This document shows, in pieces, positions 1 through 64,000 of a DNA stretch of 64,000 nucleotides. The stretch spans positions 4,461,001 through 4,525,000 of the forward strand of contig NZ_CP116967.1 of assembly GCF_032050975.1 (NCBI RefSeq), read 5' to 3'. The notes beneath the pieces are model-generated. The model had not been told where the DNA came from. It saw nothing but the letters and a program-made list of their open reading frames with translations, and searched no databases. A program made the position numbers and the translations under genes. This DNA comes from Candidatus Nitrospira allomarina (GTDB lineage: Bacteria; Nitrospirota; Nitrospiria; Nitrospirales; UBA8639). The number at the start of each line of letters is the position of its first letter. Position 1 is the stretch's first letter.

Positions 1-262
1 AGGTGCCTTCTCCCCTTCTTGACCCGATGAACTGAATGACGTTTTTGTCAGGACTTGGAAGTAATGCGGCGATATTTTGTGCCATGACCATTAATTCGGA
101 TTCACCATATAGCCTTGGACAAGACGTTGTATTTCTAACTTGTAATAAAGAAGGGGACGGGATGGATACAGAAGGAACTTCTATTGGCTCCTTTTTTGAT
201 TCATTGCCGGCAGCCAGCTTTTCTCCATACGCAATCTGAAGGGCATCGTAAATTTTACTCAT
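1..262 (-). CDS. BY-kinase / CpsD-CapB-like polysaccharide tyrosine kinase, N-terminal part (cut by window edge)
   Basis: Only the first 87 codons are present; the gene runs off the left edge. The protein opens MSKIYDAL, has a low-complexity Ser/Pro/Glu-rich linker (residues ~18-45), then a conserved stretch ending FIGSRRGEGT at residues ~78-87, which fits the start of a Walker A loop of the bacterial tyrosine (BY) kinases that work with Wzz-type chain-length proteins. BY-kinases autophosphorylate on C-terminal tyrosines and control polymer length and export at the inner membrane. The ATG lies only 9 nt after the stop of the preceding ATPase gene, so it belongs to the same operon as the ATPase, Wzz and Wza-type genes. 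The family call rests on a partial P-loop and on context; the catalytic part is outside the window. Confidence 0.6.
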   Translation of the reverse strand, partial: MSKIYDALQIAYGEKLAAGNESKKEPIEVPSVSIPSPSLLQVRNTTSCPRLYGESELMVMAQNIAALLPSPDKNVIQFIGSRRGEGT

Positions 263-271
263 AATGTTGTC

Positions 272-1636
272 TTATTCTTTCACGTACTCAGGTAACACAA
301 TTTTTTGACCTGGAAGAATGATATCGGGATCGCTGATTTGTGGGTTATGCCGTCGGAGCCATTCCACATATTGCCGGCTTGAGGAACCATAGGCTTCGTT
401 GGCAATTTGACTCAAATTATCCCCTTCTTTGACCGCCCTGGTAATTGGTGAACCCTGGCTTGGCTTTGAAGCTACCCCGGTTTGATCCCTGAGTTTACCA
501 TCAGACTTGGAGGTTTCTATTACCTTTTCGACGGATTTTTTTGTCAGACCGGAATCCACTCCCCCTTTATCCGCATGAGGAATGGGTCTTTCTATTTGAG
601 AGACAGATGAGGCCATAGGGATTGACTGCTCTTCAATTTGCCCTATGTTTTCTTCGGACATTTTTTCAGAGGAGGTCGCCCTCGCATTCTGGCTATCACG
701 TTCGCTCAAGCCTATTTGGGATACTCCCACGGTTCCAGGAAGGAATATCGGGCTTAACAAAAAAGCCCCAATTGCCAAAAGTATGATCACGGCAACACCG
801 ACCGCCCACTTCATAAGATAAGATGAACGAGAGCCATCCAAGTCAGCAAGAATTTCCCGCACCTCGCTTACAGAAACCGGTTTTTGTTGCCTACCATATC
901 CAGTGATCAGGGCATTATCGCAAAGAATATTAATTCTACGTGGAATGCCCTGAGCCTCGCGAATAATAAGCTTCATGGCTCCCTGCGTAAATAAAGGGGC
1001 CCCGGTGGTTGAAGACAGTGCAACCCGATGTTCAATATATGCTTGGCTCTCTTTGGGTTGCAGCGGGTGTATCGTTGCACGAAGGGCAATGCGTTGGTTC
1101 AAGGACTTCAAGGTAGGATGATTGAGTAATGCTGTTAATTCCGGCTGCCCGATTAAAACAATTTGGATAAGCTTGTCTGTGGATGTTTCCAAATTAGAGA
1201 GCAGCCGTAACTGTTCCAAGGTTTTAACCGGCATATTTTGAGCTTCGTCAATGACCAGCACAACCGTGCTGTCCGACCGGTATTCCTGAATCAATGCTTC
1301 CTGGAGTTGATTGACCATTTCAGCCGAATCTTCATGAGACGGAACAAGGTCAAGGCTTCGAAATATATCGGTCAGAAGCCCGTGAAATGATAAAACTGGA
1401 TTAAGAATGTAGACTGTTTTCTGTTTTCGGTCACTTGTCTTTTCAAGGTACGCACGAATAATCGTCGTTTTTCCTACGCCGACTTCGCCATATATGGCGA
1501 CAAAGCCTTTTCTTCTCTCAATTCCATAGATAATCGCCCCCATCGCTTCCTTATGGCTGGGGCTTAGATAAAGGAAATTTGGGTCAGGAGTAGTATGAAA
1601 TGGTTCTTTTTTGAGACCGTAAAACGCTAGATACAT
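272..1636 (-). CDS. ExeA/GspA-like secretion ATPase (PEP-CTERM-locus type) with transmembrane segment and C-terminal LysM
   Basis: A 454-residue AAA ATPase. Residues 1-30 carry the family opening (FYGLKKEPFHTTPDPNFLYL). Walker A is GEVGVGKTT at 50-58 and Walker B is VVLVIDEAQ around 125-133. An RRIN-type sensor motif follows near 235. A single membrane helix lies at about 275-297, followed by a Ser/Glu-rich linker and a LysM domain in the last ~55 residues (EGDNLSQIANEAYG ... LPGQKIVLP). Related ATPases occur beside exosortase/PEP-CTERM EPS loci and in ExeA/GspA, where a peptidoglycan-binding domain sits in the periplasm. Here LysM would play that role. The gene sits between wzz and the BY-kinase gene, 16 nt after wzz. 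I infer that it energises assembly or positioning of the envelope export complex; no direct evidence is visible. Confidence 0.82.
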   Translation of the reverse strand: MYLAFYGLKKEPFHTTPDPNFLYLSPSHKEAMGAIIYGIERRKGFVAIYGEVGVGKTTIIRAYLEKTSDRKQKTVYILNPVLSFHGLLTDIFRSLDLVPSHEDSAEMVNQLQEALIQEYRSDSTVVLVIDEAQNMPVKTLEQLRLLSNLETSTDKLIQIVLIGQPELTALLNHPTLKSLNQRIALRATIHPLQPKESQAYIEHRVALSSTTGAPLFTQGAMKLIIREAQGIPRRINILCDNALITGYGRQQKPVSVSEVREILADLDGSRSSYLMKWAVGVAVIILLAIGAFLLSPIFLPGTVGVSQIGLSERDSQNARATSSEKMSEENIGQIEEQSIPMASSVSQIERPIPHADKGGVDSGLTKKSVEKVIETSKSDGKLRDQTGVASKPSQGSPITRAVKEGDNLSQIANEAYGSSSRQYVEWLRRHNPQISDPDIILPGQKIVLPEYVKE

Positions 1637-1652
1637 AGTGATAAATTTCTGT

Positions 1653-3131
1653 TTACAGCTTTTGCCCGAAAGTAGCCAGGAGGGGGAGATTTAAATCGTT
1701 TGCCGCTTGTTCCGGGCGAGTATAGGCACCTTGAAAGTACTCTAGGAGAAGTCCAAATCCAGTTCCAGCCAATATCCCCAAAATAGCTCCCAAAGTTACA
1801 AGCAATATTGGAGAACGTCCCGCTGGCCCACCGGGTACCTCGGCGCGTTGGATTACACTAATGTTGGCCATTTTGAGCCGGTCCATTTCTTCAGATACAT
1901 TCGCTTCTTCTACTCGAGTAAGATACAAATTGTAATTTTGCTCATCTGCTGCTCTCTGCCGCTCAAGGACAATCAGTTCTTTATTTAATTCATCAAGCCT
2001 CTGGATTTTTTTGTCCAGATCCTCGATTTGAAGGGCAATCACCTGACTGCTTGCCTGGAGGGTCGTTGACTCAGACACGGCTCCCAGCCTCTCCTTTTCA
2101 AGCTCGCTGTACATCGCTTTCTTTCCGCTTGCTATGGTATTAGCGCGCTCGTTCTTCTGTTCGGCAAGAATAAACTGTTCCACCTGGTCAATTTCTTTTC
2201 GAAGGTTCAAAACAGGAAAACTAGTTTCGGTGTATTTTGCTAGAAGCTTTTGTTCTTCCCGTTTCAGAGCAAACAATTCCGCCTTGGCTTTTTCCAGATT
2301 ACCCCCTTCTTCCACCGTTGATACAGAAATATTATCGAGAATAGTTTTCATCTGAGTTTCCAGGGAAGCGATTTTACCTACCAATCCTTGCAGCTTATTC
2401 TTAGTCGTTTTGTATTCACTATCCAGTGTGGCCCGTTGATCCAGAAGACGGCGTTGTTGTTCGACAAGAGGGGAGGAAAGATCATGCCTATGCTTAAACG
2501 CCTGAAGATTTGCTTCCGCCTGTTCCAATTTCTCCTGGTAGGTATGTAATTGCTTCGTTAAAAACGAAGCCTTCGGATCGCTAAACACTTGAAGATGCTT
2601 CTCTTTCAATAAGTCAACAAGGAGATTGAGTGCTTCAGCTGCTACCTTAGGTCGGGGATTTAAATATGATATTTCAAGCACGCTCGAACCCTTGACCGGG
2701 GTGGGCAACAGATTTTTCATAAAAGTGGACACACCCTTCTCTAAAGGGTCTTGAATCTCCAATGAAGGATCCAAAAATTCCGGATAAACTTTTTCAACAC
2801 CTAAAGTACTCACGACCCGTCTTATGAGGTCTCTACTAGAAATGATCTCCATTTCTGATTGAAGAGCAGCCTCCTCATTATATTTAACAAATTGACCTTC
2901 TTTCCCTACTTCAGGACGGAATACATGTTCCCTCCCAACCTTCAAGAGCAAACTCGTTTTAGCCTCATAGAGAGGGACCAACGTAAAGACATACCCTGCG
3001 ACAATCCCAAAAACCAACAGAAAAATAGTGATTACCTTATTTTTATGCTTAAAGAGAGCGGTCAGGATATCTCGTAGACTTCCCAAGGGGTAAGGCAAAC
3101 CCTCATCCGCTGCATAAACTTCAGGTTCCAT
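1653..3131 (-). CDS. Wzz-type polysaccharide chain-length determinant (PCP family)
   Basis: A 492-residue inner-membrane protein. The first membrane helix is at about 33-53, followed by the Wzz domain (YEAKTSLLLKVGRE). A long periplasmic coiled coil fills about 170-420, and a second membrane helix at ~445-468 follows the Pro-rich PGGPAGRSP motif. The short cytoplasmic tail resembles the linker between Wzz and BY-kinase modules, but no kinase domain is fused; the kinase is the separate gene at the window edge. The start has a good ribosome site (AGGGA, 8 nt upstream), partly inside the end of the preceding gene, whose stop is 3 nt away, so translation is probably coupled. The family sets polymer length and bridges to the outer-membrane channel. 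The coiled-coil half is visibly related to the neighbouring hybrid protein. Confidence 0.88.
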   Translation of the reverse strand: MEPEVYAADEGLPYPLGSLRDILTALFKHKNKVITIFLLVFGIVAGYVFTLVPLYEAKTSLLLKVGREHVFRPEVGKEGQFVKYNEEAALQSEMEIISSRDLIRRVVSTLGVEKVYPEFLDPSLEIQDPLEKGVSTFMKNLLPTPVKGSSVLEISYLNPRPKVAAEALNLLVDLLKEKHLQVFSDPKASFLTKQLHTYQEKLEQAEANLQAFKHRHDLSSPLVEQQRRLLDQRATLDSEYKTTKNKLQGLVGKIASLETQMKTILDNISVSTVEEGGNLEKAKAELFALKREEQKLLAKYTETSFPVLNLRKEIDQVEQFILAEQKNERANTIASGKKAMYSELEKERLGAVSESTTLQASSQVIALQIEDLDKKIQRLDELNKELIVLERQRAADEQNYNLYLTRVEEANVSEEMDRLKMANISVIQRAEVPGGPAGRSPILLVTLGAILGILAGTGFGLLLEYFQGAYTRPEQAANDLNLPLLATFGQKL

Positions 3132-3134
3132 ATG

Positions 3135-4319
3135 TTATTTCCCTACAAAATTTCCTTCTGCTGCTATTGTGCCGGAATCTTCTCCAGGCACATTTGTTGA
3201 GCGAAGAAGGACGGCTACTTCGGGATTTTTGAGTTGCCCAGAATACGTCTTGATTAAAATCGCTCGAATTTGTTCTACAGTATGTCCAACAACAGTAATT
3301 TCTCCAACCAACTGCAAGGCGATCCGTCCATCAGGCCGGACTAGAACTGTTTCATTGAGTTCGGGATTAAAAAAGAATTTAATATCGAGCTGATCCCCGA
3401 CCTGAATTTGATAATCTTGTGGTGGGGTTTTACCTACTTTGGTGAGGTAATTGATGTAATTTTTTTCATCTGCTGTGACTTGGCGCCGAAGTTCATCGAG
3501 TTCCGGCCCCAAATTTCTCAGCCTATTCAGTTCCTTGTCCACTTCAGCAATTTGTTGCTTGATCACGCCACTTTGGGCTTCAGCCGAAACGAGGTCGGCT
3601 TGAGTGTGAAATAATTGCATTTCCATCTCAAGATAGAGCGGATTCTTGCCAGTGGAAACACTTCGTGCCACCTGAGACTCCTGTTCCTTTATGAACTGAT
3701 TAATCAATTCCATTTCTTTTCGAATTGATTGAACATGGGGGTTATTCTCGGTGTATTTGTTTAATAATTCCTGTTCTTTTAATTGGAGGCTCAATAAATT
3801 ATTCTTGGCTCCACCAACTACACCTTGCTCTGAAGCCGAACTTGATAGAGGAATCTGTTCAGGAATCTGGCTTATCTGATCCTGAATCCAGGCGAGCTTC
3901 TCTTGAAAGCCCTTTACTTGATTTTCGGCCTGCTTTAATGAGTCGTCCAAAGATTTACGCTGTTGAAGAAGATGATTCATTTGCGTTTCAATTAAAATTA
4001 TTCCATGCTTCCGTTGAAAATCTTGAAGACGTCCCTCGGATTCTTCCAGACTTTGCTGGTAAGAACGAAGTTGTTGCTTCATAATCGAAAATACCTGATT
4101 GTCGGAATTTTCAACATCTGCCGGACTCGAAGCAGTTCCGGTCACTGGTCCCCCAGGGTCCGCATAAGAGAAACCCTGGAAAGCCAGGGTACCCCCAAAC
4201 ACAATGATTACAAGTAAAAAAGACAATGAGATTGTCATAACTAGACTATGTCTGTAGAAAGGTCGAAAAGCTAATTGAGGCTTTATAATATTCACGGTAT
4301 TCCTTTCATCCCCTTTCAA
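3135..4319 (-). CDS. Hybrid protein: membrane-anchored Wzz-like coiled coil fused to a Wza-type polysaccharide-export domain
   Basis: A 394-residue protein with an unusual arrangement. Residues ~25-52 form one membrane helix or uncleaved signal. Residues ~75-300 are a Wzz-like coiled coil with the same motifs as the next gene (EQELLNKYTE, ADEKNYINYLTKV). Residues ~305-375 are a polysaccharide-export domain (YQIQVGDQLDIKFFFNPELN, then VRPDGRIALQLVGE) that is nearly the same as the corresponding part of the Wza-like lipoprotein at 4423-5184. It has no second transmembrane helix like Wzz, and the chain stops soon after the export domain, lacking the SLBB tail of Wza. It therefore looks like a gene assembled from parts of its two neighbours. 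It may tie the length regulator to the outer-membrane channel. The order wza - hybrid - wzz - ATPase - kinase indicates one operon. Confidence 0.8.
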   Translation of the reverse strand: MKGDERNTVNIIKPQLAFRPFYRHSLVMTISLSFLLVIIVFGGTLAFQGFSYADPGGPVTGTASSPADVENSDNQVFSIMKQQLRSYQQSLEESEGRLQDFQRKHGIILIETQMNHLLQQRKSLDDSLKQAENQVKGFQEKLAWIQDQISQIPEQIPLSSSASEQGVVGGAKNNLLSLQLKEQELLNKYTENNPHVQSIRKEMELINQFIKEQESQVARSVSTGKNPLYLEMEMQLFHTQADLVSAEAQSGVIKQQIAEVDKELNRLRNLGPELDELRRQVTADEKNYINYLTKVGKTPPQDYQIQVGDQLDIKFFFNPELNETVLVRPDGRIALQLVGEITVVGHTVEQIRAILIKTYSGQLKNPEVAVLLRSTNVPGEDSGTIAAEGNFVGK

Positions 4320-4422
4320 AGCAAATCTCTTAAAATGCTATAAACTCATTAATTATAGAAAAGGGCTGAGCCTGGAAATTCAAGTAGCGTTCTTACACTC
4401 TTACACTTGCAAACATATTGAC

Positions 4423-5184
4423 TTACCAAAATGACCTGGGCACATAGACCATATCAGACGGAAGCAGTCGAATATCCTGGCTCAAATCACCTCCATTGAG
4501 GGCCCCATCTAAATCCACATTAATGACAAACCTCTGACCATCTTGATCCTCTCGGATGACTTTTACGTCGCTTTTCTTCGCCGTGTCTTCCTTCATGCCC
4601 CCGGCACGCGCAATTGCTTGCAATACGCTTAGGGATCCAACCATTTCATATTCCCCCGGTGTTTTGACCTCTCCATCGACATAGATTCTATAAGGCTCCC
4701 GAATCGAACGAACAATGACGGCAATCTCTGGATTTTTTAGTTGCCCAACATATTTTTTCTCCAAAACGCCTTTGAGTTGCGCTGGGGTGAGATCTGCGGC
4801 TTTAACCTCATGAACTAATTGCAGGGAAATATGTCCATCAGGCCGCACAACTAAATCTTCTTCGTTTAACTCCGGATTAAAGAAGAATTTTACGCTCAAT
4901 TGGTCGCCGGGTTGGATGATATAACGCGGATCATCAACGCTAATTTGTTCATGCTCCTTCCCATTACCCATAGATGGATGTTCAACATTAGTTTTTCCAG
5001 CCAAAGCAGGGTAACCATTGGGTTCCAGGCTTGAAGCATCTACTGTTTTCATCCCCTTCCACCCTGAATTACACCCACACAGAAGAATAAATGTGGTCAC
5101 AACAATTAGAATTCTCATCCTCTTATATTCCTTCATAAAGTAACGAACCTCTCTGACCCCTCTATGGTCACTCAATTGCACCAT
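4423..5184 (-). CDS. Wza-like outer-membrane polysaccharide export lipoprotein
   Basis: A 253-residue protein. A hydrophobic signal (RILIVVTTFILLCGC) ends in a lipobox-like LCGC, predicting a lipidated Cys at about residue 38. The poly-export domain follows at ~82-160 (YIIQPGDQLSVKFFFNPELN; VRPDGHISLQL), then an SLBB-type domain at ~165-250 (VDGEVKTPGEYEM ... LLPSDMVYVP). It is short for Wza, with one SLBB repeat. Three Met codons compete as start: 5184 (AGGA, good spacing), 5136 and 5118. I kept 5184 for its ribosome site, although a start at 5118 gives the neatest signal peptide. The family forms the outer-membrane channel through which Wzy- or ABC-dependent polymers leave the cell. It is the first gene of the export operon. 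Confidence 0.85.
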   Translation of the reverse strand: MVQLSDHRGVREVRYFMKEYKRMRILIVVTTFILLCGCNSGWKGMKTVDASSLEPNGYPALAGKTNVEHPSMGNGKEHEQISVDDPRYIIQPGDQLSVKFFFNPELNEEDLVVRPDGHISLQLVHEVKAADLTPAQLKGVLEKKYVGQLKNPEIAVIVRSIREPYRIYVDGEVKTPGEYEMVGSLSVLQAIARAGGMKEDTAKKSDVKVIREDQDGQRFVINVDLDGALNGGDLSQDIRLLPSDMVYVPRSFW

Positions 5185-5525
5185 AAAACGTCCTGATAGA
5201 GGAACTTAAAATAGGACTTCCCCGCATCATTAAAAATTTTATATTTTTCATACACTTATAGCATCACGCGAAAAACTATTAACCCTCAATGTACCAAGTT
5301 TAGCTTAGGTACATTTATCAATATATTTTTCATCCGAACCATAAATGTTACCTCATAAAACGAATTTCTATCAAGACCGATAAAAATTGAACTTTATCCC
5401 CTGTCGGAAGTATTGGTCTGGAAATTTAGAACGACCCTGACTTTAACCCCTTTAAGTTCTCCACCAGAATCGAATCAACATGCCATCATCCACCATCTTT
5501 CAGTCGCAGGATCTAGCTTGCCTCA
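5185..5525. other. Intergenic region between the fusion gene and the wza operon
   Basis: This 341-nt AT-rich stretch has no convincing gene. It holds a possible promoter for the export operon (listed separately) and a small imperfect inverted repeat at 5291-5312 (GTACCAAG ... CTTAGGTAC, one bulged base). The repeat lies just upstream of the promoter candidate and could be an operator or a weak hairpin. A short plus-strand reading frame starting at 5480 runs antisense into the downstream gene and looks like chance. Confidence 0.4.
5255..5282 (-). promoter_or_regulatory. Possible sigma-70-type promoter for the wza export operon
   Basis: Read on the minus strand: a weak -35 TTAATA (5277-5282), a 16-nt spacer, then an extended -10 TGCTATAAG whose hexamer TATAAG is at 5255-5260. 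It lies about 70 nt before the wza start and is followed only by that operon. The -35 is poor, and in AT-rich DNA such matches occur by chance, so confidence is low. Confidence 0.28.
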
Positions 5526-6644
5526 TCAATGAATTTGATATTCCTCACTCATCGCTGCCATTTCCAAAATTTCAGGACGGTGAAAAGTTGGCACCAGCTG
5601 CTGAAGAAGAAGTTCAATCACCGAGGGAGAATGACCCAATATCTGCACATCCTCCAGCTTGCTCAGAATATTATTCAAGAATGCCGGATCAAGGGATTGT
5701 CCCGATTGAATCCTGAGGATTTTATCAATTGATGAAGGCACAGCCTGCTCACATTCCCCAACCAATTCTTCTTCGAGTTTTTCTCCGGGGCGAAGGCCGA
5801 TAAACTGGATAGGAATATTTTTCTCCGGCACATGACCAGAGAGTCGAATGAGGTTACGCGCAAGGTCCACCAGTTTAATTTGTCCTCCCATCTCCAGGAC
5901 ATAAATCGCCCCTTGCTCGCCAAGGGCTGCAGCCTGCAATACTAAGATCACTGCTTCTGGAATCAACATAAAGTAACGGCGCACCTCCGGATGCGTGACG
6001 GTGACTGGTCCACCGGCCTTAATCTGTTTTTGGAAGCGGGGTACGACACTGCCATTACTGCCCAAGACATTGCCAAAGCGAACGGTCAGAAATCGAGTTT
6101 GACTGTGACTCGCCATGGCCTGGACAACCAATTCCGCTACCCGCTTGGTCGCTCCCATGACACTGGACGGATTCACAGCCTTATCTGTCGAAATCAACAC
6201 AAAATGCTCGGCGCCGAAGTGGGCGGCCGCTTCGGCCACTAAACGGGTCCCCAGGATATTGTTCTTGAAAGCCTCCCCCGGGTTCACCTCCATTAATGGA
6301 ACATGCTTGTGAGCCGCCGCATGGAAGATTATTTCCGGGCGGTACGTTTTAAATGTCTCATGGAGACGGGGAACATCCGTGATATCTCCCAACACTTCAT
6401 GAAGCACACCGGAGTTACCTTGGTCGGTCAGCTCCCCTGCAATGGCGTATAAGCTATTCTCGTGCCGTTCATATAGGATAAGTGCTTTGGGGGCAAGCGC
6501 GACAATTTGGCGGCAGAGTTCCGAACCAATAGATCCGCCAGCCCCTGTTACCAAGACCCGCTTCCCATCGATTAAATTTCGCACTGGCTGAGGATCCAAC
6601 CCCACGGGGGGGGCGCTGAAGCAGGTCTTCAATTGCGAGATCAC
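5526..6644 (-). CDS. FlaA1/CapD/WbpM-type nucleotide-sugar 4,6-dehydratase, SDR half (separated by a frameshift from its N-terminal half)
   Basis: The 372-codon frame holds the catalytic SDR domain of the membrane dehydratases that act on UDP-GlcNAc-type sugars. The NAD-binding loop is VLVTGAGGSIGSEL at ~30-43. The active-site region is STDKAVNPSSVMGATKR, with Lys but Met where classical SDRs have Tyr, as described for WbpM. The GEKLEEEL motif follows near residue 285. Its own possible start is a GTG without a ribosome site, and the first ~20 residues match the family only after VGLDPQPV. This is therefore not an independent gene but the C-terminal half of the 846-residue protein that would be read from 8067 if the C8 run at 6606-6613 had seven C. 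Product as drawn: either made by slippage or dead. Confidence 0.85.
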   Translation of the reverse strand: MISQLKTCFSAPPVGLDPQPVRNLIDGKRVLVTGAGGSIGSELCRQIVALAPKALILYERHENSLYAIAGELTDQGNSGVLHEVLGDITDVPRLHETFKTYRPEIIFHAAAHKHVPLMEVNPGEAFKNNILGTRLVAEAAAHFGAEHFVLISTDKAVNPSSVMGATKRVAELVVQAMASHSQTRFLTVRFGNVLGSNGSVVPRFQKQIKAGGPVTVTHPEVRRYFMLIPEAVILVLQAAALGEQGAIYVLEMGGQIKLVDLARNLIRLSGHVPEKNIPIQFIGLRPGEKLEEELVGECEQAVPSSIDKILRIQSGQSLDPAFLNNILSKLEDVQILGHSPSVIELLLQQLVPTFHRPEILEMAAMSEEYQIH

Positions 6645-8067
6645 GGATTTGACTGATCGTGACTTTGCCTTCCAGGATATCGCCTAGGTTCGGGAGAGTT
6701 TTGATGCGAACGTTAAAGGGGGCCAGCAGTGCGGTAATATCTCGAAGAACCGCTGAATTTGTCCCAGGCAGGGCTACCAACACTTCCTCGGGTTTGTGCG
6801 TGTGAAGAATCCGTGACAGATCCTGGCGTGTTCCCAGAACTTTGATACCATGGATGCGCTTGCTTACTTTCGAGACATCATCGTCCACAAATCCAATGGG
6901 CGTATAGGAGGAAGTGGAATGTGATTGCATCTCCCGAACGATGTTTTCCCCTGCATCGCCGGCCCCAATTATTAGAACTCGTTTTGTCTTTCTCAGGACC
7001 TTCCGTTCCCGAAAGATTCGAACCGCAAGCCGGATCCCACAAAGAAACCCGATCAACAGGATACTATCGATAATAAAGATAGACCGGGGATAGCCGGTGA
7101 TACCGAATCCCCATTTGACGAGACCATAGAATACTATGGTTCCAGCCAACACCCCACCCGTAATTTTCTTTAAATCCCAAATACTAATATACCGCCACAG
7201 GCCTTCATTGAGGCGAAAGATCATAAAGGCAATCCCACGAATTACAAGCAGCCCTGGCAAAGTCTTGAGCAGAAGTTGGCTGGCGTCTTCGGGGATATGG
7301 CCGTCAAATCTCAACCAGAACGCCAGATAATAGGCCAACACAATCAGTGCCAGATCCAACGTAATAATGATGGGTCGCCGATATTTGGTAATAAGCTGGA
7401 AAATTACGGATCCTTCAAGAAAAGCCACCTCATCATGATTGTCACGATCGGTGACCTTTAAAATGACGCTTCGCAGGCCCAGCAGTTGCAATAACGTCTG
7501 GGCAATGACGGCAAGGTCAAATGCTAAAGAGGCATGCTCGATATATAATTTGGCTAATCGGATTTTTTCCGGCAGGATGGTATTCGTGTACTCATCTTCG
7601 GGTTTGTCTACCTTTCCGAGCATACCCTGTTCATCAATGTACTTCAGAGAAGCCAGGTCCGTTAAACCAGGCCGGACCGTCAAAACATCGTGATAGTCCT
7701 CTTTGAACTTTTCGACATAATAAGCCACCTCAGGACGTGGGCCGACCAGACTCATATCCCCTATCAAAACATTGAACAGCTGAGGAAGCTCGTCAAGTTT
7801 CAACTGACGCAAAAAACGTCCAATGCGGGTCACACGCGGATCTTCGCCGATGGTCAGCTCCCCTCCCTTTTGGGAGGCGTCCAATGCCATCGTGCGAAAC
7901 TTATACAGACAAAATGGCCGAAACCCACGACCCACGCGCACCTGTCGAAATAAGACAGGCCCTCGGGAATCCATTTTAATAAGGAGGGCGAGCACGACAA
8001 AGAGGGGGGTACACACCACTAACCCTAAAAACGCACCAAGAGTGTCAAACACACGCTTAGTCATCAA
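6469..8067 (-). CDS. Monotopic phosphoglycosyl transferase fused to the membrane/CoA-binding half of a CapD-type dehydratase (frameshifted before the SDR domain)
   Basis: The 532-codon frame has two parts. Residues 1-~205 are a WcaJ/PglC-like sugar-phosphate transferase: re-entrant helix at ~8-30, KFRTM, DELPQLFNVL and SLVGPRPE. It would load the first sugar phosphate on undecaprenyl phosphate. Residues ~225-345 are the four membrane helices, and ~365-480 the Rossmann domain (VLIIGAGDAGEN) that precede the SDR domain in FlaA1/WbpM proteins. Family-like sequence stops exactly at LLQRPP, where eight C shift the frame, and the last ~45 residues are unrelated to any domain. With seven C the reading continues RPPVGLDPQPV into the SDR frame, giving one 846-residue bifunctional enzyme that would make a modified UDP-sugar and transfer it. 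No flanking gene is needed to explain the break. Confidence 0.85.
   Translation of the reverse strand: MMTKRVFDTLGAFLGLVVCTPLFVVLALLIKMDSRGPVLFRQVRVGRGFRPFCLYKFRTMALDASQKGGELTIGEDPRVTRIGRFLRQLKLDELPQLFNVLIGDMSLVGPRPEVAYYVEKFKEDYHDVLTVRPGLTDLASLKYIDEQGMLGKVDKPEDEYTNTILPEKIRLAKLYIEHASLAFDLAVIAQTLLQLLGLRSVILKVTDRDNHDEVAFLEGSVIFQLITKYRRPIIITLDLALIVLAYYLAFWLRFDGHIPEDASQLLLKTLPGLLVIRGIAFMIFRLNEGLWRYISIWDLKKITGGVLAGTIVFYGLVKWGFGITGYPRSIFIIDSILLIGFLCGIRLAVRIFRERKVLRKTKRVLIIGAGDAGENIVREMQSHSTSSYTPIGFVDDDVSKVSKRIHGIKVLGTRQDLSRILHTHKPEEVLVALPGTNSAVLRDITALLAPFNVRIKTLPNLGDILEGKVTISQIRDLAIEDLLQRPPRGVGSSASAKFNRWEAGLGNRGWRIYWFGTLPPNCRACPQSTYPI
6606..6613 (-). repeat. Homopolymer run of eight C (minus strand) at the frameshift
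   Basis: The plus strand reads CAC, eight G, then CGCTGAA. Coding-strand translation is in the transferase frame before the run and in the dehydratase frame after it; removing one base restores a single frame. Mononucleotide G/C runs of this length are classic slipped-strand sites, and they are also the commonest place for sequencing indels. Confidence 0.9.
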
Positions 8068-8233
8068 CGATACTCCTGAATGGACATTGCAACCACTTCG
8101 CTGGAATGTGGATTTTGATCTCTGTTATTTTCCAATTAGATGGAAAAGGAGAGCTACCACCATAAGGAGGGGGGGAACATACCATGTATCCACTAAAAAG
8201 CTTCAAGAATCTAAGTCTCAATATCTCAATTAC

Positions 8234-9391
8234 TTATCGCCTGTGCGATTTGATAAGGGTTATAACCACCTCAATGACTTTTTGGATATCGACTTCTGTC
8301 ATTTTAGGATAAATGGGGAGAGATATAATGCGTTCAAATACGGAACTAGCCACAGGGAAATCATTGGGGAGATACCCGTAATTATCCCTATAATAGGGGT
8401 GAAGATGCAAGGGGATAAAATGCACACTCGTTCCGATGCCCTGTTTCTTCAGAAGATCAATCATTTCGTTCCGTCCGACCCGCAACCGTTCCAGGTCTAA
8501 CTGAATGACGTAGAGGTGCCAGGCATGCTCCACATCGTCGGCAACATGGGGTACCGTAATTTCCGGAATATCCTTAAAACCTTCATTATAGAGGCTGGCG
8601 TACCGCTGGCGGATCGTTCCAAAGCGGTCGCATTTGTGTAGCTGGGGAATTCCTAGTGCTGCCGCAATATCCGTCAAATTATACTTATACCCAGGATAGC
8701 AAATCTCGTAATACCAGGTTCCTTCAGGGGTATATCGATTAACGGCATCCCGCGAGATGCCGTGCAGACTTAAAATTCGCATGCGCTCTGCCCATTCGGC
8801 ATTTTCGGTCGTGGCCATCCCCCCTTCACCAGTCGTGATCGTCTTGGTTGAATAAAAAGAAAAGCACGTAATATCTCCCAATGACCCGACCATCCTTCCA
8901 CGATAACGGGTCGGAAGAGCGTGGGCAGCATCCTCAATAACCTTCAAATGGTGAATTCTGGCAATCTCCAGAATGCGATCCATTTCACAGGGCTGACCAG
9001 CATAATGAACAGGTATGATCGCTTTTGTTCTCGGCGAGATCGCTTTTTCAATCTGGCCTACATCAATATTCAAGGTATCAGCCCGGCAATCCACCAACAC
9101 CGGCTTCGCCTTGAGATAATGCACCACCTCTGCTGTGGCGGCAAAGGTCATGGTGGGCACAATGACCTCGTCGCCTTCTGTCACGCCAACGGCTTCGAGG
9201 GCAAGATGCAAAGCAGCCGTACAGGAATTCAGGGCCACAGCATGTCGAGCTTCTACCCGGTGCGCAAACTCCGCCTCGAACTGCTTAGTCTTTGAACCTG
9301 TGGTTAACCACCCTGAACGGAGGGTCTCGACCACCGACTGAATTTCTTCCTCCCCAATATCAGGAACATGAAAGGGTAAAAATTGGTTCAT
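8234..9391 (-). CDS. DegT/DnrJ/EryC1-family PLP-dependent sugar aminotransferase
   Basis: A 385-residue protein covering the whole family length. It shows the opening IGEEEIQSVVETLRSGWLTTG, the NSCTAALHLAL cofactor region at ~55-65, the VEDAAHA motif near 160, and the PLP-binding lysine in SFYSTKTITTGEGG (about residue 190). The C-terminal half has the HAWHLYVIQL and GIGTSVHFIPLHLHPYY motifs typical of enzymes that transfer an amino group to a 4-keto or 3-keto nucleotide sugar. It lies next to the CapD-type dehydratase, which produces exactly such a 4-keto-6-deoxy sugar, so a PglE-like role making a UDP-4-amino sugar is plausible. A 166-nt gap separates the two genes. Confidence 0.88.
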   Translation of the reverse strand: MNQFLPFHVPDIGEEEIQSVVETLRSGWLTTGSKTKQFEAEFAHRVEARHAVALNSCTAALHLALEAVGVTEGDEVIVPTMTFAATAEVVHYLKAKPVLVDCRADTLNIDVGQIEKAISPRTKAIIPVHYAGQPCEMDRILEIARIHHLKVIEDAAHALPTRYRGRMVGSLGDITCFSFYSTKTITTGEGGMATTENAEWAERMRILSLHGISRDAVNRYTPEGTWYYEICYPGYKYNLTDIAAALGIPQLHKCDRFGTIRQRYASLYNEGFKDIPEITVPHVADDVEHAWHLYVIQLDLERLRVGRNEMIDLLKKQGIGTSVHFIPLHLHPYYRDNYGYLPNDFPVASSVFERIISLPIYPKMTEVDIQKVIEVVITLIKSHRR

Positions 9392-9540
9392 CCTGTCTTA
9401 CCTCGATCGATGAATAGGAAAATAGAGAAAATTTTACATCAACTGTTTAAAAGTGAAGAGAGATGGGTTTTTACTCGTTTACCTAAGCCCAATTTGATGA
9501 AACTCGACCCCAACCACAGCATCTTTCCTTACAAGAATGC

Positions 9541-10251
9541 CTATACCTTACGAATGACTCCGAGATAATGAGTATTGAATACTTTACATCGTTCGAGAAG
9601 GTAACAAGCCAATAAGGAATAAGGCGCAAGCAACCGAGCCAGAGGGGGAGCCAGAGTGATGCGTCGAAGTTCAATTCGACAGCCCGAAAACAGCTGCTTG
9701 ATTTTCCGTTTATTTATCCCCTGAACATCAGGGTTTCTGGGATTATTCACATGAAAGTCATACCAGAGAATAGCTCCATTTTCCTTTATAACTCGGAGCA
9801 TTTCTAGGGCAATTTGTTGCCTCAAAGTGGGATCAAGTACGGAGGAAAAAACCGTAGACTGGAGAACGATATCAAACGACCCATCCCTAAAACCAAGCTT
9901 CCCCGCACTCCCACATTCAATTTCTACTCCTTCAGGGCAGAGTCTTCTAGCTACTTCTACGCGATCTGAAAGAAGATCTATCCCTGTAATATTTTTGGGC
10001 TTGGCACCCCATTTAATGAACTCTCTAAGCCAATATCCTCTTCCACAGCCAATTTCAAGAATTTTTATGTTATCTAAACAAGCAAACCCATGTTGCTTCA
10101 GAGCAACCAGCATCCGCCGTTCTTGTTCCTGCACCATAAAAACATAGCTTGGATTAAACCACGAATAAAAAGTATTTTCTGTCCGCTTGGCATAGGCGGC
10201 TTGAATCCGAGCTTCTTCAACTTTTTCGGACGCAGAGGATTGATCATCCAT
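9541..10251 (-). CDS. Class I SAM-dependent methyltransferase
   Basis: A 236-residue protein with motif I ILEIGCGRGYW at about residue 65, the acidic residue after strand 2 in ITGIDLLSDR, and motif IV-like DGSFDIVLQSTVFS near 125. The C-terminal part is hydrophobic and basic, compatible with membrane association. The substrate cannot be read from sequence; genes of this type in EPS loci methylate sugars, lipid-carrier-linked glycans or the chain end. The start ATG has an AGGTGG ribosome site 4 nt upstream. It is followed by the aminotransferase after 149 nt. Confidence 0.75.
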   Translation of the reverse strand: MDDQSSASEKVEEARIQAAYAKRTENTFYSWFNPSYVFMVQEQERRMLVALKQHGFACLDNIKILEIGCGRGYWLREFIKWGAKPKNITGIDLLSDRVEVARRLCPEGVEIECGSAGKLGFRDGSFDIVLQSTVFSSVLDPTLRQQIALEMLRVIKENGAILWYDFHVNNPRNPDVQGINKRKIKQLFSGCRIELRRITLAPPLARLLAPYSLLACYLLERCKVFNTHYLGVIRKV

Positions 10252-10845
10252 AGCACCACCTGCATCCCAAATTCGCGACTGCCCCTAAAAATGAATTTCT
10301 TACGAACATCTAAATATTGAGAAGAGATCGCGATTTGAGTGAGTTCGTTAAGAAGTTCATCATGACACTGTCCAGGCAAAATCAAATAGCCCGATCTCAC
10401 TCATCTTTTCCGGAAGCTATCATCTTTCTTTAAAATATCGATATCCACCTTGCAAACCCTCAAACGATGATAGGCCATACGCACAGCACAATTCCCTTCA
10501 CCAGGTGGGTGGGTAATCATACTCCCCGCACCACCCCCTCTATTTTAAATATTAATGTGCTTCAGAAATAACAAATGCAAAACGCAGGTTGAAAGAGGTT
10601 TGTCGAGAACGATTCAAAGGCCTAGAGGTTCTCACTAAAAGTCTGGCTGCAAAGTAGAAAATAAAACTATGCCATTTCCAATCACGTATTGAGAAGCGCC
10701 GACTTCAATCCGCCAGATTATCACAAAGAGAGAAAATTCTACAGAAAACAAGGGAAGAAATCAGCAAGCCCACCGACGCCACAAAAATGACTGGTCGGAA
10801 TCAGAGATATCAAATATCTTTCTGTCGCTTTAACTGATCGTTTAG
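10252..10845. other. Intergenic region
   Basis: This 594-nt stretch between the WecB and methyltransferase genes has no recognised gene. A 38-codon minus-strand frame beginning at 10520 has a GGGGAG ribosome site but no recognisable product. A longer frame starting at 10400 runs out of frame into the methyltransferase gene and is probably a shadow. No hairpin terminator or clear promoter was seen. Confidence 0.4.
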
Positions 10846-11928
10846 CTATCCTCCCAGCTCTTTTTCTAACACATCAACAATCCGACCGGCCGCCCTTCCG
10901 TCCCAAAGCGAGGGTGATACGGCGTGTAAAGACTTTTGAGAGAGAGCATCTCTGGCAGCCCCGACAATACCTTCCCTGGTAACTCCTGCCAGCCGATTAG
11001 TTCCCGATTCTATGGTAATGGGACGTTCGGTATTGGGGCGTATCGTGACACAAGGTACACCCAAAATCGTGGTTTCTTCCTGAATTCCACCTGAATCGGT
11101 AAGAACCAACCGAGACTTGGCCATTAAGGCCAAAAAATCCAAATAACCCAATGGTTCGATGATTGTAATAGAAGGCCAATCAGGTAAGGCTTGTTTAAGT
11201 CTGTCACAAGTTCGGGGGTGCACGGGAAACAAAAGAGGCAGATCGGAAGAAACTTTCTGCAGGGCCAAGCCAATCTCGGTAAGAGTGGGAAGGTCATCGA
11301 CATTGGCAGGCCGATGCAGGGTAACTAAACCATAGCAGTCGGGTTCCAGATGAAATCGCTGCCAGGGTTTCCCAGCCAGGGCCTTATCAAGATGGGCCAT
11401 CAGACTATCAATCATCGTATTTCCAACAAAGTGAATCTGACTTGAGGAAATCCCCTCCTTAAGTAAGTTAACGTTTCCACTTGGTTCCGTCGTGAAAAGT
11501 ATAGATGAAAGGTGATCGGTCACGATCCTATTAAGTTCCTCGGGCATGGAACGGTCAAACGAGCGCAAGCCCGATTCCACATGAGCCACCGGAATGTGTA
11601 GTTTGGCAGCAACGAGCGCACAGGCAAGTGTCGAATTAACATCACCGGCAACGACAACCAGAGTGGGATTTTGCTCCAGACAGAGTTTCTCGAAAGATAC
11701 CATAATACGGGCTGTCTGTTCTGCATGCGAACAAGATCCTACTCCCAAAAAAGCATCCGGTTTGGGCATACCCAATTCATCAAAAAACACCGTCGACATT
11801 TGCGCATCATAATGTTGTCCCGTATGCACACAAAATTGCCGCAATCCACGCCGATTGAGTTCGAGGATAACCGGCGCCATTTTCATAAAATTGGGACGGG
11901 CCCCTACCACGGTACAAATCTTCATCAT
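10846..11928 (-). CDS. wecB: UDP-N-acetylglucosamine 2-epimerase (non-hydrolysing)
   Basis: A 360-residue protein with the family signatures: KICTVVGARPNFMKMAPV at the start, HTGQHYD near 38, VVAGDVNSTLA around 95, AHVESGLRSFDRSMPEE around 118-134, VTLHRPANVD near 205 and LTDSGGIQEE near 285. The enzyme interconverts UDP-GlcNAc and UDP-ManNAc in the cytoplasm, supplying ManNAc or ManNAcA units. The longest frame starts with TTG at 11934; I chose the ATG at 11928, whose ATGA overlaps the TGA of the preceding glycosyltransferase, a usual coupling arrangement. Paralogues with GDP- or other UDP-sugar specificity exist, so the exact sugar is inferred from the best-known family members. Confidence 0.88.
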   Translation of the reverse strand: MMKICTVVGARPNFMKMAPVILELNRRGLRQFCVHTGQHYDAQMSTVFFDELGMPKPDAFLGVGSCSHAEQTARIMVSFEKLCLEQNPTLVVVAGDVNSTLACALVAAKLHIPVAHVESGLRSFDRSMPEELNRIVTDHLSSILFTTEPSGNVNLLKEGISSSQIHFVGNTMIDSLMAHLDKALAGKPWQRFHLEPDCYGLVTLHRPANVDDLPTLTEIGLALQKVSSDLPLLFPVHPRTCDRLKQALPDWPSITIIEPLGYLDFLALMAKSRLVLTDSGGIQEETTILGVPCVTIRPNTERPITIESGTNRLAGVTREGIVGAARDALSQKSLHAVSPSLWDGRAAGRIVDVLEKELGG

Positions 11929-13136
11929 AAGCAAGTTTCCAAATGGTCAATGAAGCGCCCGGCAATGGTGGTCCGATCAAAATATTGTTCAGCCACTCGA
12001 CGACCATTCTCTCCTAAGGTCTTACGAAGGTCAGGTTGGGTAAACAAAGTCCGAATGGCCTGTACCAGGCTGGCGACATCTCCCGGCTCTACCACCATTC
12101 CAGTTTGGTGGTCGCGCACGATTTCTGCTGCTTCGCCACCCGCAACCAATATCACTGGACGTCCGCTAGCCATGGCTTCGTATAACTTGGAGGGGACCGC
12201 TCCAGTGATGTACATCTTTAGTGGAACCAATATAATATCGGCGGCGGCAACCAACGCCGGAATCTCCCGGGCCGGGCGGGATTCCAGAAAACATACGTTA
12301 TTTAAATTATCCTGTCTGGCCTGCTCAACCAAGGAATTTTTCCTGGGGCCGCTTCCAATAAGTACAAACTTCAAATCGTCCTCTTTCCGAAGCAGTTCTG
12401 CCGCAGCCAGTGCCTGCTCCAAGCCTTGAGCCAGACCATGTAACCCGGCATATAACACTATACAGTCTTTGCCCTTGCCTATTGTTTCGGAGGCTTCCTG
12501 GGTCTTTCTGTCAGGATGAAACACTTTGGTATCAACGCCATTGGAAAGATGAAAAGTCGGACGATCAGGAAAGCGGGTCCGAATGTCCGCCATGATACTC
12601 TTGGATTGGCCCGTTATCAGCCATGCCTGCTGATAGCAAAACTTTTCCAGTCGTGCGCTTAATTGATAGGCAAAACTATTCTTATCCAAAACTCCTAACT
12701 CCACTGCCGATTCAGGCCAGAGGTCTGAAACATTAAAAATCATTCGCGTCCGCTTCAACCTGCTTAACCAAAATCCGGACAACCCTAAAAAAAGTGGGGG
12801 GCTTTCGACAAACAAATAATCAGCTCGGGGAAGAACAAAGGAACCCAAGAAAGCTGACGACAGGGCAAATGAAAAATAGTTCGTTAATCTATAGATAAAG
12901 TTAGCTTTTTGTGTCGGATAAATGAAAGTCCGAATAATATCTATCCCCCCAGAAGTTTCGCGTCGAATAACTCCACCGTATCCGTCGAGAATTTTTCCTT
13001 GGGGATAATTAGGCATGCCTGTCAACACCGTGACAGAATGACCGTGCTGGACAAAATGACGACATAACTCTGAAAGTCGCGCCTGTGGTGCTCCAACTTC
13101 AGGTGGGAAGTATTGGGTCAAAAATACAAGGTGCAT
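11925..13136 (-). CDS. GT4-family glycosyltransferase (WbuB-like)
   Basis: A 403-residue GT-B enzyme. The N-terminal domain opens HLVFLTQYFPPEVGAPQ, typical of the WbuB-like subgroup that often adds N-acetyl-hexosamine derivatives. The C-terminal donor domain has VLYAGLHGLAQGLE, FLIGSGPRK-like and VPLKMYITGAVPSKLYEAMASGRPVI with the E(x7)E-type pair. It overlaps wecB by an ATGA junction, so donor synthesis and transfer are probably co-translated, which hints at ManNAc or a derivative as donor. That is inference. Confidence 0.85.
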   Translation of the reverse strand: MHLVFLTQYFPPEVGAPQARLSELCRHFVQHGHSVTVLTGMPNYPQGKILDGYGGVIRRETSGGIDIIRTFIYPTQKANFIYRLTNYFSFALSSAFLGSFVLPRADYLFVESPPLFLGLSGFWLSRLKRTRMIFNVSDLWPESAVELGVLDKNSFAYQLSARLEKFCYQQAWLITGQSKSIMADIRTRFPDRPTFHLSNGVDTKVFHPDRKTQEASETIGKGKDCIVLYAGLHGLAQGLEQALAAAELLRKEDDLKFVLIGSGPRKNSLVEQARQDNLNNVCFLESRPAREIPALVAAADIILVPLKMYITGAVPSKLYEAMASGRPVILVAGGEAAEIVRDHQTGMVVEPGDVASLVQAIRTLFTQPDLRKTLGENGRRVAEQYFDRTTIAGRFIDHLETCL

Positions 13137-13298
13137 GTTTTTTAACCCAAGTAATGCCGAGTCAAATTACACTCTGAGGAAGTATTGCAATTCAAGCCAT
13201 TTGGAATTTGGAGATTAGACGTGATGACTATCAAGATTATCCATTGTTTCTTAGTTTCTGTATTACTCAAAATTTCCAATCTCGTGTTGGGAACAATT

Positions 13299-14528
13299 TT
13301 AGAGCGGTGTAGTCGAAAGAAGGCGGTTAGCCAAACATTGCCCATTTCTCCAAAGGTCGAAATGCTTCTCTGTATGGTCGCGTGCAGCATTTGCGAATTG
13401 AAGGCGTAATGGATGGTCCGCAAGCAGGGTCTTTATTGCCTTGGCAAGCTCTGTGACGTTTTGAGGGGGCACCAAAAGGCCACACCTCCCATCGTCCAAC
13501 ATACCGGGAATGCCGGCCACCCTCGAAGCAATTACAGGCGTCCCAATAGCCATAGCCTCTTTGATGACATTGGGAACTCCGTCTCCTAAACCAGTTGAAG
13601 GATGAACGAGGATAGTCGCTTTCCGCATCGCACTCTGCACTTCATCAGGCATTATCCAACCAGGAAAGCTTACTTTCTCGGAAATGTCCAATTCACTCGC
13701 CAACTTCCTCAAATTATTCATTTCTTCACCATCACCCACTAGCATAAACTCAGCATCGACCCCACCATGTTTCAGCTCACATGCTGCACGCAATAGAAAA
13801 TCAAAACCCTTGTTTTTAGAAAAATTGCCGACTGCTAGAATTTTTCCCGGTGGCCTATTTTTAGGGTCAAAAGTGAGCACTGAAAGGTCCAAACCATGGA
13901 GGTGCACAAAAATTTTATCTGAGATCAATGGAAAAATGTCTGAATAACGTTCCTGCAGAAATTTGCGATTGAATTCCGTACAGGTGATGATATTGTTGGA
14001 ATAAAGCAGCTTCTGTCTCATATACACCGGCGTTCGGTAAAGATCGGTTCCAGCATGGAGAAAAATAGAAAAAGGCACTTTCCTATTCATCAACCGATGA
14101 AAGACATAGGCGCAAGTTGCTGCATAATTTCCCCAATACCCCAGAATGTGATCGTATTTATCAGAGCACTGATGACTCCAGGCAAGTGCTTTCAGAAATA
14201 CGTAAGCGCTCTTCGATACCGGGCCTACTCCGTATCTCAGAGCTGAAGCGGTAATATGAAAAGTATCCTTCAGAAAAATCCGAAGCTGGGGGAACGAGAT
14301 CCGGTTAGTATATCGAAGGTCGTGAGGAAGATCGAGGTGATGAATCCTTTTCCGGGGGAAAAAATCTTCACCAAGAATGTCAGGAACGAACTTCCACAGG
14401 GATGGATCGAGGGGGTAGATCGGAAATATGTCAATTTCGATACCCGCCTCCAAAAGGGGTCGAATGTCCCTGGCAAAGAACGTATTAACCCGCCCTGGAA
14501 ACTGGCTGGTGAAAACAGCAAGCCGCAT
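13299..14528 (-). CDS. GT4-family glycosyltransferase
   Basis: A 409-residue GT-B enzyme beginning MRLAVFTSQFPGRVNTFFARDI. The donor domain has ILAVGNFSKNKGFDFLLRA near 230, VGDGEE and VHPSTGLGDGVPNVIKEAMAIGTPVIASRVAGIPG, the standard E(x7)E region. The longest frame starts with TTG at 14627, inside the previous gene; I chose the ATG at 14528 because family similarity starts exactly there, although its ribosome site is weak. Acceptor and donor unknown. A 162-nt gap follows before the next glycosyltransferase. Confidence 0.8.
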   Translation of the reverse strand: MRLAVFTSQFPGRVNTFFARDIRPLLEAGIEIDIFPIYPLDPSLWKFVPDILGEDFFPRKRIHHLDLPHDLRYTNRISFPQLRIFLKDTFHITASALRYGVGPVSKSAYVFLKALAWSHQCSDKYDHILGYWGNYAATCAYVFHRLMNRKVPFSIFLHAGTDLYRTPVYMRQKLLYSNNIITCTEFNRKFLQERYSDIFPLISDKIFVHLHGLDLSVLTFDPKNRPPGKILAVGNFSKNKGFDFLLRAACELKHGGVDAEFMLVGDGEEMNNLRKLASELDISEKVSFPGWIMPDEVQSAMRKATILVHPSTGLGDGVPNVIKEAMAIGTPVIASRVAGIPGMLDDGRCGLLVPPQNVTELAKAIKTLLADHPLRLQFANAARDHTEKHFDLWRNGQCLANRLLSTTPL

Positions 14529-14599
14529 AAGATGTTTTTGGGTGAAGCGCCTGGTTACTTTGTTAATATTTGGGGAAAATGAACATTGATTGAAAGCAC

Positions 14600-15997
14600 T
14601 TATTGCTTTTCGATAGGCAGATTGCAAACCACGGCACGGAATTTCCCGTTTGAGCCACGAGGTATATTGCTCACTTGATCCATAAATATTTTTACCCGCC
14701 CCATTCTCTCTTGTAACCGAGCGCTAATTGCATGCTCGACCTCAACTGAAAAGTTTGCTGCGGGTACATATTTTACACGCAAACAGTCCAAGCCCTCTTG
14801 GATAATTTGTGCCTCTTGCACAGGCAGATTATAAAAAACAGGATTGACCCAAAAGACTCGTCTCCCATCCAACGCAATCAACATATCATTGGTCCTACCT
14901 TCAATGCCTGATAAAACCGGAAGCGTACGCCCACATTTACACGATGAAGGTTCGGCAACATGGCTAATTCGGTCACCAACCTCATACCGAATTAGAGGCA
15001 TATCTGTGTTCAACAGACCAGTGCAGAGCAGACGACCAGAAGAACCGGGTAGCGCAGGCTCGTCTATTTCATCCCGAAAACATTCAAGCCAGCCCACTTC
15101 CGGCCAAGAATGCAATTTTCCATCCGGACATTCAGATGCTGCAGCAACAGCCTCGGCCATACCATAGGTTTCTCGGACCTCACTGCCTAATCCTTGGCTT
15201 ATACAATCGCGTTGCCATGGCAAAAGGGGCTCGGCATTGGTAATAACCACTTTAATTCCCTGAATTATTAATTTTTTTTCGTAAGCCTCGCGCGCTAGCA
15301 CTGAAGCTGAAGATGGATAGACTATCATGTGCGTTATTCCGTATCTGCGCAGAGCATCAATATAAGCTGGAACTGATTTGGGACTTATATGATTTGCAGA
15401 AAGATACAACTGGTTCATTGGAGCATTCCACACCCAAAACGGTGGCTTAGATGCATTAGGAGGAACAATGGATTGGCCTCCTAAAATTGCCCAATTATCT
15501 TTAATACTGACTCCATTCCATTGACGAAGACGAGCCTCACATAAACCAAACCATGTTCGCACAGTCTCTCTGCTCCACCACAATGTCAAAGGTGTACCTG
15601 AGGTTCCACTGGTTTGTTCGCGGTACATACGTCGCACATTCTGATCATCTGCAACAAAGGAAAGCGGATTCTGACGAAGAGCTTCCTTCTTAAGGACCGG
15701 CCAATTTTCCAGGTATTCCCAAGAGGCACTGTCACCCCGACGACGTCGTTCGGCCCATTGTTCACGATAATAAGGCACCCGGGTAGCCGCTCGATGTAAT
15801 ACATGGGCCAGACGCTCTTCTTGCCAAGCCCTGAGCTGGCCTAGACTCCAGTGCTCACGATCAATTGCCTCGCCAATCAACCTCTCCGTTTCTGGACCAT
15901 AACGCCATGAACGGAGGTAATATCCATGCAGACTAGCTGCCACTGAACGGGCAGGGGCAGGAAGACGGTGGTAAAGTCGTAGCAATTTTTCTTTCAT
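14600..15997 (-). CDS. CapK-like adenylate-forming enzyme (phenylacetate-CoA ligase fold)
   Basis: A 465-residue ANL-superfamily protein. The phosphate-binding loop is EQTSGTSGTPLTLWW at ~130-144, ETYGMAEAV is the A5 motif near 285, and RYEVGD appears near 345. A CKCGR cysteine pair follows. The C-terminal lid ends with the NIPRGSNGKFRAV stretch, whose lysine fits the catalytic A10 position. CapK-type members occur in capsule and EPS loci, where they are thought to activate a carboxylate to attach an acyl or amino-acid group to the glycan. The substrate is not readable. The gene starts a run of closely spaced minus-strand genes after a long gap. Confidence 0.8.
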   Translation of the reverse strand: MKEKLLRLYHRLPAPARSVAASLHGYYLRSWRYGPETERLIGEAIDREHWSLGQLRAWQEERLAHVLHRAATRVPYYREQWAERRRRGDSASWEYLENWPVLKKEALRQNPLSFVADDQNVRRMYREQTSGTSGTPLTLWWSRETVRTWFGLCEARLRQWNGVSIKDNWAILGGQSIVPPNASKPPFWVWNAPMNQLYLSANHISPKSVPAYIDALRRYGITHMIVYPSSASVLAREAYEKKLIIQGIKVVITNAEPLLPWQRDCISQGLGSEVRETYGMAEAVAAASECPDGKLHSWPEVGWLECFRDEIDEPALPGSSGRLLCTGLLNTDMPLIRYEVGDRISHVAEPSSCKCGRTLPVLSGIEGRTNDMLIALDGRRVFWVNPVFYNLPVQEAQIIQEGLDCLRVKYVPAANFSVEVEHAISARLQERMGRVKIFMDQVSNIPRGSNGKFRAVVCNLPIEKQ

Positions 15998-16680
15998 AAA
16001 GCAGGCAACATACTAATTTTCACAGTGAAATTATTTCATCAAGACGTATAATCGAGATTGAGGGGCAACGCAAGCCGGAATGCATTGATTTTTATGGCTA
16101 GTTGTATTTGCAATGGGTATCACTAACGTAAAGGATAAATAGAGTGGGATGAAACTGTCTGACCAGAAAAACAGAATGGGTTTTCCACCCATGCCGTTAG
16201 AAAGAGGCTCCTCACATTAGGTTGACTTGAACCTAAAAGTTAAAAGAAGTCAACACAGGGACCAGGAATGCCAATGGAGCAAGGAATGCATCGGGCAATA
16301 CGCGATAGAAATAACATGGATAGGGAGGTTTAAACTCCGGAATTCGGAAAGGATTCCACCATGAGTGGAAACTCATACATTTCGACAAACCTTGGGTCCA
16401 ACAACGGCACCTCGGCTCATAGCAGCATTATTTTGTTATTTATCTTTAAAACTTCTCGCAATCAAATGTTTACTTGGGTAATTTAAAATTTTCCACGCTA
16501 TTACCGAAGTTCACTTGAAGCTTTTTGCTCAATAGGCTTTGAAATATTCTAAAAGAGGTGGACCAATTACTAATAATAAGGTTCGGTTTAGCTTTTGTCC
16601 TGGCGGAACATTCTATATAAAGACAACATTAGGTTTTCCTTAGAACACTTCCGGGTGGTCAGAATTTCAATTTTTTCCTG
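15998..16680. other. Intergenic region
   Basis: This 683-nt AT-rich stretch lies between the beta-helix gene and the CapK-like gene, both read leftwards. I see no gene, RNA, clear terminator or insertion-element end in it. It presumably includes the promoter of the CapK-glycosyltransferase run, but no candidate stands out. Confidence 0.4.
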
Positions 16681-18036
16681 CTATTTATTCACAATTCTTA
16701 GAGAAGTTGGAGGTTCCTGAGAAATGCCGCCGCCAAATTGATAGGCGCCTATATCATAACCAGCAGTGGAATTTCGTGAAACCCCGTCCATGTCGACCTT
16801 CACATCTGCTAGAACTAATCCAGCACCAATGGCTGAACTAGTCTCTGTAATGTGAAAATCAAAAGTATCTATTTTTTTTAAACCATGTCTATATGAGTCT
16901 CCAATAAGATTACCGCCTGCAATTGCGGATGATTCATAAATTTTCATTAACTCACTTGGGTTTTTTGAAACCCCTAAGATAAGATTGTTTTCAATCTTGG
17001 AGGCACCTGTGCCATCGACAACGAGCAATACGGGTTGAGTGTTAGTCCCGACAAGCAAATTATTTTTTACAATAGACTGGCTACTTCGATCCCCAAGGAG
17101 GATTTCTCCCTTTGAATTTGAATAAGAAGTATTATGATATACGATTGTGTTGGTGGCATCATAGAGGACCTCAATCCCACGGGCGTTGTTCCAAAATACA
17201 TTATTAATGACTTGGTTGTTGATCCCCTTCGTGACAATAATTCCGGCCAAATCATTATCATGGATGCGATTATTGATGATACGATTGTGGCTAGGTTGAT
17301 TATTAGTACTATACATATGGATGCCATATCCATGGCTGTTATAAATTTCACAATCCTGAACGAGATTATAATCACCATTCAGATAAAACCCATAAGACTT
17401 TTCCCCACCACCGTATCCTGCGGTTCCCTGCCAACTGTCATGAAGCTTCATGTTGATAATCTCAATATAATCTGCCTCGCTGCCCAGTAGCGCGCTATCG
17501 TTTGTATTTTTAACTTCGCCATTGATAATCCGCAAATGATGACTGCCGGTTCCCATCGTATACCCGGTTAACCCATGCCCCGGCCCTCCCCCGTCAACCG
17601 TCAATCCATCCATGATGATGTATTGGCTGTCGTCCTTGAAACGGAAAACAGAAGTACCTGGTAACGATTTAATAATGACTTTTTCGTTTTGATAAGCTTT
17701 AATTGTGGTTGCATTTTCCCATGATATGCCATTCGGCGGCTCCCACAATTTGTGGTTTCTAGTATAAGTGCCCCCTCGGATATAAAGGGTGTCACCCGGT
17801 AATAGGAGGCTTACCCCCTTCTCTAGCGTAAAAAATGGCGCCTCTATGGTGCCATAATTTTTGTCATTTCCATTACTCGCAGCCACAAAATATTCTTTGG
17901 CAATAGCTTCGCCTACTCCTGCAATGCCAAAAAATACAATTAAAACAAATGCATATGGGCGGAAAGATTTCATGGACCCGTGATGATTATTACAATATTC
18001 CATTTCACTCCCCCAGATTCCAAAATTAATGATCAT
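16681..18036 (-). CDS. Secreted right-handed parallel beta-helix protein
   Basis: A 451-residue protein. A signal peptide lies at about residues 22-46 (FVLIVFFGIAGVGEAIA), followed by the YFVAASNGNDKNYGTIEAPF opening typical of pectate-lyase-like and DUF1565-type proteins. Many beta-helix rungs run from ~110 to 400 (NNRIHDNDLAGIIVTKGINN and similar). The protein ends with the GAYQFGG cap. The first ATG has an AAGGGAG ribosome site 7 nt upstream; an internal ATG at 18003 also has GGGGGAG, so the start could be 11 codons later. It is a paralogue of the 737-residue protein at 21739-23952 but has no repeat modules. Lyase, epimerase or glycan-binding roles on the exported polymer are possible; no catalytic residues can be assigned. 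Confidence 0.78.
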   Translation of the reverse strand: MIINFGIWGSEMEYCNNHHGSMKSFRPYAFVLIVFFGIAGVGEAIAKEYFVAASNGNDKNYGTIEAPFFTLEKGVSLLLPGDTLYIRGGTYTRNHKLWEPPNGISWENATTIKAYQNEKVIIKSLPGTSVFRFKDDSQYIIMDGLTVDGGGPGHGLTGYTMGTGSHHLRIINGEVKNTNDSALLGSEADYIEIINMKLHDSWQGTAGYGGGEKSYGFYLNGDYNLVQDCEIYNSHGYGIHMYSTNNQPSHNRIINNRIHDNDLAGIIVTKGINNQVINNVFWNNARGIEVLYDATNTIVYHNTSYSNSKGEILLGDRSSQSIVKNNLLVGTNTQPVLLVVDGTGASKIENNLILGVSKNPSELMKIYESSAIAGGNLIGDSYRHGLKKIDTFDFHITETSSAIGAGLVLADVKVDMDGVSRNSTAGYDIGAYQFGGGISQEPPTSLRIVNK

Positions 18037-18269
18037 TCGTCTTCTCCCTTTGAAGATTCGACAAAATCACTCAAAACTTTAGTTTCAAACTTCCGGGGAT
18101 CTACACACTTTACTATATTTTAGGGTAAATTCTTCAAACTCAACAATTCCTAGTCTTCAGGAATTAGCTGAACGTGAATTTGGAACAGGACGCTTAACTA
18201 GAGTAAACATTGGAGGTCTATCGTAAAGCAGATTGGAAGAATTCTATTCTGCAAATAGGAGAAAGTAAG
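18037..18269. promoter_or_regulatory. Divergent intergenic region with a small palindrome
   Basis: The beta-helix gene (minus) and a glycosyltransferase gene (plus) diverge from these 233 nt, so promoters for both should be here. A palindrome AATTCC-N9-GGAATT at 18145-18165 lies in the middle and could be an operator. The minus strand has a TATAGT-like -10 near 18113-18118, without a well-spaced -35. The evidence is mostly positional. Confidence 0.3.
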
Positions 18270-19517
18270 ATGGCTATACGAATGGCCTATATTATTCCTT
18301 CCTGTTCTTGTCTGTCGACCTTTACCGTCAATGAAATGGCAGAGATTCAAGGTAAAGGCCATAAATTAGTTCTGGCACCCCTGTATAAATCAGCGGGCTC
18401 TATTGTCCATCATGGAAAAGTTGGAACCTTGAAGCCGGAGGCTGTCTTGCCTGCCCCTCTGATTGATATGGAAGTCGCATTTATAGCTTTTCTAATGTTC
18501 ATCAGGCGTCCCTTGCGTGCTTTAGTGACCCTAGTTGGGCTCCATTGGGCCGCGGGGCTAAATCCTTACGCTCATCTTAGTATTTTTGTCATCACACCGA
18601 AGGCACTAGCCACGGCTTGGCGCCTAAGAAGTATGAAGATTGATCGAATTCATGCACCATTTGCCACCCACACAGCTACCTGCGCTGGAATAGCGGGAAG
18701 TGTCAGTGGTATTCCTTTCTCTTTCACTGCCCATGCGTATGATTTATACTGCACGACTCTTAAGCTGCGCAACGATACACTCAGCTGGAAAATTCGCCAT
18801 GCAAGCGATGTTTTTGGTGTGAGTGATTATGGCATACGCAAACTGCGCCAGATAGTTCCCAAATGCACACATATACATCTTGTTCGTGTTGGTATATTTT
18901 TGAATTTGTTTACTCCAGAACCTTTTCCTTCTAAATGTAAAATACTTCAGCTTTTATTTATTGGCAATTATTTTGAGAAAAAGGGGGTGGATACACTAAT
19001 TGATGCTTGCAAATTACTGCGCGAAAAAAATTTTAGCTTCCATTTGCGAATATTTGGCGGGGGACCCCTAAAGGAAGTATTAATTGAGCAAATTAGACAG
19101 CTTGATTTAAAAGAAAATATTTCTCTTTCTGGACCAATATCACAGGCAGAAGTGGCACGGCAGTTAAAAGAATGTCATTTTTTTGTTATGCCCTGTCGAA
19201 AAGATCAAACGGGTGATATGGATGGGATTCCTACCGTATTTATGGAAGCCATGGCTGTCGGACGACCTGTAATTAGCTGTGCAATTTCGGGAATCCCAGA
19301 AATCGTGCACAATGAAGAAACGGGACTTTTAGTGCCCTCAGATGACCCAAGTGCTTTGGCATTGGCCATCATAAGGTTAGGCATGGATGACACCCTTCGT
19401 ACTCGCCTGGGGCAACAGGGACGAAAGTTAGTGGCAAAGCAGCATAATATAAAGACCAATGTATCCTTAATGCTTGACTACATGGAAAGACCTAGTTGGG
19501 CTAAGAAGTTGGGTTAG
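18270..19517 (+). CDS. GT4-family glycosyltransferase (only plus-strand transferase of the locus)
   Basis: A 415-residue GT-B enzyme. The N-terminal part has YIIPSCSCLSTFTVNEM and the acceptor-domain HAPFATHTATCAG stretch; the donor domain shows LLFIGNYFEKKGVDTLIDA, FGGGPLKE and PTVFMEAMAVGRPVISCAISGIPEIV. The longest frame begins with a TTG at 18210, but the ATG at 18270 has AGGAG 8 nt upstream and family similarity begins there. The gene is inverted relative to all neighbours and is followed by an IS3-family remnant, which suggests the segment was inserted or flipped. Confidence 0.82.
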   Translation: MAIRMAYIIPSCSCLSTFTVNEMAEIQGKGHKLVLAPLYKSAGSIVHHGKVGTLKPEAVLPAPLIDMEVAFIAFLMFIRRPLRALVTLVGLHWAAGLNPYAHLSIFVITPKALATAWRLRSMKIDRIHAPFATHTATCAGIAGSVSGIPFSFTAHAYDLYCTTLKLRNDTLSWKIRHASDVFGVSDYGIRKLRQIVPKCTHIHLVRVGIFLNLFTPEPFPSKCKILQLLFIGNYFEKKGVDTLIDACKLLREKNFSFHLRIFGGGPLKEVLIEQIRQLDLKENISLSGPISQAEVARQLKECHFFVMPCRKDQTGDMDGIPTVFMEAMAVGRPVISCAISGIPEIVHNEETGLLVPSDDPSALALAIIRLGMDDTLRTRLGQQGRKLVAKQHNIKTNVSLMLDYMERPSWAKKLG

Positions 19518-19569
19518 ATTTTTGGGCTCATCATGCTTTCGTGGAGTCTTCTTGTGCTGTCCTTGGGCC

Positions 19570-19800
19570 TTTGAAAGTAGGCTTCCAGGCCTCAGCGCAA
19601 AGGCCCGGGTTGAGCCAATCCGGTGCGCTTGGCTTGGAGTGCTTCGAATCGGTCGTGGCTTTAAATTTCTTCCGTCTCGCCTTTCTGTTGTGGTGGATGT
19701 CTTGCAACTCTCATGGCAACCCAAAACGCTTCGTCTTTTCAACCTGCTGGCAGATACTTTTTTCGAATATAACTTGCTGAATTTCGGTAAACATCTTCGT
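19570..19800 (-). mobile_element. Degenerate IS3-family transposase (OrfB) fragment
   Basis: Read on the minus strand, about 19590-19710 encodes RRKKFKATTDSKHSKPSAP followed by DWLNPGLCAEA. This fits the segment just before the DDE domain of IS3-family OrfB (consensus-like KATTDSxHxxPVAPNLL). A stop and frame changes interrupt it, and the DDE catalytic core is missing. No terminal inverted repeats were found. It is a dead fragment, so its ends are approximate. Confidence 0.45.
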
Positions 19801-20005
19801 GGCGAGGCCATCTGCACAATGCAGCTCAATTTGGAAACGTCACTCGGATCCTTGCCACAGAGGCTTTTCCGTCAATCCATTCCCAACCCCCCCCTGAACC
19901 GATCCTCCCCATCATCAATCCAGAGTATGATAGACTTGTGTAGGAAGCTGGCTGTATCCGATTGATAACCGAGCATTGGTCATATGTGATAATAAATATA
20001 ATTTT

Positions 20006-20947
20006 TCAAAAAGCTTTCTGCAACACAACTAACGCACTACGAGTTTTTGAATCCTCTGCATCGAAGTTTTGAAACCGGGGAGCCAAGTCATTGGTTTCTA
20101 GCCCGGTTTCATCATAGTAGCGCTGAACGTGTAACACCTCAAATCCAGCTTCCTTCGCATAAGCCAGGTGAACACTCAATGGTTCTCGATTCAAAAGAAA
20201 TTCCCGTTTCCCCTTAACCAATCTCCATTCCCAATCAGAATACGCCAAATGACCATTCCAGAAGGGAGCCAGCCCATGAGAACCAAAATCGATTATATTA
20301 CTTGCAAATCCACCTGGCTTGAGCCATAAAAACATGGCCTTGTAAGTTTCCCTAAGAGGATCAATATGTTCGAATACTGCCTGTGAAATGATGAGATTAA
20401 GACTCGATTCTCGAATTACTCCGGATGACATCCAAGGCGCTCGATACATGACATATTGACCAGCAAGCTCATCCTTTTTTAACTCAGTGCGGATGCCTTC
20501 AACCTTTTCATTGAAGTTTGTCCAATCAATTAGTTGATCAGGAAAATGATAAGAACCTAACGGCGGGCAAACCCCTGGAAATTCATGTTGGTCGGGAATA
20601 GATTCCTTTTGAGAGTACAACTCCACCAAATCATCAAAGATCCTATTTAAATCTGCCTTTTTTGAAAAGGGGAAAATATCCAGGCCAACATATTGAACCG
20701 CTCCAGAAAGTAACCCCGCTAATCCAGTACCTATGCTATCCCCAGGTCCCAGTTCACCTATACAGGAACCTTTCACTTTGAAACCCCACTTACTAAGTGA
20801 AACTAAATGTCTGAGCCAAACGGAATAACAGTATCGCGGAGAAGTAGAGCCTCCCGTGGAGGCACGTTGTATCCGTACCGCATTCAATTGGGGCACCCAA
20901 GTTAAACTTCCTTTAAGAATGGGGGATAACTTCCAAAGGTTTTTCAT
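20006..20947 (-). CDS. SAM-dependent methyltransferase-like protein
   Basis: A 313-residue protein with a class I methyltransferase pattern: CIGELGPGDSIGTGLAGLLS as motif I near 65, VQYVGLDIFPF after strand 2, and LNLIISQAVFEHIDPLRETY plus FLWLKPGGFASNIIDF in the second half. A long insertion (~105-165) between motif I and the post-I region is unusual. Similar proteins occur in LPS and EPS loci but the acceptor is unknown. A possible 65-codon GTG frame just upstream (20978-21175, AGGA ribosome site) could be a small co-transcribed gene; it matches nothing I know. Confidence 0.7.
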   Translation of the reverse strand: MKNLWKLSPILKGSLTWVPQLNAVRIQRASTGGSTSPRYCYSVWLRHLVSLSKWGFKVKGSCIGELGPGDSIGTGLAGLLSGAVQYVGLDIFPFSKKADLNRIFDDLVELYSQKESIPDQHEFPGVCPPLGSYHFPDQLIDWTNFNEKVEGIRTELKKDELAGQYVMYRAPWMSSGVIRESSLNLIISQAVFEHIDPLRETYKAMFLWLKPGGFASNIIDFGSHGLAPFWNGHLAYSDWEWRLVKGKREFLLNREPLSVHLAYAKEAGFEVLHVQRYYDETGLETNDLAPRFQNFDAEDSKTRSALVVLQKAF

Positions 20948-21738
20948 AAAAATTTTATCTACTGAACTTGGGATAGATTAAAGCCAAATATTTCTTCGGA
21001 ATATAAGGGGCGTCTCAAGAGGGTTTATTTCTGAGCCAGCATCATCCAGATTGTCCTCACGGGACGCTGGAATAAACTGAAAGTCAGCGGGTATCATAGT
21101 GTTTAGTATAGTGGTACAGGCAGTTTTCGATGACCATACAAAATCCCGTAAAACTGAATAGCTGTTTTTCACCACAATTTTCCTGCCAAAAAAATCCTCT
21201 CATTTTTTCGTCTATCGGGATTGTCAAGAATTTCCCGGCTGAGCCATCGATAAGTTGGTTCTTTCTGCCTCTTTGAACAACGTGAACAATGAATGGGTAG
21301 CTAAGGTCTATTACCTATATGCCGAGAGAAGCTCTAGCAAATTACCCCCATTTTTGGCAAAACAATAAAACATAAGCAGAGAATAAACAAGAAACCTCAA
21401 TTTCCAAACATGGGATTCTCCGCTGTGGTGAGAGAGATCTTAAACATAACCTGAAGGTTTTTCTGAGAGCAATCCAACAAACATATCTTTCCTACTCAAA
21501 TTTATAGTGATGAAGACAATTAAGATTGTTGGATTGGCACTTTGTGTGGTCTAGAAATAGCCAACAAATGATTCCTTGTGTTCGGGGAGTGTCCGGAATC
21601 GTGGCTAGTGTGGAAATCTCAAAAACCTGAACTCGGCAGATCACCCCTCCCTCGACGGGAGAGGTGATCTTCCTATTCTTACTGGCCTCTGCTCCAGGCA
21701 AGCATTGTAGGTTTCAAAGCTGGGTATAGAAGTGATTT
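20948..21738. other. Intergenic region
   Basis: This 791-nt stretch lies between the 737-residue beta-helix gene and the methyltransferase gene. It holds a strong hairpin at 21639-21669 (listed separately) and a possible 65-codon minus-strand frame at 20978-21175 with a GTG start and AGGA site but no recognised product. I see nothing else that can be supported. Confidence 0.4.
21639..21669. terminator. Stem-loop downstream of the beta-helix gene, likely transcript end
   Basis: GATCACC-C-CTCCC, loop TCGAC, GGGAG-A-GGTGATC: a stem of about 12 pairs with one mismatch, 70 nt after the stop of the minus-strand beta-helix gene. On the minus strand a T-rich run (GGTTTTT) follows only ~13 nt after the stem, so it is not a textbook intrinsic terminator; it could also stabilise the mRNA 3' end. 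Confidence 0.45.
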
Positions 21739-23952
21739 TCACTGTTTGAGGATGACGGAATACATGCTGCCTCCACTACTGGCATTGCCCCCAAGGGTAA
21801 TCGTTCCGGCGGGAAAGGTCCGCACAAAAAGGTCCAGGGTCGTATCCGAGGTCACCAGATCCGCGCCCGTATCCGTAAAGATGCCCATCCACGAAGGCAG
21901 AGGGTGCCGCCCGTCATGGGCCACATAGACGGATACCGGTTGAGTGACCGTAAAACGGAGGAAGGCGGCAGTCGTGGCTGTCTTATCGGTGTTAGCCGTT
22001 TGGATATACGTGCCTCCCTGCACGATGGAAGGGACAGTTTTAAACGTATAGGCACGGTCGATATAAACTCGGCCCCCGGCTTGGAGACCCGAGGTGGGCA
22101 CCACGTACGCTTGGCCACTAGCAACCGTCAGATTCGAAATACTGACGGAGGAGGAAGAGGAGGCAGGAGGCGGCGGCGGGGGTGTGACGGTACCGCTCCC
22201 ACTCTGTGGTTTGACGACGACCGAATACATGCTGCAACATCCACCACTGGCATTACCCCCAAGGGTAATGGTACCGGCAGGAAAAGACCGCACAAAAAGA
22301 CTGAAAGTCGCATCCGAGGTCACAAGTTTCGCGCCGGTATTTGTAAAGGTGCTCAACCATGAGGGTTTCGAGGAAATTCGATCGCCATGAGCGACATACA
22401 CCAATACCGGTTGATTAACCGTAAAACGGATGGAAGCTGAATTGGTCCCCGCTTTGTCATCATTGGCGGTTTGGATATACGCACCTCCCTGCACGTTGGA
22501 AGGGACGGTCTTAAACGTATAGCCACGATCGATATAGACTCGGGCCCCGGCTTGGAGACCGGAGGCGGGCACCACATACGCGCGCCCACTGGCAACCGTC
22601 AGGTTCGAAATAATGCCTGAAGATGAAGTGGGGGAGGTCGGTGATGATGGTGGCGGGGTACTAGTCGACGGTGGTGGAGTACTAGTCGACGGTGGAGGAG
22701 TTGAATTGGCCGGCGGCGGCGTCCCATTGAAAGCAAAAGCTCCAATATCATAAGCATTGGAGTTCCTTGAAGCATAATCAAAATCATTTTTGACTTCGGA
22801 AAGAACCACACCGGCGGCAATGGCAAGACTTCCCTGTTGAAGGTGAAAGTCGCGGTTTTGGTGATTGGCATATTTAATGTCATTAATAGATGCGGCCACA
22901 TTCCCCTTATAACTTGCTTTATCCTCCCAATCTGCCAATCCGGTACCTGAATTTGTTGCAGCAACCAGGTTATTGAAAACTTGAGAACTTCCACTGCCCT
23001 TCGTAATGATTATCCCGTTACCCCCGTTTAAACTGGCAATGTTGTTCTTTATAAGAGAGTCTCGACTTGTGCTTCCCAACCATATCCCATACGAGGAATT
23101 AGCATGGACTGTATTGTTAAAAACTTTGGAGTTTGATGCTCCATAATTTACTTCTACCCCCATGATGTTTCCCCAAATAACATTATTAATGACAGAATTG
23201 TTAGTTCCACCGTAGACTCCAACTCCGGGTCCTTTACCGAATCGAGCATTGTCATAAATTCGGTTATTTGTAATCATATTATTACTTGGTTGGTTACTAC
23301 TGCTATACATATGTACACCCCAACCGCCATTTCTATAGATTGAACAGTCTTTGACGAGTATTTTGTTTCCGTCTAAATAAATACCATGTCCTCTGGCTGG
23401 AGTTACTCCATTATCATGGATTTTCAAGCCAATAAACTCAATATCATTCGAAATCCCTGTAAGGATTCCATTACTGTTAGCATTCATAATTTCGCTATTG
23501 AGAATGCGTATATGATGGCTTCGATGTCCTGTTTGAATTCCATTCGCGCCGCCTCTGGCATCAAAAACAAACCCTTCGACAATAACGTAGTGACTCCCAT
23601 CGGCAAAGTACAATGCAGAACGGTCACGGGCCGCTGTAATCACGACTTTTTCACTTGCGTACCTCTTGATTGAGACGGTTTGCTCCCAAGAATTTCCATT
23701 TGGAATTTTCGCAAGATTGTGGGACCCTAGATATGTGCCACCTCGCACAAACAACGTATCTCCTGGGATTAACACGCTGACTCCCCTTTCCAGAGTTCGA
23801 AAGGGTTCCTGTAACGTGCCACGGTTTCCATCGTTTCCATTGCTTGCAGCCACATAATAATTTGATGCCTTGGCTTCGCTGACATGGCTACCCATGACCA
23901 AGATACAAAAAAGAAAAACTTTCATAACCCATCGATTGCTTAAAATACTCAT
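21739..23952 (-). CDS. Secreted right-handed beta-helix protein with Pro-rich linker and two C-terminal adhesion-like modules
   Basis: A 737-residue secreted protein. The signal peptide is at ~10-28 (MKVFLFCILVMGSHVSEAKA). The beta-helix domain, ~30-405, starts YYVAASNGNDGNRGTLQEPF like the protein at 16681-18036 and carries many NNSVINN-type rungs. A linker with repeated TPPPSTSTPPPS follows (~410-440). The protein ends with two ~135-residue modules (~445-585 and ~602-737) beginning ISNLTVASG and ending FPAGTITLGGNAS...MYSV. The longest frame starts at 24102, but the ATG at 23952 has AGGAGG 7 nt upstream and lies after the predicted transcription start, so I use it. The module half is clearly richer in G and C than the helix half. 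It probably binds or modifies the cell's own polysaccharide; no active site is evident. Confidence 0.82.
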   Translation of the reverse strand: MSILSNRWVMKVFLFCILVMGSHVSEAKASNYYVAASNGNDGNRGTLQEPFRTLERGVSVLIPGDTLFVRGGTYLGSHNLAKIPNGNSWEQTVSIKRYASEKVVITAARDRSALYFADGSHYVIVEGFVFDARGGANGIQTGHRSHHIRILNSEIMNANSNGILTGISNDIEFIGLKIHDNGVTPARGHGIYLDGNKILVKDCSIYRNGGWGVHMYSSSNQPSNNMITNNRIYDNARFGKGPGVGVYGGTNNSVINNVIWGNIMGVEVNYGASNSKVFNNTVHANSSYGIWLGSTSRDSLIKNNIASLNGGNGIIITKGSGSSQVFNNLVAATNSGTGLADWEDKASYKGNVAASINDIKYANHQNRDFHLQQGSLAIAAGVVLSEVKNDFDYASRNSNAYDIGAFAFNGTPPPANSTPPPSTSTPPPSTSTPPPSSPTSPTSSSGIISNLTVASGRAYVVPASGLQAGARVYIDRGYTFKTVPSNVQGGAYIQTANDDKAGTNSASIRFTVNQPVLVYVAHGDRISSKPSWLSTFTNTGAKLVTSDATFSLFVRSFPAGTITLGGNASGGCCSMYSVVVKPQSGSGTVTPPPPPPASSSSSVSISNLTVASGQAYVVPTSGLQAGGRVYIDRAYTFKTVPSIVQGGTYIQTANTDKTATTAAFLRFTVTQPVSVYVAHDGRHPLPSWMGIFTDTGADLVTSDTTLDLFVRTFPAGTITLGGNASSGGSMYSVILKQ
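21742..22145 (-). repeat. Module A copy (second) of the beta-helix protein
   Basis: This encodes about 135 residues with the landmarks ISNLTVASGQAYVVP, VYIDRAYTFKTVP, QPVSVYVAHD, PSWM, LVTSDTTLDLFVR and FPAGTITLGGN. It is predicted to be all-beta. The same module occurs at 22204-22620 and three times in the phosphatase-like protein at 59413-63675. Confidence 0.85.
22204..22620 (-). repeat. Module A copy (first) of the beta-helix protein
   Basis: The same module as the preceding entry (ISNLTVASGRAYVVP, VYIDRGYTFKTVP, VYVAHGDR, PSWLSTF, FPAGTITLGGN). It is joined to the second copy by a PPPPPPASSSSS linker. The two copies differ at many positions, so this duplication is old compared with the identical copies in the phosphatase-like gene. 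Confidence 0.85.
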
Positions 23953-24070
23953 TACTGATCCTCCTGAACAAAAAAGAGACCGATGGTCCTGCTTCTGGAA
24001 AGCAAGAAAATCAATCAGGCATTTACTTCCATAGGAACCGGAGGTTGGATTCAGCAATATGTATTCCAAA

Positions 24071-24099
24071 ATTAATTTTTTAGTTCTGAAAAATGTCAA
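24071..24099 (-). promoter_or_regulatory. Sigma-70-type promoter for the 737-residue beta-helix protein
   Basis: On the minus strand, a perfect -35 TTGACA (24094-24099) is followed by exactly 17 nt and then ATTAAT (24071-24076), a 4/6 match to TATAAT. Transcription would start near 24064, leaving a leader of ~110 nt before the AGGAGG site and the ATG at 23952. It argues against the upstream in-frame ATG at 24102. Confidence 0.5.
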
Positions 24100-24525
24100 C
24101 ACCCTTGTTTATATACAAATTATTTTTTTTAGGGCCAAATTTGTCCAATATTCCTCAAGCCAATAATTGTAGGTCATAGCCTTCACCTGAATGATAAATT
24201 TCATAATTCTCCTACGGAAAATAATGCCTAGTAGCGCATTCGGCACAAGATCTGTGCCGGGAAAAATGACAACCAATCTGTGACAAGTTCACCGCCTATA
24301 CTGCATTCCATCCAACTAATGAAATTGTCAGAACTGTGCGGAACAATTGACTTTGGGTTTGCCAATGGGTCCCGCCATACGAAATTGGGCGATGACTGGG
24401 GCGGCAGAAATTTTGTGAAAGGTTTCTGGGCTGCAATAATGCAAAAGTAAAGGGACATTAGGCGGAGTGAAAAGCGTAATAGGGAAAAATTTGATCACAT
24501 TCCCTTAAAAAACCTTGGAATAGCA
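24100..24525. other. Intergenic region
   Basis: About 430 nt between the promoter above and the end of the next glycosyltransferase gene. It contains only a 76-codon minus-strand frame (24228-24458) without a ribosome site or recognisable product. I see no terminator or RNA. Confidence 0.4.
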
Positions 24526-25656
24526 TTAAGGGCTTTCGGTAGAAGAAACGGCATTTTCTGAGCCGCCCAATATCATTCTATAAAATTGGCAGAACTTTTC
24601 AAGAATACGTTGTTGATTATACGTTTCCTTGACATGAAGTTTCAGTTGGTTTCCCAAGTACTGCCGCTGCTCATGTGATCGCAACAATTTCATCAGCGAT
24701 TGAGCCAATTGAGCCGGCGAACCTGGTGCCACTAACATGCCCGCTCGCCCATAATCAAGGACCTCAGGACATTGCCCTACCTGGGTGGCAACAGTTGGAA
24801 GTCCTGCCATCCCATACTCAAGAAGTGCCATGGGAAATCCTTCGGCCTTTGAACTGAGTACACCAATGTCACATGTTCTGAGTATGCTTAACACATCCTT
24901 TCGATATCCAAGAATCGAAACATGTTGAGTCAATCCAGCGATTGAAATTTCCCTCTCAATGGAACTGAGACAATCCCTATCGTTCGTAGAGCCGACGAGA
25001 ACTAAATGAGCCTTGGGAATCTCCTGAATGATTTGTGTCATCGCGCGAAGGAGAGTTATATGATCTTTTACCGGGAGAAGATTTGCCAGACAAACAATTC
25101 TCCAACCTTCTTCACCGGGAAGAGTTGTCTTTAGTTGAATTCCACTAATAGTTCCAACGAAATTGGGAATATAACGTACCCGATCCGAATTCATATGCAA
25201 TGCTTGAGTAATCCAATCGGCCAAGGCTTGATTCACAGTAATGATACCTTTTGCACGTCTCGCCATAAATCTATAAGCCAACGAAGGTCGACCTGAGCTT
25301 GCCATACCACCGTCATGAATATGCCACACCACTGAAGGAAAGGGAGGGAAAAACGCCGCGATCGTTGCCACAAATACAGATGGCCCATGCGCGTGAAGAA
25401 TCTGTATCTTATGCTTTCGAATGAATAACACCAGAAGTTTCAGGGCTTTTACATCCAATACGTGCCGACGCCACAAATGAAGAGCGATGACATCGCTGAC
25501 TATTTCTTTCAATAATGGACCATCAAACCGTGTTGTACACAAAAAAGGCTGATACCATTCTCTTGGAAGATGATTTACCAGATTGACAACTATCCGCTCT
25601 TTACCGCCAGCCACGAGAGTATCTGTTAGGTGCAACACACCAGTGGGTTTTTGCAT
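24526..25656 (-). CDS. GT4-family glycosyltransferase
   Basis: A 376-residue GT-B enzyme. It starts VLHLTDTLVAGGKERIVVNL, the usual glycine-rich acceptor loop, has HAHGPSVFVATIAA near 92, and the donor-domain IVCLANLLPVKDHITLLRA, LVGSTNDRD and LSSKAEGFPMALLEYGMAGLPTVAT (E(x7)E region). The substrate is not readable. It follows the next transferase gene (25901-27094) after a 244-nt gap with no feature. Confidence 0.85.
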   Translation of the reverse strand: MQKPTGVLHLTDTLVAGGKERIVVNLVNHLPREWYQPFLCTTRFDGPLLKEIVSDVIALHLWRRHVLDVKALKLLVLFIRKHKIQILHAHGPSVFVATIAAFFPPFPSVVWHIHDGGMASSGRPSLAYRFMARRAKGIITVNQALADWITQALHMNSDRVRYIPNFVGTISGIQLKTTLPGEEGWRIVCLANLLPVKDHITLLRAMTQIIQEIPKAHLVLVGSTNDRDCLSSIEREISIAGLTQHVSILGYRKDVLSILRTCDIGVLSSKAEGFPMALLEYGMAGLPTVATQVGQCPEVLDYGRAGMLVAPGSPAQLAQSLMKLLRSHEQRQYLGNQLKLHVKETYNQQRILEKFCQFYRMILGGSENAVSSTESP

Positions 25657-25900
25657 TACCGAAACCTATTGCTACACAGGCATTGATATTTTAAATTGTG
25701 GAAACGAAACTTCATGTTCACCGGCTGTCAGGAAACGCCACTACCGGGAACTTGAGGACATCGCAATAGCGTTTTTTGGAATCAACCGTACGCACTGCCC
25801 TCCAGAACCAGAGTCAGAGTGGAAAAATGTTTGGAATAGGGAAAGCAACAACTGAGGAAACTCTCGGCCTGAAATAGCACTGAAGACATTAGCCAAACAG

Positions 25901-27094
25901 TCATTTATCCAAACGCCCCTTATCTTCATCTTTCATGAAACTATAATTCCAGCGTTCCAGAAATAGACGACTTAGAACCTCTCGTACTCCCTCAATTGAA
26001 TAGCCTTGTGCCCAAGTATTTCCATCCTTTGAAAGGCGTTGAATTATCGTAGGGTCTTCCATGATACATCGCAGATGAGCTACCAAAGTTTCGACGCCAC
26101 CATAGGGAAAAACAAAACCCCTCCCCTTAAGCATCCAGGGGATCAGCCCGGTGTCAGTTGCAATGCAAACAATACCAAAACACATCGCTTCTACAAGAAC
26201 CTTTGGAAAACCCTCACTTTTAGTAGGTAAGACCAACACATGCGCCTTTTCATACCAACTCATTACTTCAGCATAGGGAAGTGGCCCGACAAAATGTACA
26301 TTCTTTTCCAAATCCAGCTGTTTCGCCATCGTTTCAAGGCGGGGTCGATCGTGTCCATCCCCAACAATTGATACCTCGAACGAAATATTTTGTTTTAACA
26401 GAGTAGATGCTGCTTTCAGTAAAACATCAACTCCTTTGGCAGGGACCAATCTCCCTACAAACAGAATTTGGACAGGAAAAGTCAATTGCTTTTTCTCTGC
26501 GGCCGCCGACCCACGCTGCACTTGCTTTGCTGTCATGGTGGAAGCAAAAATTGGGACAACCTGCCTGGGTTGGTTTGACCCTCCCCCATAAACCATGACC
26601 AACCCATTTCGCCACCACCAGGAGCGTAAAATAAACCGCTGCAAGCGAGAAGAGAATGGTTCCCCTGTAAAACTCATCCACTGCCCGGCATAGTTGGCTA
26701 TTAAATACTTGGAGAACAGTGGGGCAAGAATAGTTCCCAACAAGCCAAGATTACATGGGCACCGCACCTGGATGACATCACCTTTTAGCATCGCCCTACT
26801 CAGTTCCAGCACATGTCTCGGTATATTGACAAAAAGCAGAAATTTCTTCCAAAAGGTTCTCCCACCGGTCTCTTTTTGAGGCAAAATCGAAATATTAGGG
26901 TTTGCGAAGGGGAGACAATCGCGAGGAGGGAGGCCCTTCTGGAATGGGGCGGCAATTAATACTTTTTCAAACAAATCCGCCAAAGGCTGGATCTGTAGGG
27001 TATAGGGACCGGAGGCGAAGAACTGGCCCCCAACCTCATAATGCCGAACGTTCGTGATGATGACCAAAGTTTTATTTGCATTCTGTAATGCCAT
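25901..27094 (-). CDS. GT4-family glycosyltransferase
   Basis: A 397-residue GT-B enzyme. The donor domain shows ILFVGRLVPAKGVDVLLKA, IVGDGHDRPRLE and VLPTKSEGFPKVLVEAMCFGIVCIATD. The N-terminal domain is somewhat diverged. The frame extends upstream to 27202, but the ATG at 27094 has AAGGA 9 nt upstream and the protein then begins directly with the first beta strand (TLVIITNV), so I start it there. Donor and acceptor unknown. Confidence 0.82.
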   Translation of the reverse strand: MALQNANKTLVIITNVRHYEVGGQFFASGPYTLQIQPLADLFEKVLIAAPFQKGLPPRDCLPFANPNISILPQKETGGRTFWKKFLLFVNIPRHVLELSRAMLKGDVIQVRCPCNLGLLGTILAPLFSKYLIANYAGQWMSFTGEPFSSRLQRFILRSWWWRNGLVMVYGGGSNQPRQVVPIFASTMTAKQVQRGSAAAEKKQLTFPVQILFVGRLVPAKGVDVLLKAASTLLKQNISFEVSIVGDGHDRPRLETMAKQLDLEKNVHFVGPLPYAEVMSWYEKAHVLVLPTKSEGFPKVLVEAMCFGIVCIATDTGLIPWMLKGRGFVFPYGGVETLVAHLRCIMEDPTIIQRLSKDGNTWAQGYSIEGVREVLSRLFLERWNYSFMKDEDKGRLDK

Positions 27095-27357
27095 ATTTAA
27101 ATTTCCTTTTGAATTAGCCGTAAAAAATCCAACTCCCAATACCGATAGTTGCTGCTCAGGAAAGCTTTCTCCAATTCCCTTCGGTTTAACTTTTTCAGCC
27201 ATTTTCCATATGATATTTTCTTCTCATCGCACGACCAGGAACAGAAATCTCTCTTGCCATCCCTTTACACATTTCTTCATGGTCGCATTGTTAAGCAATT
27301 GAGTGGTTTGGTATTGGTCTGTTTTCCTAGCCGACGGGTTATCAGCCAGTCAATCTT

Positions 27358-28857
27358 TTACTGAAAAAATGTTTTACCCTCGCTGTTCGAGAAATTTGTG
27401 GGATTGTCCGTTTTTACCCTATGAGTTTGGGTTCTCCACACTTTTGGGCGTCGTACCCTTGGTGCCCGTGTGTTACCAAGGAAGGCGATCCCTAGGAAAA
27501 GTCCAGACAATGGGTCAAGGGCAGAAACGGAAAGACCGATCGTCATGAAACACGGTACGCCTAACAGTGGCCCTACCTCACCCGTAACACGTCTATGGAC
27601 AAGCCCTTTGCTTATTAGGGAGGCAAGGAAAACCGTCAAGAGTAGGAGGCCGATAAGCCCTGTTTCAACACCTATGTGGAGATACAACGAATGCCAGGCC
27701 AATTTCACACCGGGTTTAAAATGTACATTAGGATCGGACATGGAATAGGTCGCATAAACTTCTGGCCCTGACCCAGGGCCAAATCCCCAAATTGGGGAAT
27801 CTTTTAAAACGTTTGGAAAAAGTTTCCACATATCGAAACGTCCCGTAGTTTTTTGCTCCAGACTTCTCTCGTCGCTCGTAGCCTTGTCAAACCATTCGTT
27901 TATTAATGCTCCTTTCTCCGTTAAAAGGAGGCTGAATAAAAAAATAGCCATAATCATCAAGGAAATTAGTATTCTCATTTTCATTCTAACTTTAGAAAAC
28001 AGCAGCATGATGATTACACCCACACAGGCAACAGCCCAACTCCCTCGCGATGTCGAGAGAAGCAAAAAAATTAGGGCCGTTCCCCCAACCAACCGGCGAG
28101 AAATTGCCGATTTGTGCAGAAAAAGCCATTTCCCGTCATCTACCATTGAATAAAGCAGGATAAATGCCGCCGGAATTCCGAAGTTAATAGGATTTCCGAA
28201 GGTAACGCCTTCAATCTTAGCTTCGACCAGGCGTGGCGAACCATATCCCAATAAGGCCAAACCAATCGCAAACAGGGAGATGCCCGCACCGATGAATGCC
28301 GTGGAAAGGAATCTTCGTTGTTCAGCAAGGAGATATACAATTCCTGCACTGAACCCAAGCTCCAAAATCATAAGGCCAGAGGAATAGCCGCCCGTCAAAA
28401 TAAAAGCTCCCCCCCAATACAACACTCCAACAACTAGAAGCCAACGCAACAGGAGATTGTTCCATAGTTGGAAAAATTTTTGGGGGGTTTTAAAAAGCCT
28501 GAGAGCCAGTCCCAACCCCAAAATAGCTATTACCGAGTTATAGAACAAACCGTCACGCAAAAAAACCAAAACGGGAAGGACTGAGATGGACAAGGCAAAA
28601 AAACTTAACGGTTTCCCGGACACTACATAATACGCAAGAAATATTAGTAAAAAAACGAAGAAAACTTTTCCACCAGCAAATAATTTCCCTAACCCAACCA
28701 AACCCATGGCAGGCACCACGCAAATCATTACCTTGATGAGGATCGGCCAAATCAGTTGGGCACTGATTTCTTTAGCCCTCAGTTCAGTATCTTTCGTGAA
28801 ATTCGAACTTTTCGGGTTTTGCATTGAGGATGAAAAAGGTGGATTTATCTTAGTCAT
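27358..28857 (-). CDS. O-antigen ligase / Wzy-like polysaccharide polymerase
   Basis: A 499-residue inner-membrane protein with about ten to twelve hydrophobic helices and a large periplasmic loop between ~320 and 400. The loop contains RFDMWKLFPNVLKDSPIWGFGPGSG and WHSLYLHIGVETG, the Wzy_C/O-antigen-ligase signature. Such proteins either polymerise lipid-linked repeat units (Wzy) or join finished chains to lipid A or protein (WaaL/PglL); sequence alone does not separate these. I moved the start from 28884 to the ATG at 28857, which has AGGA 7 nt upstream. It lies between the two groups of glycosyltransferases. Confidence 0.8.
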   Translation of the reverse strand: MTKINPPFSSSMQNPKSSNFTKDTELRAKEISAQLIWPILIKVMICVVPAMGLVGLGKLFAGGKVFFVFLLIFLAYYVVSGKPLSFFALSISVLPVLVFLRDGLFYNSVIAILGLGLALRLFKTPQKFFQLWNNLLLRWLLVVGVLYWGGAFILTGGYSSGLMILELGFSAGIVYLLAEQRRFLSTAFIGAGISLFAIGLALLGYGSPRLVEAKIEGVTFGNPINFGIPAAFILLYSMVDDGKWLFLHKSAISRRLVGGTALIFLLLSTSRGSWAVACVGVIIMLLFSKVRMKMRILISLMIMAIFLFSLLLTEKGALINEWFDKATSDERSLEQKTTGRFDMWKLFPNVLKDSPIWGFGPGSGPEVYATYSMSDPNVHFKPGVKLAWHSLYLHIGVETGLIGLLLLTVFLASLISKGLVHRRVTGEVGPLLGVPCFMTIGLSVSALDPLSGLFLGIAFLGNTRAPRVRRPKVWRTQTHRVKTDNPTNFSNSEGKTFFQ

Positions 28858-29150
28858 GCAATTTTCCTTGAACTTTTCGAACAACCGAAATCCAAAACTA
28901 CTCTGACCTTAAAAAAATTTTGGTTCATCATGATTTTCCCTGGATCACTCCCATTCTCGCCCTCCTCATTCGACCAAAAGGGGACTCAATTCCTCTCCTT
29001 TGTAGGGAGAAAATAGGTGAGGTAGAGTTTGTGTGTTATCAGTCAACCACCACGGGATCAAACATATGAAACCTCTTCAGGGCCGGCAAAAGGCCTTTCA
29101 TGAACGAGATTTCCACTTAATTAGCCAGACTACTGAACACCAAACCCGCC

Positions 29151-31055
29151 TTACCGATCGGAAAGAGCTAATTGGACGGCTAATAGCATAATAGCCCGTT
29201 GATACAGTCCTGCCCGAGAAATAGCCTGATGAGGACGTCCCATACAAAAAGCATCTACTACCGGGCGGTAGGTTTCAGGTCTAAAAAATTCGGGAAGTCG
29301 GCTGGAAGGGCCAAGCAGAACTTCTGACAACTGGGATTTGAATTCCCTATCAACCCATTTATCCATAGGGATGACGAATCCTAGTTTAGGTTTTTTAGCG
29401 ACGGCTTTAGGCAATTTACTTTCGGCCACTGCTCGTAACACCTTTTTACACATTCCTCCGCTCACTTTCAGGTGATGGGGAAGGCAAAGGCCAAACGCAA
29501 ACAGTTCTTCATCTAACAATGGGACCCGCACCTCCAGACTCTCTTTCATACTTGCCATATCCACCTTAAAAAGAAAATCATTGGGCAATCGCAGCCGAGC
29601 ATCAACCTCAGTCGCATGTGCGGACAAACGTTCCAACCGGGAAACCTTACCCGCCAAACGATGCTCCCACTGTGGTTCAAACAGGCGACGGACGGGAAGT
29701 AAATTAGTATCCAAGCAAAGATTTTTGTGTTCATCTTCCCTTATCCAACAAAACAAGGTCTGCAAAATCCTTGTGTCATCAGCGCCGGTAAGATCTCGTA
29801 TCCTTTCCGGGAATGAATTACGTAACACACCGAGTCGAGCTAGTGGATGCGCAATGGCTCCAGCGATACCCCACAACCATGGCGGAAAACGTTGAAACCC
29901 GATAATTTCCCCAATTCTCAAAAAATGGCCATAGCCCCCGAACCCCTCGTCCCCACCGTCTCCAGAAAGGGCAACGGTCACATGCTCGCGCATAAGTCGA
30001 CAAACCGCATTGGCTGCAAAAATTGAGGTATCGGCAAAAGGCTGTCCGGCATGAAGAAGAAGATCAGTTATATGTTCCCAGGTGCCTTTGCTGTTTCCAA
30101 CTTTAAGCGTCCGGTGATGGCTTCCAATGTGCTGCCCTACTGCCACCGCTGCCCACGTCTCATCATACTCCTCCTCTGAAAATTGCGCGTTAAAGGTCTG
30201 AAGCCTGCCATTGAGAGCCTCCTGCGCCGCAACACTTACCAAAGAGGAATCGATCCCCCCGCTGAGAAGGGAACCAAGCGGAACATCGCTTTCCAACTGC
30301 TGTCGGACAGCCCTCCCAATTAAAGAATCAGCTTGTGTCTTAGCCTGCTCTAAAGACAATTCTAAATCGGGAGCAATGGACCATTGATGATAGTTTTGGA
30401 TATCCCAAGAAATTCTATGGTTATCCAACCGAGCGACCAAAACTTCTCCCGGCTGAAGAGCGCGAATTCCAACAAAAAATGTCTCAGGTGCAGGGATGTA
30501 GAATAAGGCAGCAAAATCGGAAATCGCCTGCCTATCCGGCTGAACGTTGATTCCAGGCAATTCACGGAGAGCTCTGATTTCGCTGGCGAACGCAAGCCGG
30601 TTGGCCCCTGGGGCATAAAACAGTGGCTTGATACCGAATCGGTCTCTGGCCAGAAGAAGGGTATCAGTGTGTGTATTATAAATCGCTATGGCAAACATGC
30701 CACGCAATCTATCCAGGAATGCTAACCCTTTTTCCTCATAAAGATGAACAATGACCTCAGTGTCCGAGCGCCCTTTAAAAATATGTCCGCAAGCTTCAAG
30801 ATCCCGTCGAAGTTCCCGATGGTTATAGATTTCCCCGTTAAAAACTACCCAGATGGTACCATCTTCGTTCGCCATGGGTTGCGCACCACCGGGAGACAAA
30901 TCAATAATACTTAACCGTGTATGAATGAGAGTTGCCTCAGGCCAGATCTGAATGCCATGTGCATCCGGACCCCGGTGATGCAGAACCTTGGCTAAACGTG
31001 CTGCGTAAGACTCACTGTCAGGGAGATGTCCCAACCACCCGGCAATACCACACAT
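29151..31055 (-). CDS. Asparagine-synthase-like glutamine amidotransferase (EPS-locus type), first copy
   Basis: A 634-residue protein. The glutaminase domain starts MCGIAGWLG with the nucleophilic Cys2, which fixes the start at 31055 although the frame continues 12 codons upstream. NGEIYNH and SDTEVIVHLYEEKG follow. The synthetase domain has the ATP-pyrophosphatase loop SGGIDSS at ~258 and SGDGGDE near 370. Members in EPS and exosortase loci are thought to amidate sugar or peptide carboxylates rather than make asparagine. A second, distantly related copy lies at 37320-39161. Confidence 0.88.
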   Translation of the reverse strand: MCGIAGWLGHLPDSESYAARLAKVLHHRGPDAHGIQIWPEATLIHTRLSIIDLSPGGAQPMANEDGTIWVVFNGEIYNHRELRRDLEACGHIFKGRSDTEVIVHLYEEKGLAFLDRLRGMFAIAIYNTHTDTLLLARDRFGIKPLFYAPGANRLAFASEIRALRELPGINVQPDRQAISDFAALFYIPAPETFFVGIRALQPGEVLVARLDNHRISWDIQNYHQWSIAPDLELSLEQAKTQADSLIGRAVRQQLESDVPLGSLLSGGIDSSLVSVAAQEALNGRLQTFNAQFSEEEYDETWAAVAVGQHIGSHHRTLKVGNSKGTWEHITDLLLHAGQPFADTSIFAANAVCRLMREHVTVALSGDGGDEGFGGYGHFLRIGEIIGFQRFPPWLWGIAGAIAHPLARLGVLRNSFPERIRDLTGADDTRILQTLFCWIREDEHKNLCLDTNLLPVRRLFEPQWEHRLAGKVSRLERLSAHATEVDARLRLPNDFLFKVDMASMKESLEVRVPLLDEELFAFGLCLPHHLKVSGGMCKKVLRAVAESKLPKAVAKKPKLGFVIPMDKWVDREFKSQLSEVLLGPSSRLPEFFRPETYRPVVDAFCMGRPHQAISRAGLYQRAIMLLAVQLALSDR

Positions 31056-31432
31056 AAAATAATCATTCCTCTCCGCACTCGAGATGGACAATCAGCCTTG
31101 GTTTCGTCCACAAGCCAACATCGTGGTAACGGTTAAGTCTTGCTCTGTCAGAGATTACGTCTACCCAAAAACATCATCTTTCTTGCAGGTATTACGTCGC
31201 TTGGGGACGGCCCTTTGGGGGGCCCATTATCGGTTGGCGGACAGGGGTTGTCCATCCTCATCCGCCATAAAAGGGGGCAAATTGGGTGAAGAGTGTCTTC
31301 ACCACGCTCACTTGCCCTAAAGTTAGGGAACAACCGGATTGTTTTGACATTAGGAATGCGTGGTTGGAAGTGCGCCTTTCCAGAAGTATTCTTAGCCTAG
31401 AAAATGGACACAAAAAGAAACCGCCTACCCAC
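31056..31432. other. Intergenic region
   Basis: This 377-nt stretch lies between the amidotransferase gene and the next transferase gene. Several short frames cross it on both strands, but none has a ribosome site plus a recognisable sequence. No terminator or promoter could be supported. Confidence 0.4.
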
Positions 31433-32701
31433 CTAAAGATTTTTGAGAAGAATGTCATTCAACTGCTTACTTAAATTGACCCATGAATAGGAATCTTCTC
31501 CTTCAATTCTCTCTCCTTGACTTTCTATTCTTTGATTGAGATAGGAAGCCATACCAACGATATTATTTTTTTGGAACGCGCGTACCCCTTTACACTGTTC
31601 TAATATGGCGACATCACTTCCCAATGGACAAATCAGCAGAATCGGAGTCCTCAACCCTAAGGATTCAAAGACTTTGCATGTAATCATTCCTTTATCGGCA
31701 ATCGTGACGTCGTCAGGGATGGAGGTAATTACAATAGATATGTCGGCACCAGCAACAGCGGATAGCGCAACATTGCGGTGGACCTTCCCCTGAAGCTTCA
31801 CCTCATCAATCATCCCGAATCGCTCGGCTTCTTCTCTGACATGCTCTCCCATCTGACCATAATAATACAGACACCACTTTCCTTTTTCTTTACCTCTTAA
31901 TTCCTTCAAATGCTTTAGAGCTTCCATGAACGGCGTAATCACCCGTTTGGGCGGATAGAAATCCCCAGTATACACTATCGCGAAATGTGGAAACTGAGTA
32001 GGCTGTACTTGACTCATTTCATCCGGATCAAAGCCATTCGAAATGACGTGAATTTTTTCCTTCAGACCATATCGTCGGGTTAAATCCATTGCCCAGGAGG
32101 GAGAAACGATGGTCACAGCAGCGCTACTTTGGAGCAGCTCTTTCTCTTCATTAATGGTTTTCTGAGGTTTCGGATACGTTGCGTGAGGATTGCCGGTCCA
32201 AGGATCACGGTAATCAAGCACATAGGGTCGGTTCAGTTTATCTGATAGCCATTTCGCCAATCCAAATGAACAAAACGGTGAACCACTCGCAAGAATGATG
32301 TCTACATCCTCTTTACCTAAGGTTGAGCATGTCCGCTTGGCTTCTTTGATCCAGCCGATTTCCCTTTCAATCCTCCACTTGCTTGCGATCCGTCGACCTA
32401 CCCCTCCCAAAAACCATTTGATTCCGGTATTCCCGAATTTTAGGCACCCAGGTGAAAGAAACCGCCAGTCATGCCCGGTATGTTTACACTTAATTCCTTC
32501 CTTATTTAGTTCAACCTTTATCTTCTCAATTTCACTCGTGTCCCCTAATCGCCACAGATGAGGATCGGGTGTTACCACGGTGACATCCCAACCTAACCTG
32601 GAAAGATACTTGGCAATATTCCAGGTTCGGACACATGCACCGGCATTGAGCGGGGGAAAATAATACGCAAGAAACAAAACTTTGGGTTTTTGGGGAGGCA
32701 T
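31433..32701 (-). CDS. Glycosyltransferase, GT4-like (GT-B fold)
   Basis: A 422-residue protein starting KVLFLAYYFPPLNAGACVRTWNIA, with the acceptor-side DIILASGSPFCSFGLAKWLS and YVLDYRDPWTGNP motifs that characterise a subgroup of GT4-like enzymes in LPS/EPS loci. The donor domain is diverged: FAIVYTGDFYPPKRVI and a C-terminal GMITCKVFESLGLRTPILL. The start is the ATG at 32701 (AAGGA, 7 nt), nine codons inside the longest frame. It follows the next transferase gene by 30 nt, so the two are probably co-transcribed. Confidence 0.8.
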   Translation of the reverse strand: MPPQKPKVLFLAYYFPPLNAGACVRTWNIAKYLSRLGWDVTVVTPDPHLWRLGDTSEIEKIKVELNKEGIKCKHTGHDWRFLSPGCLKFGNTGIKWFLGGVGRRIASKWRIEREIGWIKEAKRTCSTLGKEDVDIILASGSPFCSFGLAKWLSDKLNRPYVLDYRDPWTGNPHATYPKPQKTINEEKELLQSSAAVTIVSPSWAMDLTRRYGLKEKIHVISNGFDPDEMSQVQPTQFPHFAIVYTGDFYPPKRVITPFMEALKHLKELRGKEKGKWCLYYYGQMGEHVREEAERFGMIDEVKLQGKVHRNVALSAVAGADISIVITSIPDDVTIADKGMITCKVFESLGLRTPILLICPLGSDVAILEQCKGVRAFQKNNIVGMASYLNQRIESQGERIEGEDSYSWVNLSKQLNDILLKNL

Positions 32702-32731
32702 CGTTCTATCCTTTTTACTCATTGGCAAATA

Positions 32732-33961
32732 TCACGTTTTTGCACACAATTGTCCATATAATCCTACCAACCGATCGTTTAGAGTCTTTATGTCATAGTC
32801 CGTTTCCACCCGGGCACGCCCGGCTCTTCCCATATCCGCCCATTTTTCAGGATGGTCAAACAGGTAGGACAATCGATCGGCCAGGGCATCCGCATCTCGC
32901 TCCTGTACCAGATAACCTGACACACCATCTTCCACAAGTTCCGGAATGCCGCTATGCTGAGTGGCAATAACCGGCAACCCCAGGGCCATGGCCTCTTTAA
33001 TCGCATTGGGAATGCCTTCCTGATCACCGTCTTTGGCCGTCACACTTGGAGCAATCAGTATGTGTGCATCTTGCAATAATCGAATGACTTCCTCATGGCT
33101 TTTCCACCCTAGTAGCTGCACATGCTCCTTGAGATCTCGCTCCTGTATCAATTGCTCCAGGTCCCCTCGTAATTCGCCCTCTCCGATTATGGAATAGCGG
33201 ATGGATTTTCCCGATTTGACTATCTTATCGATTGCTTCAATCGCATAGGTAATACCCTTTTTCTCAATCAACCGGGCAATGGTTATTACATGTATCGGTT
33301 CATCCTGAAGAACTTTCTTGGCGGAGCATGTGAGGTTTTGGCAATTAATACCAGAGGGCAAAACGACAATCTTCCCCTCATCACATCCTTGTTGGACAAT
33401 GAGATTTTTCAAAGATTGGCTCACCGGTAAAAAGAGATCCCCTTCCCTAAATAATGTTTTATACAAATCGGGGCATTCATAGATCATTTTTGAGGCATCA
33501 AATCCTCGAAAAGAAGTCACCACTTTAGCCGTTGGGGCAGCCACTTGTTTAATATATAATCCTTGCAGACCATCCGTGCCAAATTGGCAATGAATAATGT
33601 CATAGGGTCCCTTTCCTAAAAAGGGAATTATTTTATACAGAAGTGTTAATGATGAAGCGGCCCTTCCATATTGAAAAACATTTAAGGATCTCACTATTGG
33701 GACGGGATATTTTAGGATATATTTAAGAATAAGATACAACCCCTTGGCGAATCGTCGAACTTTATTTTTTGGTACAACTTGATACCTCGTCCGTTCCCTC
33801 AACCTATATTTTTTGAGGTTTTCTGGACTCGGGAGATCATCCCTTGCTTTCCCTGCAAAAATGCTTACCTCGAGTCCAGCTTCGATTATACCTACAATTT
33901 GACTTTGGACAAATGTTTCAGTAGCAGAGGGAAACTGGCTCACAATAAACGCAACTTTCAT
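32732..33961 (-). CDS. GT4-family glycosyltransferase (colanic-acid type)
   Basis: A 409-residue GT-B enzyme starting MKVAFIVSQFPSATETFVQ, the typical N-terminus of WcaL/AmsK-like transferases. HCQFGTDGLQGLY and TSFRGFDAS follow. The donor domain has ITIARLIEKKGITYAIEA, IIGEGELR and PSVTAKDGDQEGIPNAIKEAMALGLPVIAT. An AGAGGA ribosome site lies 6 nt before the ATG. The DGDQEGIPN motif is shared with transferases that finish colanic-acid-like repeat units. Confidence 0.87.
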   Translation of the reverse strand: MKVAFIVSQFPSATETFVQSQIVGIIEAGLEVSIFAGKARDDLPSPENLKKYRLRERTRYQVVPKNKVRRFAKGLYLILKYILKYPVPIVRSLNVFQYGRAASSLTLLYKIIPFLGKGPYDIIHCQFGTDGLQGLYIKQVAAPTAKVVTSFRGFDASKMIYECPDLYKTLFREGDLFLPVSQSLKNLIVQQGCDEGKIVVLPSGINCQNLTCSAKKVLQDEPIHVITIARLIEKKGITYAIEAIDKIVKSGKSIRYSIIGEGELRGDLEQLIQERDLKEHVQLLGWKSHEEVIRLLQDAHILIAPSVTAKDGDQEGIPNAIKEAMALGLPVIATQHSGIPELVEDGVSGYLVQERDADALADRLSYLFDHPEKWADMGRAGRARVETDYDIKTLNDRLVGLYGQLCAKT

Positions 33962-34189
33962 TCTTCGTCCTCTACTATTTTTTCAATTACGTCTTTCAAA
34001 AGCATCCGATGGAATCACTCTCGCTTCAACTAAAGTAAAGGATATTCTCTCCCCATGGGAAATCGATAGATTTTTTCACTCACCTCCTCAAGATCTCACA
34101 TGAAATTCTAGGTCGAAGATTCTTTAAGAGCTTTCCTTTTTACCTAAGAAGAGATCGGGCTATGTAGATACATTTTCCGCTTGCACATC

Positions 34190-35869
34190 CTATTTCCCCC
34201 GCACAAGCTCTGAAGCAAAATAATCAACCGAATACCCGCCTGTTTGCCGACGGATAGTTTCTTTCGTACGCTGTATTTCTTCAGGATCTATTTTTTCAAT
34301 ATATTTATCGTACATATACAGGACATCCATAAATTCGATGTAATAGGGACTGGACTCAAGAGCATTGGTCAGACCGAATTGAAAGAGAAATTTTCTGAGA
34401 AAATTGAAATTGTTTTTTATGTAGGGAAGTAACCACGAAAGTGGCATTTGCTGATATAAGGTAAGGAAATCCTTAAGATTGGTAATTTGATATTCTTCCG
34501 AAAAACAACTGATGGTTAAATCCCGATCAATCCATCCGCCAGGATAAACAAGCCGGGGATACTTCCGTCGCAGAGCCCAAAAAACCTTACGTATGCTTCT
34601 TACTTTAACGGCATGTGCTACGACTTCAACCTTAGATCGGGGCTTTTTTCGTGATTTCACCCACATTACGATAAAAATTTTATACAGTGCTTCTGCCGGT
34701 TGGTGTTCTAACACTCTTTGTAGCGCACGCAATCCCTTTTCGGACCATTCAGCATAACGTGTTTCTTGTGGAATCACATGGCTAAGGCGATTCAGTACTG
34801 TCAATGCCTGCACATGCGTATTGAGACAAAGCGAATTACCAGGAGATTTGCCAAAAAGGATAGAGTGAAAATGTGCATGTTTGTCCATGTGTTCATTCGT
34901 ATCGTGTAAAAACCAAAGACTCCCGTCATCGAGCTGTTCCATCAGATGCTCGGACACAAAAGTTATTCCACGTTCTGCGGCTTCTATCCATAAAGACTCG
35001 CCCGTTTTTTCATACTGCGAAATGAGCAAATGAATGCCGTCCAAATGGAATCGGGCATGCGTTTCAATTTCATCGGTCCAAAAACCATGCCCCCACTCTC
35101 CTTTTGGCGACAGGTCTAAAACAACAGAATAGGCAATGACATTTTGGATGATGTCATACAATTTTTTGCCGGTTTCGTGATATAAAAACCCAAAATAACT
35201 CCACCAGGCGAATGCACATTGCTGACATTTGAATCGTTTCTTCAGGTCTTTGTGCCCACGAGGATCATAGAGACTTCCGTTGACCAGATACGTCCAGATA
35301 TCTGAGGGCTTACTGGCATAAAACCAATCTGTTTTTCGATACACACGTCGTTCAACGGAATTCAAAGATGTGATTTCCCCGACAAACTCCTCGCAAGCAT
35401 CTTCGATAATCACAAAGGGGACAATTGCCCGTTCTCCGGGCATTCCTGAAAGGAATAATTGCAATTGAATACCTGAATTCACTTCCCAATGGCAGGGAAG
35501 GAACGAGTCCTCAGGGGCTGAAATACGTTGGGATTGGTCGAAATGAAATTTCGCACAAGCAGCAGGTAGCCAAACCGTATATTTTCTTTTTTCATATTGA
35601 ACGGTTAAGAGCGTTCCAAATTCATTTCCATGAAAAACCTTCAAAACCGAGGCTGCGCTTGAAAATTTTATGTGGGTAGGCCCCTCCTCTGCACAGACAC
35701 GAAGGCTATGTATCCTCACACCCTGCTTCACATGAACATCCACCAATTGGGAGCAAAACTCATCAAATGCATATTCAACTCGCTCAAAACCGTTAGAGGC
35801 GAAAATCCGTTCCTCATTTTCTTTTCCAAAAAATATGTCCGTTGGATAAACTTTACTGTGTGAACCCAT
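34190..35869 (-). CDS. Protein of unknown function, possible alpha/alpha-barrel carbohydrate-active enzyme
   Basis: A 559-residue protein that I do not recognise. It has no signal peptide or membrane helix. Residues ~1-190 look like a beta-rich domain. Residues ~200-545 are helical with repeated pairs, including WGHGFWTDEIETHARFHLDG near 255-275, WIEAAERGITFVSEHL and WFLHDTNEHMDKHAHFH. This fits an alpha/alpha toroid as in glucuronyl C5-epimerases, heparinase-type lyases and GH88/GH105 enzymes. A CQQC pair near 215 could bind metal. The last ~60 residues contain basic and aromatic stretches. The AAGGAG ribosome site supports the start. A cytoplasmic sugar-processing role is a guess from position among transferases. 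Confidence 0.6.
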   Translation of the reverse strand: MGSHSKVYPTDIFFGKENEERIFASNGFERVEYAFDEFCSQLVDVHVKQGVRIHSLRVCAEEGPTHIKFSSAASVLKVFHGNEFGTLLTVQYEKRKYTVWLPAACAKFHFDQSQRISAPEDSFLPCHWEVNSGIQLQLFLSGMPGERAIVPFVIIEDACEEFVGEITSLNSVERRVYRKTDWFYASKPSDIWTYLVNGSLYDPRGHKDLKKRFKCQQCAFAWWSYFGFLYHETGKKLYDIIQNVIAYSVVLDLSPKGEWGHGFWTDEIETHARFHLDGIHLLISQYEKTGESLWIEAAERGITFVSEHLMEQLDDGSLWFLHDTNEHMDKHAHFHSILFGKSPGNSLCLNTHVQALTVLNRLSHVIPQETRYAEWSEKGLRALQRVLEHQPAEALYKIFIVMWVKSRKKPRSKVEVVAHAVKVRSIRKVFWALRRKYPRLVYPGGWIDRDLTISCFSEEYQITNLKDFLTLYQQMPLSWLLPYIKNNFNFLRKFLFQFGLTNALESSPYYIEFMDVLYMYDKYIEKIDPEEIQRTKETIRRQTGGYSVDYFASELVRGK

Positions 35870-35931
35870 GGTACTCCTTGCTCAAGTGGGGACTCGGTAA
35901 GAACCGCAATGCTGGGCCGACCGCTACGCTT

Positions 35932-36909
35932 TTACCCAAAAGAGCCTATCAGTCGTTTCATTTTCCTTTTACCCGCTTTCCATTCATCAAGAATGGCATA
36001 TTTTAAGAATCGGCTTAAAGAAAACAGATATCCGCATTTCCTGAAAATCAGGAACAAGGCCTTTAACCGTGAACTCATGACCTTCTCTTTTTTTATCAAA
36101 TTATAATTATGCCTGAAGATGTAATTTTTTCCTGTCTTTCTTATTTTTTGCACCATGCTCTTATCAGAAACCAACTGACACATCGTATCTACCAATAGGA
36201 ATGATTCTTCACACCATTCTTTACATTTTACAGATAACGTTAATTCATTGGGATGCTTCCGATTACTTGCCTTACTTTCTTGAATATCCTTCCGGCCAAA
36301 CCGGGAGCATAATTTGGCTATCGCCATAACATCTAAGAGCAAATTATGTTTTGAATGCATGCCACCGATCTCTCTTAACCTTTTGGTATTCAATAAGGTA
36401 CTGCAGAGGTAAATACCTGTCTCAAAGGATAAATAAGCTAAAAGAAATTCTTCCGTTGAAAGTCCACCAACTGTATTGGGCCACTCCCCTAACCCCTGTC
36501 CCTCTGGGCCAATATAGCGAGTTCCTGTTCGAATAACTCCAATATCCGAAAATGAATAATTGACCGTTTTTAAGCACGCATCAACAAAATCCTCATCAAT
36601 AAGGTCATCATCCTGTAACAGTAAAAAATAATCTCCCCGTGCTTGGTCTATACAAAACTTAAAATTATTGTAATGCCCGATATTTTGACTGTGCTTTACA
36701 TATCGAATTCGAGGGTCATTGAATGCGTTCACCACTCTTTCGGTATGATCAGTCGAGCAATTATCGGAAACGATAATTTCTAAATTTTTATAAGATTGGT
36801 CTACCGCGCTTTCCAGAGTGTGCTTCAGGTACGTGCCGGCTCGATTGAATGTCGGAATAGCAATCGTGACTAGTGGCATTTCCTGATGGATCATATTGAA
36901 CCTCTTCAA
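35932..36909 (-). CDS. GT2-family glycosyltransferase
   Basis: A 325-residue GT-A enzyme: LVTIAIPTFNRAGTYLKHTL at the start, the DNCSTDHTE nucleotide-binding motif near 50, and the DxD-like DDDLID near 100. A family-typical hydrophobic/basic tail (~285-325) may touch the membrane. It is the only clear GT2 in the window; all other transferases are GT-B. The frame can start a few codons later (MIHQEMPLV). Substrate unknown. Confidence 0.85.
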   Translation of the reverse strand: MKRFNMIHQEMPLVTIAIPTFNRAGTYLKHTLESAVDQSYKNLEIIVSDNCSTDHTERVVNAFNDPRIRYVKHSQNIGHYNNFKFCIDQARGDYFLLLQDDDLIDEDFVDACLKTVNYSFSDIGVIRTGTRYIGPEGQGLGEWPNTVGGLSTEEFLLAYLSFETGIYLCSTLLNTKRLREIGGMHSKHNLLLDVMAIAKLCSRFGRKDIQESKASNRKHPNELTLSVKCKEWCEESFLLVDTMCQLVSDKSMVQKIRKTGKNYIFRHNYNLIKKEKVMSSRLKALFLIFRKCGYLFSLSRFLKYAILDEWKAGKRKMKRLIGSFG

Positions 36910-37319
36910 ATGAGTAAAAACTTCAATGTCAGTTGACCGGCAAGCTCAAGTGCCACTCAAAATGCGATTTTTGCCGAAAATGTCACAAATGCCATTCCCG
37001 CATGTGTCCGGCTATGATCCATGCGACCAGAACCAGAATTGGATTCCCGAATTTTGATTAATTGACCCTCCCTGTCATCCGACAGAAGTCGGCGCCGATC
37101 TATCAAAAAAGTTGCAGGTTAAAGTCTCGACAATTGAATTTGATCTCGATTGCGTTGGATTTCAAAAGGTCATCCTGAGTAAAACGAAGGATCTCGTCGA
37201 GTCGTGAGATTCTCGGCTGGGCACAGATCCTTTGCCGTTGGCTCAGGATGACAACTTAGCCAATTGTGTCGTTTGCTTAATAAGATTTTCTTTGGTTTTT
37301 CCTGTGAATCCGTTCTCGG
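36910..37319. other. Intergenic region carrying a palindromic repeat
   Basis: This 410-nt stretch between the second amidotransferase gene and the GT2 gene holds an 84-nt dyad (37169-37252, listed separately). The remaining sequence shows no gene or promoter that I can support. Confidence 0.5.
37169..37252. repeat. Palindromic intergenic repeat (REP/MITE-like)
   Basis: The outer arms are GTCATCCTGAG and CTCAGGATGAC (11 perfect pairs at both ends). The inner arms AAGGATCT (37187-37194) and AGATCCTT (37225-37232) are also complementary, so the whole can fold into one long hairpin. Sequences of the kind CATCCTGAG...GAAGGATCT are common dispersed intergenic repeats in many bacterial genomes. Only one copy is in this window. 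Confidence 0.7.
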
Positions 37320-39161
37320 CTACTGATAATGTTTATTCATCCATAGCGATAAGCTGAGCAGAGGCCATAGCGCCCATGAAAGATCGCTCCCACCATTGAG
37401 GTGAAGATCATACAGCCGTCGAAGAGCTTGCTTGTTTACTTCCAACCCCAACATTTCATCTCGTTTTAGTAGACTTTCCTCAACCATTTCCCGGAGAGAA
37501 GTACGTAACCATGCTCCCATAGGTACCTCAAAACCCCGCTTTCCTTGAGTCTGTTGTTTAGTATATTTGGATAAGACCTGACGTAAAACCATCTTCCCCA
37601 TTTTTTGCTCCACATCAAGGCACTGGTGCCAGTCAGTTTGTGCCGCTATTTCAATAACTTCCTTATCCAGGAGCGGTACCCGAACTTCTAAGGAATGAAA
37701 CATACTTGCCCGATCCACTTTCATCAACACATAGGGCAAATGACATTCAAATTCAGCAATTCGGGAATATTGTGCTGCACGATCTGGATCGCAACTATGG
37801 TATTCAAAGGCTTTATAGGCATTTGGCCAAACTGGCAATGAAGGAAAAATTTGGTTCAACCATTTTTCAGAGAGATGGGTGAGCATAAGACGATGATAGC
37901 TTCCGAGAGAGCGTTGATTAAGGTGATTATAATTTCCATATTGGAGAACTCTCTTCAATCCCCGCCATACCCAACGCCACCAGAATGGGTACCGAAAATC
38001 ACCTGCATTCTTGACCAAAGAACCAAATCGGCCCGTATAGCCCCAAAACAATTCATCACCGCCATCACCGGAAAGCATAACCTTGTAATTTTGACTGGCC
38101 AGGCGGGATACCATCATGGTGGGGAATATTGAATAATCTCCAAACGGCTCTCCACAGCTTTCTATCACATCATCCAAGAAATCAAGCGCTTTGGCAGGAT
38201 CCATACATTCAATCCTATGTTTAACCCCAAACTCTTTCGCATAGGCCACGGCATCCTGTGTTTCATCTGTGGCTTTTTCACCGGTTCCGATTGTAAAAAC
38301 CTCAATGGGCCCTGCACTCACCGATCTCATTTTTGCTACGACCAGCGGTGAGTCAATACCACCGGAAAGGAATGCTCCGACGGGAACATCACTGATCAGA
38401 TGCCGTTTCACAGCTGCTGTGATCGTCAAATCCACCGCTTCCAGAGCCTCCTGGCCTTTCAATTTCGGGGAATGGTATTGCGGAAATGTAAAGTATTGTC
38501 CCTTTTCTACCTGTCCATCGGCCGTAAATTTGACCCAGGAACCAGGCTCAAGCATATTGGAATCCTGCATCAGGGCAAAAGGCGCAGGAATATAGGCCAA
38601 ACGCAAATAGAGACCAAGTGCTTCGGGGGAGACCTCAAGATTATGGCTCAAGGGATGTGCCAAAATTTGATTATATTGTGACCCAAAGACCATTCCTTCC
38701 GACTTCTTTAAATAATATAGCGGTTTCATGCCAGCATGGTCCCGAGCCAACAGCAATCGCTTTTCCACGGAATCAAAAAACCCCAAGGCAAACATCCCGT
38801 TAAAACGATCCAATGCGGTAACTCCCCATTCTATTAGGGCATACAGCACAACTTCGGTGTCACTTGTTGACCGGAATCGTACTCCACGGCCTTCTAAATC
38901 CTTTCGTAAGTGCTGGAAATTATATATCTCCCCATTAAAGACCAACGTATAGCGACCATTTTGAACGGTCATAGGTTGATGAGCATTCATACTTAAATCA
39001 ATGATAGCCAAACGGCGGAAAACCAATGTACACGTCCTATGATCGGTCCAGATTCCTTGGTCATTGGGTCCCCGACGTGCCATCAATGCACTAATCTTTT
39101 CCCAATCAGCCGCCGGCACCACCGCCTGATTGAATCGCAATTCTCCAGCTATTCCACACAT
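37320..39161 (-). CDS. Asparagine-synthase-like glutamine amidotransferase (AsnB type), second copy
   Basis: A 613-residue protein: MCGIAGELRFN with Cys2 as glutaminase nucleophile, RRLAIIDLS, NGEIYNFQHL, SDTEVVLYAL, then the synthetase domain with SGGIDSP at ~265 and SGDGGDELFWGY near 365. It has the usual family length. It is only distantly similar to the copy at 29151-31055, so the pair is more likely recruited separately than a recent duplication. In a polysaccharide locus it would amidate a uronic-acid or similar carboxylate; true asparagine synthesis cannot be excluded. The gene is followed by the GT2 after 410 nt and preceded by the kinase-like gene at 39228. Confidence 0.86.
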   Translation of the reverse strand: MCGIAGELRFNQAVVPAADWEKISALMARRGPNDQGIWTDHRTCTLVFRRLAIIDLSMNAHQPMTVQNGRYTLVFNGEIYNFQHLRKDLEGRGVRFRSTSDTEVVLYALIEWGVTALDRFNGMFALGFFDSVEKRLLLARDHAGMKPLYYLKKSEGMVFGSQYNQILAHPLSHNLEVSPEALGLYLRLAYIPAPFALMQDSNMLEPGSWVKFTADGQVEKGQYFTFPQYHSPKLKGQEALEAVDLTITAAVKRHLISDVPVGAFLSGGIDSPLVVAKMRSVSAGPIEVFTIGTGEKATDETQDAVAYAKEFGVKHRIECMDPAKALDFLDDVIESCGEPFGDYSIFPTMMVSRLASQNYKVMLSGDGGDELFWGYTGRFGSLVKNAGDFRYPFWWRWVWRGLKRVLQYGNYNHLNQRSLGSYHRLMLTHLSEKWLNQIFPSLPVWPNAYKAFEYHSCDPDRAAQYSRIAEFECHLPYVLMKVDRASMFHSLEVRVPLLDKEVIEIAAQTDWHQCLDVEQKMGKMVLRQVLSKYTKQQTQGKRGFEVPMGAWLRTSLREMVEESLLKRDEMLGLEVNKQALRRLYDLHLNGGSDLSWALWPLLSLSLWMNKHYQ

Positions 39162-39227
39162 GTCCTACCCTCTTTTGTCGGGAAACAAGAACTTCAAGAT
39201 GAATGTTGGCGGTGTCATAAATTTAAA

Positions 39228-40472
39228 TTACCTTGGATTTTTGGAATGTCTTTCGTTCTCATTGCCACACAAATCTTCGTAAAGGGAAAAAGCCTTAATA
39301 TATTCTTGGATATAATGCATCATATTCAGGTTTTTATCTGTCATTTCACGATCTACTAACCTACAGATCATCTCAAGATAAAAAATCCATCGATAGCCTT
39401 TCTCACAAGTCTTTAGGCTATTTGAAACCTCCGGAGCGTTTTCGGCTAATCCTGAAATGAACATCGGCAATGCTGTATTTATTTCTGAAACCAACTCGGT
39501 CACTGGCACTTCCCGACAAGCCGGTCGATAGAAAAAATAACTATAAAAATCAAATAATGCACTCCGATATCCAGCACCTTCCCAATCAATTATTTTCAAT
39601 CCGTATCGCGTATTGAGCATATTGGCTGGGACAAAATCTCCATGGGCAAACACCAAAAATATTGGATAATCTCCTTCCGTCCGCAGTCGATGAACCATGG
39701 AATCCATAAATGATAAAATTTTGGGGTACTCTCCTCCTGGGGACGCCTGCCTTGGCGAAATTTTGAAACTTAATGCCTTGGTCATATCAAAAGCATGTTC
39801 TATAGCATTTTTGGTTAACGGCTTCTGAAACAGCGTTAAACTTGTCAAATGCTGAAGAATCTCGTTGGAAAACTTTTCTATTAACGCTCCTGAATCCAAA
39901 GGCTTATAAGAGGAATCCAAAGATCCATTTACATATTCTTCTTCATACCATCTTCCCTCAATACTCCACTTTTTTATGGAAGAAGCAAATTCGATACGGG
40001 ACACCACCTTCAATATGTCAATTTCATCGCGAATAGCGGCAGAGTTTACATGGCGATCGAATACTTTGATCGCCACCCCTCTATGAAAATCGAATATTTT
40101 GTAACCCTTATGGATCCGCACACATATTTGACCATAGCACGGCAATTCAACAACCTCTTGTCTGCTAAACACTTGGAACTTATAACCTAAAAAATGACTA
40201 AGACATCTGATATTTCTTTTCACAAAGCCTAGATAACTCTGCAACTGCTTTACAAACAACCTGCCACGAGAAGTCTTTGAGTCAAACCTTACAATAGGTG
40301 TTAATGAATCTTTTATGAAAAACAACATCCAAGCAAAAACAAGAATGCTTTGCTGCAAACAAACAAATCGTTTCTTCTCACCCGGCAGCTTTAAATATTG
40401 AAAGACTACTGACCGATGAGAACTCATCTCTTCGTTATCCGAATCTTTTTTATTTGAGATCGGTAAAATCAA
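39228..40472 (-). CDS. Aminoglycoside-phosphotransferase-like kinase
   Basis: A 414-residue protein. The catalytic core is HGDFVPANMLN with His277 and Asp279, then IIDWEGAG with the metal-binding Asp, which is the APH/choline-kinase signature. The ~110 N-terminal residues have a hydrophobic stretch (LVFAWMLFFI) and no known domain. The ATP-binding lobe around VAIKVFDRH is recognisable. In polysaccharide loci such kinases could phosphorylate a sugar, choline or ethanolamine-like substituent. It lies between the ABC exporter and the second amidotransferase. The substrate is unknown. Confidence 0.7.
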   Translation of the reverse strand: MILPISNKKDSDNEEMSSHRSVVFQYLKLPGEKKRFVCLQQSILVFAWMLFFIKDSLTPIVRFDSKTSRGRLFVKQLQSYLGFVKRNIRCLSHFLGYKFQVFSRQEVVELPCYGQICVRIHKGYKIFDFHRGVAIKVFDRHVNSAAIRDEIDILKVVSRIEFASSIKKWSIEGRWYEEEYVNGSLDSSYKPLDSGALIEKFSNEILQHLTSLTLFQKPLTKNAIEHAFDMTKALSFKISPRQASPGGEYPKILSFMDSMVHRLRTEGDYPIFLVFAHGDFVPANMLNTRYGLKIIDWEGAGYRSALFDFYSYFFYRPACREVPVTELVSEINTALPMFISGLAENAPEVSNSLKTCEKGYRWIFYLEMICRLVDREMTDKNLNMMHYIQEYIKAFSLYEDLCGNENERHSKNPR

Positions 40473-40629
40473 GGGGGTGCTTCAGCCATATCACCATGCT
40501 GTGATTCAGGCTTGAAATGCTATAAATTCCAGTATTATCTGGAATGAGTTGAAGGGCAAGTTACGTAGTGAAATATTGAAAAAAAAGGGCGAATCCTCTG
40601 GAGAAAAGTGAAATGCAATATAACTCAGT

Positions 40630-41979
40630 CTACACTTCGGTCTTTTCTGCGTGTGCTTCTTTTGGAATAAATTGCGTTTCCCACTTTAAAAGAGGCCTGA
40701 CCACCCCCGGAAGATGCCCATGGGAATCACCGCGAGCCCCATTCTCACTCATGTCTTTTTCAATGACATGAAATACTACGGCATCCTGCACCCCCAATCG
40801 TTTAACTTCCGGACATTTGGTACCTATAGAAGGTCCAATGAAATATCTTCCCTCTGCAAGCAAATTTCCAGGGATCACGGAGGTACTCACGTAGCGCCCG
40901 ACCTTGCGATGCTTCTTTAACCAGGCAGGATCATTATCGATGGATACAAAGGCTTCAACTCCCTCCTCATGAAAGACATGATAATAAACTCGGAATTCAT
41001 ATCCGGGCTGAAGAACTTGGTACTCGATCTCAATTCGAATAGGTTGACTGATATCTAAAGTGTCCGACACATATCCATCATTCCCTCTTACCCTAACCGC
41101 GCATAATCGAACGACATCATCCCCAGGGGCATCTCCCAAATCAACCCATTTGTATTCGGCCCGGGCACCTGTTTCGGAATTCAAGTAACGGCTCAACACC
41201 TCATGAGTCGGTCCATCAAATTGGAATCTCCCCCCATTCAATAAAATGGCCCTTTCACACAATCGACTGACTGCCGCCATGTTGTGCGAAACAAAAAGCA
41301 CTGTCCGGCCATGCTGGCCGACATCTTGCATTTTGTCGAGACATTTCTTTTGAAACGCCGCGTCACCCACTGCCAGAACCTCATCCACAATCAAAATATC
41401 CGGCTCCAGATGAGCAGCAACGGCAAAGGCCAATCTCACCTTCATCCCACTTGAGTAACGTTTTACGGGAGTGTCGATAAATTTTTCTACTCCTGAAAAA
41501 TCTACAATTTCGTCAAATTTGCGGTCAATTTCTTTTTTCCTCATACCAAGAATTGTCCCGTTCAGAAAAACGTTTTCTCGCCCAGTGAGTTCAGGATGAA
41601 ACCCGGTTCCTACTTCTAGAAGGCAAGAAATCCTTCCACGAACCGTAGCACGTCCGCTTGTTGGAACGGTAATTTTAGAAAGGATTTTAAGGAGTGTGGA
41701 CTTTCCGGCCCCATTGCCCCCGATAATGCCCACTACTTCCCCCTCTTTCACCTCAAAGGAAATATCTCGCACTGCCCAAATAACATCGGGTTGATTTCCA
41801 ATAAGTTCCGGACTTTTATTATCAAATTGGTAAAGTCCGCGATAATTTCGGTAGTTTTGAAGAGGGCTTTTCAGGAAATGATAGATTGATACCCCAAGGC
41901 TATCATGCATAGTTTCCTTTAAGCCAATACGGTAACACTTACTGATATTTTCCACTTTTAAAGCTAAATCATTTTTCAT
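40630..41979 (-). CDS. wzt: Wzt-type ABC transporter ATPase with C-terminal carbohydrate-binding domain
   Basis: A 449-residue protein. The ABC domain has Walker A GGNGAGKS at 87-94, the signature YSSGMKVRLAFAVA, Walker B DILIVDEVLAVGD and the H-loop in VLFVSHN. The N-terminal ~60 residues are the extra segment typical of polysaccharide-exporting KpsT/Wzt. Residues ~265-440 form a Wzt-type C-terminal domain (beta-sandwich) that in characterised O-antigen exporters recognises the modified chain end. Its presence predicts a chain-terminated polymer. The partner permease gene is 29 nt upstream. Confidence 0.9.
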   Translation of the reverse strand: MKNDLALKVENISKCYRIGLKETMHDSLGVSIYHFLKSPLQNYRNYRGLYQFDNKSPELIGNQPDVIWAVRDISFEVKEGEVVGIIGGNGAGKSTLLKILSKITVPTSGRATVRGRISCLLEVGTGFHPELTGRENVFLNGTILGMRKKEIDRKFDEIVDFSGVEKFIDTPVKRYSSGMKVRLAFAVAAHLEPDILIVDEVLAVGDAAFQKKCLDKMQDVGQHGRTVLFVSHNMAAVSRLCERAILLNGGRFQFDGPTHEVLSRYLNSETGARAEYKWVDLGDAPGDDVVRLCAVRVRGNDGYVSDTLDISQPIRIEIEYQVLQPGYEFRVYYHVFHEEGVEAFVSIDNDPAWLKKHRKVGRYVSTSVIPGNLLAEGRYFIGPSIGTKCPEVKRLGVQDAVVFHVIEKDMSENGARGDSHGHLPGVVRPLLKWETQFIPKEAHAEKTEV

Positions 41980-42008
41980 TGTGCGTTCCCTAGGAATCGG
42001 TCTTCCAC

Positions 42009-42869
42009 TTAAATAACATCTACAAAAATTCGCTCCATCCGTTTAAAATACAACATTCCACTTATGACCAAAATGGCAGCAGTCAGTATTCCAGGCAAAA
42101 TATATACCCAGGGGATTGGAGTCCCAAGAAAACAGGCCCTAAACCCCTCTATGACTCCAACGATGGGATTCAGAGAATAGATCAAACGATATCCTTCTGA
42201 TATAGAAGATGCCGAATAGACGATAGGGGCAGTGTACATCAGCATTTGAATAATAAACGGCATCACCTGTTTGACATCACGAAACCGAATGGCCAGAGAG
42301 GATAACCATGTCCCTATACCCAATGGTATGGAGATCATGAGAAGAAAAACAACGGGGAATAACAGGAGATTCCATGTGGGAGAAACACGATAATACAGCA
42401 TGATACCCAATATAATTACCATGGATATTCCGAAATCAACCAGCTTAGACAGAACAGGAGTAATGGGAAACATTAATCGAGGAAAATAAATCTTCCCTAA
42501 GATATTCGATCCCTGAATCAGGCTTTGACTAGACTGCGAAATTGCCTGTGAGATATAGGCCCAAGGAATAATCGCGATGCTGGAAAAGAGAACATACGGA
42601 ACTCCATCAGTCGGTATCTTGGCCACTTTCCCAAAAATAATGGTGAAGATAACAATCTGGATAAGTGGATTGAGTATGGCCCATAGAAATCCCAAAATGG
42701 TTTGGGCATATATGGATTTAATGTCACGCCATACAAGAAAGTAAAACAGATCTCGAAACTCCTTCAGCTCTTTAAAATCAATAATCTGCCAACCGGAGGT
42801 TGGCTGAATGACGGTCAAAGAATCTCCTTTTGAAGTTTCCCCACATTTATGGCTCATGATTTTGTTCAT
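42009..42869 (-). CDS. wzm: Wzm-type ABC transporter permease
   Basis: A 286-residue ABC-2 permease with six hydrophobic helices, starting ELKEFRDLFYFLVWRDIKS, with WAILNPLIQIVIFTIIFG as first helices and RFRDVKQVMPFIIQM, LNPIVGVIEGFR and a short basic tail. The frame extends to 42995, but the ATG at 42869 has AAGGAG 8 nt upstream and gives the usual family length, so I start there. With Wzt it flips the lipid-linked polysaccharide across the inner membrane. Confidence 0.9.
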   Translation of the reverse strand: MNKIMSHKCGETSKGDSLTVIQPTSGWQIIDFKELKEFRDLFYFLVWRDIKSIYAQTILGFLWAILNPLIQIVIFTIIFGKVAKIPTDGVPYVLFSSIAIIPWAYISQAISQSSQSLIQGSNILGKIYFPRLMFPITPVLSKLVDFGISMVIILGIMLYYRVSPTWNLLLFPVVFLLMISIPLGIGTWLSSLAIRFRDVKQVMPFIIQMLMYTAPIVYSASSISEGYRLIYSLNPIVGVIEGFRACFLGTPIPWVYILPGILTAAILVISGMLYFKRMERIFVDVI

Positions 42870-43000
42870 AAATAACGCTCCTTCATCCCCTTTCTTCGCC
42901 ATACAATGAAACAGAAGAAACAGAACATTCGAGTAAGGAAAATGACCTCTTACACATGCTGTCCTTCCTGATGCCCCAAAAAAATTCCCCTTCACTTCCT

Positions 43001-44017
43001 TTAAGCGGGAAACGCACCAGGTATCCTGCTACTAGGCCAGCATTTTCCATCAACCGCTGCAATCCACTTCCCATTTGAAAAATGAGGGTCAACATGATGC
43101 ATGCCATACGCATTCCATCCTTCTCCAGACGGCATAACGACAGCCTTTTCGGACACGATTGTTTCTTTATAGGCTGTTTTAGATAGTTCTACTATTTCAA
43201 ATGCAAATACCTGAATCCCGTATCGTGGCTCCGTATCTTGGGCAAATCTGTATGGATGTCCATTATAAATCAAGACCCTCCCACCAGGCCTGGAAATATG
43301 CTTGTTTAATTTCACAACCGGATTCATCGGATGAGGCTGCCAATTACCCGTCAACTCGTCCGAAAAGTACAAGTTTAAGGCGTCATTTAAAGGATTGGAA
43401 TAAAACAACCACCAGGCATTGTTATATCGGAAAATAGAGGGATCCACATAATGTTCTCCATGAAAAATACGTTTGACGAATTGCCATTCAGCAGGAAAAG
43501 AACTGGACCGGTACAATCTAATGGAGAGATCTTCGTGGCTCTCGGGAATTAAATAATACTGTTCTTCCCATCGAAAGACGTAAGGATAGGACAAGTGGAA
43601 CGGTTCATGAATAATAATTTTCTTGTAATCCCATTTCTTCCCATCTTCGCTTTCGGCATAGGCAATATCTCCCTGAGCAGTGGCTCGATTCCACACTTCG
43701 AAAAACATGTAAAACTGACTGTTCTCGACGATCATAAATGGATCGGCAAGATAGGTGGCATCTATATCCGTCACGACCTTGCCGCTCAGCACAGGATTAG
43801 AAATGTGGTCCGGTTCATGTAATTCGAATGGAGACCCTCCCACATAAATTCCAATCGACCAGGGACCATAGTGCACCTTGGTCTCACTTTTAGATAAGTA
43901 CTTCTTTGCTCTTTTTAAAAAGTTAAAAGGAAAAAAATGATATTTCTGAAAGGCTATGCCATATATGACGCCTATGATAAATATGGCAATCACTACAATA
44001 GACAAAACGGCATCCAT
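43001..44017 (-). CDS. GINT1-like beta-propeller protein (glycosyl-hydrolase-43-like fold)
   Basis: A 338-residue protein with one N-terminal membrane helix (~3-23). Residues ~55-335 repeat the propeller-like pattern (DPFMIVENSQFYMFFE, SYPYVFRWEEQYYLIPES, DPSIFRYNNAWWLFYS, PGGRVLIYNGHPYRFAQ). This is the N-terminal domain of bacterial proteins annotated as glucosamine inositolphosphorylceramide transferase 1-like, a five-bladed propeller related to GH43/GH68. It appears in LPS and EPS loci, sometimes fused to formyltransferases; function is not settled. The frame ends right before the permease (stop 131 nt upstream of its start), so it is probably co-transcribed. A decayed paralogue lies at 45660-45985. 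Confidence 0.72.
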   Translation of the reverse strand: MDAVLSIVVIAIFIIGVIYGIAFQKYHFFPFNFLKRAKKYLSKSETKVHYGPWSIGIYVGGSPFELHEPDHISNPVLSGKVVTDIDATYLADPFMIVENSQFYMFFEVWNRATAQGDIAYAESEDGKKWDYKKIIIHEPFHLSYPYVFRWEEQYYLIPESHEDLSIRLYRSSSFPAEWQFVKRIFHGEHYVDPSIFRYNNAWWLFYSNPLNDALNLYFSDELTGNWQPHPMNPVVKLNKHISRPGGRVLIYNGHPYRFAQDTEPRYGIQVFAFEIVELSKTAYKETIVSEKAVVMPSGEGWNAYGMHHVDPHFSNGKWIAAVDGKCWPSSRIPGAFPA

Positions 44018-44223
44018 TTCTACACCATTACCGGGTCAAATGTTTTTTAAAAAGTGCATAAGGTTCAGGGTGTTAAATGGATTATCCATGGGAAATATGC
44101 AGTAAAAATCGAGAATATTAGCAATCAGCGGCAACTTCTTCAGGATTGATTGATTAGCCGACCCTGTATAGGAGAACCTTTAGCATTCGCTCCAAATTCT
44201 TATCTGATTATTATTCGCCACCT

Positions 44224-45021
44224 TTATTTTTTAACCGCCCGAACCGTGATGATCAGTGGAATATAATCATCGCTTACATCAAGTTCCCGGTTTGATAATT
44301 CTTCATAGGCCATTCCAGTCAAAAAAGCTATGGCGGCCAGAACATTTCCATGGGACCGGACCATTATATTATTTTGACCAAATACCTCACCAAATAGCGC
44401 CGAACAACCAGGGAGCGTGAATCGCCAGTAATCAGCCTTTGGCGTGCAGTATCTGCTCACTACCGGCACAGTGACAAGAAGCACGCCGCCTGGACGTAGG
44501 ATGCGGTGGGCGTGCGAAACAGCCGAATGCACATCATATATGTACATAAGCGTCTGGGTAAGGATAAAGCAATCAAAGGTATTTGATGGAATTGAATCAG
44601 CTGCTGAAAGATCTGCAATGATCGAGGCTCTTGGATTTGCTGGATCAATGTCAAGTATTTCACGCCGGTCGACAGCAGTCCCATATCGATCAATGTAACG
44701 GCTGTCTTTAACCTCAAGTACATAACCATGAATGTCTAATTGATGCTCCTCAAGAAATCGCTCGATGTAATAGCGATCAACCGGCGTGCCCCGGTCAATG
44801 CCAAAATGACTGCTCAAAGGTCTGGTTCGTCGCAGCGTGCCCATCCATGCTGGGCGGGAGAGACGCCGAAGACGTTGAGACCATTTTTTCCGACGTTCGG
44901 GAGGAATTCTTTCCCGCAGGTTTTCCCAGAAGTCCATTACTGGACGGGAGAGACGTCGGAGGCGCTTCCGGTGTTCGGGAGGAATTCTTTCTCGAAGCTT
45001 TTTCAGTAAATACATTTGCAA
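44224..45021 (-). CDS. SAM-dependent methyltransferase-like protein with a duplicated basic N-terminal segment
   Basis: A 265-residue protein. The C-terminal ~170 residues have a methyltransferase pattern: DSRYIDRYG in place of a classical GxGxG loop, DILDIDPANP, then FDCFILTQTLMYIYDVHSAV and HRILRPGGVLLVTVPVVS. The N-terminal 60 residues contain a direct repeat, LRERIPPEHRKRLRRLSRP and LRERIPPERRKKWSQRLRRLSRP, joined by a short linker; the repeat is visible in DNA as well. The segment is strongly basic and may bind membrane or polymer. Similar WcaJ-like/SAM proteins lie in O-antigen loci. No clear ribosome site was seen for the first ATG. Confidence 0.7.
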   Translation of the reverse strand: MQMYLLKKLRERIPPEHRKRLRRLSRPVMDFWENLRERIPPERRKKWSQRLRRLSRPAWMGTLRRTRPLSSHFGIDRGTPVDRYYIERFLEEHQLDIHGYVLEVKDSRYIDRYGTAVDRREILDIDPANPRASIIADLSAADSIPSNTFDCFILTQTLMYIYDVHSAVSHAHRILRPGGVLLVTVPVVSRYCTPKADYWRFTLPGCSALFGEVFGQNNIMVRSHGNVLAAIAFLTGMAYEELSNRELDVSDDYIPLIITVRAVKK

Positions 45022-45659
45022 TTAACGCCTACGGCCCGTTCGTGGATCATCCAAGCTGACAGGTATGGAAGATAAATTCCGGCGCTTCGCTTATCATCTT
45101 CGCGTCAACTGGCCGAAGGGAGGGTAGGCCTAGGACTCTTGCGAAGACAGATCATACCACATCCTGCGCAAAGTACCATAAAAAATCCTCAACTTTGGGT
45201 CATTCTTGAAGTATTCTTGCGGCATTCCCCAATCTCCTCACTTCAGACGAACAGGTGAGGTTTGCCCCGATACGGGCCAAAAGTCTGCCGGAACCGCACG
45301 ACTAGATGTTCCACATCAGAACATCAAGATCGGCAATAAACAATTCGTCAAGAGGCTTTACTGATGCGATTCGATTGCAACTCAATCCTCCGGACCAGTC
45401 CTCGGGTCTCTCGGTCTTCAACAGGCAGGGAATTTCAACACAATATATTTTTTATATCGCCAGCCGGTTTTGTAATCTTTTTCATCCCTGCTCTTGTTAA
45501 TTTTATTCTCAAAAATTCATTTTGATATATCCAGAGTGCAGCCTATATAGATAACCTTCGCTCAAAGTTAGAGACCACCACAAGGCCAACTCCCCCTTTA
45601 TTACTGTCTAAAACCTGTACTTTCTAAATTAACCACCAAGCTCCTGCCGATAACACAAT
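45022..45659. other. Intergenic region between the methyltransferase gene and the paralogue remnant
   Basis: A 638-nt region with one short frame (45130-45225, described separately) and no other gene I can support. The stretch next to 45659 may contain more of the decayed paralogue, but I could not align it. Confidence 0.4.
45130..45225 (-). CDS. Possible 31-residue ORF, unknown
   Basis: The frame MPQEYFKNDPKLRIFYG... ends in a TAG. A GAGGAG ribosome site lies 8 nt before the ATG, which is why it is listed. No family was recognised. It may be the truncated start of a lost gene rather than a functional small protein. Confidence 0.22.
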   Translation of the reverse strand: MPQEYFKNDPKLRIFYGTLRRMWYDLSSQES

Positions 45660-45985
45660 TATCGATGCACCTTTTTTGCCCAAGATGTTTTGCAAAGGAT
45701 GGAGTTGTCCACATATCCATCAACCGTTACCAATCCTTGACCACTTAGGAAATGCGGGGCAACATATTGCATGCCATACGCATTCCATCCTTCTCCCGAT
45801 ATCGTGACGACAGGCTACTCTGGAACTACTTTTTCCTAACAAGTGATTTTCGATATTTCTTATATTTGGAAGGCGAAGAGCCGGAATGCCTTAATCAGAC
45901 TCAGTACTATAGGTAAACCGATATATCCGCCCCTTATGAACGAGAACCCTTCCGCTCAGCGGCAGGAACTCACCCCCCAGAAGCT
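45660..45985 (-). pseudogene. Decayed second copy of the GINT1-like propeller gene (C-terminal part)
   Basis: Read on the minus strand, two stretches match the end of the intact protein at 43001-44017. About 45880-45965 gives SGRVLVHKGRIYRFTYSTES against GGRVLIYNGHPYRFAQDTEP. About 45690-45810 gives SGEGWNAYGMQYVAPHF against SGEGWNAYGMHHVDPHF. A stop and frame changes separate them, and the N-terminal three quarters are absent. The DNA in the second stretch is almost identical over CATGCCATACGCATTCCATC. It is a clear pseudogene of a paralogue. Confidence 0.75.
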
Positions 45986-46020
45986 CCCAGGCTATTTAAC
46001 CCAAGACCCAAACCCCTTAA

Positions 46021-47223
46021 TTACTTTTGATAATCCGTCATGATTTTTTCTACTATTTTTCTGTATTGATTGTGGAAATTTTCCACCGTGTGGTTCGCTC
46101 TGGCAAACTCCCACGCTTTACGGGACCTCATTTTGAGTTCTTGGGTTGAAGCGGTTGCCATTTGCCGCACAGCCTTCTGGATAGCCTCAACTGAACAATC
46201 ATCCAGCACAATACCTGCTTCCTTTCCTATATCCACACCTGATTCGTAACTGATGATAGGAATAAGGCCCGCATGCATACACGTTAATACGGAGCCAGCA
46301 TTCGTTTCAGAACAGGATGGATAAACTAGGCCGAGACAGCGATTGGCCAACTTCGTAAATTCAGTGGATTCAACATCAATCCATCCGTGTGTATGAATAT
46401 TGGGGGTACGATACAATTCAAGAAAATAGGCCTGTTCAAAATCCTTTTCTCTCGCAACCGGGCCACAAACCGTCAAATGATATTCCGGCATCCCTGCGAA
46501 TGCTTCTAAGACCAAATCTAGACCTTTGTGCACCATTCCCTCACTCCCCAACCACAAAAATCGGAATCGACAGGCTTCAAAATCCTTTAATTCAGACCAA
46601 GGATACCTATAGGGAACCGCATTCGGAACCAGATACATTGGCTTATTCGCATATTTGAAATTTGTCATACCAAATGCACAATGAACGACCACACAATCAG
46701 CAAATTCTATGGCCATGGCATACTTCGGGTCCATAAATCTTCTGGAACGCAAGGTCACATGCCTTCGCTCTTGCATAGCCATTAAGCGTTTCGTTTCGGC
46801 ATAATTGTTGAAATAGGGATGAGCAGTGGTCGCATGCAATATTTTCACACAATCCTTATTCAGGACGTTCGCAATTCTTTCAAAATTCATCCGGGTATCG
46901 ATGAAAAATGAATAATCCTTTTTCGGTAAAAATGTCCGATTCGTATTAGCAATAATATCAACAGCAAAACCGAAATCAACAAAAATTCTCGCCATCACAA
47001 CGGACAATTGGCAGCTATAATGATAATAAGGATTTGGTTGCCCCGGTTCGATTAGAAATCGTTCAGTTCTATAGGAGAGAAGTACGTTCCCCCGTAGAGC
47101 TCCCTTTGGCATAAGAGAAACGACCTTTTCTGTGGGGGAAGGGGTCATGTGGAATATTTTATTAAATTTTTCATAGCATTTCTGAAAAATATCCAGAGCC
47201 TTTCTTGCATTCCTTCCTAACAT
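46021..47223 (-). CDS. GT4-like glycosyltransferase
   Basis: A 400-residue GT-B-type protein. The C-terminal half shows FRFLWLGSEGMVHKGLDLVLEA, HLTVCGPV and VYPSCSETNAGSVLTCMHAGLIPIISYESGVD, in which SETNAGSVL replaces the usual EGFxxVxxEAMA glutamates, so the donor-site E(x7)E is altered. The N-terminal half is atypical, with VLLSYRTERFLIEPGQPNPYYH. It may still transfer sugar with a non-standard site. It is flanked by the paralogue remnant and an SDR gene; a 35-nt gap follows to the remnant. Substrate unknown. Confidence 0.72.
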   Translation of the reverse strand: MLGRNARKALDIFQKCYEKFNKIFHMTPSPTEKVVSLMPKGALRGNVLLSYRTERFLIEPGQPNPYYHYSCQLSVVMARIFVDFGFAVDIIANTNRTFLPKKDYSFFIDTRMNFERIANVLNKDCVKILHATTAHPYFNNYAETKRLMAMQERRHVTLRSRRFMDPKYAMAIEFADCVVVHCAFGMTNFKYANKPMYLVPNAVPYRYPWSELKDFEACRFRFLWLGSEGMVHKGLDLVLEAFAGMPEYHLTVCGPVAREKDFEQAYFLELYRTPNIHTHGWIDVESTEFTKLANRCLGLVYPSCSETNAGSVLTCMHAGLIPIISYESGVDIGKEAGIVLDDCSVEAIQKAVRQMATASTQELKMRSRKAWEFARANHTVENFHNQYRKIVEKIMTDYQK

Positions 47224-47305
47224 TGGCCTTCACCTATCTCTGGAATTTGAAACATGCAAAACCCGTTAGGAAAGCATGATCGACTCATTGTTCAATAATG
47301 GATGC

Positions 47306-48253
47306 CTATTGGCCTATAGATTGACTACTCATAGATCCAAGGTACTTCGCTTTATACCATTCCACCGTTTGACGCAGCCCGGATTCAAGGGAAACCTTTG
47401 GCTTCCACCCCAGCTTTTCATAGGTCATTCCTATCTCAGCTTTTCGTGCTGGCTCCAAGACCCGATCGGGCAATACCCCAAATAATGGTTCTACATTACC
47501 CCCCACAATCTTGACCAATTTCTCTACCAATTCACGAACAGTCACGAGGGTTCCCATACCTAAATCAAGGGTACTCCCCTCTATTTGTGGCATCCGAGCT
47601 GCAGCAATAAATCCGTCGATGACGTCATCGATAAAAATCCAATCGGCGTTCCATTGTCCACTAGAAAGCTTTGGAGATTCCTCTTTCAGGAGAGAGAGTA
47701 CAACAGAGGGAATGAGCTTCCGTGAATCTTGTCCTGGGCCATAGGTCATAAATGTTCGGACAATCACCAAAGGAGTCCCATAGAGTGCATGAAACATGCG
47801 TCCATAGGCACTCCCCGCCCACTTGGCCGCCGCATATGGCGAACTCGGAATCATCTCGGGATCATCGGATTGTGGCTCATTCAGTGACCCTGCCAATACG
47901 ACCCGCTGACAACCAGCTTCGGTCGCAACCGTGAGCAGATTGACCGTGCTTGTGAGCAGACTGTGGAATGTCGGCAAGACGAATTCCACAGTTTGAATAG
48001 CGGAAGCCAACCCAGACATATGGAAAATAATATCGGGTTGGATGTTCTTGAGCAGACGGCGCACCGCTCCCAGATCCTCCAAATTTGTTTGCCACCAGAG
48101 AGGTCCACCCTTGAGATTTTGGCGTTGAGTACGGGAAGTCGCATGCACTTCCCCACTAATCGGGCATAATCGCTGAAACAAATGTGTCCCCAAAAACCCG
48201 CTTCCACCAGTTATCAGAACTTTGACATCTGACAAGGACTTTATAATTGTCAT
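47306..48253 (-). CDS. NAD-dependent epimerase/dehydratase (extended SDR)
   Basis: A 315-residue protein: VKVLITGGSGFLGTHLF as the NAD loop (GxxGxxG at ~15-21), the catalytic YxxxK as SSPYAAAKWAG near 140, then RTFMTYGPGQ and WNADWIFIDDVIDGF. It resembles GDP-6-deoxymannose reductase/4-ketoreductase-type SDRs. Such enzymes reduce or epimerise the keto sugar made by a dehydratase. It is read after the nucleotidyltransferase gene, separated by 365 nt. Confidence 0.82.
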   Translation of the reverse strand: MTIIKSLSDVKVLITGGSGFLGTHLFQRLCPISGEVHATSRTQRQNLKGGPLWWQTNLEDLGAVRRLLKNIQPDIIFHMSGLASAIQTVEFVLPTFHSLLTSTVNLLTVATEAGCQRVVLAGSLNEPQSDDPEMIPSSPYAAAKWAGSAYGRMFHALYGTPLVIVRTFMTYGPGQDSRKLIPSVVLSLLKEESPKLSSGQWNADWIFIDDVIDGFIAAARMPQIEGSTLDLGMGTLVTVRELVEKLVKIVGGNVEPLFGVLPDRVLEPARKAEIGMTYEKLGWKPKVSLESGLRQTVEWYKAKYLGSMSSQSIGQ

Positions 48254-48618
48254 TGTGAAGAGCGCCTCTCTCGCCCTTGTGCACTAGAATTATGCGAGAA
48301 ATTTTTAAAAAGTTGATCACCAAAGTGAGGTCGTATAGTTCGGAGGGAATACTCAACGGCCACAAGAAAGCAATCACTCAGCACCATTCCAGGAAAACTC
48401 CCCTCAAGAGCCCAACACACAATCCTTTGTCTTTAATCCTGAAAATGAACTGGCCATCATGATTTGGCAGCTTAAAGGAATCTATGGGATTAGATAGAGT
48501 AAGTCTGTAGGAAGTGAAATATTGAAAAATTCCCTTTAGTTCTTTGAATGTGACATTCAAGACCACAGGATAAGGGAGGAGGACAATTTCCATCCAGTAA
48601 TAAGGAATACGGGAAAAG
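48254..48618. other. Intergenic region
   Basis: A 365-nt AT-rich stretch with no recognised gene. It contains the 17-mer AGTGAAATATTGAAAAA at 48513-48529, which recurs at 40567-40583 in another intergenic region of the same locus; this may be chance. Confidence 0.35.
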
Positions 48619-49461
48619 TTAGGTCACCTGGCATCCAAACTTTTCCACAGATTTCATCAGGTTATCTGCCGTACCAATATCGATATATTTCCCATCAGGG
48701 AACACAACACCATACGTCTGCAAACCCTTTTTGATTGCCGCTTGTATCACGGCTCCAACGGTCAGATCCTCTGTTTCCAGTTTATCGGCTTTTGCAGTTT
48801 TGAAATCATCTTTTCTTCGAAAGTCCTGCAGGTAATCATGCATAAACTGGGTAAATGCCGGTGTCCACACTCCGCCTAACCAACAGAGCTCCAAGTCAGT
48901 TTTATCCGGCTTTAAAAACATTGCGTGAATTTTCCCGTTTTCATCCATCTCCACCATGTCCATAAGCTGGGGCTTATGTGCTGGGAAAACGGCAAGGACC
49001 ACATCGGCTTGCGTGCGTTCTTGCTGCTTGAGTAATGGACTAAACACATTTTCCGAGCTGATCATAATATCTGGAAATCCAAACGCGACCAACTTATCAT
49101 GAACAAACGGATAAGCTTGGTCTAGGGTAAATGGCGGTCCCAAGGCCTCTCCCATGATCAAATACCCAAGATGCATGTTGACAAATTCCCCATGACCAAA
49201 ATAAGCAGGAATATCCCATTTGCCCTTCCGAAGAATAATAAACGTTTTTGTAATTCCTGCTAATTGAAACTTTTCCAATAAATATTGCCCAACGGCCTTT
49301 GGTCGAGGCTGAGGAATTCCCTCCATGAGTTGAAAACCAAGTGGGAACAACTCTTTACTGCAAGGCAACGGAGCAATTCTTTCGGCTTTTCCACCGGCGG
49401 GCATCAACCCAACAACCTCTCTTTCCATAGAATTCGCAGCAACTCCCAACAAAGAATCCAT
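48619..49461 (-). CDS. Sugar nucleotidyltransferase (RmlA-like)
   Basis: A 280-residue protein. GLMPAGGKAERIAPLPCSKE at ~18-37 is the nucleotide-binding signature of sugar-1-phosphate nucleotidyltransferases, followed by AVGQYLLEKFQLAGITKTFIIL, DIMISSENVF and DGKYIDIGTADNLMKS at the C-terminus. The first ~17 residues precede the usual start; translation might begin at the internal ATG at 49428. It would activate a sugar 1-phosphate; the sugar and nucleotide cannot be read. It sits 26 nt after the DUF4910 gene, so both are probably in one transcript. Confidence 0.8.
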   Translation of the reverse strand: MDSLLGVAANSMEREVVGLMPAGGKAERIAPLPCSKELFPLGFQLMEGIPQPRPKAVGQYLLEKFQLAGITKTFIILRKGKWDIPAYFGHGEFVNMHLGYLIMGEALGPPFTLDQAYPFVHDKLVAFGFPDIMISSENVFSPLLKQQERTQADVVLAVFPAHKPQLMDMVEMDENGKIHAMFLKPDKTDLELCWLGGVWTPAFTQFMHDYLQDFRRKDDFKTAKADKLETEDLTVGAVIQAAIKKGLQTYGVVFPDGKYIDIGTADNLMKSVEKFGCQVT

Positions 49462-49487
49462 TAAAGGCTCGTCATTTCCTAATTGAA

Positions 49488-50795
49488 TCAGTCAACAATT
49501 TCTTTCAACAACCCATGATCAAAGAGAATACCTGCTGCCTCAGAGATAATCCGAAAAGGCATGTTTGACCGTTCCGCGATTTCTAAAACGGAGTAATGGC
49601 CATCGGATAAATTTAGCACCCACAGCATTGCCATTTCTCGTTTGGCTCCTTCGGACTCCCCCCCAATTGCCCGATACAGCCCCCTTTTTCCTAGTTGTGG
49701 TTCACACTGCATGTTTTGACTGAGATAGGTTCTGTTCCGTTCAAGAAGGTTCAAGACCTCTAGGCAACAAGTCAATGACGCGTCAAGATATTCCGGTTGG
49801 ACAAACGATAGATTGTCCCCAGAAGTGTGATATTCCGAATATTCTCCATGAGGGGTTCTCATGAAACAGCCAACAGGCAAATTGAACCCGGGAGAACAGT
49901 ATTGCCTTTCATCATACCCATAGGGGAAAAAATCGATAATAGTATGCGCCTGCCCAGACGTTGTAAGAATATAGTTGAACGCCCGGTCAATCTCAGCACA
50001 TCCTTGTCGACTTTTCTTGTAGGTCACCGGCCCAGAATCCCCCACTCCTGTTACCACTATGCCTGCCTTGATTTTGGATATTTGCTCTTGATGCAGCGCA
50101 AGCCAAGTGATAGACCCAATCGTTCCAGGGATAAAAAGAAACCGATAGGAGTACCGCAATGATGTCGAAGATAAAGCTTTGGCAAGAAACGTCGCAAGAG
50201 CAATTCCTGAGAGGTTGTCATTGCATAAAGATGGATGACAAATATGACAGGAAATTAAGATTTCTTGTTCTAATTCTCCTTTTATATAATATTCGCCGTA
50301 AGTTAAATGCCCCTCTGTTATTGTTGAATCGATGCACACCTCATATTCCTTTTCTGTCAGTCCCTTCAATTGTTGGTGACTCAGACAGAATCCCCAACTT
50401 TCCTTGTAATAGGACGTACGGTAGGGAATCCTTTCAGGGTCACCAGGCAAAGAATGCAAATGAGGCGTTAACTCCTCGAGAGTCATTGTGGCGTGAACCG
50501 GCTGGCTATAGCTGACAACATGCAAGTTTGATTTTTGAAAATCGACAACCCGCTCTCCCCTGGCGTTCTTTATATAGGCATCTTGGATATTCCACTCTTT
50601 AGGTACAATCCAATCAAAGACCTTGGTCCCGCTTGGAACTTCATGGCTTTCAACAGGAATATGCTTTCCAATGAGACGAAGCGTTTCTCGAACACCATCG
50701 CCGGTAATACTCCGACAAATGGGATACAGATCGGCAATGAGCCGATGCATCTCTTTCCCTAGCTGGATTGCAGTTTTGTCAGATATCTCTCGCAT
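49488..50795 (-). CDS. DUF4910/DUF2172 aminopeptidase-like protein with winged-helix end
   Basis: A 435-residue protein: the N-terminal PICRSITGDGVRETL, then the PA-like insert VPSGTKVFDWIVPKEW, the metal-site-like SCHICHPSLCNDNLSG at ~203-218 and SEYHTSGDN near 340. The C-terminal ~70 residues look like a winged-helix (VLNLSDGHYSVLEIAERSNM). The family is zinc-peptidase-like and recurs in nucleotide-sugar and polysaccharide loci next to RfbF and C-methyltransferase genes, but its substrate has not been settled to my knowledge. The gene lies 14 nt after the RmlC-like gene. Confidence 0.85.
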   Translation of the reverse strand: MREISDKTAIQLGKEMHRLIADLYPICRSITGDGVRETLRLIGKHIPVESHEVPSGTKVFDWIVPKEWNIQDAYIKNARGERVVDFQKSNLHVVSYSQPVHATMTLEELTPHLHSLPGDPERIPYRTSYYKESWGFCLSHQQLKGLTEKEYEVCIDSTITEGHLTYGEYYIKGELEQEILISCHICHPSLCNDNLSGIALATFLAKALSSTSLRYSYRFLFIPGTIGSITWLALHQEQISKIKAGIVVTGVGDSGPVTYKKSRQGCAEIDRAFNYILTTSGQAHTIIDFFPYGYDERQYCSPGFNLPVGCFMRTPHGEYSEYHTSGDNLSFVQPEYLDASLTCCLEVLNLLERNRTYLSQNMQCEPQLGKRGLYRAIGGESEGAKREMAMLWVLNLSDGHYSVLEIAERSNMPFRIISEAAGILFDHGLLKEIVD

Positions 50796-50809
50796 AATAA
50801 TTCTAGCTT

Positions 50810-51349
50810 TTAGTCCTTTGTGAGGTTGAAGTCAGGATAACTCTGATCACGACCGGATATGATGCGATCATCCGTGGGCCATTGAATTCCAAATGAAGGA
50901 TCATTCCACCTTACCCCTTTGGCAAATTCAGGAGCGTAAAACTCAGACATCTGGTAAAAAATTTCCGACTCATTTTGTAAAGTCTGAAACCCATGAGCAA
51001 ACCCTTCTGGAATGTATAACATCCGGCGGTTTTCTTCGCTGAGGACAACTGCCACATGTTTCGTGAAAGTTGAAGAATATGGACGCAAGTCAATAATTAC
51101 ATCGTGAATCGCACCCTTAATACACCAGATGAGCTTGGCTTCTTGATGAGGAGCCGATTGATAATGCATTCCTCGAAGAACCCCTTTAATTTTATTAAAC
51201 GATACATTGCACTGAACGGGTTGAAAGGAGATACCGTGTCGCTCAAATTCCCGCCGGCACCACGTTCGTGCAAAAAAGCCTCTGGAGTCTTCTACCTTTT
51301 CCGGATCAATAAGGAAGGCCCCCTTGAGTGGTGACTCCGTGAAAATCAT
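50810..51349 (-). CDS. RmlC-like dTDP-4-keto-6-deoxysugar 3,5-epimerase
   Basis: A 179-residue cupin protein: FLIDPEKVEDSRGFFARTW, GVLRGMHYQSAPHQEAKL with the catalytic His, VIIDLRPYSSTF and FAHGFQTLQNESEIFYQMSEFY. The ORF can begin 16 codons further upstream, but the ATG at 51349 overlaps the TGA of the C-methyltransferase as ATGA, so the two are translationally coupled. With no rmlA/rmlB/rmlD set visible, it more likely acts on the CDP- or UDP-sugar of this cassette than on dTDP-rhamnose. Confidence 0.87.
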   Translation of the reverse strand: MIFTESPLKGAFLIDPEKVEDSRGFFARTWCRREFERHGISFQPVQCNVSFNKIKGVLRGMHYQSAPHQEAKLIWCIKGAIHDVIIDLRPYSSTFTKHVAVVLSEENRRMLYIPEGFAHGFQTLQNESEIFYQMSEFYAPEFAKGVRWNDPSFGIQWPTDDRIISGRDQSYPDFNLTKD

Positions 51350-52656
51350 GGATAGACCACGACTTCCGGAATAGGCACGACAAAGGCCCCACCCCAATCC
51401 CGAATAAATGCCATTTGCTCCATGATCTCATCTTTCAGATTCCAGGGTAGGATCAACAGGTAATCGGGTTTGGTTTTTTTAATTGCATCAGGTTCATCAA
51501 TAGGTATATGGGTTCCAGGCAAAAATTTCCCCTGCTTATGAGGACTACGATCAACAGTATAATCAATGAAATCTGTTCTAATTCCACAATAATTCAATAG
51601 GGTATTTCCCTTTGCGGGTGCTCCATAAGCTACGATGGTTTTCCCTGCTTCCTTTGCAGAGATGAGAAATAACAAGAGTTGCCGTTTGACGTAGGTGACG
51701 CGACCCACAAATGACAAATAATGCGCCAACTGGGAAAATCCTTCTTTTTCTTCACGCTGCTGAAGTTCAATAACACGAGGTTGAATGGATTTGGTTGAGT
51801 CCTCCTCGTGGCCACAATAAATTCGGAGAGATCCACCATGAGTAGATAATTCTTCCACATCAAAGACTTTCAACCCATGTCTGGCGAAAATCTTTTGAAC
51901 CGTATAAAAAGAAAAATAGGAAAAATGTTCATGATAAATGGTATCAAATTGGGTTTCTCCCATTAATCGCATCAGATGTGGGAATTCCATCGTGATGACC
52001 CCTGTGGGCTTTAACAAGACTTTCAGGCCTCGAACGAAATCATTCAAAGCTGGAACATGCGCCAGCACATTATTACCGATCAGTAAATCGGCCTGCGTCC
52101 CTTTGCCTGTAAGATCTTGGGCTAATTTTTCCCCAAAAAACTCGACAATGGTTGCAACACCCTTTTCTCTAGCCACCTCTGCCACATTTTTCGCAGGCTC
52201 GATGCCCAAAACGGGGATGCCATGGTCACGAAAATTTTTCAAAAGGTACCCGTCATTACTGGCTATTTCAATCACCTGGCTTCTGACATTTAAATCAAAC
52301 CGCTTAATCACTTGTTCTGAATACTGCTGAGCATGTCTGAGCCAGGAATCTGAATAGCTTGAGAAATAGTCATAATCTGAAAAGATTTTATCCGGGCTGG
52401 AACATTCCTCAAGTTGAACTAACAGGCAGGCTTCACAGACATACACATGCAAGGGGAAAAACATCTCTACCGCATTCAATTGGGATTCGGTCAAATTGCT
52501 ATTAGCGAGTGGTGACATCCCAAGATCCAAAAAGGTAACCCCCAATGGGGTGTCGCAAAACCGGCATACGTTTTTCTTCACAGCAAGACCTCTTTCATTT
52601 AAACGAATATTCGGATCAAGGTTGGTCTCTTGAGGAAAACTTCTTTTGAACGTCAC
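51346..52656 (-). CDS. Three-domain sugar C-methyltransferase (TylC3/NovU-like)
   Basis: A 436-residue protein with three domains. The N-terminal zinc-finger-like domain has CRFCDTPLG (~31-39) and CEACLLVQL (~74-82). The methyltransferase domain (~100-255) contains VIEIASNDGYLLKNF and HVPALNDFVRGLKVLL, with the HEHFSYFS motif. The C-terminal domain has GAPAKGNTLLNYCGI and LPWNLKDEI. This matches enzymes that add a methyl branch at C3 of a 4-keto nucleotide sugar, as in mycarose or noviose pathways. A branched, C-methylated sugar is therefore expected in the polymer. Confidence 0.9.
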   Translation of the reverse strand: MTFKRSFPQETNLDPNIRLNERGLAVKKNVCRFCDTPLGVTFLDLGMSPLANSNLTESQLNAVEMFFPLHVYVCEACLLVQLEECSSPDKIFSDYDYFSSYSDSWLRHAQQYSEQVIKRFDLNVRSQVIEIASNDGYLLKNFRDHGIPVLGIEPAKNVAEVAREKGVATIVEFFGEKLAQDLTGKGTQADLLIGNNVLAHVPALNDFVRGLKVLLKPTGVITMEFPHLMRLMGETQFDTIYHEHFSYFSFYTVQKIFARHGLKVFDVEELSTHGGSLRIYCGHEEDSTKSIQPRVIELQQREEKEGFSQLAHYLSFVGRVTYVKRQLLLFLISAKEAGKTIVAYGAPAKGNTLLNYCGIRTDFIDYTVDRSPHKQGKFLPGTHIPIDEPDAIKKTKPDYLLILPWNLKDEIMEQMAFIRDWGGAFVVPIPEVVVYP

Positions 52657-52722
52657 ACGGAAATTTTAACGAAACGACTTTTTAGGCTCTGGCTCTTAAT
52701 GTAATGAATGGTGATGAAATTT

Positions 52723-53793
52723 TTAGGCCACAATCGAGTCTGCTTTTTCAGCAACCCAATCAAGATTTTCAGTAATCAGTTCCGCAGCTTTCAAACGTTT
52801 AAGCTGGTTCAACCGAATCAGCTCGGAATTCCGAAAGTCTTTATCATGAAAGTTTATGGCCGTCATTCCATCTTTTAATTCCACTATCGCAGCATGCAAA
52901 TCAATGGAAGGCTGAAACTCTGGGGCCAACTTCATAAACCGCTCGAAGTTCACTTGATAGGACCTGCGATCAGGTTGCGCGCCTTCATTAATAGAAATTG
53001 TCGTCCCCGGAATAACCTGAGCCACCGCGTCCGCCAACTGCCTAACCTGGTAATTCCATTGATTGCTCCCGACATTGACCGAAAGAGCCTCACCGCCGTT
53101 CTGGCTTTTTCTTCTTCGAATGCCCCATTCAATAGCCTTAGCCATATCCTTAATATGAATAAGGGGGCGCCAAGGGGTCCCATCACTCAAGATGATAATT
53201 TCCCCATTGACTAAGGCACTTGCAACAAAGTCATTTAATACCAAATCCAGCCGAAGCCGCTCACTCATTCCACATGCAGTTGCAAAGCGAAGACATGTTA
53301 CAACAAACCGCTCATCCGCTAAGCCGCTAAGATCTTTCTCCGCACCTAATTTTGATTTGGCGTAAGCCGTGAGCGGATTCAAGGGCGAATCTTCATCCCT
53401 GGCGCCTTCGGCGAAGCCATAGACGCTGCAAGACGATGCAAAAATAAAGGACTGTACACCTCTGGCTTTGGCTTTCACAGCGAGGGAATAGGCCGCATGG
53501 TGGTTCACTTTTGCTGTCACATCTTCAAATAAGGCGCCCATGGGATCATTCGAAATTGCCGCCAAATAGACAATCGCATCAATATCTTGAAGAACCTCAT
53601 CAGGTGGATTGCGAACATCGGCGAAGTATTGAATATCGACCTGTGCCCTACTGACCATCTCAGGAGCAGTGAGACAATGCGCAAAAAATCCCATATCCAA
53701 GCCAATCAGTGTTGCACCCGAAAAACATTCCCTCAGCCGCTGAATGACCGCCGGGCCGACATAACCCAAATTACCTGTAATTAATATCTTCAC
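52723..53793 (-). CDS. NAD-dependent SDR (nucleotide-sugar epimerase/dehydratase)
   Basis: A 356-residue extended SDR: KILITGNLGYVGPAVIQRL with GxxGxxG, YLAAISNDPMG, SSCSVYGFAEG with the catalytic Ser, and YAKSKLGAEK with the YxxxK pair. The longest frame starts with TTG at 53805; the GTG at 53793 has GGGGGA just upstream and gives the classical beta-1 start (MKILITG), so I use it. It lies in the RfbF/C-methyltransferase cassette. CDP-glucose 4,6-dehydratase (RfbG) itself is not visible, so this SDR may supply the keto sugar or act later. Confidence 0.82.
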   Translation of the reverse strand: MKILITGNLGYVGPAVIQRLRECFSGATLIGLDMGFFAHCLTAPEMVSRAQVDIQYFADVRNPPDEVLQDIDAIVYLAAISNDPMGALFEDVTAKVNHHAAYSLAVKAKARGVQSFIFASSCSVYGFAEGARDEDSPLNPLTAYAKSKLGAEKDLSGLADERFVVTCLRFATACGMSERLRLDLVLNDFVASALVNGEIIILSDGTPWRPLIHIKDMAKAIEWGIRRRKSQNGGEALSVNVGSNQWNYQVRQLADAVAQVIPGTTISINEGAQPDRRSYQVNFERFMKLAPEFQPSIDLHAAIVELKDGMTAINFHDKDFRNSELIRLNQLKRLKAAELITENLDWVAEKADSIVA

Positions 53794-53876
53794 GAGATCC
53801 CCCAATGTAGTTCAAAATATGACCTACCCCAATTTCGTCCAAATCTCATAGCCCTGACCACCAGAAGACCATCCAT

Positions 53877-54653
53877 CTAATCGGTCCATATTTTCCATGG
53901 TGCATTTTGTGAATCCCAGAGTTCTTCCAAATAGTTTTTTTCTTTCAATGTATCCATGCACGACCAAAACCCATAATGTCGGTATCCCATCATTTGCCCA
54001 TCTTTGGTCAGAGCTTCCAAAGGCTCCTTTTCCCAGGATGTTTCATCATCACGGATGTAATCAATGGCTTTACCATTTAGCACAAAAAATCCACCGTTTA
54101 TCCACCCTTCCCCAGATTCAGGTTTTTCATGAAAGTTACAGATCCTATCTCCTTCAAAGCCGATTCGCCCAAACCGGGCAGGTGAACGTACGGTGGTTAC
54201 GGTTGCCAATTTTCCATGTGAATGATGAAATTTAATCACGGATTCAATATCGAGGTCTGCCACACCATCGCCATACGTAAATAAAAAGGTTTCATCATCA
54301 CCCAACCATTTTTTAAGGCGCTTGAGCCTTCCGCCTGTTTGCGTATGCATTCCAGTATCAACAAGATGAATTTTCCAGTTTGGCTGTTTGCCGTCATGTA
54401 TCGTGGTTTTTCCATTCGCTAAATCAATTGTGAGATCATTATTGATAGCATAAAAGTTTAAAAAGTATTCTTTAATGACCTCAGCCTTGTACCCTAATGC
54501 CACGATGAACTCGGTGACATTATACGCGGCATACACTTTCATGATATGCCAAAGAATCGGTTTCCCTCCGATCTCTATCATGGGCTTTGGTTTTAAGGCC
54601 GTTTCCTCAGAAAATCGAGTTCCGAATCCACCAGCTAGAATAACAACTTTCAT
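53877..54653 (-). CDS. rfbF: Glucose-1-phosphate cytidylyltransferase
   Basis: A 258-residue protein: VVILAGGFGTRFSEETALKP, then KPMIEIGGKPILWHIMK, the active-site region TYGDGVADLD near 128, and the family ending GFWSCMDTLKEKNYLEELW. These match RfbF, which makes CDP-glucose from glucose 1-phosphate and CTP, the entry to CDP-3,6-dideoxy- and CDP-branched sugars. AAGGGA lies 8 nt before the ATG. It heads the nucleotide-sugar cassette after the FAD enzyme gene (228-nt gap). Confidence 0.92.
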   Translation of the reverse strand: MKVVILAGGFGTRFSEETALKPKPMIEIGGKPILWHIMKVYAAYNVTEFIVALGYKAEVIKEYFLNFYAINNDLTIDLANGKTTIHDGKQPNWKIHLVDTGMHTQTGGRLKRLKKWLGDDETFLFTYGDGVADLDIESVIKFHHSHGKLATVTTVRSPARFGRIGFEGDRICNFHEKPESGEGWINGGFFVLNGKAIDYIRDDETSWEKEPLEALTKDGQMMGYRHYGFWSCMDTLKEKNYLEELWDSQNAPWKIWTD

Positions 54654-54881
54654 AATTCTGTCCCTTTTCTTTTTTTCTCATCAATAATACTACCCCAGCT
54701 TAGGACAACACATAAGTGCCAAAAAAAAACGGCCAACAAAAGAGCTCAGAAACTACCCATTCTGTATATCCCGCCCTCATTCTTTCGCTGCCATCGGACA
54801 GGAGGCTATCAAACAAATTTCAACACGTTCCCTTACACTTCGGTATGAGCTGTCTATATCAACTATAATTTATAATTGCTC

Positions 54882-56087
54882 TCAGGCGGTTTTCATAATC
54901 GCCTGAACCCTCTCACAGACATATTCTGAAAAAGGGATAGAGCATGTAAATCCAGGAGAAACCGCATTTAAAATATGCATGGATTTGTCATCTCCTTCAA
55001 GGACAAAATCCATTTGGAGGCTCTTCTCCTTCATATTAACCAGTTGTGCTCTTATCCCTGGTCTTCCCCAGGAGGTATACTGCCCTGGCTGCACCCCATC
55101 GATCAAAGCAGAAATTAAAGTGACCAGATGGCTGCGAGAGTATTTTCTCAACTCCTGAAAGGCCAGTTTTTTAAAGTCAAAATTAGAAAATCCTATAAGA
55201 TGCATTTGCCTTAAAGTGAGATCCATACACTCCTGAACGCTAAAGTTCTCAAATCCGGAATATTGTTCCCGCCAAAAAGCAGGAATCGCCGTTGGTCCAA
55301 TCTTAGCTTTGCCCTCCGAGGTGACAGTAACATGGACTCCGAGAAACGGATTCCGCAAATCTGGAACTGGATAAATGTTTGTTCGGATGGCTCCTATTGG
55401 CTCATTCGAGTAGAGGTAGAGTCCTTTAAATGGAAGAATTTTATAATCCTCAGAAAAACCGAAATCCTTTGCAATTTTGTCTGCATACAGACCGGCCGCA
55501 TTAATGAGATACCCGACTTTAAAGTCACCGGCTGACGTAAAAATTCCCTCCCGGGTTTTTTTGAGATACTGAACGCCGCAACGAACTTCTACCCCCTCCT
55601 GAATGGCATCGCTAGTCATTGATTGTAAAACTTTAGTAGGGTCCACCGTTGATGTTGTTGGGGAGAACAGGGCTCGCTGGCAAGTTTTCACACGGGGCTC
55701 AATAGCTTTGGCTTCCTCCTCGGTAATGGCGTGTAAATCAATGTCGTTTATTTTTCCTCGCCTGAGAAGTTCGTCGAGAGCTGGGTGTTCGCTACAATCT
55801 TTGGCAACAACGAGCTTTCCACACCTATTCATCGGTATCTGCTTGGATTCACAATATTCCGTCAGCCGTTTATTTCCAAGTCGTGTAAATTTGGCTTTCA
55901 GGCTTTCAGGCGAATAATAAAAACCAGCGTGCAACACCCCGCTATTCCGACCGCTGGCGTGAGCGCCACAGTGATTTTCCTTTTCAATGATAGTCACGGT
56001 CGCATCGGAAAACTGCCGTTTCAGGTTTCGGGCTATGTTAATGCCAATGATTCCGCCACCAATGACCAGAAAGTCTGAGGTTGCCAT
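54882..56087 (-). CDS. FAD-dependent L-2-hydroxyglutarate oxidase-like protein (LhgO family)
   Basis: A 401-residue DAO-fold flavoprotein. The FAD loop is FLVIGGGIIGINIARNL; then ASGRNSGVLHAGFYY, YLINAAGLYADKIA and GPTAIPAFWREQYSG follow, ending NAVSPGFTCSIPFSEYV. This is the LhgO signature (oxidation of L-2-hydroxyglutarate to 2-oxoglutarate). Homologues also appear next to polysaccharide genes, where the real substrate may be a sugar acid. It is the first intact minus-strand gene of the locus. The start has an AGG 6 nt upstream. Confidence 0.85.
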   Translation of the reverse strand: MATSDFLVIGGGIIGINIARNLKRQFSDATVTIIEKENHCGAHASGRNSGVLHAGFYYSPESLKAKFTRLGNKRLTEYCESKQIPMNRCGKLVVAKDCSEHPALDELLRRGKINDIDLHAITEEEAKAIEPRVKTCQRALFSPTTSTVDPTKVLQSMTSDAIQEGVEVRCGVQYLKKTREGIFTSAGDFKVGYLINAAGLYADKIAKDFGFSEDYKILPFKGLYLYSNEPIGAIRTNIYPVPDLRNPFLGVHVTVTSEGKAKIGPTAIPAFWREQYSGFENFSVQECMDLTLRQMHLIGFSNFDFKKLAFQELRKYSRSHLVTLISALIDGVQPGQYTSWGRPGIRAQLVNMKEKSLQMDFVLEGDDKSMHILNAVSPGFTCSIPFSEYVCERVQAIMKTA

Positions 56088-56899
56088 TTTTTACCTACAG
56101 CAAATTCGCGAAGAGTTATTAAGCCCTTAAAACCTGACTAAATTGACCCTATGAAAGGATGGCAACGACCTGTTTACCATTTAAAATAAAATAAATCAGG
56201 GGAAGAAAATTATCGGGACAGCTTTGGCCGGGGCCATCATAGGGGATTGAATTATAAAACAGGTCATCCTTAACCTTCTACAGGGGGAAAAAAGAAAAGG
56301 TGAATCGCATTTTTGTCAGACCATCCGGTTCAGTTGTTCTAAATTCTTGCTTGGCATTTTCAGTCCTCCTAAAAAAAACCGAAAACCCGGAATGCATTTC
56401 TAAATTATGGCATTTTCATCAATTTTATTAGGAATATAAAACGACTTCACTGTTTGTTTTTGAGTATGAAAATTCAACGCAAGTGTCAAAATTGGACAAG
56501 CTGCCGCCATCCCCAGCTAACTGAGTTAATCTGCTTATCGTCAAATTTTCCTGTTCCAACAAATATCGAAATTATTCAGACATCAAGAAGGACAAAATGA
56601 GAGTATTCTATAAAACACGCTACAAGCATTTCTTAATTCAATTTATTTACTATCCAAGGATCTATACCCTGAAATAGCTGCTTGTTCCTTAAAGTTTTCA
56701 ATTAACCCTGCAGCTACTTAGCCTAATTTATTTGTACGCGTTTTCAAACCAGAAGCAAAAATCAAGGAAAAGTCGAGGATTATATTTTTGTTTTTGGAGG
56801 AACCTATTGGCTAGATTTATATTGGTCTTATTTTAAAGACTTTATTCCCTATAATGGCCAAATTAGGCAATGCAATTCTCATTACAACACCACACAATC
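56088..56899. other. Intergenic region upstream of the locus
   Basis: An 812-nt AT-rich stretch between the antiterminator remnant and the first gene of the locus. It should contain the main locus promoter, but no convincing -35/-10 pair or ops-like element (GGCGGTAGC) was found. No gene is visible. Confidence 0.4.
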
Positions 56900-57373
56900 G
56901 CGAGCAAGAACCATACGAATTTGGAATGCGACGGAGCAGTGCGACTCGTTGCGCCCCCTATAGTTTTTGATCAAAAATTACCTCAAAGCCATGAAAAGGT
57001 CTTTTATGAATACGAAATATTTGTCCAGATTCCAAGGAAGCTGAAGGGGGGAGAATAAATCCATTGTGAACTCTCTCCTTAATTGAGTCAATGATTTCTT
57101 CTTCCACGACTGCGGGGCCCATGCCAAAATTGACCACCCTCATAGCCCCATGAGCATAATTCACTTTCCGGTATCCGGTCTTCATGTTAACTCTTAAAAA
57201 AAATACCCTGGGAATAAATACTTCTCCCCTCACCTTGAGCTTAACAATGAGTTGATTTCAATTCCCGTAAACGCGGACAATAGGATTCAAGCCCAAGCAA
57301 TCGTTGATTGTACTCCGCTACGTCTTCCTGACGGGCTATACATATGAACGAGATACCACTTAGAGTCAGACAT
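56900..57373 (-). pseudogene. NusG/RfaH-type transcription antitermination factor, broken by frameshifts
   Basis: Read on the minus strand, an ATG at 57373 opens MSDSKWYLVH, the NusG N-terminal beta strand. One base later than in frame the sequence continues ARQEDVAEYNQRLLGLESYC then PRLRELK, the RfaH/NusG NGN helix and PR motif. In a third frame, 57233-56958, come FIPRVFFLRVNMKTGYRKV, VVNFGMGPAVVEEEIIDSI and GQIFRIHKRPFHGFE, the rest of NGN plus KOW. After a stop at 56958, the readthrough GAQRVALLRRI still resembles the family end. At least two shifts and a stop make it non-functional as written. Such proteins are normally encoded first in polysaccharide operons to allow their full-length transcription, which fits its place here. 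Confidence 0.75.
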
Positions 57374-58370
57374 TTTATCTTTTGTTCCTTACATCAGATC
57401 ATATCAGAAAATTCAACTAACTCAACGTCTTACTTGTGGTTTTCCTTACCGAATTTTCCGGCAATCATTCGGCAACCAGCTGCTTTCAGCAGTTCCCAGG
57501 TCAGGCTAGTGGCTTGGAGCGGACAAAAGGATGTATTATGCGCTCTGGCTTTTGAACACGGCACTGAATCTTTTATCACAACACGATATGCCTAGGGGGG
57601 AAATGGATGTCGCCCACTGTCCCTATACCTGGCATTTGAGCAGTGACCGCTGGCTGGCTCGCCCTGTGGGATAGATCTTTACATTTCTGCTCTTGGTATT
57701 AATAAACAATAAAGAGGGAACATGGTCGGTGTGAGTTTGTTGTTGTGTTAAAAAATCAGAGAGGCCTCGTTGCCATCTAGACCATTGTGGTGTAGCGCAA
57801 CGAGATCCGAAGGTAACCGAGGATCCTTCTGGCCACTCAATAAAAGTCGTCATGGGTTTGTCAGGCCCATGATTCGGTGAACCCAATTCGTAGGTTTTCG
57901 GTTCCACGACTCGATTATTGATAAACTCGAAACCGTCGTGGGGATCGACAAGCCAAGAAAAAGGCCCTAAGTATCAAATTTCAAACCGGAATCAGAAACC
58001 CTTCTTCTTCAATGATGGGCTCGACAATAAAGACTGTCTATCCCTGGGTCACGGCCTCAATGACACTGAGATGATATATAGGTTTCAGCCCACCCTTCCT
58101 TCCAAATAGATGCTGACCTATATAGGGCAAAAGAGGCATTGCGCATGAATTACTTATTTCAGAAAAGTATTACTTCCTAAGCTTGGATTCCTTTACAATT
58201 TATAATAAGCTAATCACAACAAGATGATTGCCTTAGTCAAAGGTTATCATTCTTGGAGAAAGACTCATCAAATCCAGATAAAGTTAATCGCCGACCCTAC
58301 CGAATTACCTAACGGTCCCAACTCTGAAGAAACTCAAGATGGAGCGATCAACTTAGTAGGAGGTCCACAG
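57374..58370. other. Intergenic region before the TPR gene
   Basis: A ~1-kb stretch between the antiterminator remnant and the plus-strand TPR gene. A 94-codon minus-strand frame (57623-57907, GTG start, no good ribosome site) and an 83-codon plus-strand frame (57344-57595) have no recognisable product. The sequence may hold other decayed genes, but none could be identified. The promoter for the TPR/phosphatase pair should lie here. Confidence 0.35.
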
Positions 58371-59375
58371 ATGAACAAGATGACCCCAGTTACCAATAAA
58401 AAACCGAAACGACTCAAACACGTTGCTGTAAAAATAGGCCAGACAATAAGATCTTCACACAGATCTTGCCTTGTGGGAATGACCTGCTTGGCACTGGCAA
58501 TTGGATGTTTCAGTTTCATCAAACTGGCCACCGCCCATTCAGGGCTTGAGCCGGAGATTCAAGAAATCACTGAGAAACTGATCAAGGATCCAAATAGTGT
58601 GGATCTGCTGGTTCGTCGTGGGCAAGTCTATCGGTCCAATGGGAAATACGTCGAATCCTTGCTTGATTTAGAACGGGCCTGGCTGCTGAACCGCGAGAAC
58701 CGTACTGTTGTCTTACAACGCGCACTGACTCTCTCTGCCTTGGGCCGTGACAAGGAAGCCGAAAGCGCCTTAGATTATTTTCTTCAGGAAGAGTCGGACC
58801 CGAAACGAGTCTTTGCCTTGGCCGAACGCGCGAGCATTCATGCACGAAATGGTCAAACTGAACTGGCGATTACCGACTTTAACTCAGCCATTCAGTTGCA
58901 ACCTACAATTGAGCTATACCTTGTTCGGGGGAAACTCCAGGAATCCCTGGGAAAGCTTGAGGACGCAGCGGCAGGCTATCAGGATGGTCTTGCCAAGCTG
59001 GGAGATGCCATCTTACTAAAAAAAGGCCTCATTCGTGTACGAATGGTTCAAAAACAATACAGTGAAGCGCTAGCCTTGGTAGACGAAGAAATAGCTCGCT
59101 CTTCAGTAAAAACATCCTGGCACCTCAAACGGGCAGAAATCCTAGACCATATGGGTCGACCAGACGAAGCCAAACTCGCCAATGAACAGGCATTAGCTGA
59201 AGCCAATCGTGTACTGGGAAAACGCCAGACAGCCATGCAATTGCTTGCCCGTGCCCAAGTTTATCAAGCTATGGGTCGAATTGAAGAGGCCAAAAATGAC
59301 CTCCGTGTGGCTATTCAAAAGACTCCGCATTTTGCCGAGGCCGATGACTTCTTAAAAACATTAGAGAGCCGATAG
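58371..59375 (+). CDS. TPR-repeat protein, membrane-anchored
   Basis: A 334-residue protein. A basic N-terminus is followed by one hydrophobic segment at ~36-55 (CLVGMTCLALAIGCFSFIKL), an uncleaved anchor or signal. About seven TPR-like repeats run from ~65 to 330 (VRRGQVYRSNGKYVESLLDLERAW; LAERASIHARNGQTELAITDFN; LARAQVYQAMGRIEEAKNDL). The longest frame begins at 58224; the ATG at 58371 has AGGAGGT 6 nt upstream and is clearly the start. TPR proteins act as docking platforms, and PrsT-like ones occur in EPS loci. The phosphatase-like gene starts 37 nt later and is probably co-transcribed. Confidence 0.82.
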   Translation: MNKMTPVTNKKPKRLKHVAVKIGQTIRSSHRSCLVGMTCLALAIGCFSFIKLATAHSGLEPEIQEITEKLIKDPNSVDLLVRRGQVYRSNGKYVESLLDLERAWLLNRENRTVVLQRALTLSALGRDKEAESALDYFLQEESDPKRVFALAERASIHARNGQTELAITDFNSAIQLQPTIELYLVRGKLQESLGKLEDAAAGYQDGLAKLGDAILLKKGLIRVRMVQKQYSEALALVDEEIARSSVKTSWHLKRAEILDHMGRPDEAKLANEQALAEANRVLGKRQTAMQLLARAQVYQAMGRIEEAKNDLRVAIQKTPHFAEADDFLKTLESR

Positions 59376-59412
59376 ACTCTCGACAACAACTCCCACACCA
59401 AACATTTAAAAC

Positions 59413-62400
59413 TTGGAATATTTTAAAAAATCAGAGTGGTTTAGAGTGGCACTTGGCTGTGCGCTATTTGTGCTGGTGGCCTCTGTGGTGCCAGCCGCCG
59501 CAGCTATTGTGCGGCAACCTTACCTGCAGCTTGTCACCCCCTCCTCCATTACGATTGTCTGGCGTACTGATCTAAATTCAGCGGACAATAGCCAAGTAAA
59601 ATACGGCACGGTGTCCGGCTCCCTGACTCAAACGGCCACCGGCACAGCGGTCACCCGATCCGGGCTCAACGTCAAAGATCACATTGTCACCATTACGGGC
59701 CTGACAGCTGCCACGAAATATTTCTATAACGTCGGCACCGGGACTGACGGGATACAAGGGGGTGGCACGACCAATCACTTTTTTGTCACGGCGCCCCCCG
59801 TCGGGTCGGCTACGCCTATTCGGGCATGGGTGCTGGGCGACTCCGGCAACGCCAGTGTCAACCAACGGAATGTGCGGGATGCGATGCTGACCGAAACCGC
59901 ACTGAATCCCCCTGCTCCCAACCTAATCCTGCACATGGGAGACATCGCGTATGAAAGCGGGACCGACGCTGAATTCACCAGCAGACATTTTGCGATCTAT
60001 CAAGATATTCTCCGCCAGACGCCCCTCTGGCCGACCCTGGGCAACCACGAGGCCCTGTCGGTCACAACTTCCCTGGGCATTGGCCCCTACTACGAAGCCC
60101 ATGTCCTACCGACCAGCGGCCAAGCGGGGGGGGTGGCCTCCGGCACCGAGGCCTACTATGCCTTTGATTACGCCAATGTGCATTTTATTGTGCTGGATTC
60201 CATGGACAGTAGCCGGACGCCGGGCTCGCCGATGGTGACCTGGTTACAAAATGATCTGGCTTCGACCGGGCAGGAGTGGGTGATCGCTTTCTGGCATCAT
60301 CCACCCTATTCGAAAGGCCACGACTCGGACAATGCTGCCGACTCCGGGGGACGTCTGATCGACATGCGGGAGAAGATTCTCCCCATTCTAGAGGCTGGCG
60401 GAGTCGATTTGGTCCTTGCGGGACATTCGCATGCTTATGAACGATCCTATTTAATTGACGGTGCCTATGGCTATGGCACGGCCCCCAACTTTGCCACACC
60501 ATCGTTCAATACGCTTCTCGCCGATGGCCATATTCTGGATGCCGGAAATGGAAATCCCTCTGGCACAGGAGCATATCAAAAAAGTGCCGGGGGTGTTTCG
60601 CACGATGGGACGGTGTATGTGGTCGCAGGTCATGGGGGTAAAAGCATTGAAGCCACTGGATCCCATCCGGTCATGACAGTGGTTGACCTGGCTTATGGGT
60701 CGGTACTCTTGGACATTACGGGCAGCAGCCTCACGTTTCGGAATTTGCGGGCAGGCGGCGCCATCACCGACACCGTGGCTATTCAGAAAAGTCTGCCGCC
60801 CCCCTCCTCTTTAACCATTTCGAACCTGACCGTGGCCAGCGGGCAATCCTATATTGTGCCCGCTTCCGGCCTCCAAGCCGGGGGCACCGTCTATATCGAC
60901 CGCGCCTATACGTTTACCACGGTTCCTGCCAGCGTACAGGGTGCCACGTATATCCGAACCGCCAACAATGACAAAACAGCGACAACTCCGACTTTCCTCA
61001 GCTTTACGGTTAATCAACCCGTCTCCGTGTTGGTTGCCCATGACGTGCGTCTCACCCCTAAGCCGTCGTGGTTGAGCACCTTTACGGATACCGGGACAAA
61101 TTTGGTGACCTCGGATACCTCTCTCCGCCTCTTTTCGCGGTCCTTCCCGGCCGGGACCATTACTCTGGGGGGCAATGCCAGCGGTGGGAGCGGCAGCATG
61201 TATGCGGTCATCATCCAACCTCAGGGGGGAGGAGGACCGGTTAACCAAGCCCCGAATGGGGTCATCAACACCCCTAGCGGGGCGCAGACCATCCAGGTGG
61301 GCCAGACGGTCACCTTTACTGGAACGGGCACTGATCCTGAACCGAACTTACCCCTTACTCATCGGTGGACCTTTGGAGCTGGCTCCGGGATTGCTGATCG
61401 CACGGTAGAAGACCCCGGCGCCATAACCTTTACAACCGCCGGGGTGTTTACGGTGACCTATACGGTGACGGATGCCCTGGGATTGACCGACCCCACCCCC
61501 GCGACGGTTCAAGTGACGGTCCAGACACAAGGAACAGGCTTTACCGCCTACAATGACCTCGCATGGGGAACCGGCCAGCTCGAAGCGAATATCACAAAAA
61601 TCACCTCTCCGGTCGGAAACTCAGGCTTACCCAGCAGCGGCATACTTAAAGATTTCACCACCGGCCTCAATACCGGTGTGACCCTAGCCGTGACGGGCGG
61701 CGAATTTATTGGTAGTGGTCAAGCCACTCTGGGTGCAAACCCTACCATGGGAGACGCTTTCACCATCTTTAATGGAAAAGTCAGTACTCTTGGCGTTATC
61801 TCCTACGTCAATCAAATCACCAACTCGCTCCAGTTGAACTTTAGTGGGCTCAATCCCAGTAAGACCTACGATTTGTCCTTCTTTGCTCATCGAGATTTTT
61901 ACGGTTGGGATCGGGCCTCTCTCGTAACTCTTTCGGGGCAGGACGCGTTTACCAACACAAGTTCAGTCGCAAGCGATAATCCCAGTGAGGTCGGCGGAGT
62001 GATCTTCTCCGGACCGTCAGATACTTCCACTCGTCTACCGGCGGACAATGACAAGGGATACGTGGCGCGATTTAGCAATATTGAGCCAGGCAGTGATGGA
62101 GAGGTCGTGCTTACGATTAGCTTTGATGGAAACAGCGCCAGCCAATACACGGGGAAGTATGGCAGTGCAATCCGGCTGATGGAGTCCAGCGACGGAGGAG
62201 GACCGGTTAACCAAGCCCCGAATGGGGTCATCAACACCCCTAGCGGGGCGCAGACCATCCAGGTGGGCCAGACGGTCACCTTTACTGGAACGGGCACTGA
62301 TCCTGAACCGAACTTACCCCTTACTCATCGGTGGACCTTTGGAGCTGGCTCCGGGATTGCTGATCGCACGGTAGAAGACCCCGGCGCCATAACCTTTACA

Positions 62401-63675
62401 ACCGCCGGGGTGTTTACGGTGACCTATACGGTGACGGATGCCCTGGGATTGACCGACCCCACCCCCGCGACGGTTCAAGTGACAGTGTCTGGCACACCGC
62501 CCCCCTCCTCTTTAACCATTTCGAACCTGACCGTGGCCAGCGGGCAATCCTATATTGTGCCCGCTTCCGGCCTCCAAGCCGGGGGCACCGTCTATATCGA
62601 CCGCGCCTATACGTTTACCACGGTTCCTGCCAGCGTACAGGGTGCCACGTATATCCGAACCGCCAACAATGACAAAACAGCGACAACTCCGACTTTCCTC
62701 AGCTTTACGGTTAATCAACCCGTCTCCGTGTTGGTTGCCCATGACGTGCGTCTCACCCCTAAGCCGTCGTGGTTGAGCACCTTTACGGATACCGGGACAA
62801 ATTTGGTGACCTCGGATACCTCTCTCCGCCTCTTTTCGCGGTCCTTCCCGGCCGGGACCATTACTCTGGGGGGCAATGCCAGCGGTGGGAGCGGCAGCAT
62901 GTATGCGGTCATCATCCAACCTCAGGGGGGAGGAGGACCGGTTAACCAAGCCCCGAATGGGGTCATCAACACCCCTAGCGGGGCGCAGACCATCCAGGTG
63001 GGCCAGACGGTCACCTTTACTGGAACGGGCACTGATCCTGAACCGAACTTACCCCTTACTCATCGGTGGACCTTTGGAGCTGGCTCCGGGATTGCTGATC
63101 GCACGGTAGAAGACCCCGGCGCCATAACCTTTACAACCGCCGGGGTGTTTACGGTGACCTATACGGTGACGGATGCCCTGGGATTGACCGACCCCACCCC
63201 CGCGACGGTTCAAGTGACAGTGTCTGGCACACCGCCCCCCTCCTCTTTAACCATTTCGAACCTGACCGTGGCCAGCGGGCAATCCTATATTGTGCCCGCT
63301 TCCGGCCTCCAAGCCGGGGGCACCGTCTATATCGACCGCGCCTATACGTTTACCACGGTTCCTGCCAGCGTACAGGGTGCCACGTATATCCGAACCGCCA
63401 ACAATGACAAAACAGCGACAACTCCGACTTTCCTCAGCTTTACGGTTAATCAACCCGTCTCCGTGTTGGTTGCCCATGACGTGCGTCTCACCCCTAAGCC
63501 GTCGTGGTTGAGCACCTTTACGGATACCGGGACAAATTTGGTGACCTCGGATACCTCTCTCCGCCTCTTTTCGCGGTCCTTCCCGGCCGGGACCATTACT
63601 CTGGGGGGCAATGCCAGCGGTGGGAGCGGCAGCATGTATGCCGTCATCGTTCAACAACAGAGCCCACCCCAATAA
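59413..63675 (+). CDS. Secreted purple-acid-phosphatase-like metallophosphoesterase with repetitive adhesion-like C-terminus
   Basis: A 1420-residue secreted protein. Signal peptide at ~1-31 (VALGCALFVLVASVVPAAAA). A fibronectin-like N-terminal domain as in purple acid phosphatases is at ~33-120. The catalytic domain, ~133-440, has D143 in LGDSGN, D177 in GDIAY, N211 in GNHE, H295/H296 in WHHPPY, H338 and H340 in GHSHAYERS, i.e. the complete two-metal set. Then come module A1 (465-607), PKD-like P1 (608-706), a unique beta domain (707-929), P2 (930-1031), A2 (1032-1174), P3 (1175-1276) and A3 (1277-1420). The start is TTG without a clear ribosome site; no better start keeps the signal. The DNA is visibly more G+C-rich than the locus. 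Likely role: extracellular phosphate-ester hydrolysis at the cell surface or matrix; no membrane anchor is visible. Confidence 0.82.
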   Translation: MEYFKKSEWFRVALGCALFVLVASVVPAAAAIVRQPYLQLVTPSSITIVWRTDLNSADNSQVKYGTVSGSLTQTATGTAVTRSGLNVKDHIVTITGLTAATKYFYNVGTGTDGIQGGGTTNHFFVTAPPVGSATPIRAWVLGDSGNASVNQRNVRDAMLTETALNPPAPNLILHMGDIAYESGTDAEFTSRHFAIYQDILRQTPLWPTLGNHEALSVTTSLGIGPYYEAHVLPTSGQAGGVASGTEAYYAFDYANVHFIVLDSMDSSRTPGSPMVTWLQNDLASTGQEWVIAFWHHPPYSKGHDSDNAADSGGRLIDMREKILPILEAGGVDLVLAGHSHAYERSYLIDGAYGYGTAPNFATPSFNTLLADGHILDAGNGNPSGTGAYQKSAGGVSHDGTVYVVAGHGGKSIEATGSHPVMTVVDLAYGSVLLDITGSSLTFRNLRAGGAITDTVAIQKSLPPPSSLTISNLTVASGQSYIVPASGLQAGGTVYIDRAYTFTTVPASVQGATYIRTANNDKTATTPTFLSFTVNQPVSVLVAHDVRLTPKPSWLSTFTDTGTNLVTSDTSLRLFSRSFPAGTITLGGNASGGSGSMYAVIIQPQGGGGPVNQAPNGVINTPSGAQTIQVGQTVTFTGTGTDPEPNLPLTHRWTFGAGSGIADRTVEDPGAITFTTAGVFTVTYTVTDALGLTDPTPATVQVTVQTQGTGFTAYNDLAWGTGQLEANITKITSPVGNSGLPSSGILKDFTTGLNTGVTLAVTGGEFIGSGQATLGANPTMGDAFTIFNGKVSTLGVISYVNQITNSLQLNFSGLNPSKTYDLSFFAHRDFYGWDRASLVTLSGQDAFTNTSSVASDNPSEVGGVIFSGPSDTSTRLPADNDKGYVARFSNIEPGSDGEVVLTISFDGNSASQYTGKYGSAIRLMESSDGGGPVNQAPNGVINTPSGAQTIQVGQTVTFTGTGTDPEPNLPLTHRWTFGAGSGIADRTVEDPGAITFTTAGVFTVTYTVTDALGLTDPTPATVQVTVSGTPPPSSLTISNLTVASGQSYIVPASGLQAGGTVYIDRAYTFTTVPASVQGATYIRTANNDKTATTPTFLSFTVNQPVSVLVAHDVRLTPKPSWLSTFTDTGTNLVTSDTSLRLFSRSFPAGTITLGGNASGGSGSMYAVIIQPQGGGGPVNQAPNGVINTPSGAQTIQVGQTVTFTGTGTDPEPNLPLTHRWTFGAGSGIADRTVEDPGAITFTTAGVFTVTYTVTDALGLTDPTPATVQVTVSGTPPPSSLTISNLTVASGQSYIVPASGLQAGGTVYIDRAYTFTTVPASVQGATYIRTANNDKTATTPTFLSFTVNQPVSVLVAHDVRLTPKPSWLSTFTDTGTNLVTSDTSLRLFSRSFPAGTITLGGNASGGSGSMYAVIVQQQSPPQ
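60805..61530 (+). repeat. First A-P unit of the phosphatase repeats (module A1 then PKD-like P1)
   Basis: Module A1 spans 60805-61233 (143 codons, SSLTISNLTVASGQSYIVPA to the glycine-rich end). P1 spans 61234-61530 and starts GPVNQAPNGVINTPSGAQTI with the PKD-like core THRWTFGAGSG and TVTDALGLTD. Comparison by eye shows no base difference from the later copies except at the ends, where P1 continues GTGACGGTCCAGACA while P2 and P3 continue GTGACAGTGTCTGGC. Confidence 0.88.
62200..63669 (+). repeat. Two tandem copies of a 735-bp P-A unit (P2-A2, P3-A3)
   Basis: P2 begins at 62200 and P3 at 62935; A2 begins at 62506 and A3 at 63241, so the unit is exactly 735 bp (245 codons). By eye the copies are identical base for base over almost the whole unit; only the last ~20 bases of A3 differ (GCCGTCATCGTTCAACAACAG). 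A1-P1, separated from this block by the unique domain, has the same sequence. Recombination could add or delete whole units in frame. Confidence 0.9.
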
Positions 63676-63699
63676 AACAGACTTATCCCAAGCACCACA

Positions 63700-63843
63700 A
63701 CAATAATACCTAGGTTTGGGACTATCATCTGGTGCATTAGGGCTGGCTGATACCACTTCCGCAACCATTAAGGTGACAGCATATGGCCATCTCCTGGACG
63801 CCAGACACTCCGTCTATAGGAGTAACCAGGTGGTCACCATTTA
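63700..63843 (+). pseudogene. Degenerate PKD-like fragment after the phosphatase gene
   Basis: After the stop of the phosphatase gene one plus-strand frame reads SGALGLADTTSATIKVTA then YGHLLDARHSVYRS, which parallels the end of the PKD-like module (DALGLTDPTPATVQVTV). It ends with a TAA at 63843. This suggests that the gene once carried another module or that a related gene decayed here. The rest of the window (63844-64000) is AT-rich and shows no gene; no strong terminator was found after the phosphatase gene. Confidence 0.35.
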
Positions 63844-64000
63844 ATAAAAGAAATTTTTTTCGGGGTTTTTATTTTTTCTAATAGTCTAATGTTCTGCGGC
63901 GGGGAACAACTCGGGTATAGCCATTAACCATTGATTGATTAGAGCAAACCGTGAGAATTTAAGATAATTTTTTATAAAAAAACGAGAGTTGTTCAGACAA

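Follow-up and report, generated by a model that had tools for sequence, protein, structure and literature searches.

The closest described counterpart of the module reported here is the C-terminal domain of PDB 6HPD, a GH2 enzyme titled beta-glucuronidase (its molecule name is beta-galactosidase), where the domain occurs as a single copy at the end of a glycoside hydrolase. Another solved counterpart, by fold, is the C-terminal domain (residues 733-871) of the GH138 enzyme BP0997 (6HZE/6HZF). Judged by the titles of their entries, the enzymes that carry these domains act on uronic-acid-containing glycans (beta-glucuronidase for 6HPD and rhamnogalacturonan II for GH138). A looser likeness, in the general beta-sandwich arrangement and in the association with enzymes, exists with CBM27, CBM4, CBM35, CBM77 and similar modules; their VIA Z scores of 3.6-5.3 may mean a mere common arrangement, and the modules described below have no Pfam match to them.

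In the window, that is, the whole stretch of 64,000 nucleotides of Candidatus Nitrospira allomarina that was analysed, a module of ~138 aa is found in five copies, three of them in a purple-acid-phosphatase-like protein and two in a beta-helix protein. The features concerned are the following:

59413..63675, + strand: purple-acid-phosphatase-like protein, secreted, 1420 aa (TTG start, hydrophobic N-terminal signal)
59515..60438, + strand: purple acid phosphatase N-terminal domain and calcineurin-like catalytic domain (PF16656 5.5e-13, PF00149 2.3e-15, PDB 6git 2.5e-18)
60805..61218, + strand: module copy 1 (sequence comparison)
61228..61527, + strand: PKD domain 1, repeat unit D2 (Pfam PF18911 1.1e-28, three stretches; repeat analysis)
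61525..62202, + strand: central stretch of ~225 residues between PKD domains 1 and 2, without a match in Pfam and PDB sequence searches
62194..62493, + strand: PKD domain 2 (Pfam PF18911; repeat analysis)
62506..62919, + strand: module copy 2 (identical to copy 1 over 402 compared bases)
62929..63228, + strand: PKD domain 3 (Pfam PF18911; repeat analysis)
63241..63654, + strand: module copy 3 (399/402 identical to copies 1 and 2)
21739..24102, - strand: right-handed beta-helix protein, secreted, 787 aa, with two C-terminal modules (PF13229 4.3e-22)
22210..22614, - strand: module copy 4, beta-helix protein (sequence comparison)
21745..22149, - strand: module copy 5, beta-helix protein (sequence comparison)
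272..8067, - strand: exopolysaccharide export and chain-length genes of XrtA/PEP-CTERM type (NCBIfam, mostly sub-cutoff)

Like the 6HPD domain, the module takes a terminal position on an enzyme; unlike it, the module is present in tandem copies on a phosphatase or a beta-helix protein. In the phosphatase, the motifs GDSGN, GDIAY, GNHE, WHHPPY, and GHSHAYER can be read in the catalytic part, so that the metal-ligand motifs of purple acid phosphatases (GDxxY, GNHE/D, the histidine, and GHxH) are all present together with the N-terminal domain. The catalytic domain is followed, in this order, by module, PKD, central stretch, PKD, module, PKD, and module. All five module copies and every landmark listed in the original prediction were found again when the sequence was read directly: ISNLTVASG is located at residues 469, 1036, and 1281 of the phosphatase and at residues 498 and 655 of the beta-helix protein, and each copy has PSWL or PSWM, FPAGTITLGGN, and SMY.V. 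Between the two proteins the copies share 68-75% of their amino acids (BLASTP E 2e-68 and 4e-71), far beyond chance, and 76-77% of their DNA. Within the phosphatase gene the DNA identity reaches 99-100%, and for this reason the window holds only three independent module sequences.

The module had been described as one to which no family name could be attached, and the searches bear this out, since Pfam, NCBIfam, and PHROGs cover none of the window modules and none of these collections holds a known family that spans the module fully with a non-binding role. Scans of 28 module relatives against Pfam and NCBIfam yielded chance-level matches only. A weak match to an NCBIfam alpha-galacturonidase model (3 members, best E 0.013) was set aside, since it was absent in ten members scanned singly, a set that may have excluded the original three. 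Matches in the PDB at E 0.1-2, among them coronavirus proteases and fibronectin, were regarded as noise. The Pfam model of CBM77 (PF18283) is matched by no module, nor by anything in the whole genome of the organism at E up to 1, and PDB 5fu5, which we take to be CBM77, reaches a VIA Z of only 3.8 against the module model. Likewise, no module matches malectin/CBM57 (PF11721), and in a related Rufibacter protein the malectin domain (755-929) is separate from the module (937-1081).

The search of domain databases with a module profile, proposed together with a structure prediction, did match PDB 6HPD. A profile of three sequences alone already finds its C-terminal domain (E 1.2e-10), and one of 28 sequences aligns positions 12-138 of 138 to residues 857-987 with an E of 1.6e-28, at ~25% identity. 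An AlphaFold model built with 9 sequences (pLDDT 77, pTM 0.76), which is all beta except for one short helix of at least 4 residues, superimposes on 6HPD 848-988 over 135 of 139 residues (VIA Z 17.8, 2.1 A; Foldseek TM 0.81, E 4e-8). Both whole-domain homology and fold thus place the module in the family of this domain. The GH138 domain shares the module fold over 123 residues (VIA Z 10.8, Foldseek probability 1.00) with 16-17% identity, and a profile search gave no sequence match to it at E up to 1. Below it the VIA ranking shows a gap, with further structures at 5.7 and lower and CBM27 at 5.3. The module is therefore without a name, yet its fold has already been solved; it represents a genuine domain family, so far undescribed, within a kind that is already known, the CBM-like accessory domains.

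The distribution of the module is uneven. The genome of this bacterium (4.55 Mb, one contig) carries 14 copies spread over six genes. One of these genes (L027:3559-6058; C1 ~1140.06-1142.56 Mb as given) is interrupted by a change of frame inside its first module, with partial matches to model positions 1-31 and 22-144, and a similar four-module gene is open in one frame in the genus-mate G319; the interruption is either genuine or an artefact of the assembly. Copy numbers range from 0 to 14 per genome within the genus, and the module is present in 19/270 genomes of the class and in 11/396 of a phylum sample, the named relatives in the phylum being Nitrospirales bacteria, including NPIRA03. Outside the phylum the searched material consisted of plasmid records and the PDB, and the plasmid records revealed relatives in Monoglobus pectinilyticus, in a Rufibacter GH2-malectin protein whose gene neighbourhood includes acetylxylan esterase, sialate O-acetylesterase, and RhaT (a rhamnose symporter), and in the C-terminal part of a Persicobacter GH2 protein. 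In Nitrospirota, the partner domains are apiosidase-like, subtilase, DUF4185, FG-GAP, LamG/cadherin, fn3, PKD, and beta-helix, and the relatives as a whole support the earlier statement that the module accompanies different catalytic or binding domains. Its occurrence on GH2 and apiosidase-like proteins is that of a CBM in the usual sense, a discrete and non-catalytic domain on carbohydrate-active enzymes, whereas its hosts in the genome studied here, the phosphatase among them, differ from these relatives. In viruses, a tblastn search of a phage collection returned no module match, and viral contigs gave pattern matches but no module relative. A protein of the alga-infecting Tetraselmis virus 1 (BFVD A0A2P0VNA9) has a predicted structure that resembles the module (Foldseek TM 0.81, 29% identity), and this viral relative might bind a host-surface glycan. 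A predicted protein of Synechococcus phage S-SRM01 is also similar (Foldseek TM 0.61, E 1.5e-3); its kinship to the module is uncertain because a profile search of that genome found no sequence match.

The module had also been proposed to move as a cassette, and this is mostly not supported. In three congeneric genomes the phosphatase modules are spaced identically (567 and 245 residues), both modules of the beta-helix gene are retained, and the two genes lie ~39 kb apart according to their coordinates. A recently mobile cassette spreading between genes would account for the patchy presence of the module in the class and for the GC3 values of the beta-helix and some fn3-type genes, where the module (0.58-0.67) exceeds the preceding part (0.32-0.41). 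However, such a cassette is very improbable in view of the conserved architecture, spacing, and gene positions, of the DNA identity of only ~76% between the modules of both window genes and of only 71-75% for those of two other gene families in the same genome, and of a tree in which modules cluster largely by host gene family. As for composition, the module was said to be G+C-rich in both proteins, which holds for the beta-helix gene (55.9% in the module region against 41.7% in the beta-helix part) but not as a contrast in the phosphatase, whose catalytic part itself has 56.7%; indeed, neither the phosphatase nor most other hosts show more than a small GC3 contrast, if any. In the genome of the organism itself, GC3 is 0.58-0.63 in the module and 0.38-0.41 in the N-terminal part of the beta-helix and fn3-type genes. 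High module GC3 may be explained by an old foreign origin or by GC-biased gene conversion just as well as by mobility.

On the other hand, the copies within the phosphatase gene have been kept alike. The three copies of one of the congeneric genomes (G000) cluster together in the tree with high support, as do those of G319, and their module Ks within the gene is 0-0.08 in both species, whereas between species it is 0.34-0.91 (0.29-0.71 for the host domain). In the third genome (G191), copies 2 and 3 do not differ from each other, and copy 1 is 87% like them. Since the copies of the first two species group by species and show low within-gene Ks, this likeness is the result of concerted evolution rather than of recent duplications that took place separately in each species; the mechanism would be recurrent gene conversion of the PKD-plus-module unit, which would keep the phosphatase copies alike. 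In comparisons with Ks above 0.2, the module Ka/Ks is 0.09-0.25, which indicates purifying selection. A protein-protein interaction module, by which secreted proteins would assemble with one another in the outer layer in a homotypic or cohesin-like manner, would also agree with the homogenised copies within a gene and with the fourteen copies that six genes of a single genome carry; this reading is nevertheless unlikely, as the close structural relatives are borne by enzymes in genomes with no known partner set.

The genomic context of the beta-helix gene bears on the role proposed below. The exopolysaccharide genes at 272..8067 share strand and locus with the beta-helix genes, and the window also contains sugar-transferase genes; TIGR03025, a general exopolysaccharide sugar-transferase model, scores above its cut-off, while the XrtA/PEP-CTERM-like export, chain-length, and sugar-transferase genes score below the cut-offs of those models. 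Two beta-helix proteins, at 16681-18036 and 21739-24102, lie within this XrtA-like exopolysaccharide locus, and both may, by sequence, modify the polymer as lyase or epimerase, a role hinted at by N-terminal sub-cutoff matches to the pectate lyase PelN. Two asparagine-synthase-like amidotransferases are also encoded in the polysaccharide locus (29151-31091 and 37320-39161), the first of which resembles XrtA/PEP-CTERM amidotransferases below the cut-off.

The module forms a domain of its own, evolves under purifying selection, occurs beside catalytic or adhesive domains that are unrelated to one another, and has the fold of a C-terminal domain of carbohydrate-active enzymes. It is best explained, by a modest preference on our part, as a non-catalytic CBM-like beta-sandwich accessory domain that would tether secreted enzymes to polysaccharide. 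A carbohydrate- or matrix-binding role, as originally suggested, fits because the relatives with solved structures form the C-terminal ends of carbohydrate-active enzymes, and polysaccharide binding, by which secreted enzymes would be kept in the matrix or near a substrate, is the likeliest role on account of the fold, the partners, and the exopolysaccharide export-type genes in the window. Binding would involve conserved residues, and seven of these (D32, K57, D80, R82, W89, N124, and Y133 in module numbering) are invariant or nearly so and are mostly placed by the AlphaFold model in loops or loop edges; they are candidates for the site, chosen by conservation rather than from a mapped surface. 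Against binding, the module has one tryptophan and no established binding platform. The ligand would probably be acidic, although this is a guess from the enzymes of the relatives, given that the copies in the phosphatase carry only a slight positive net charge (7 K+R vs 5 D+E). In this way, the module would hold the beta-helix protein and the phosphatase, both secreted, on an extracellular polymer. A plausible candidate for this polymer is the exopolysaccharide produced by the locus that contains the beta-helix gene, and tandem copies would raise avidity.

A conserved C-terminal domain of a carbohydrate-active enzyme can also be purely structural. The module could accordingly be a spacer or domain-packing unit that stabilises its neighbours and sets their distance from the cell with no ligand of its own, as its terminal position in 6HPD and Persicobacter, its mixture with PKD, fn3, and Ig-like domains (typical spacers), and the fixed spacing in the phosphatases of three species would allow. 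We consider this doubtful, because a mere spacer would not usually conserve polar and aromatic residues in its predicted loops and because the module attaches to many unrelated partners. Returning to the CBM-like reading, a more specific version can be offered only tentatively and is itself rather unlikely: the module would found a new CBM family for uronic-acid- or rhamnose-rich polysaccharide which, in a presumably chemolithoautotrophic Nitrospirales lineage, has expanded to 14 copies, which gene conversion keeps uniform inside genes, and anchors the phosphatase and other enzymes in the bacterium's own exopolysaccharide matrix.

These observations are of significance for annotation and for biology. 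This domain is present in a solved structure and in carbohydrate-active enzymes of several phyla with no Pfam or NCBIfam model, and naming the family would provide an annotation for the ends, now unassigned, of many secreted enzymes. The fixed spacing combined with homogenised copies clearly exemplifies concerted evolution within one bacterial gene. Finally, if glycan binding is true, the module would show how a matrix-forming bacterium retains phosphate-releasing enzymes in its matrix.
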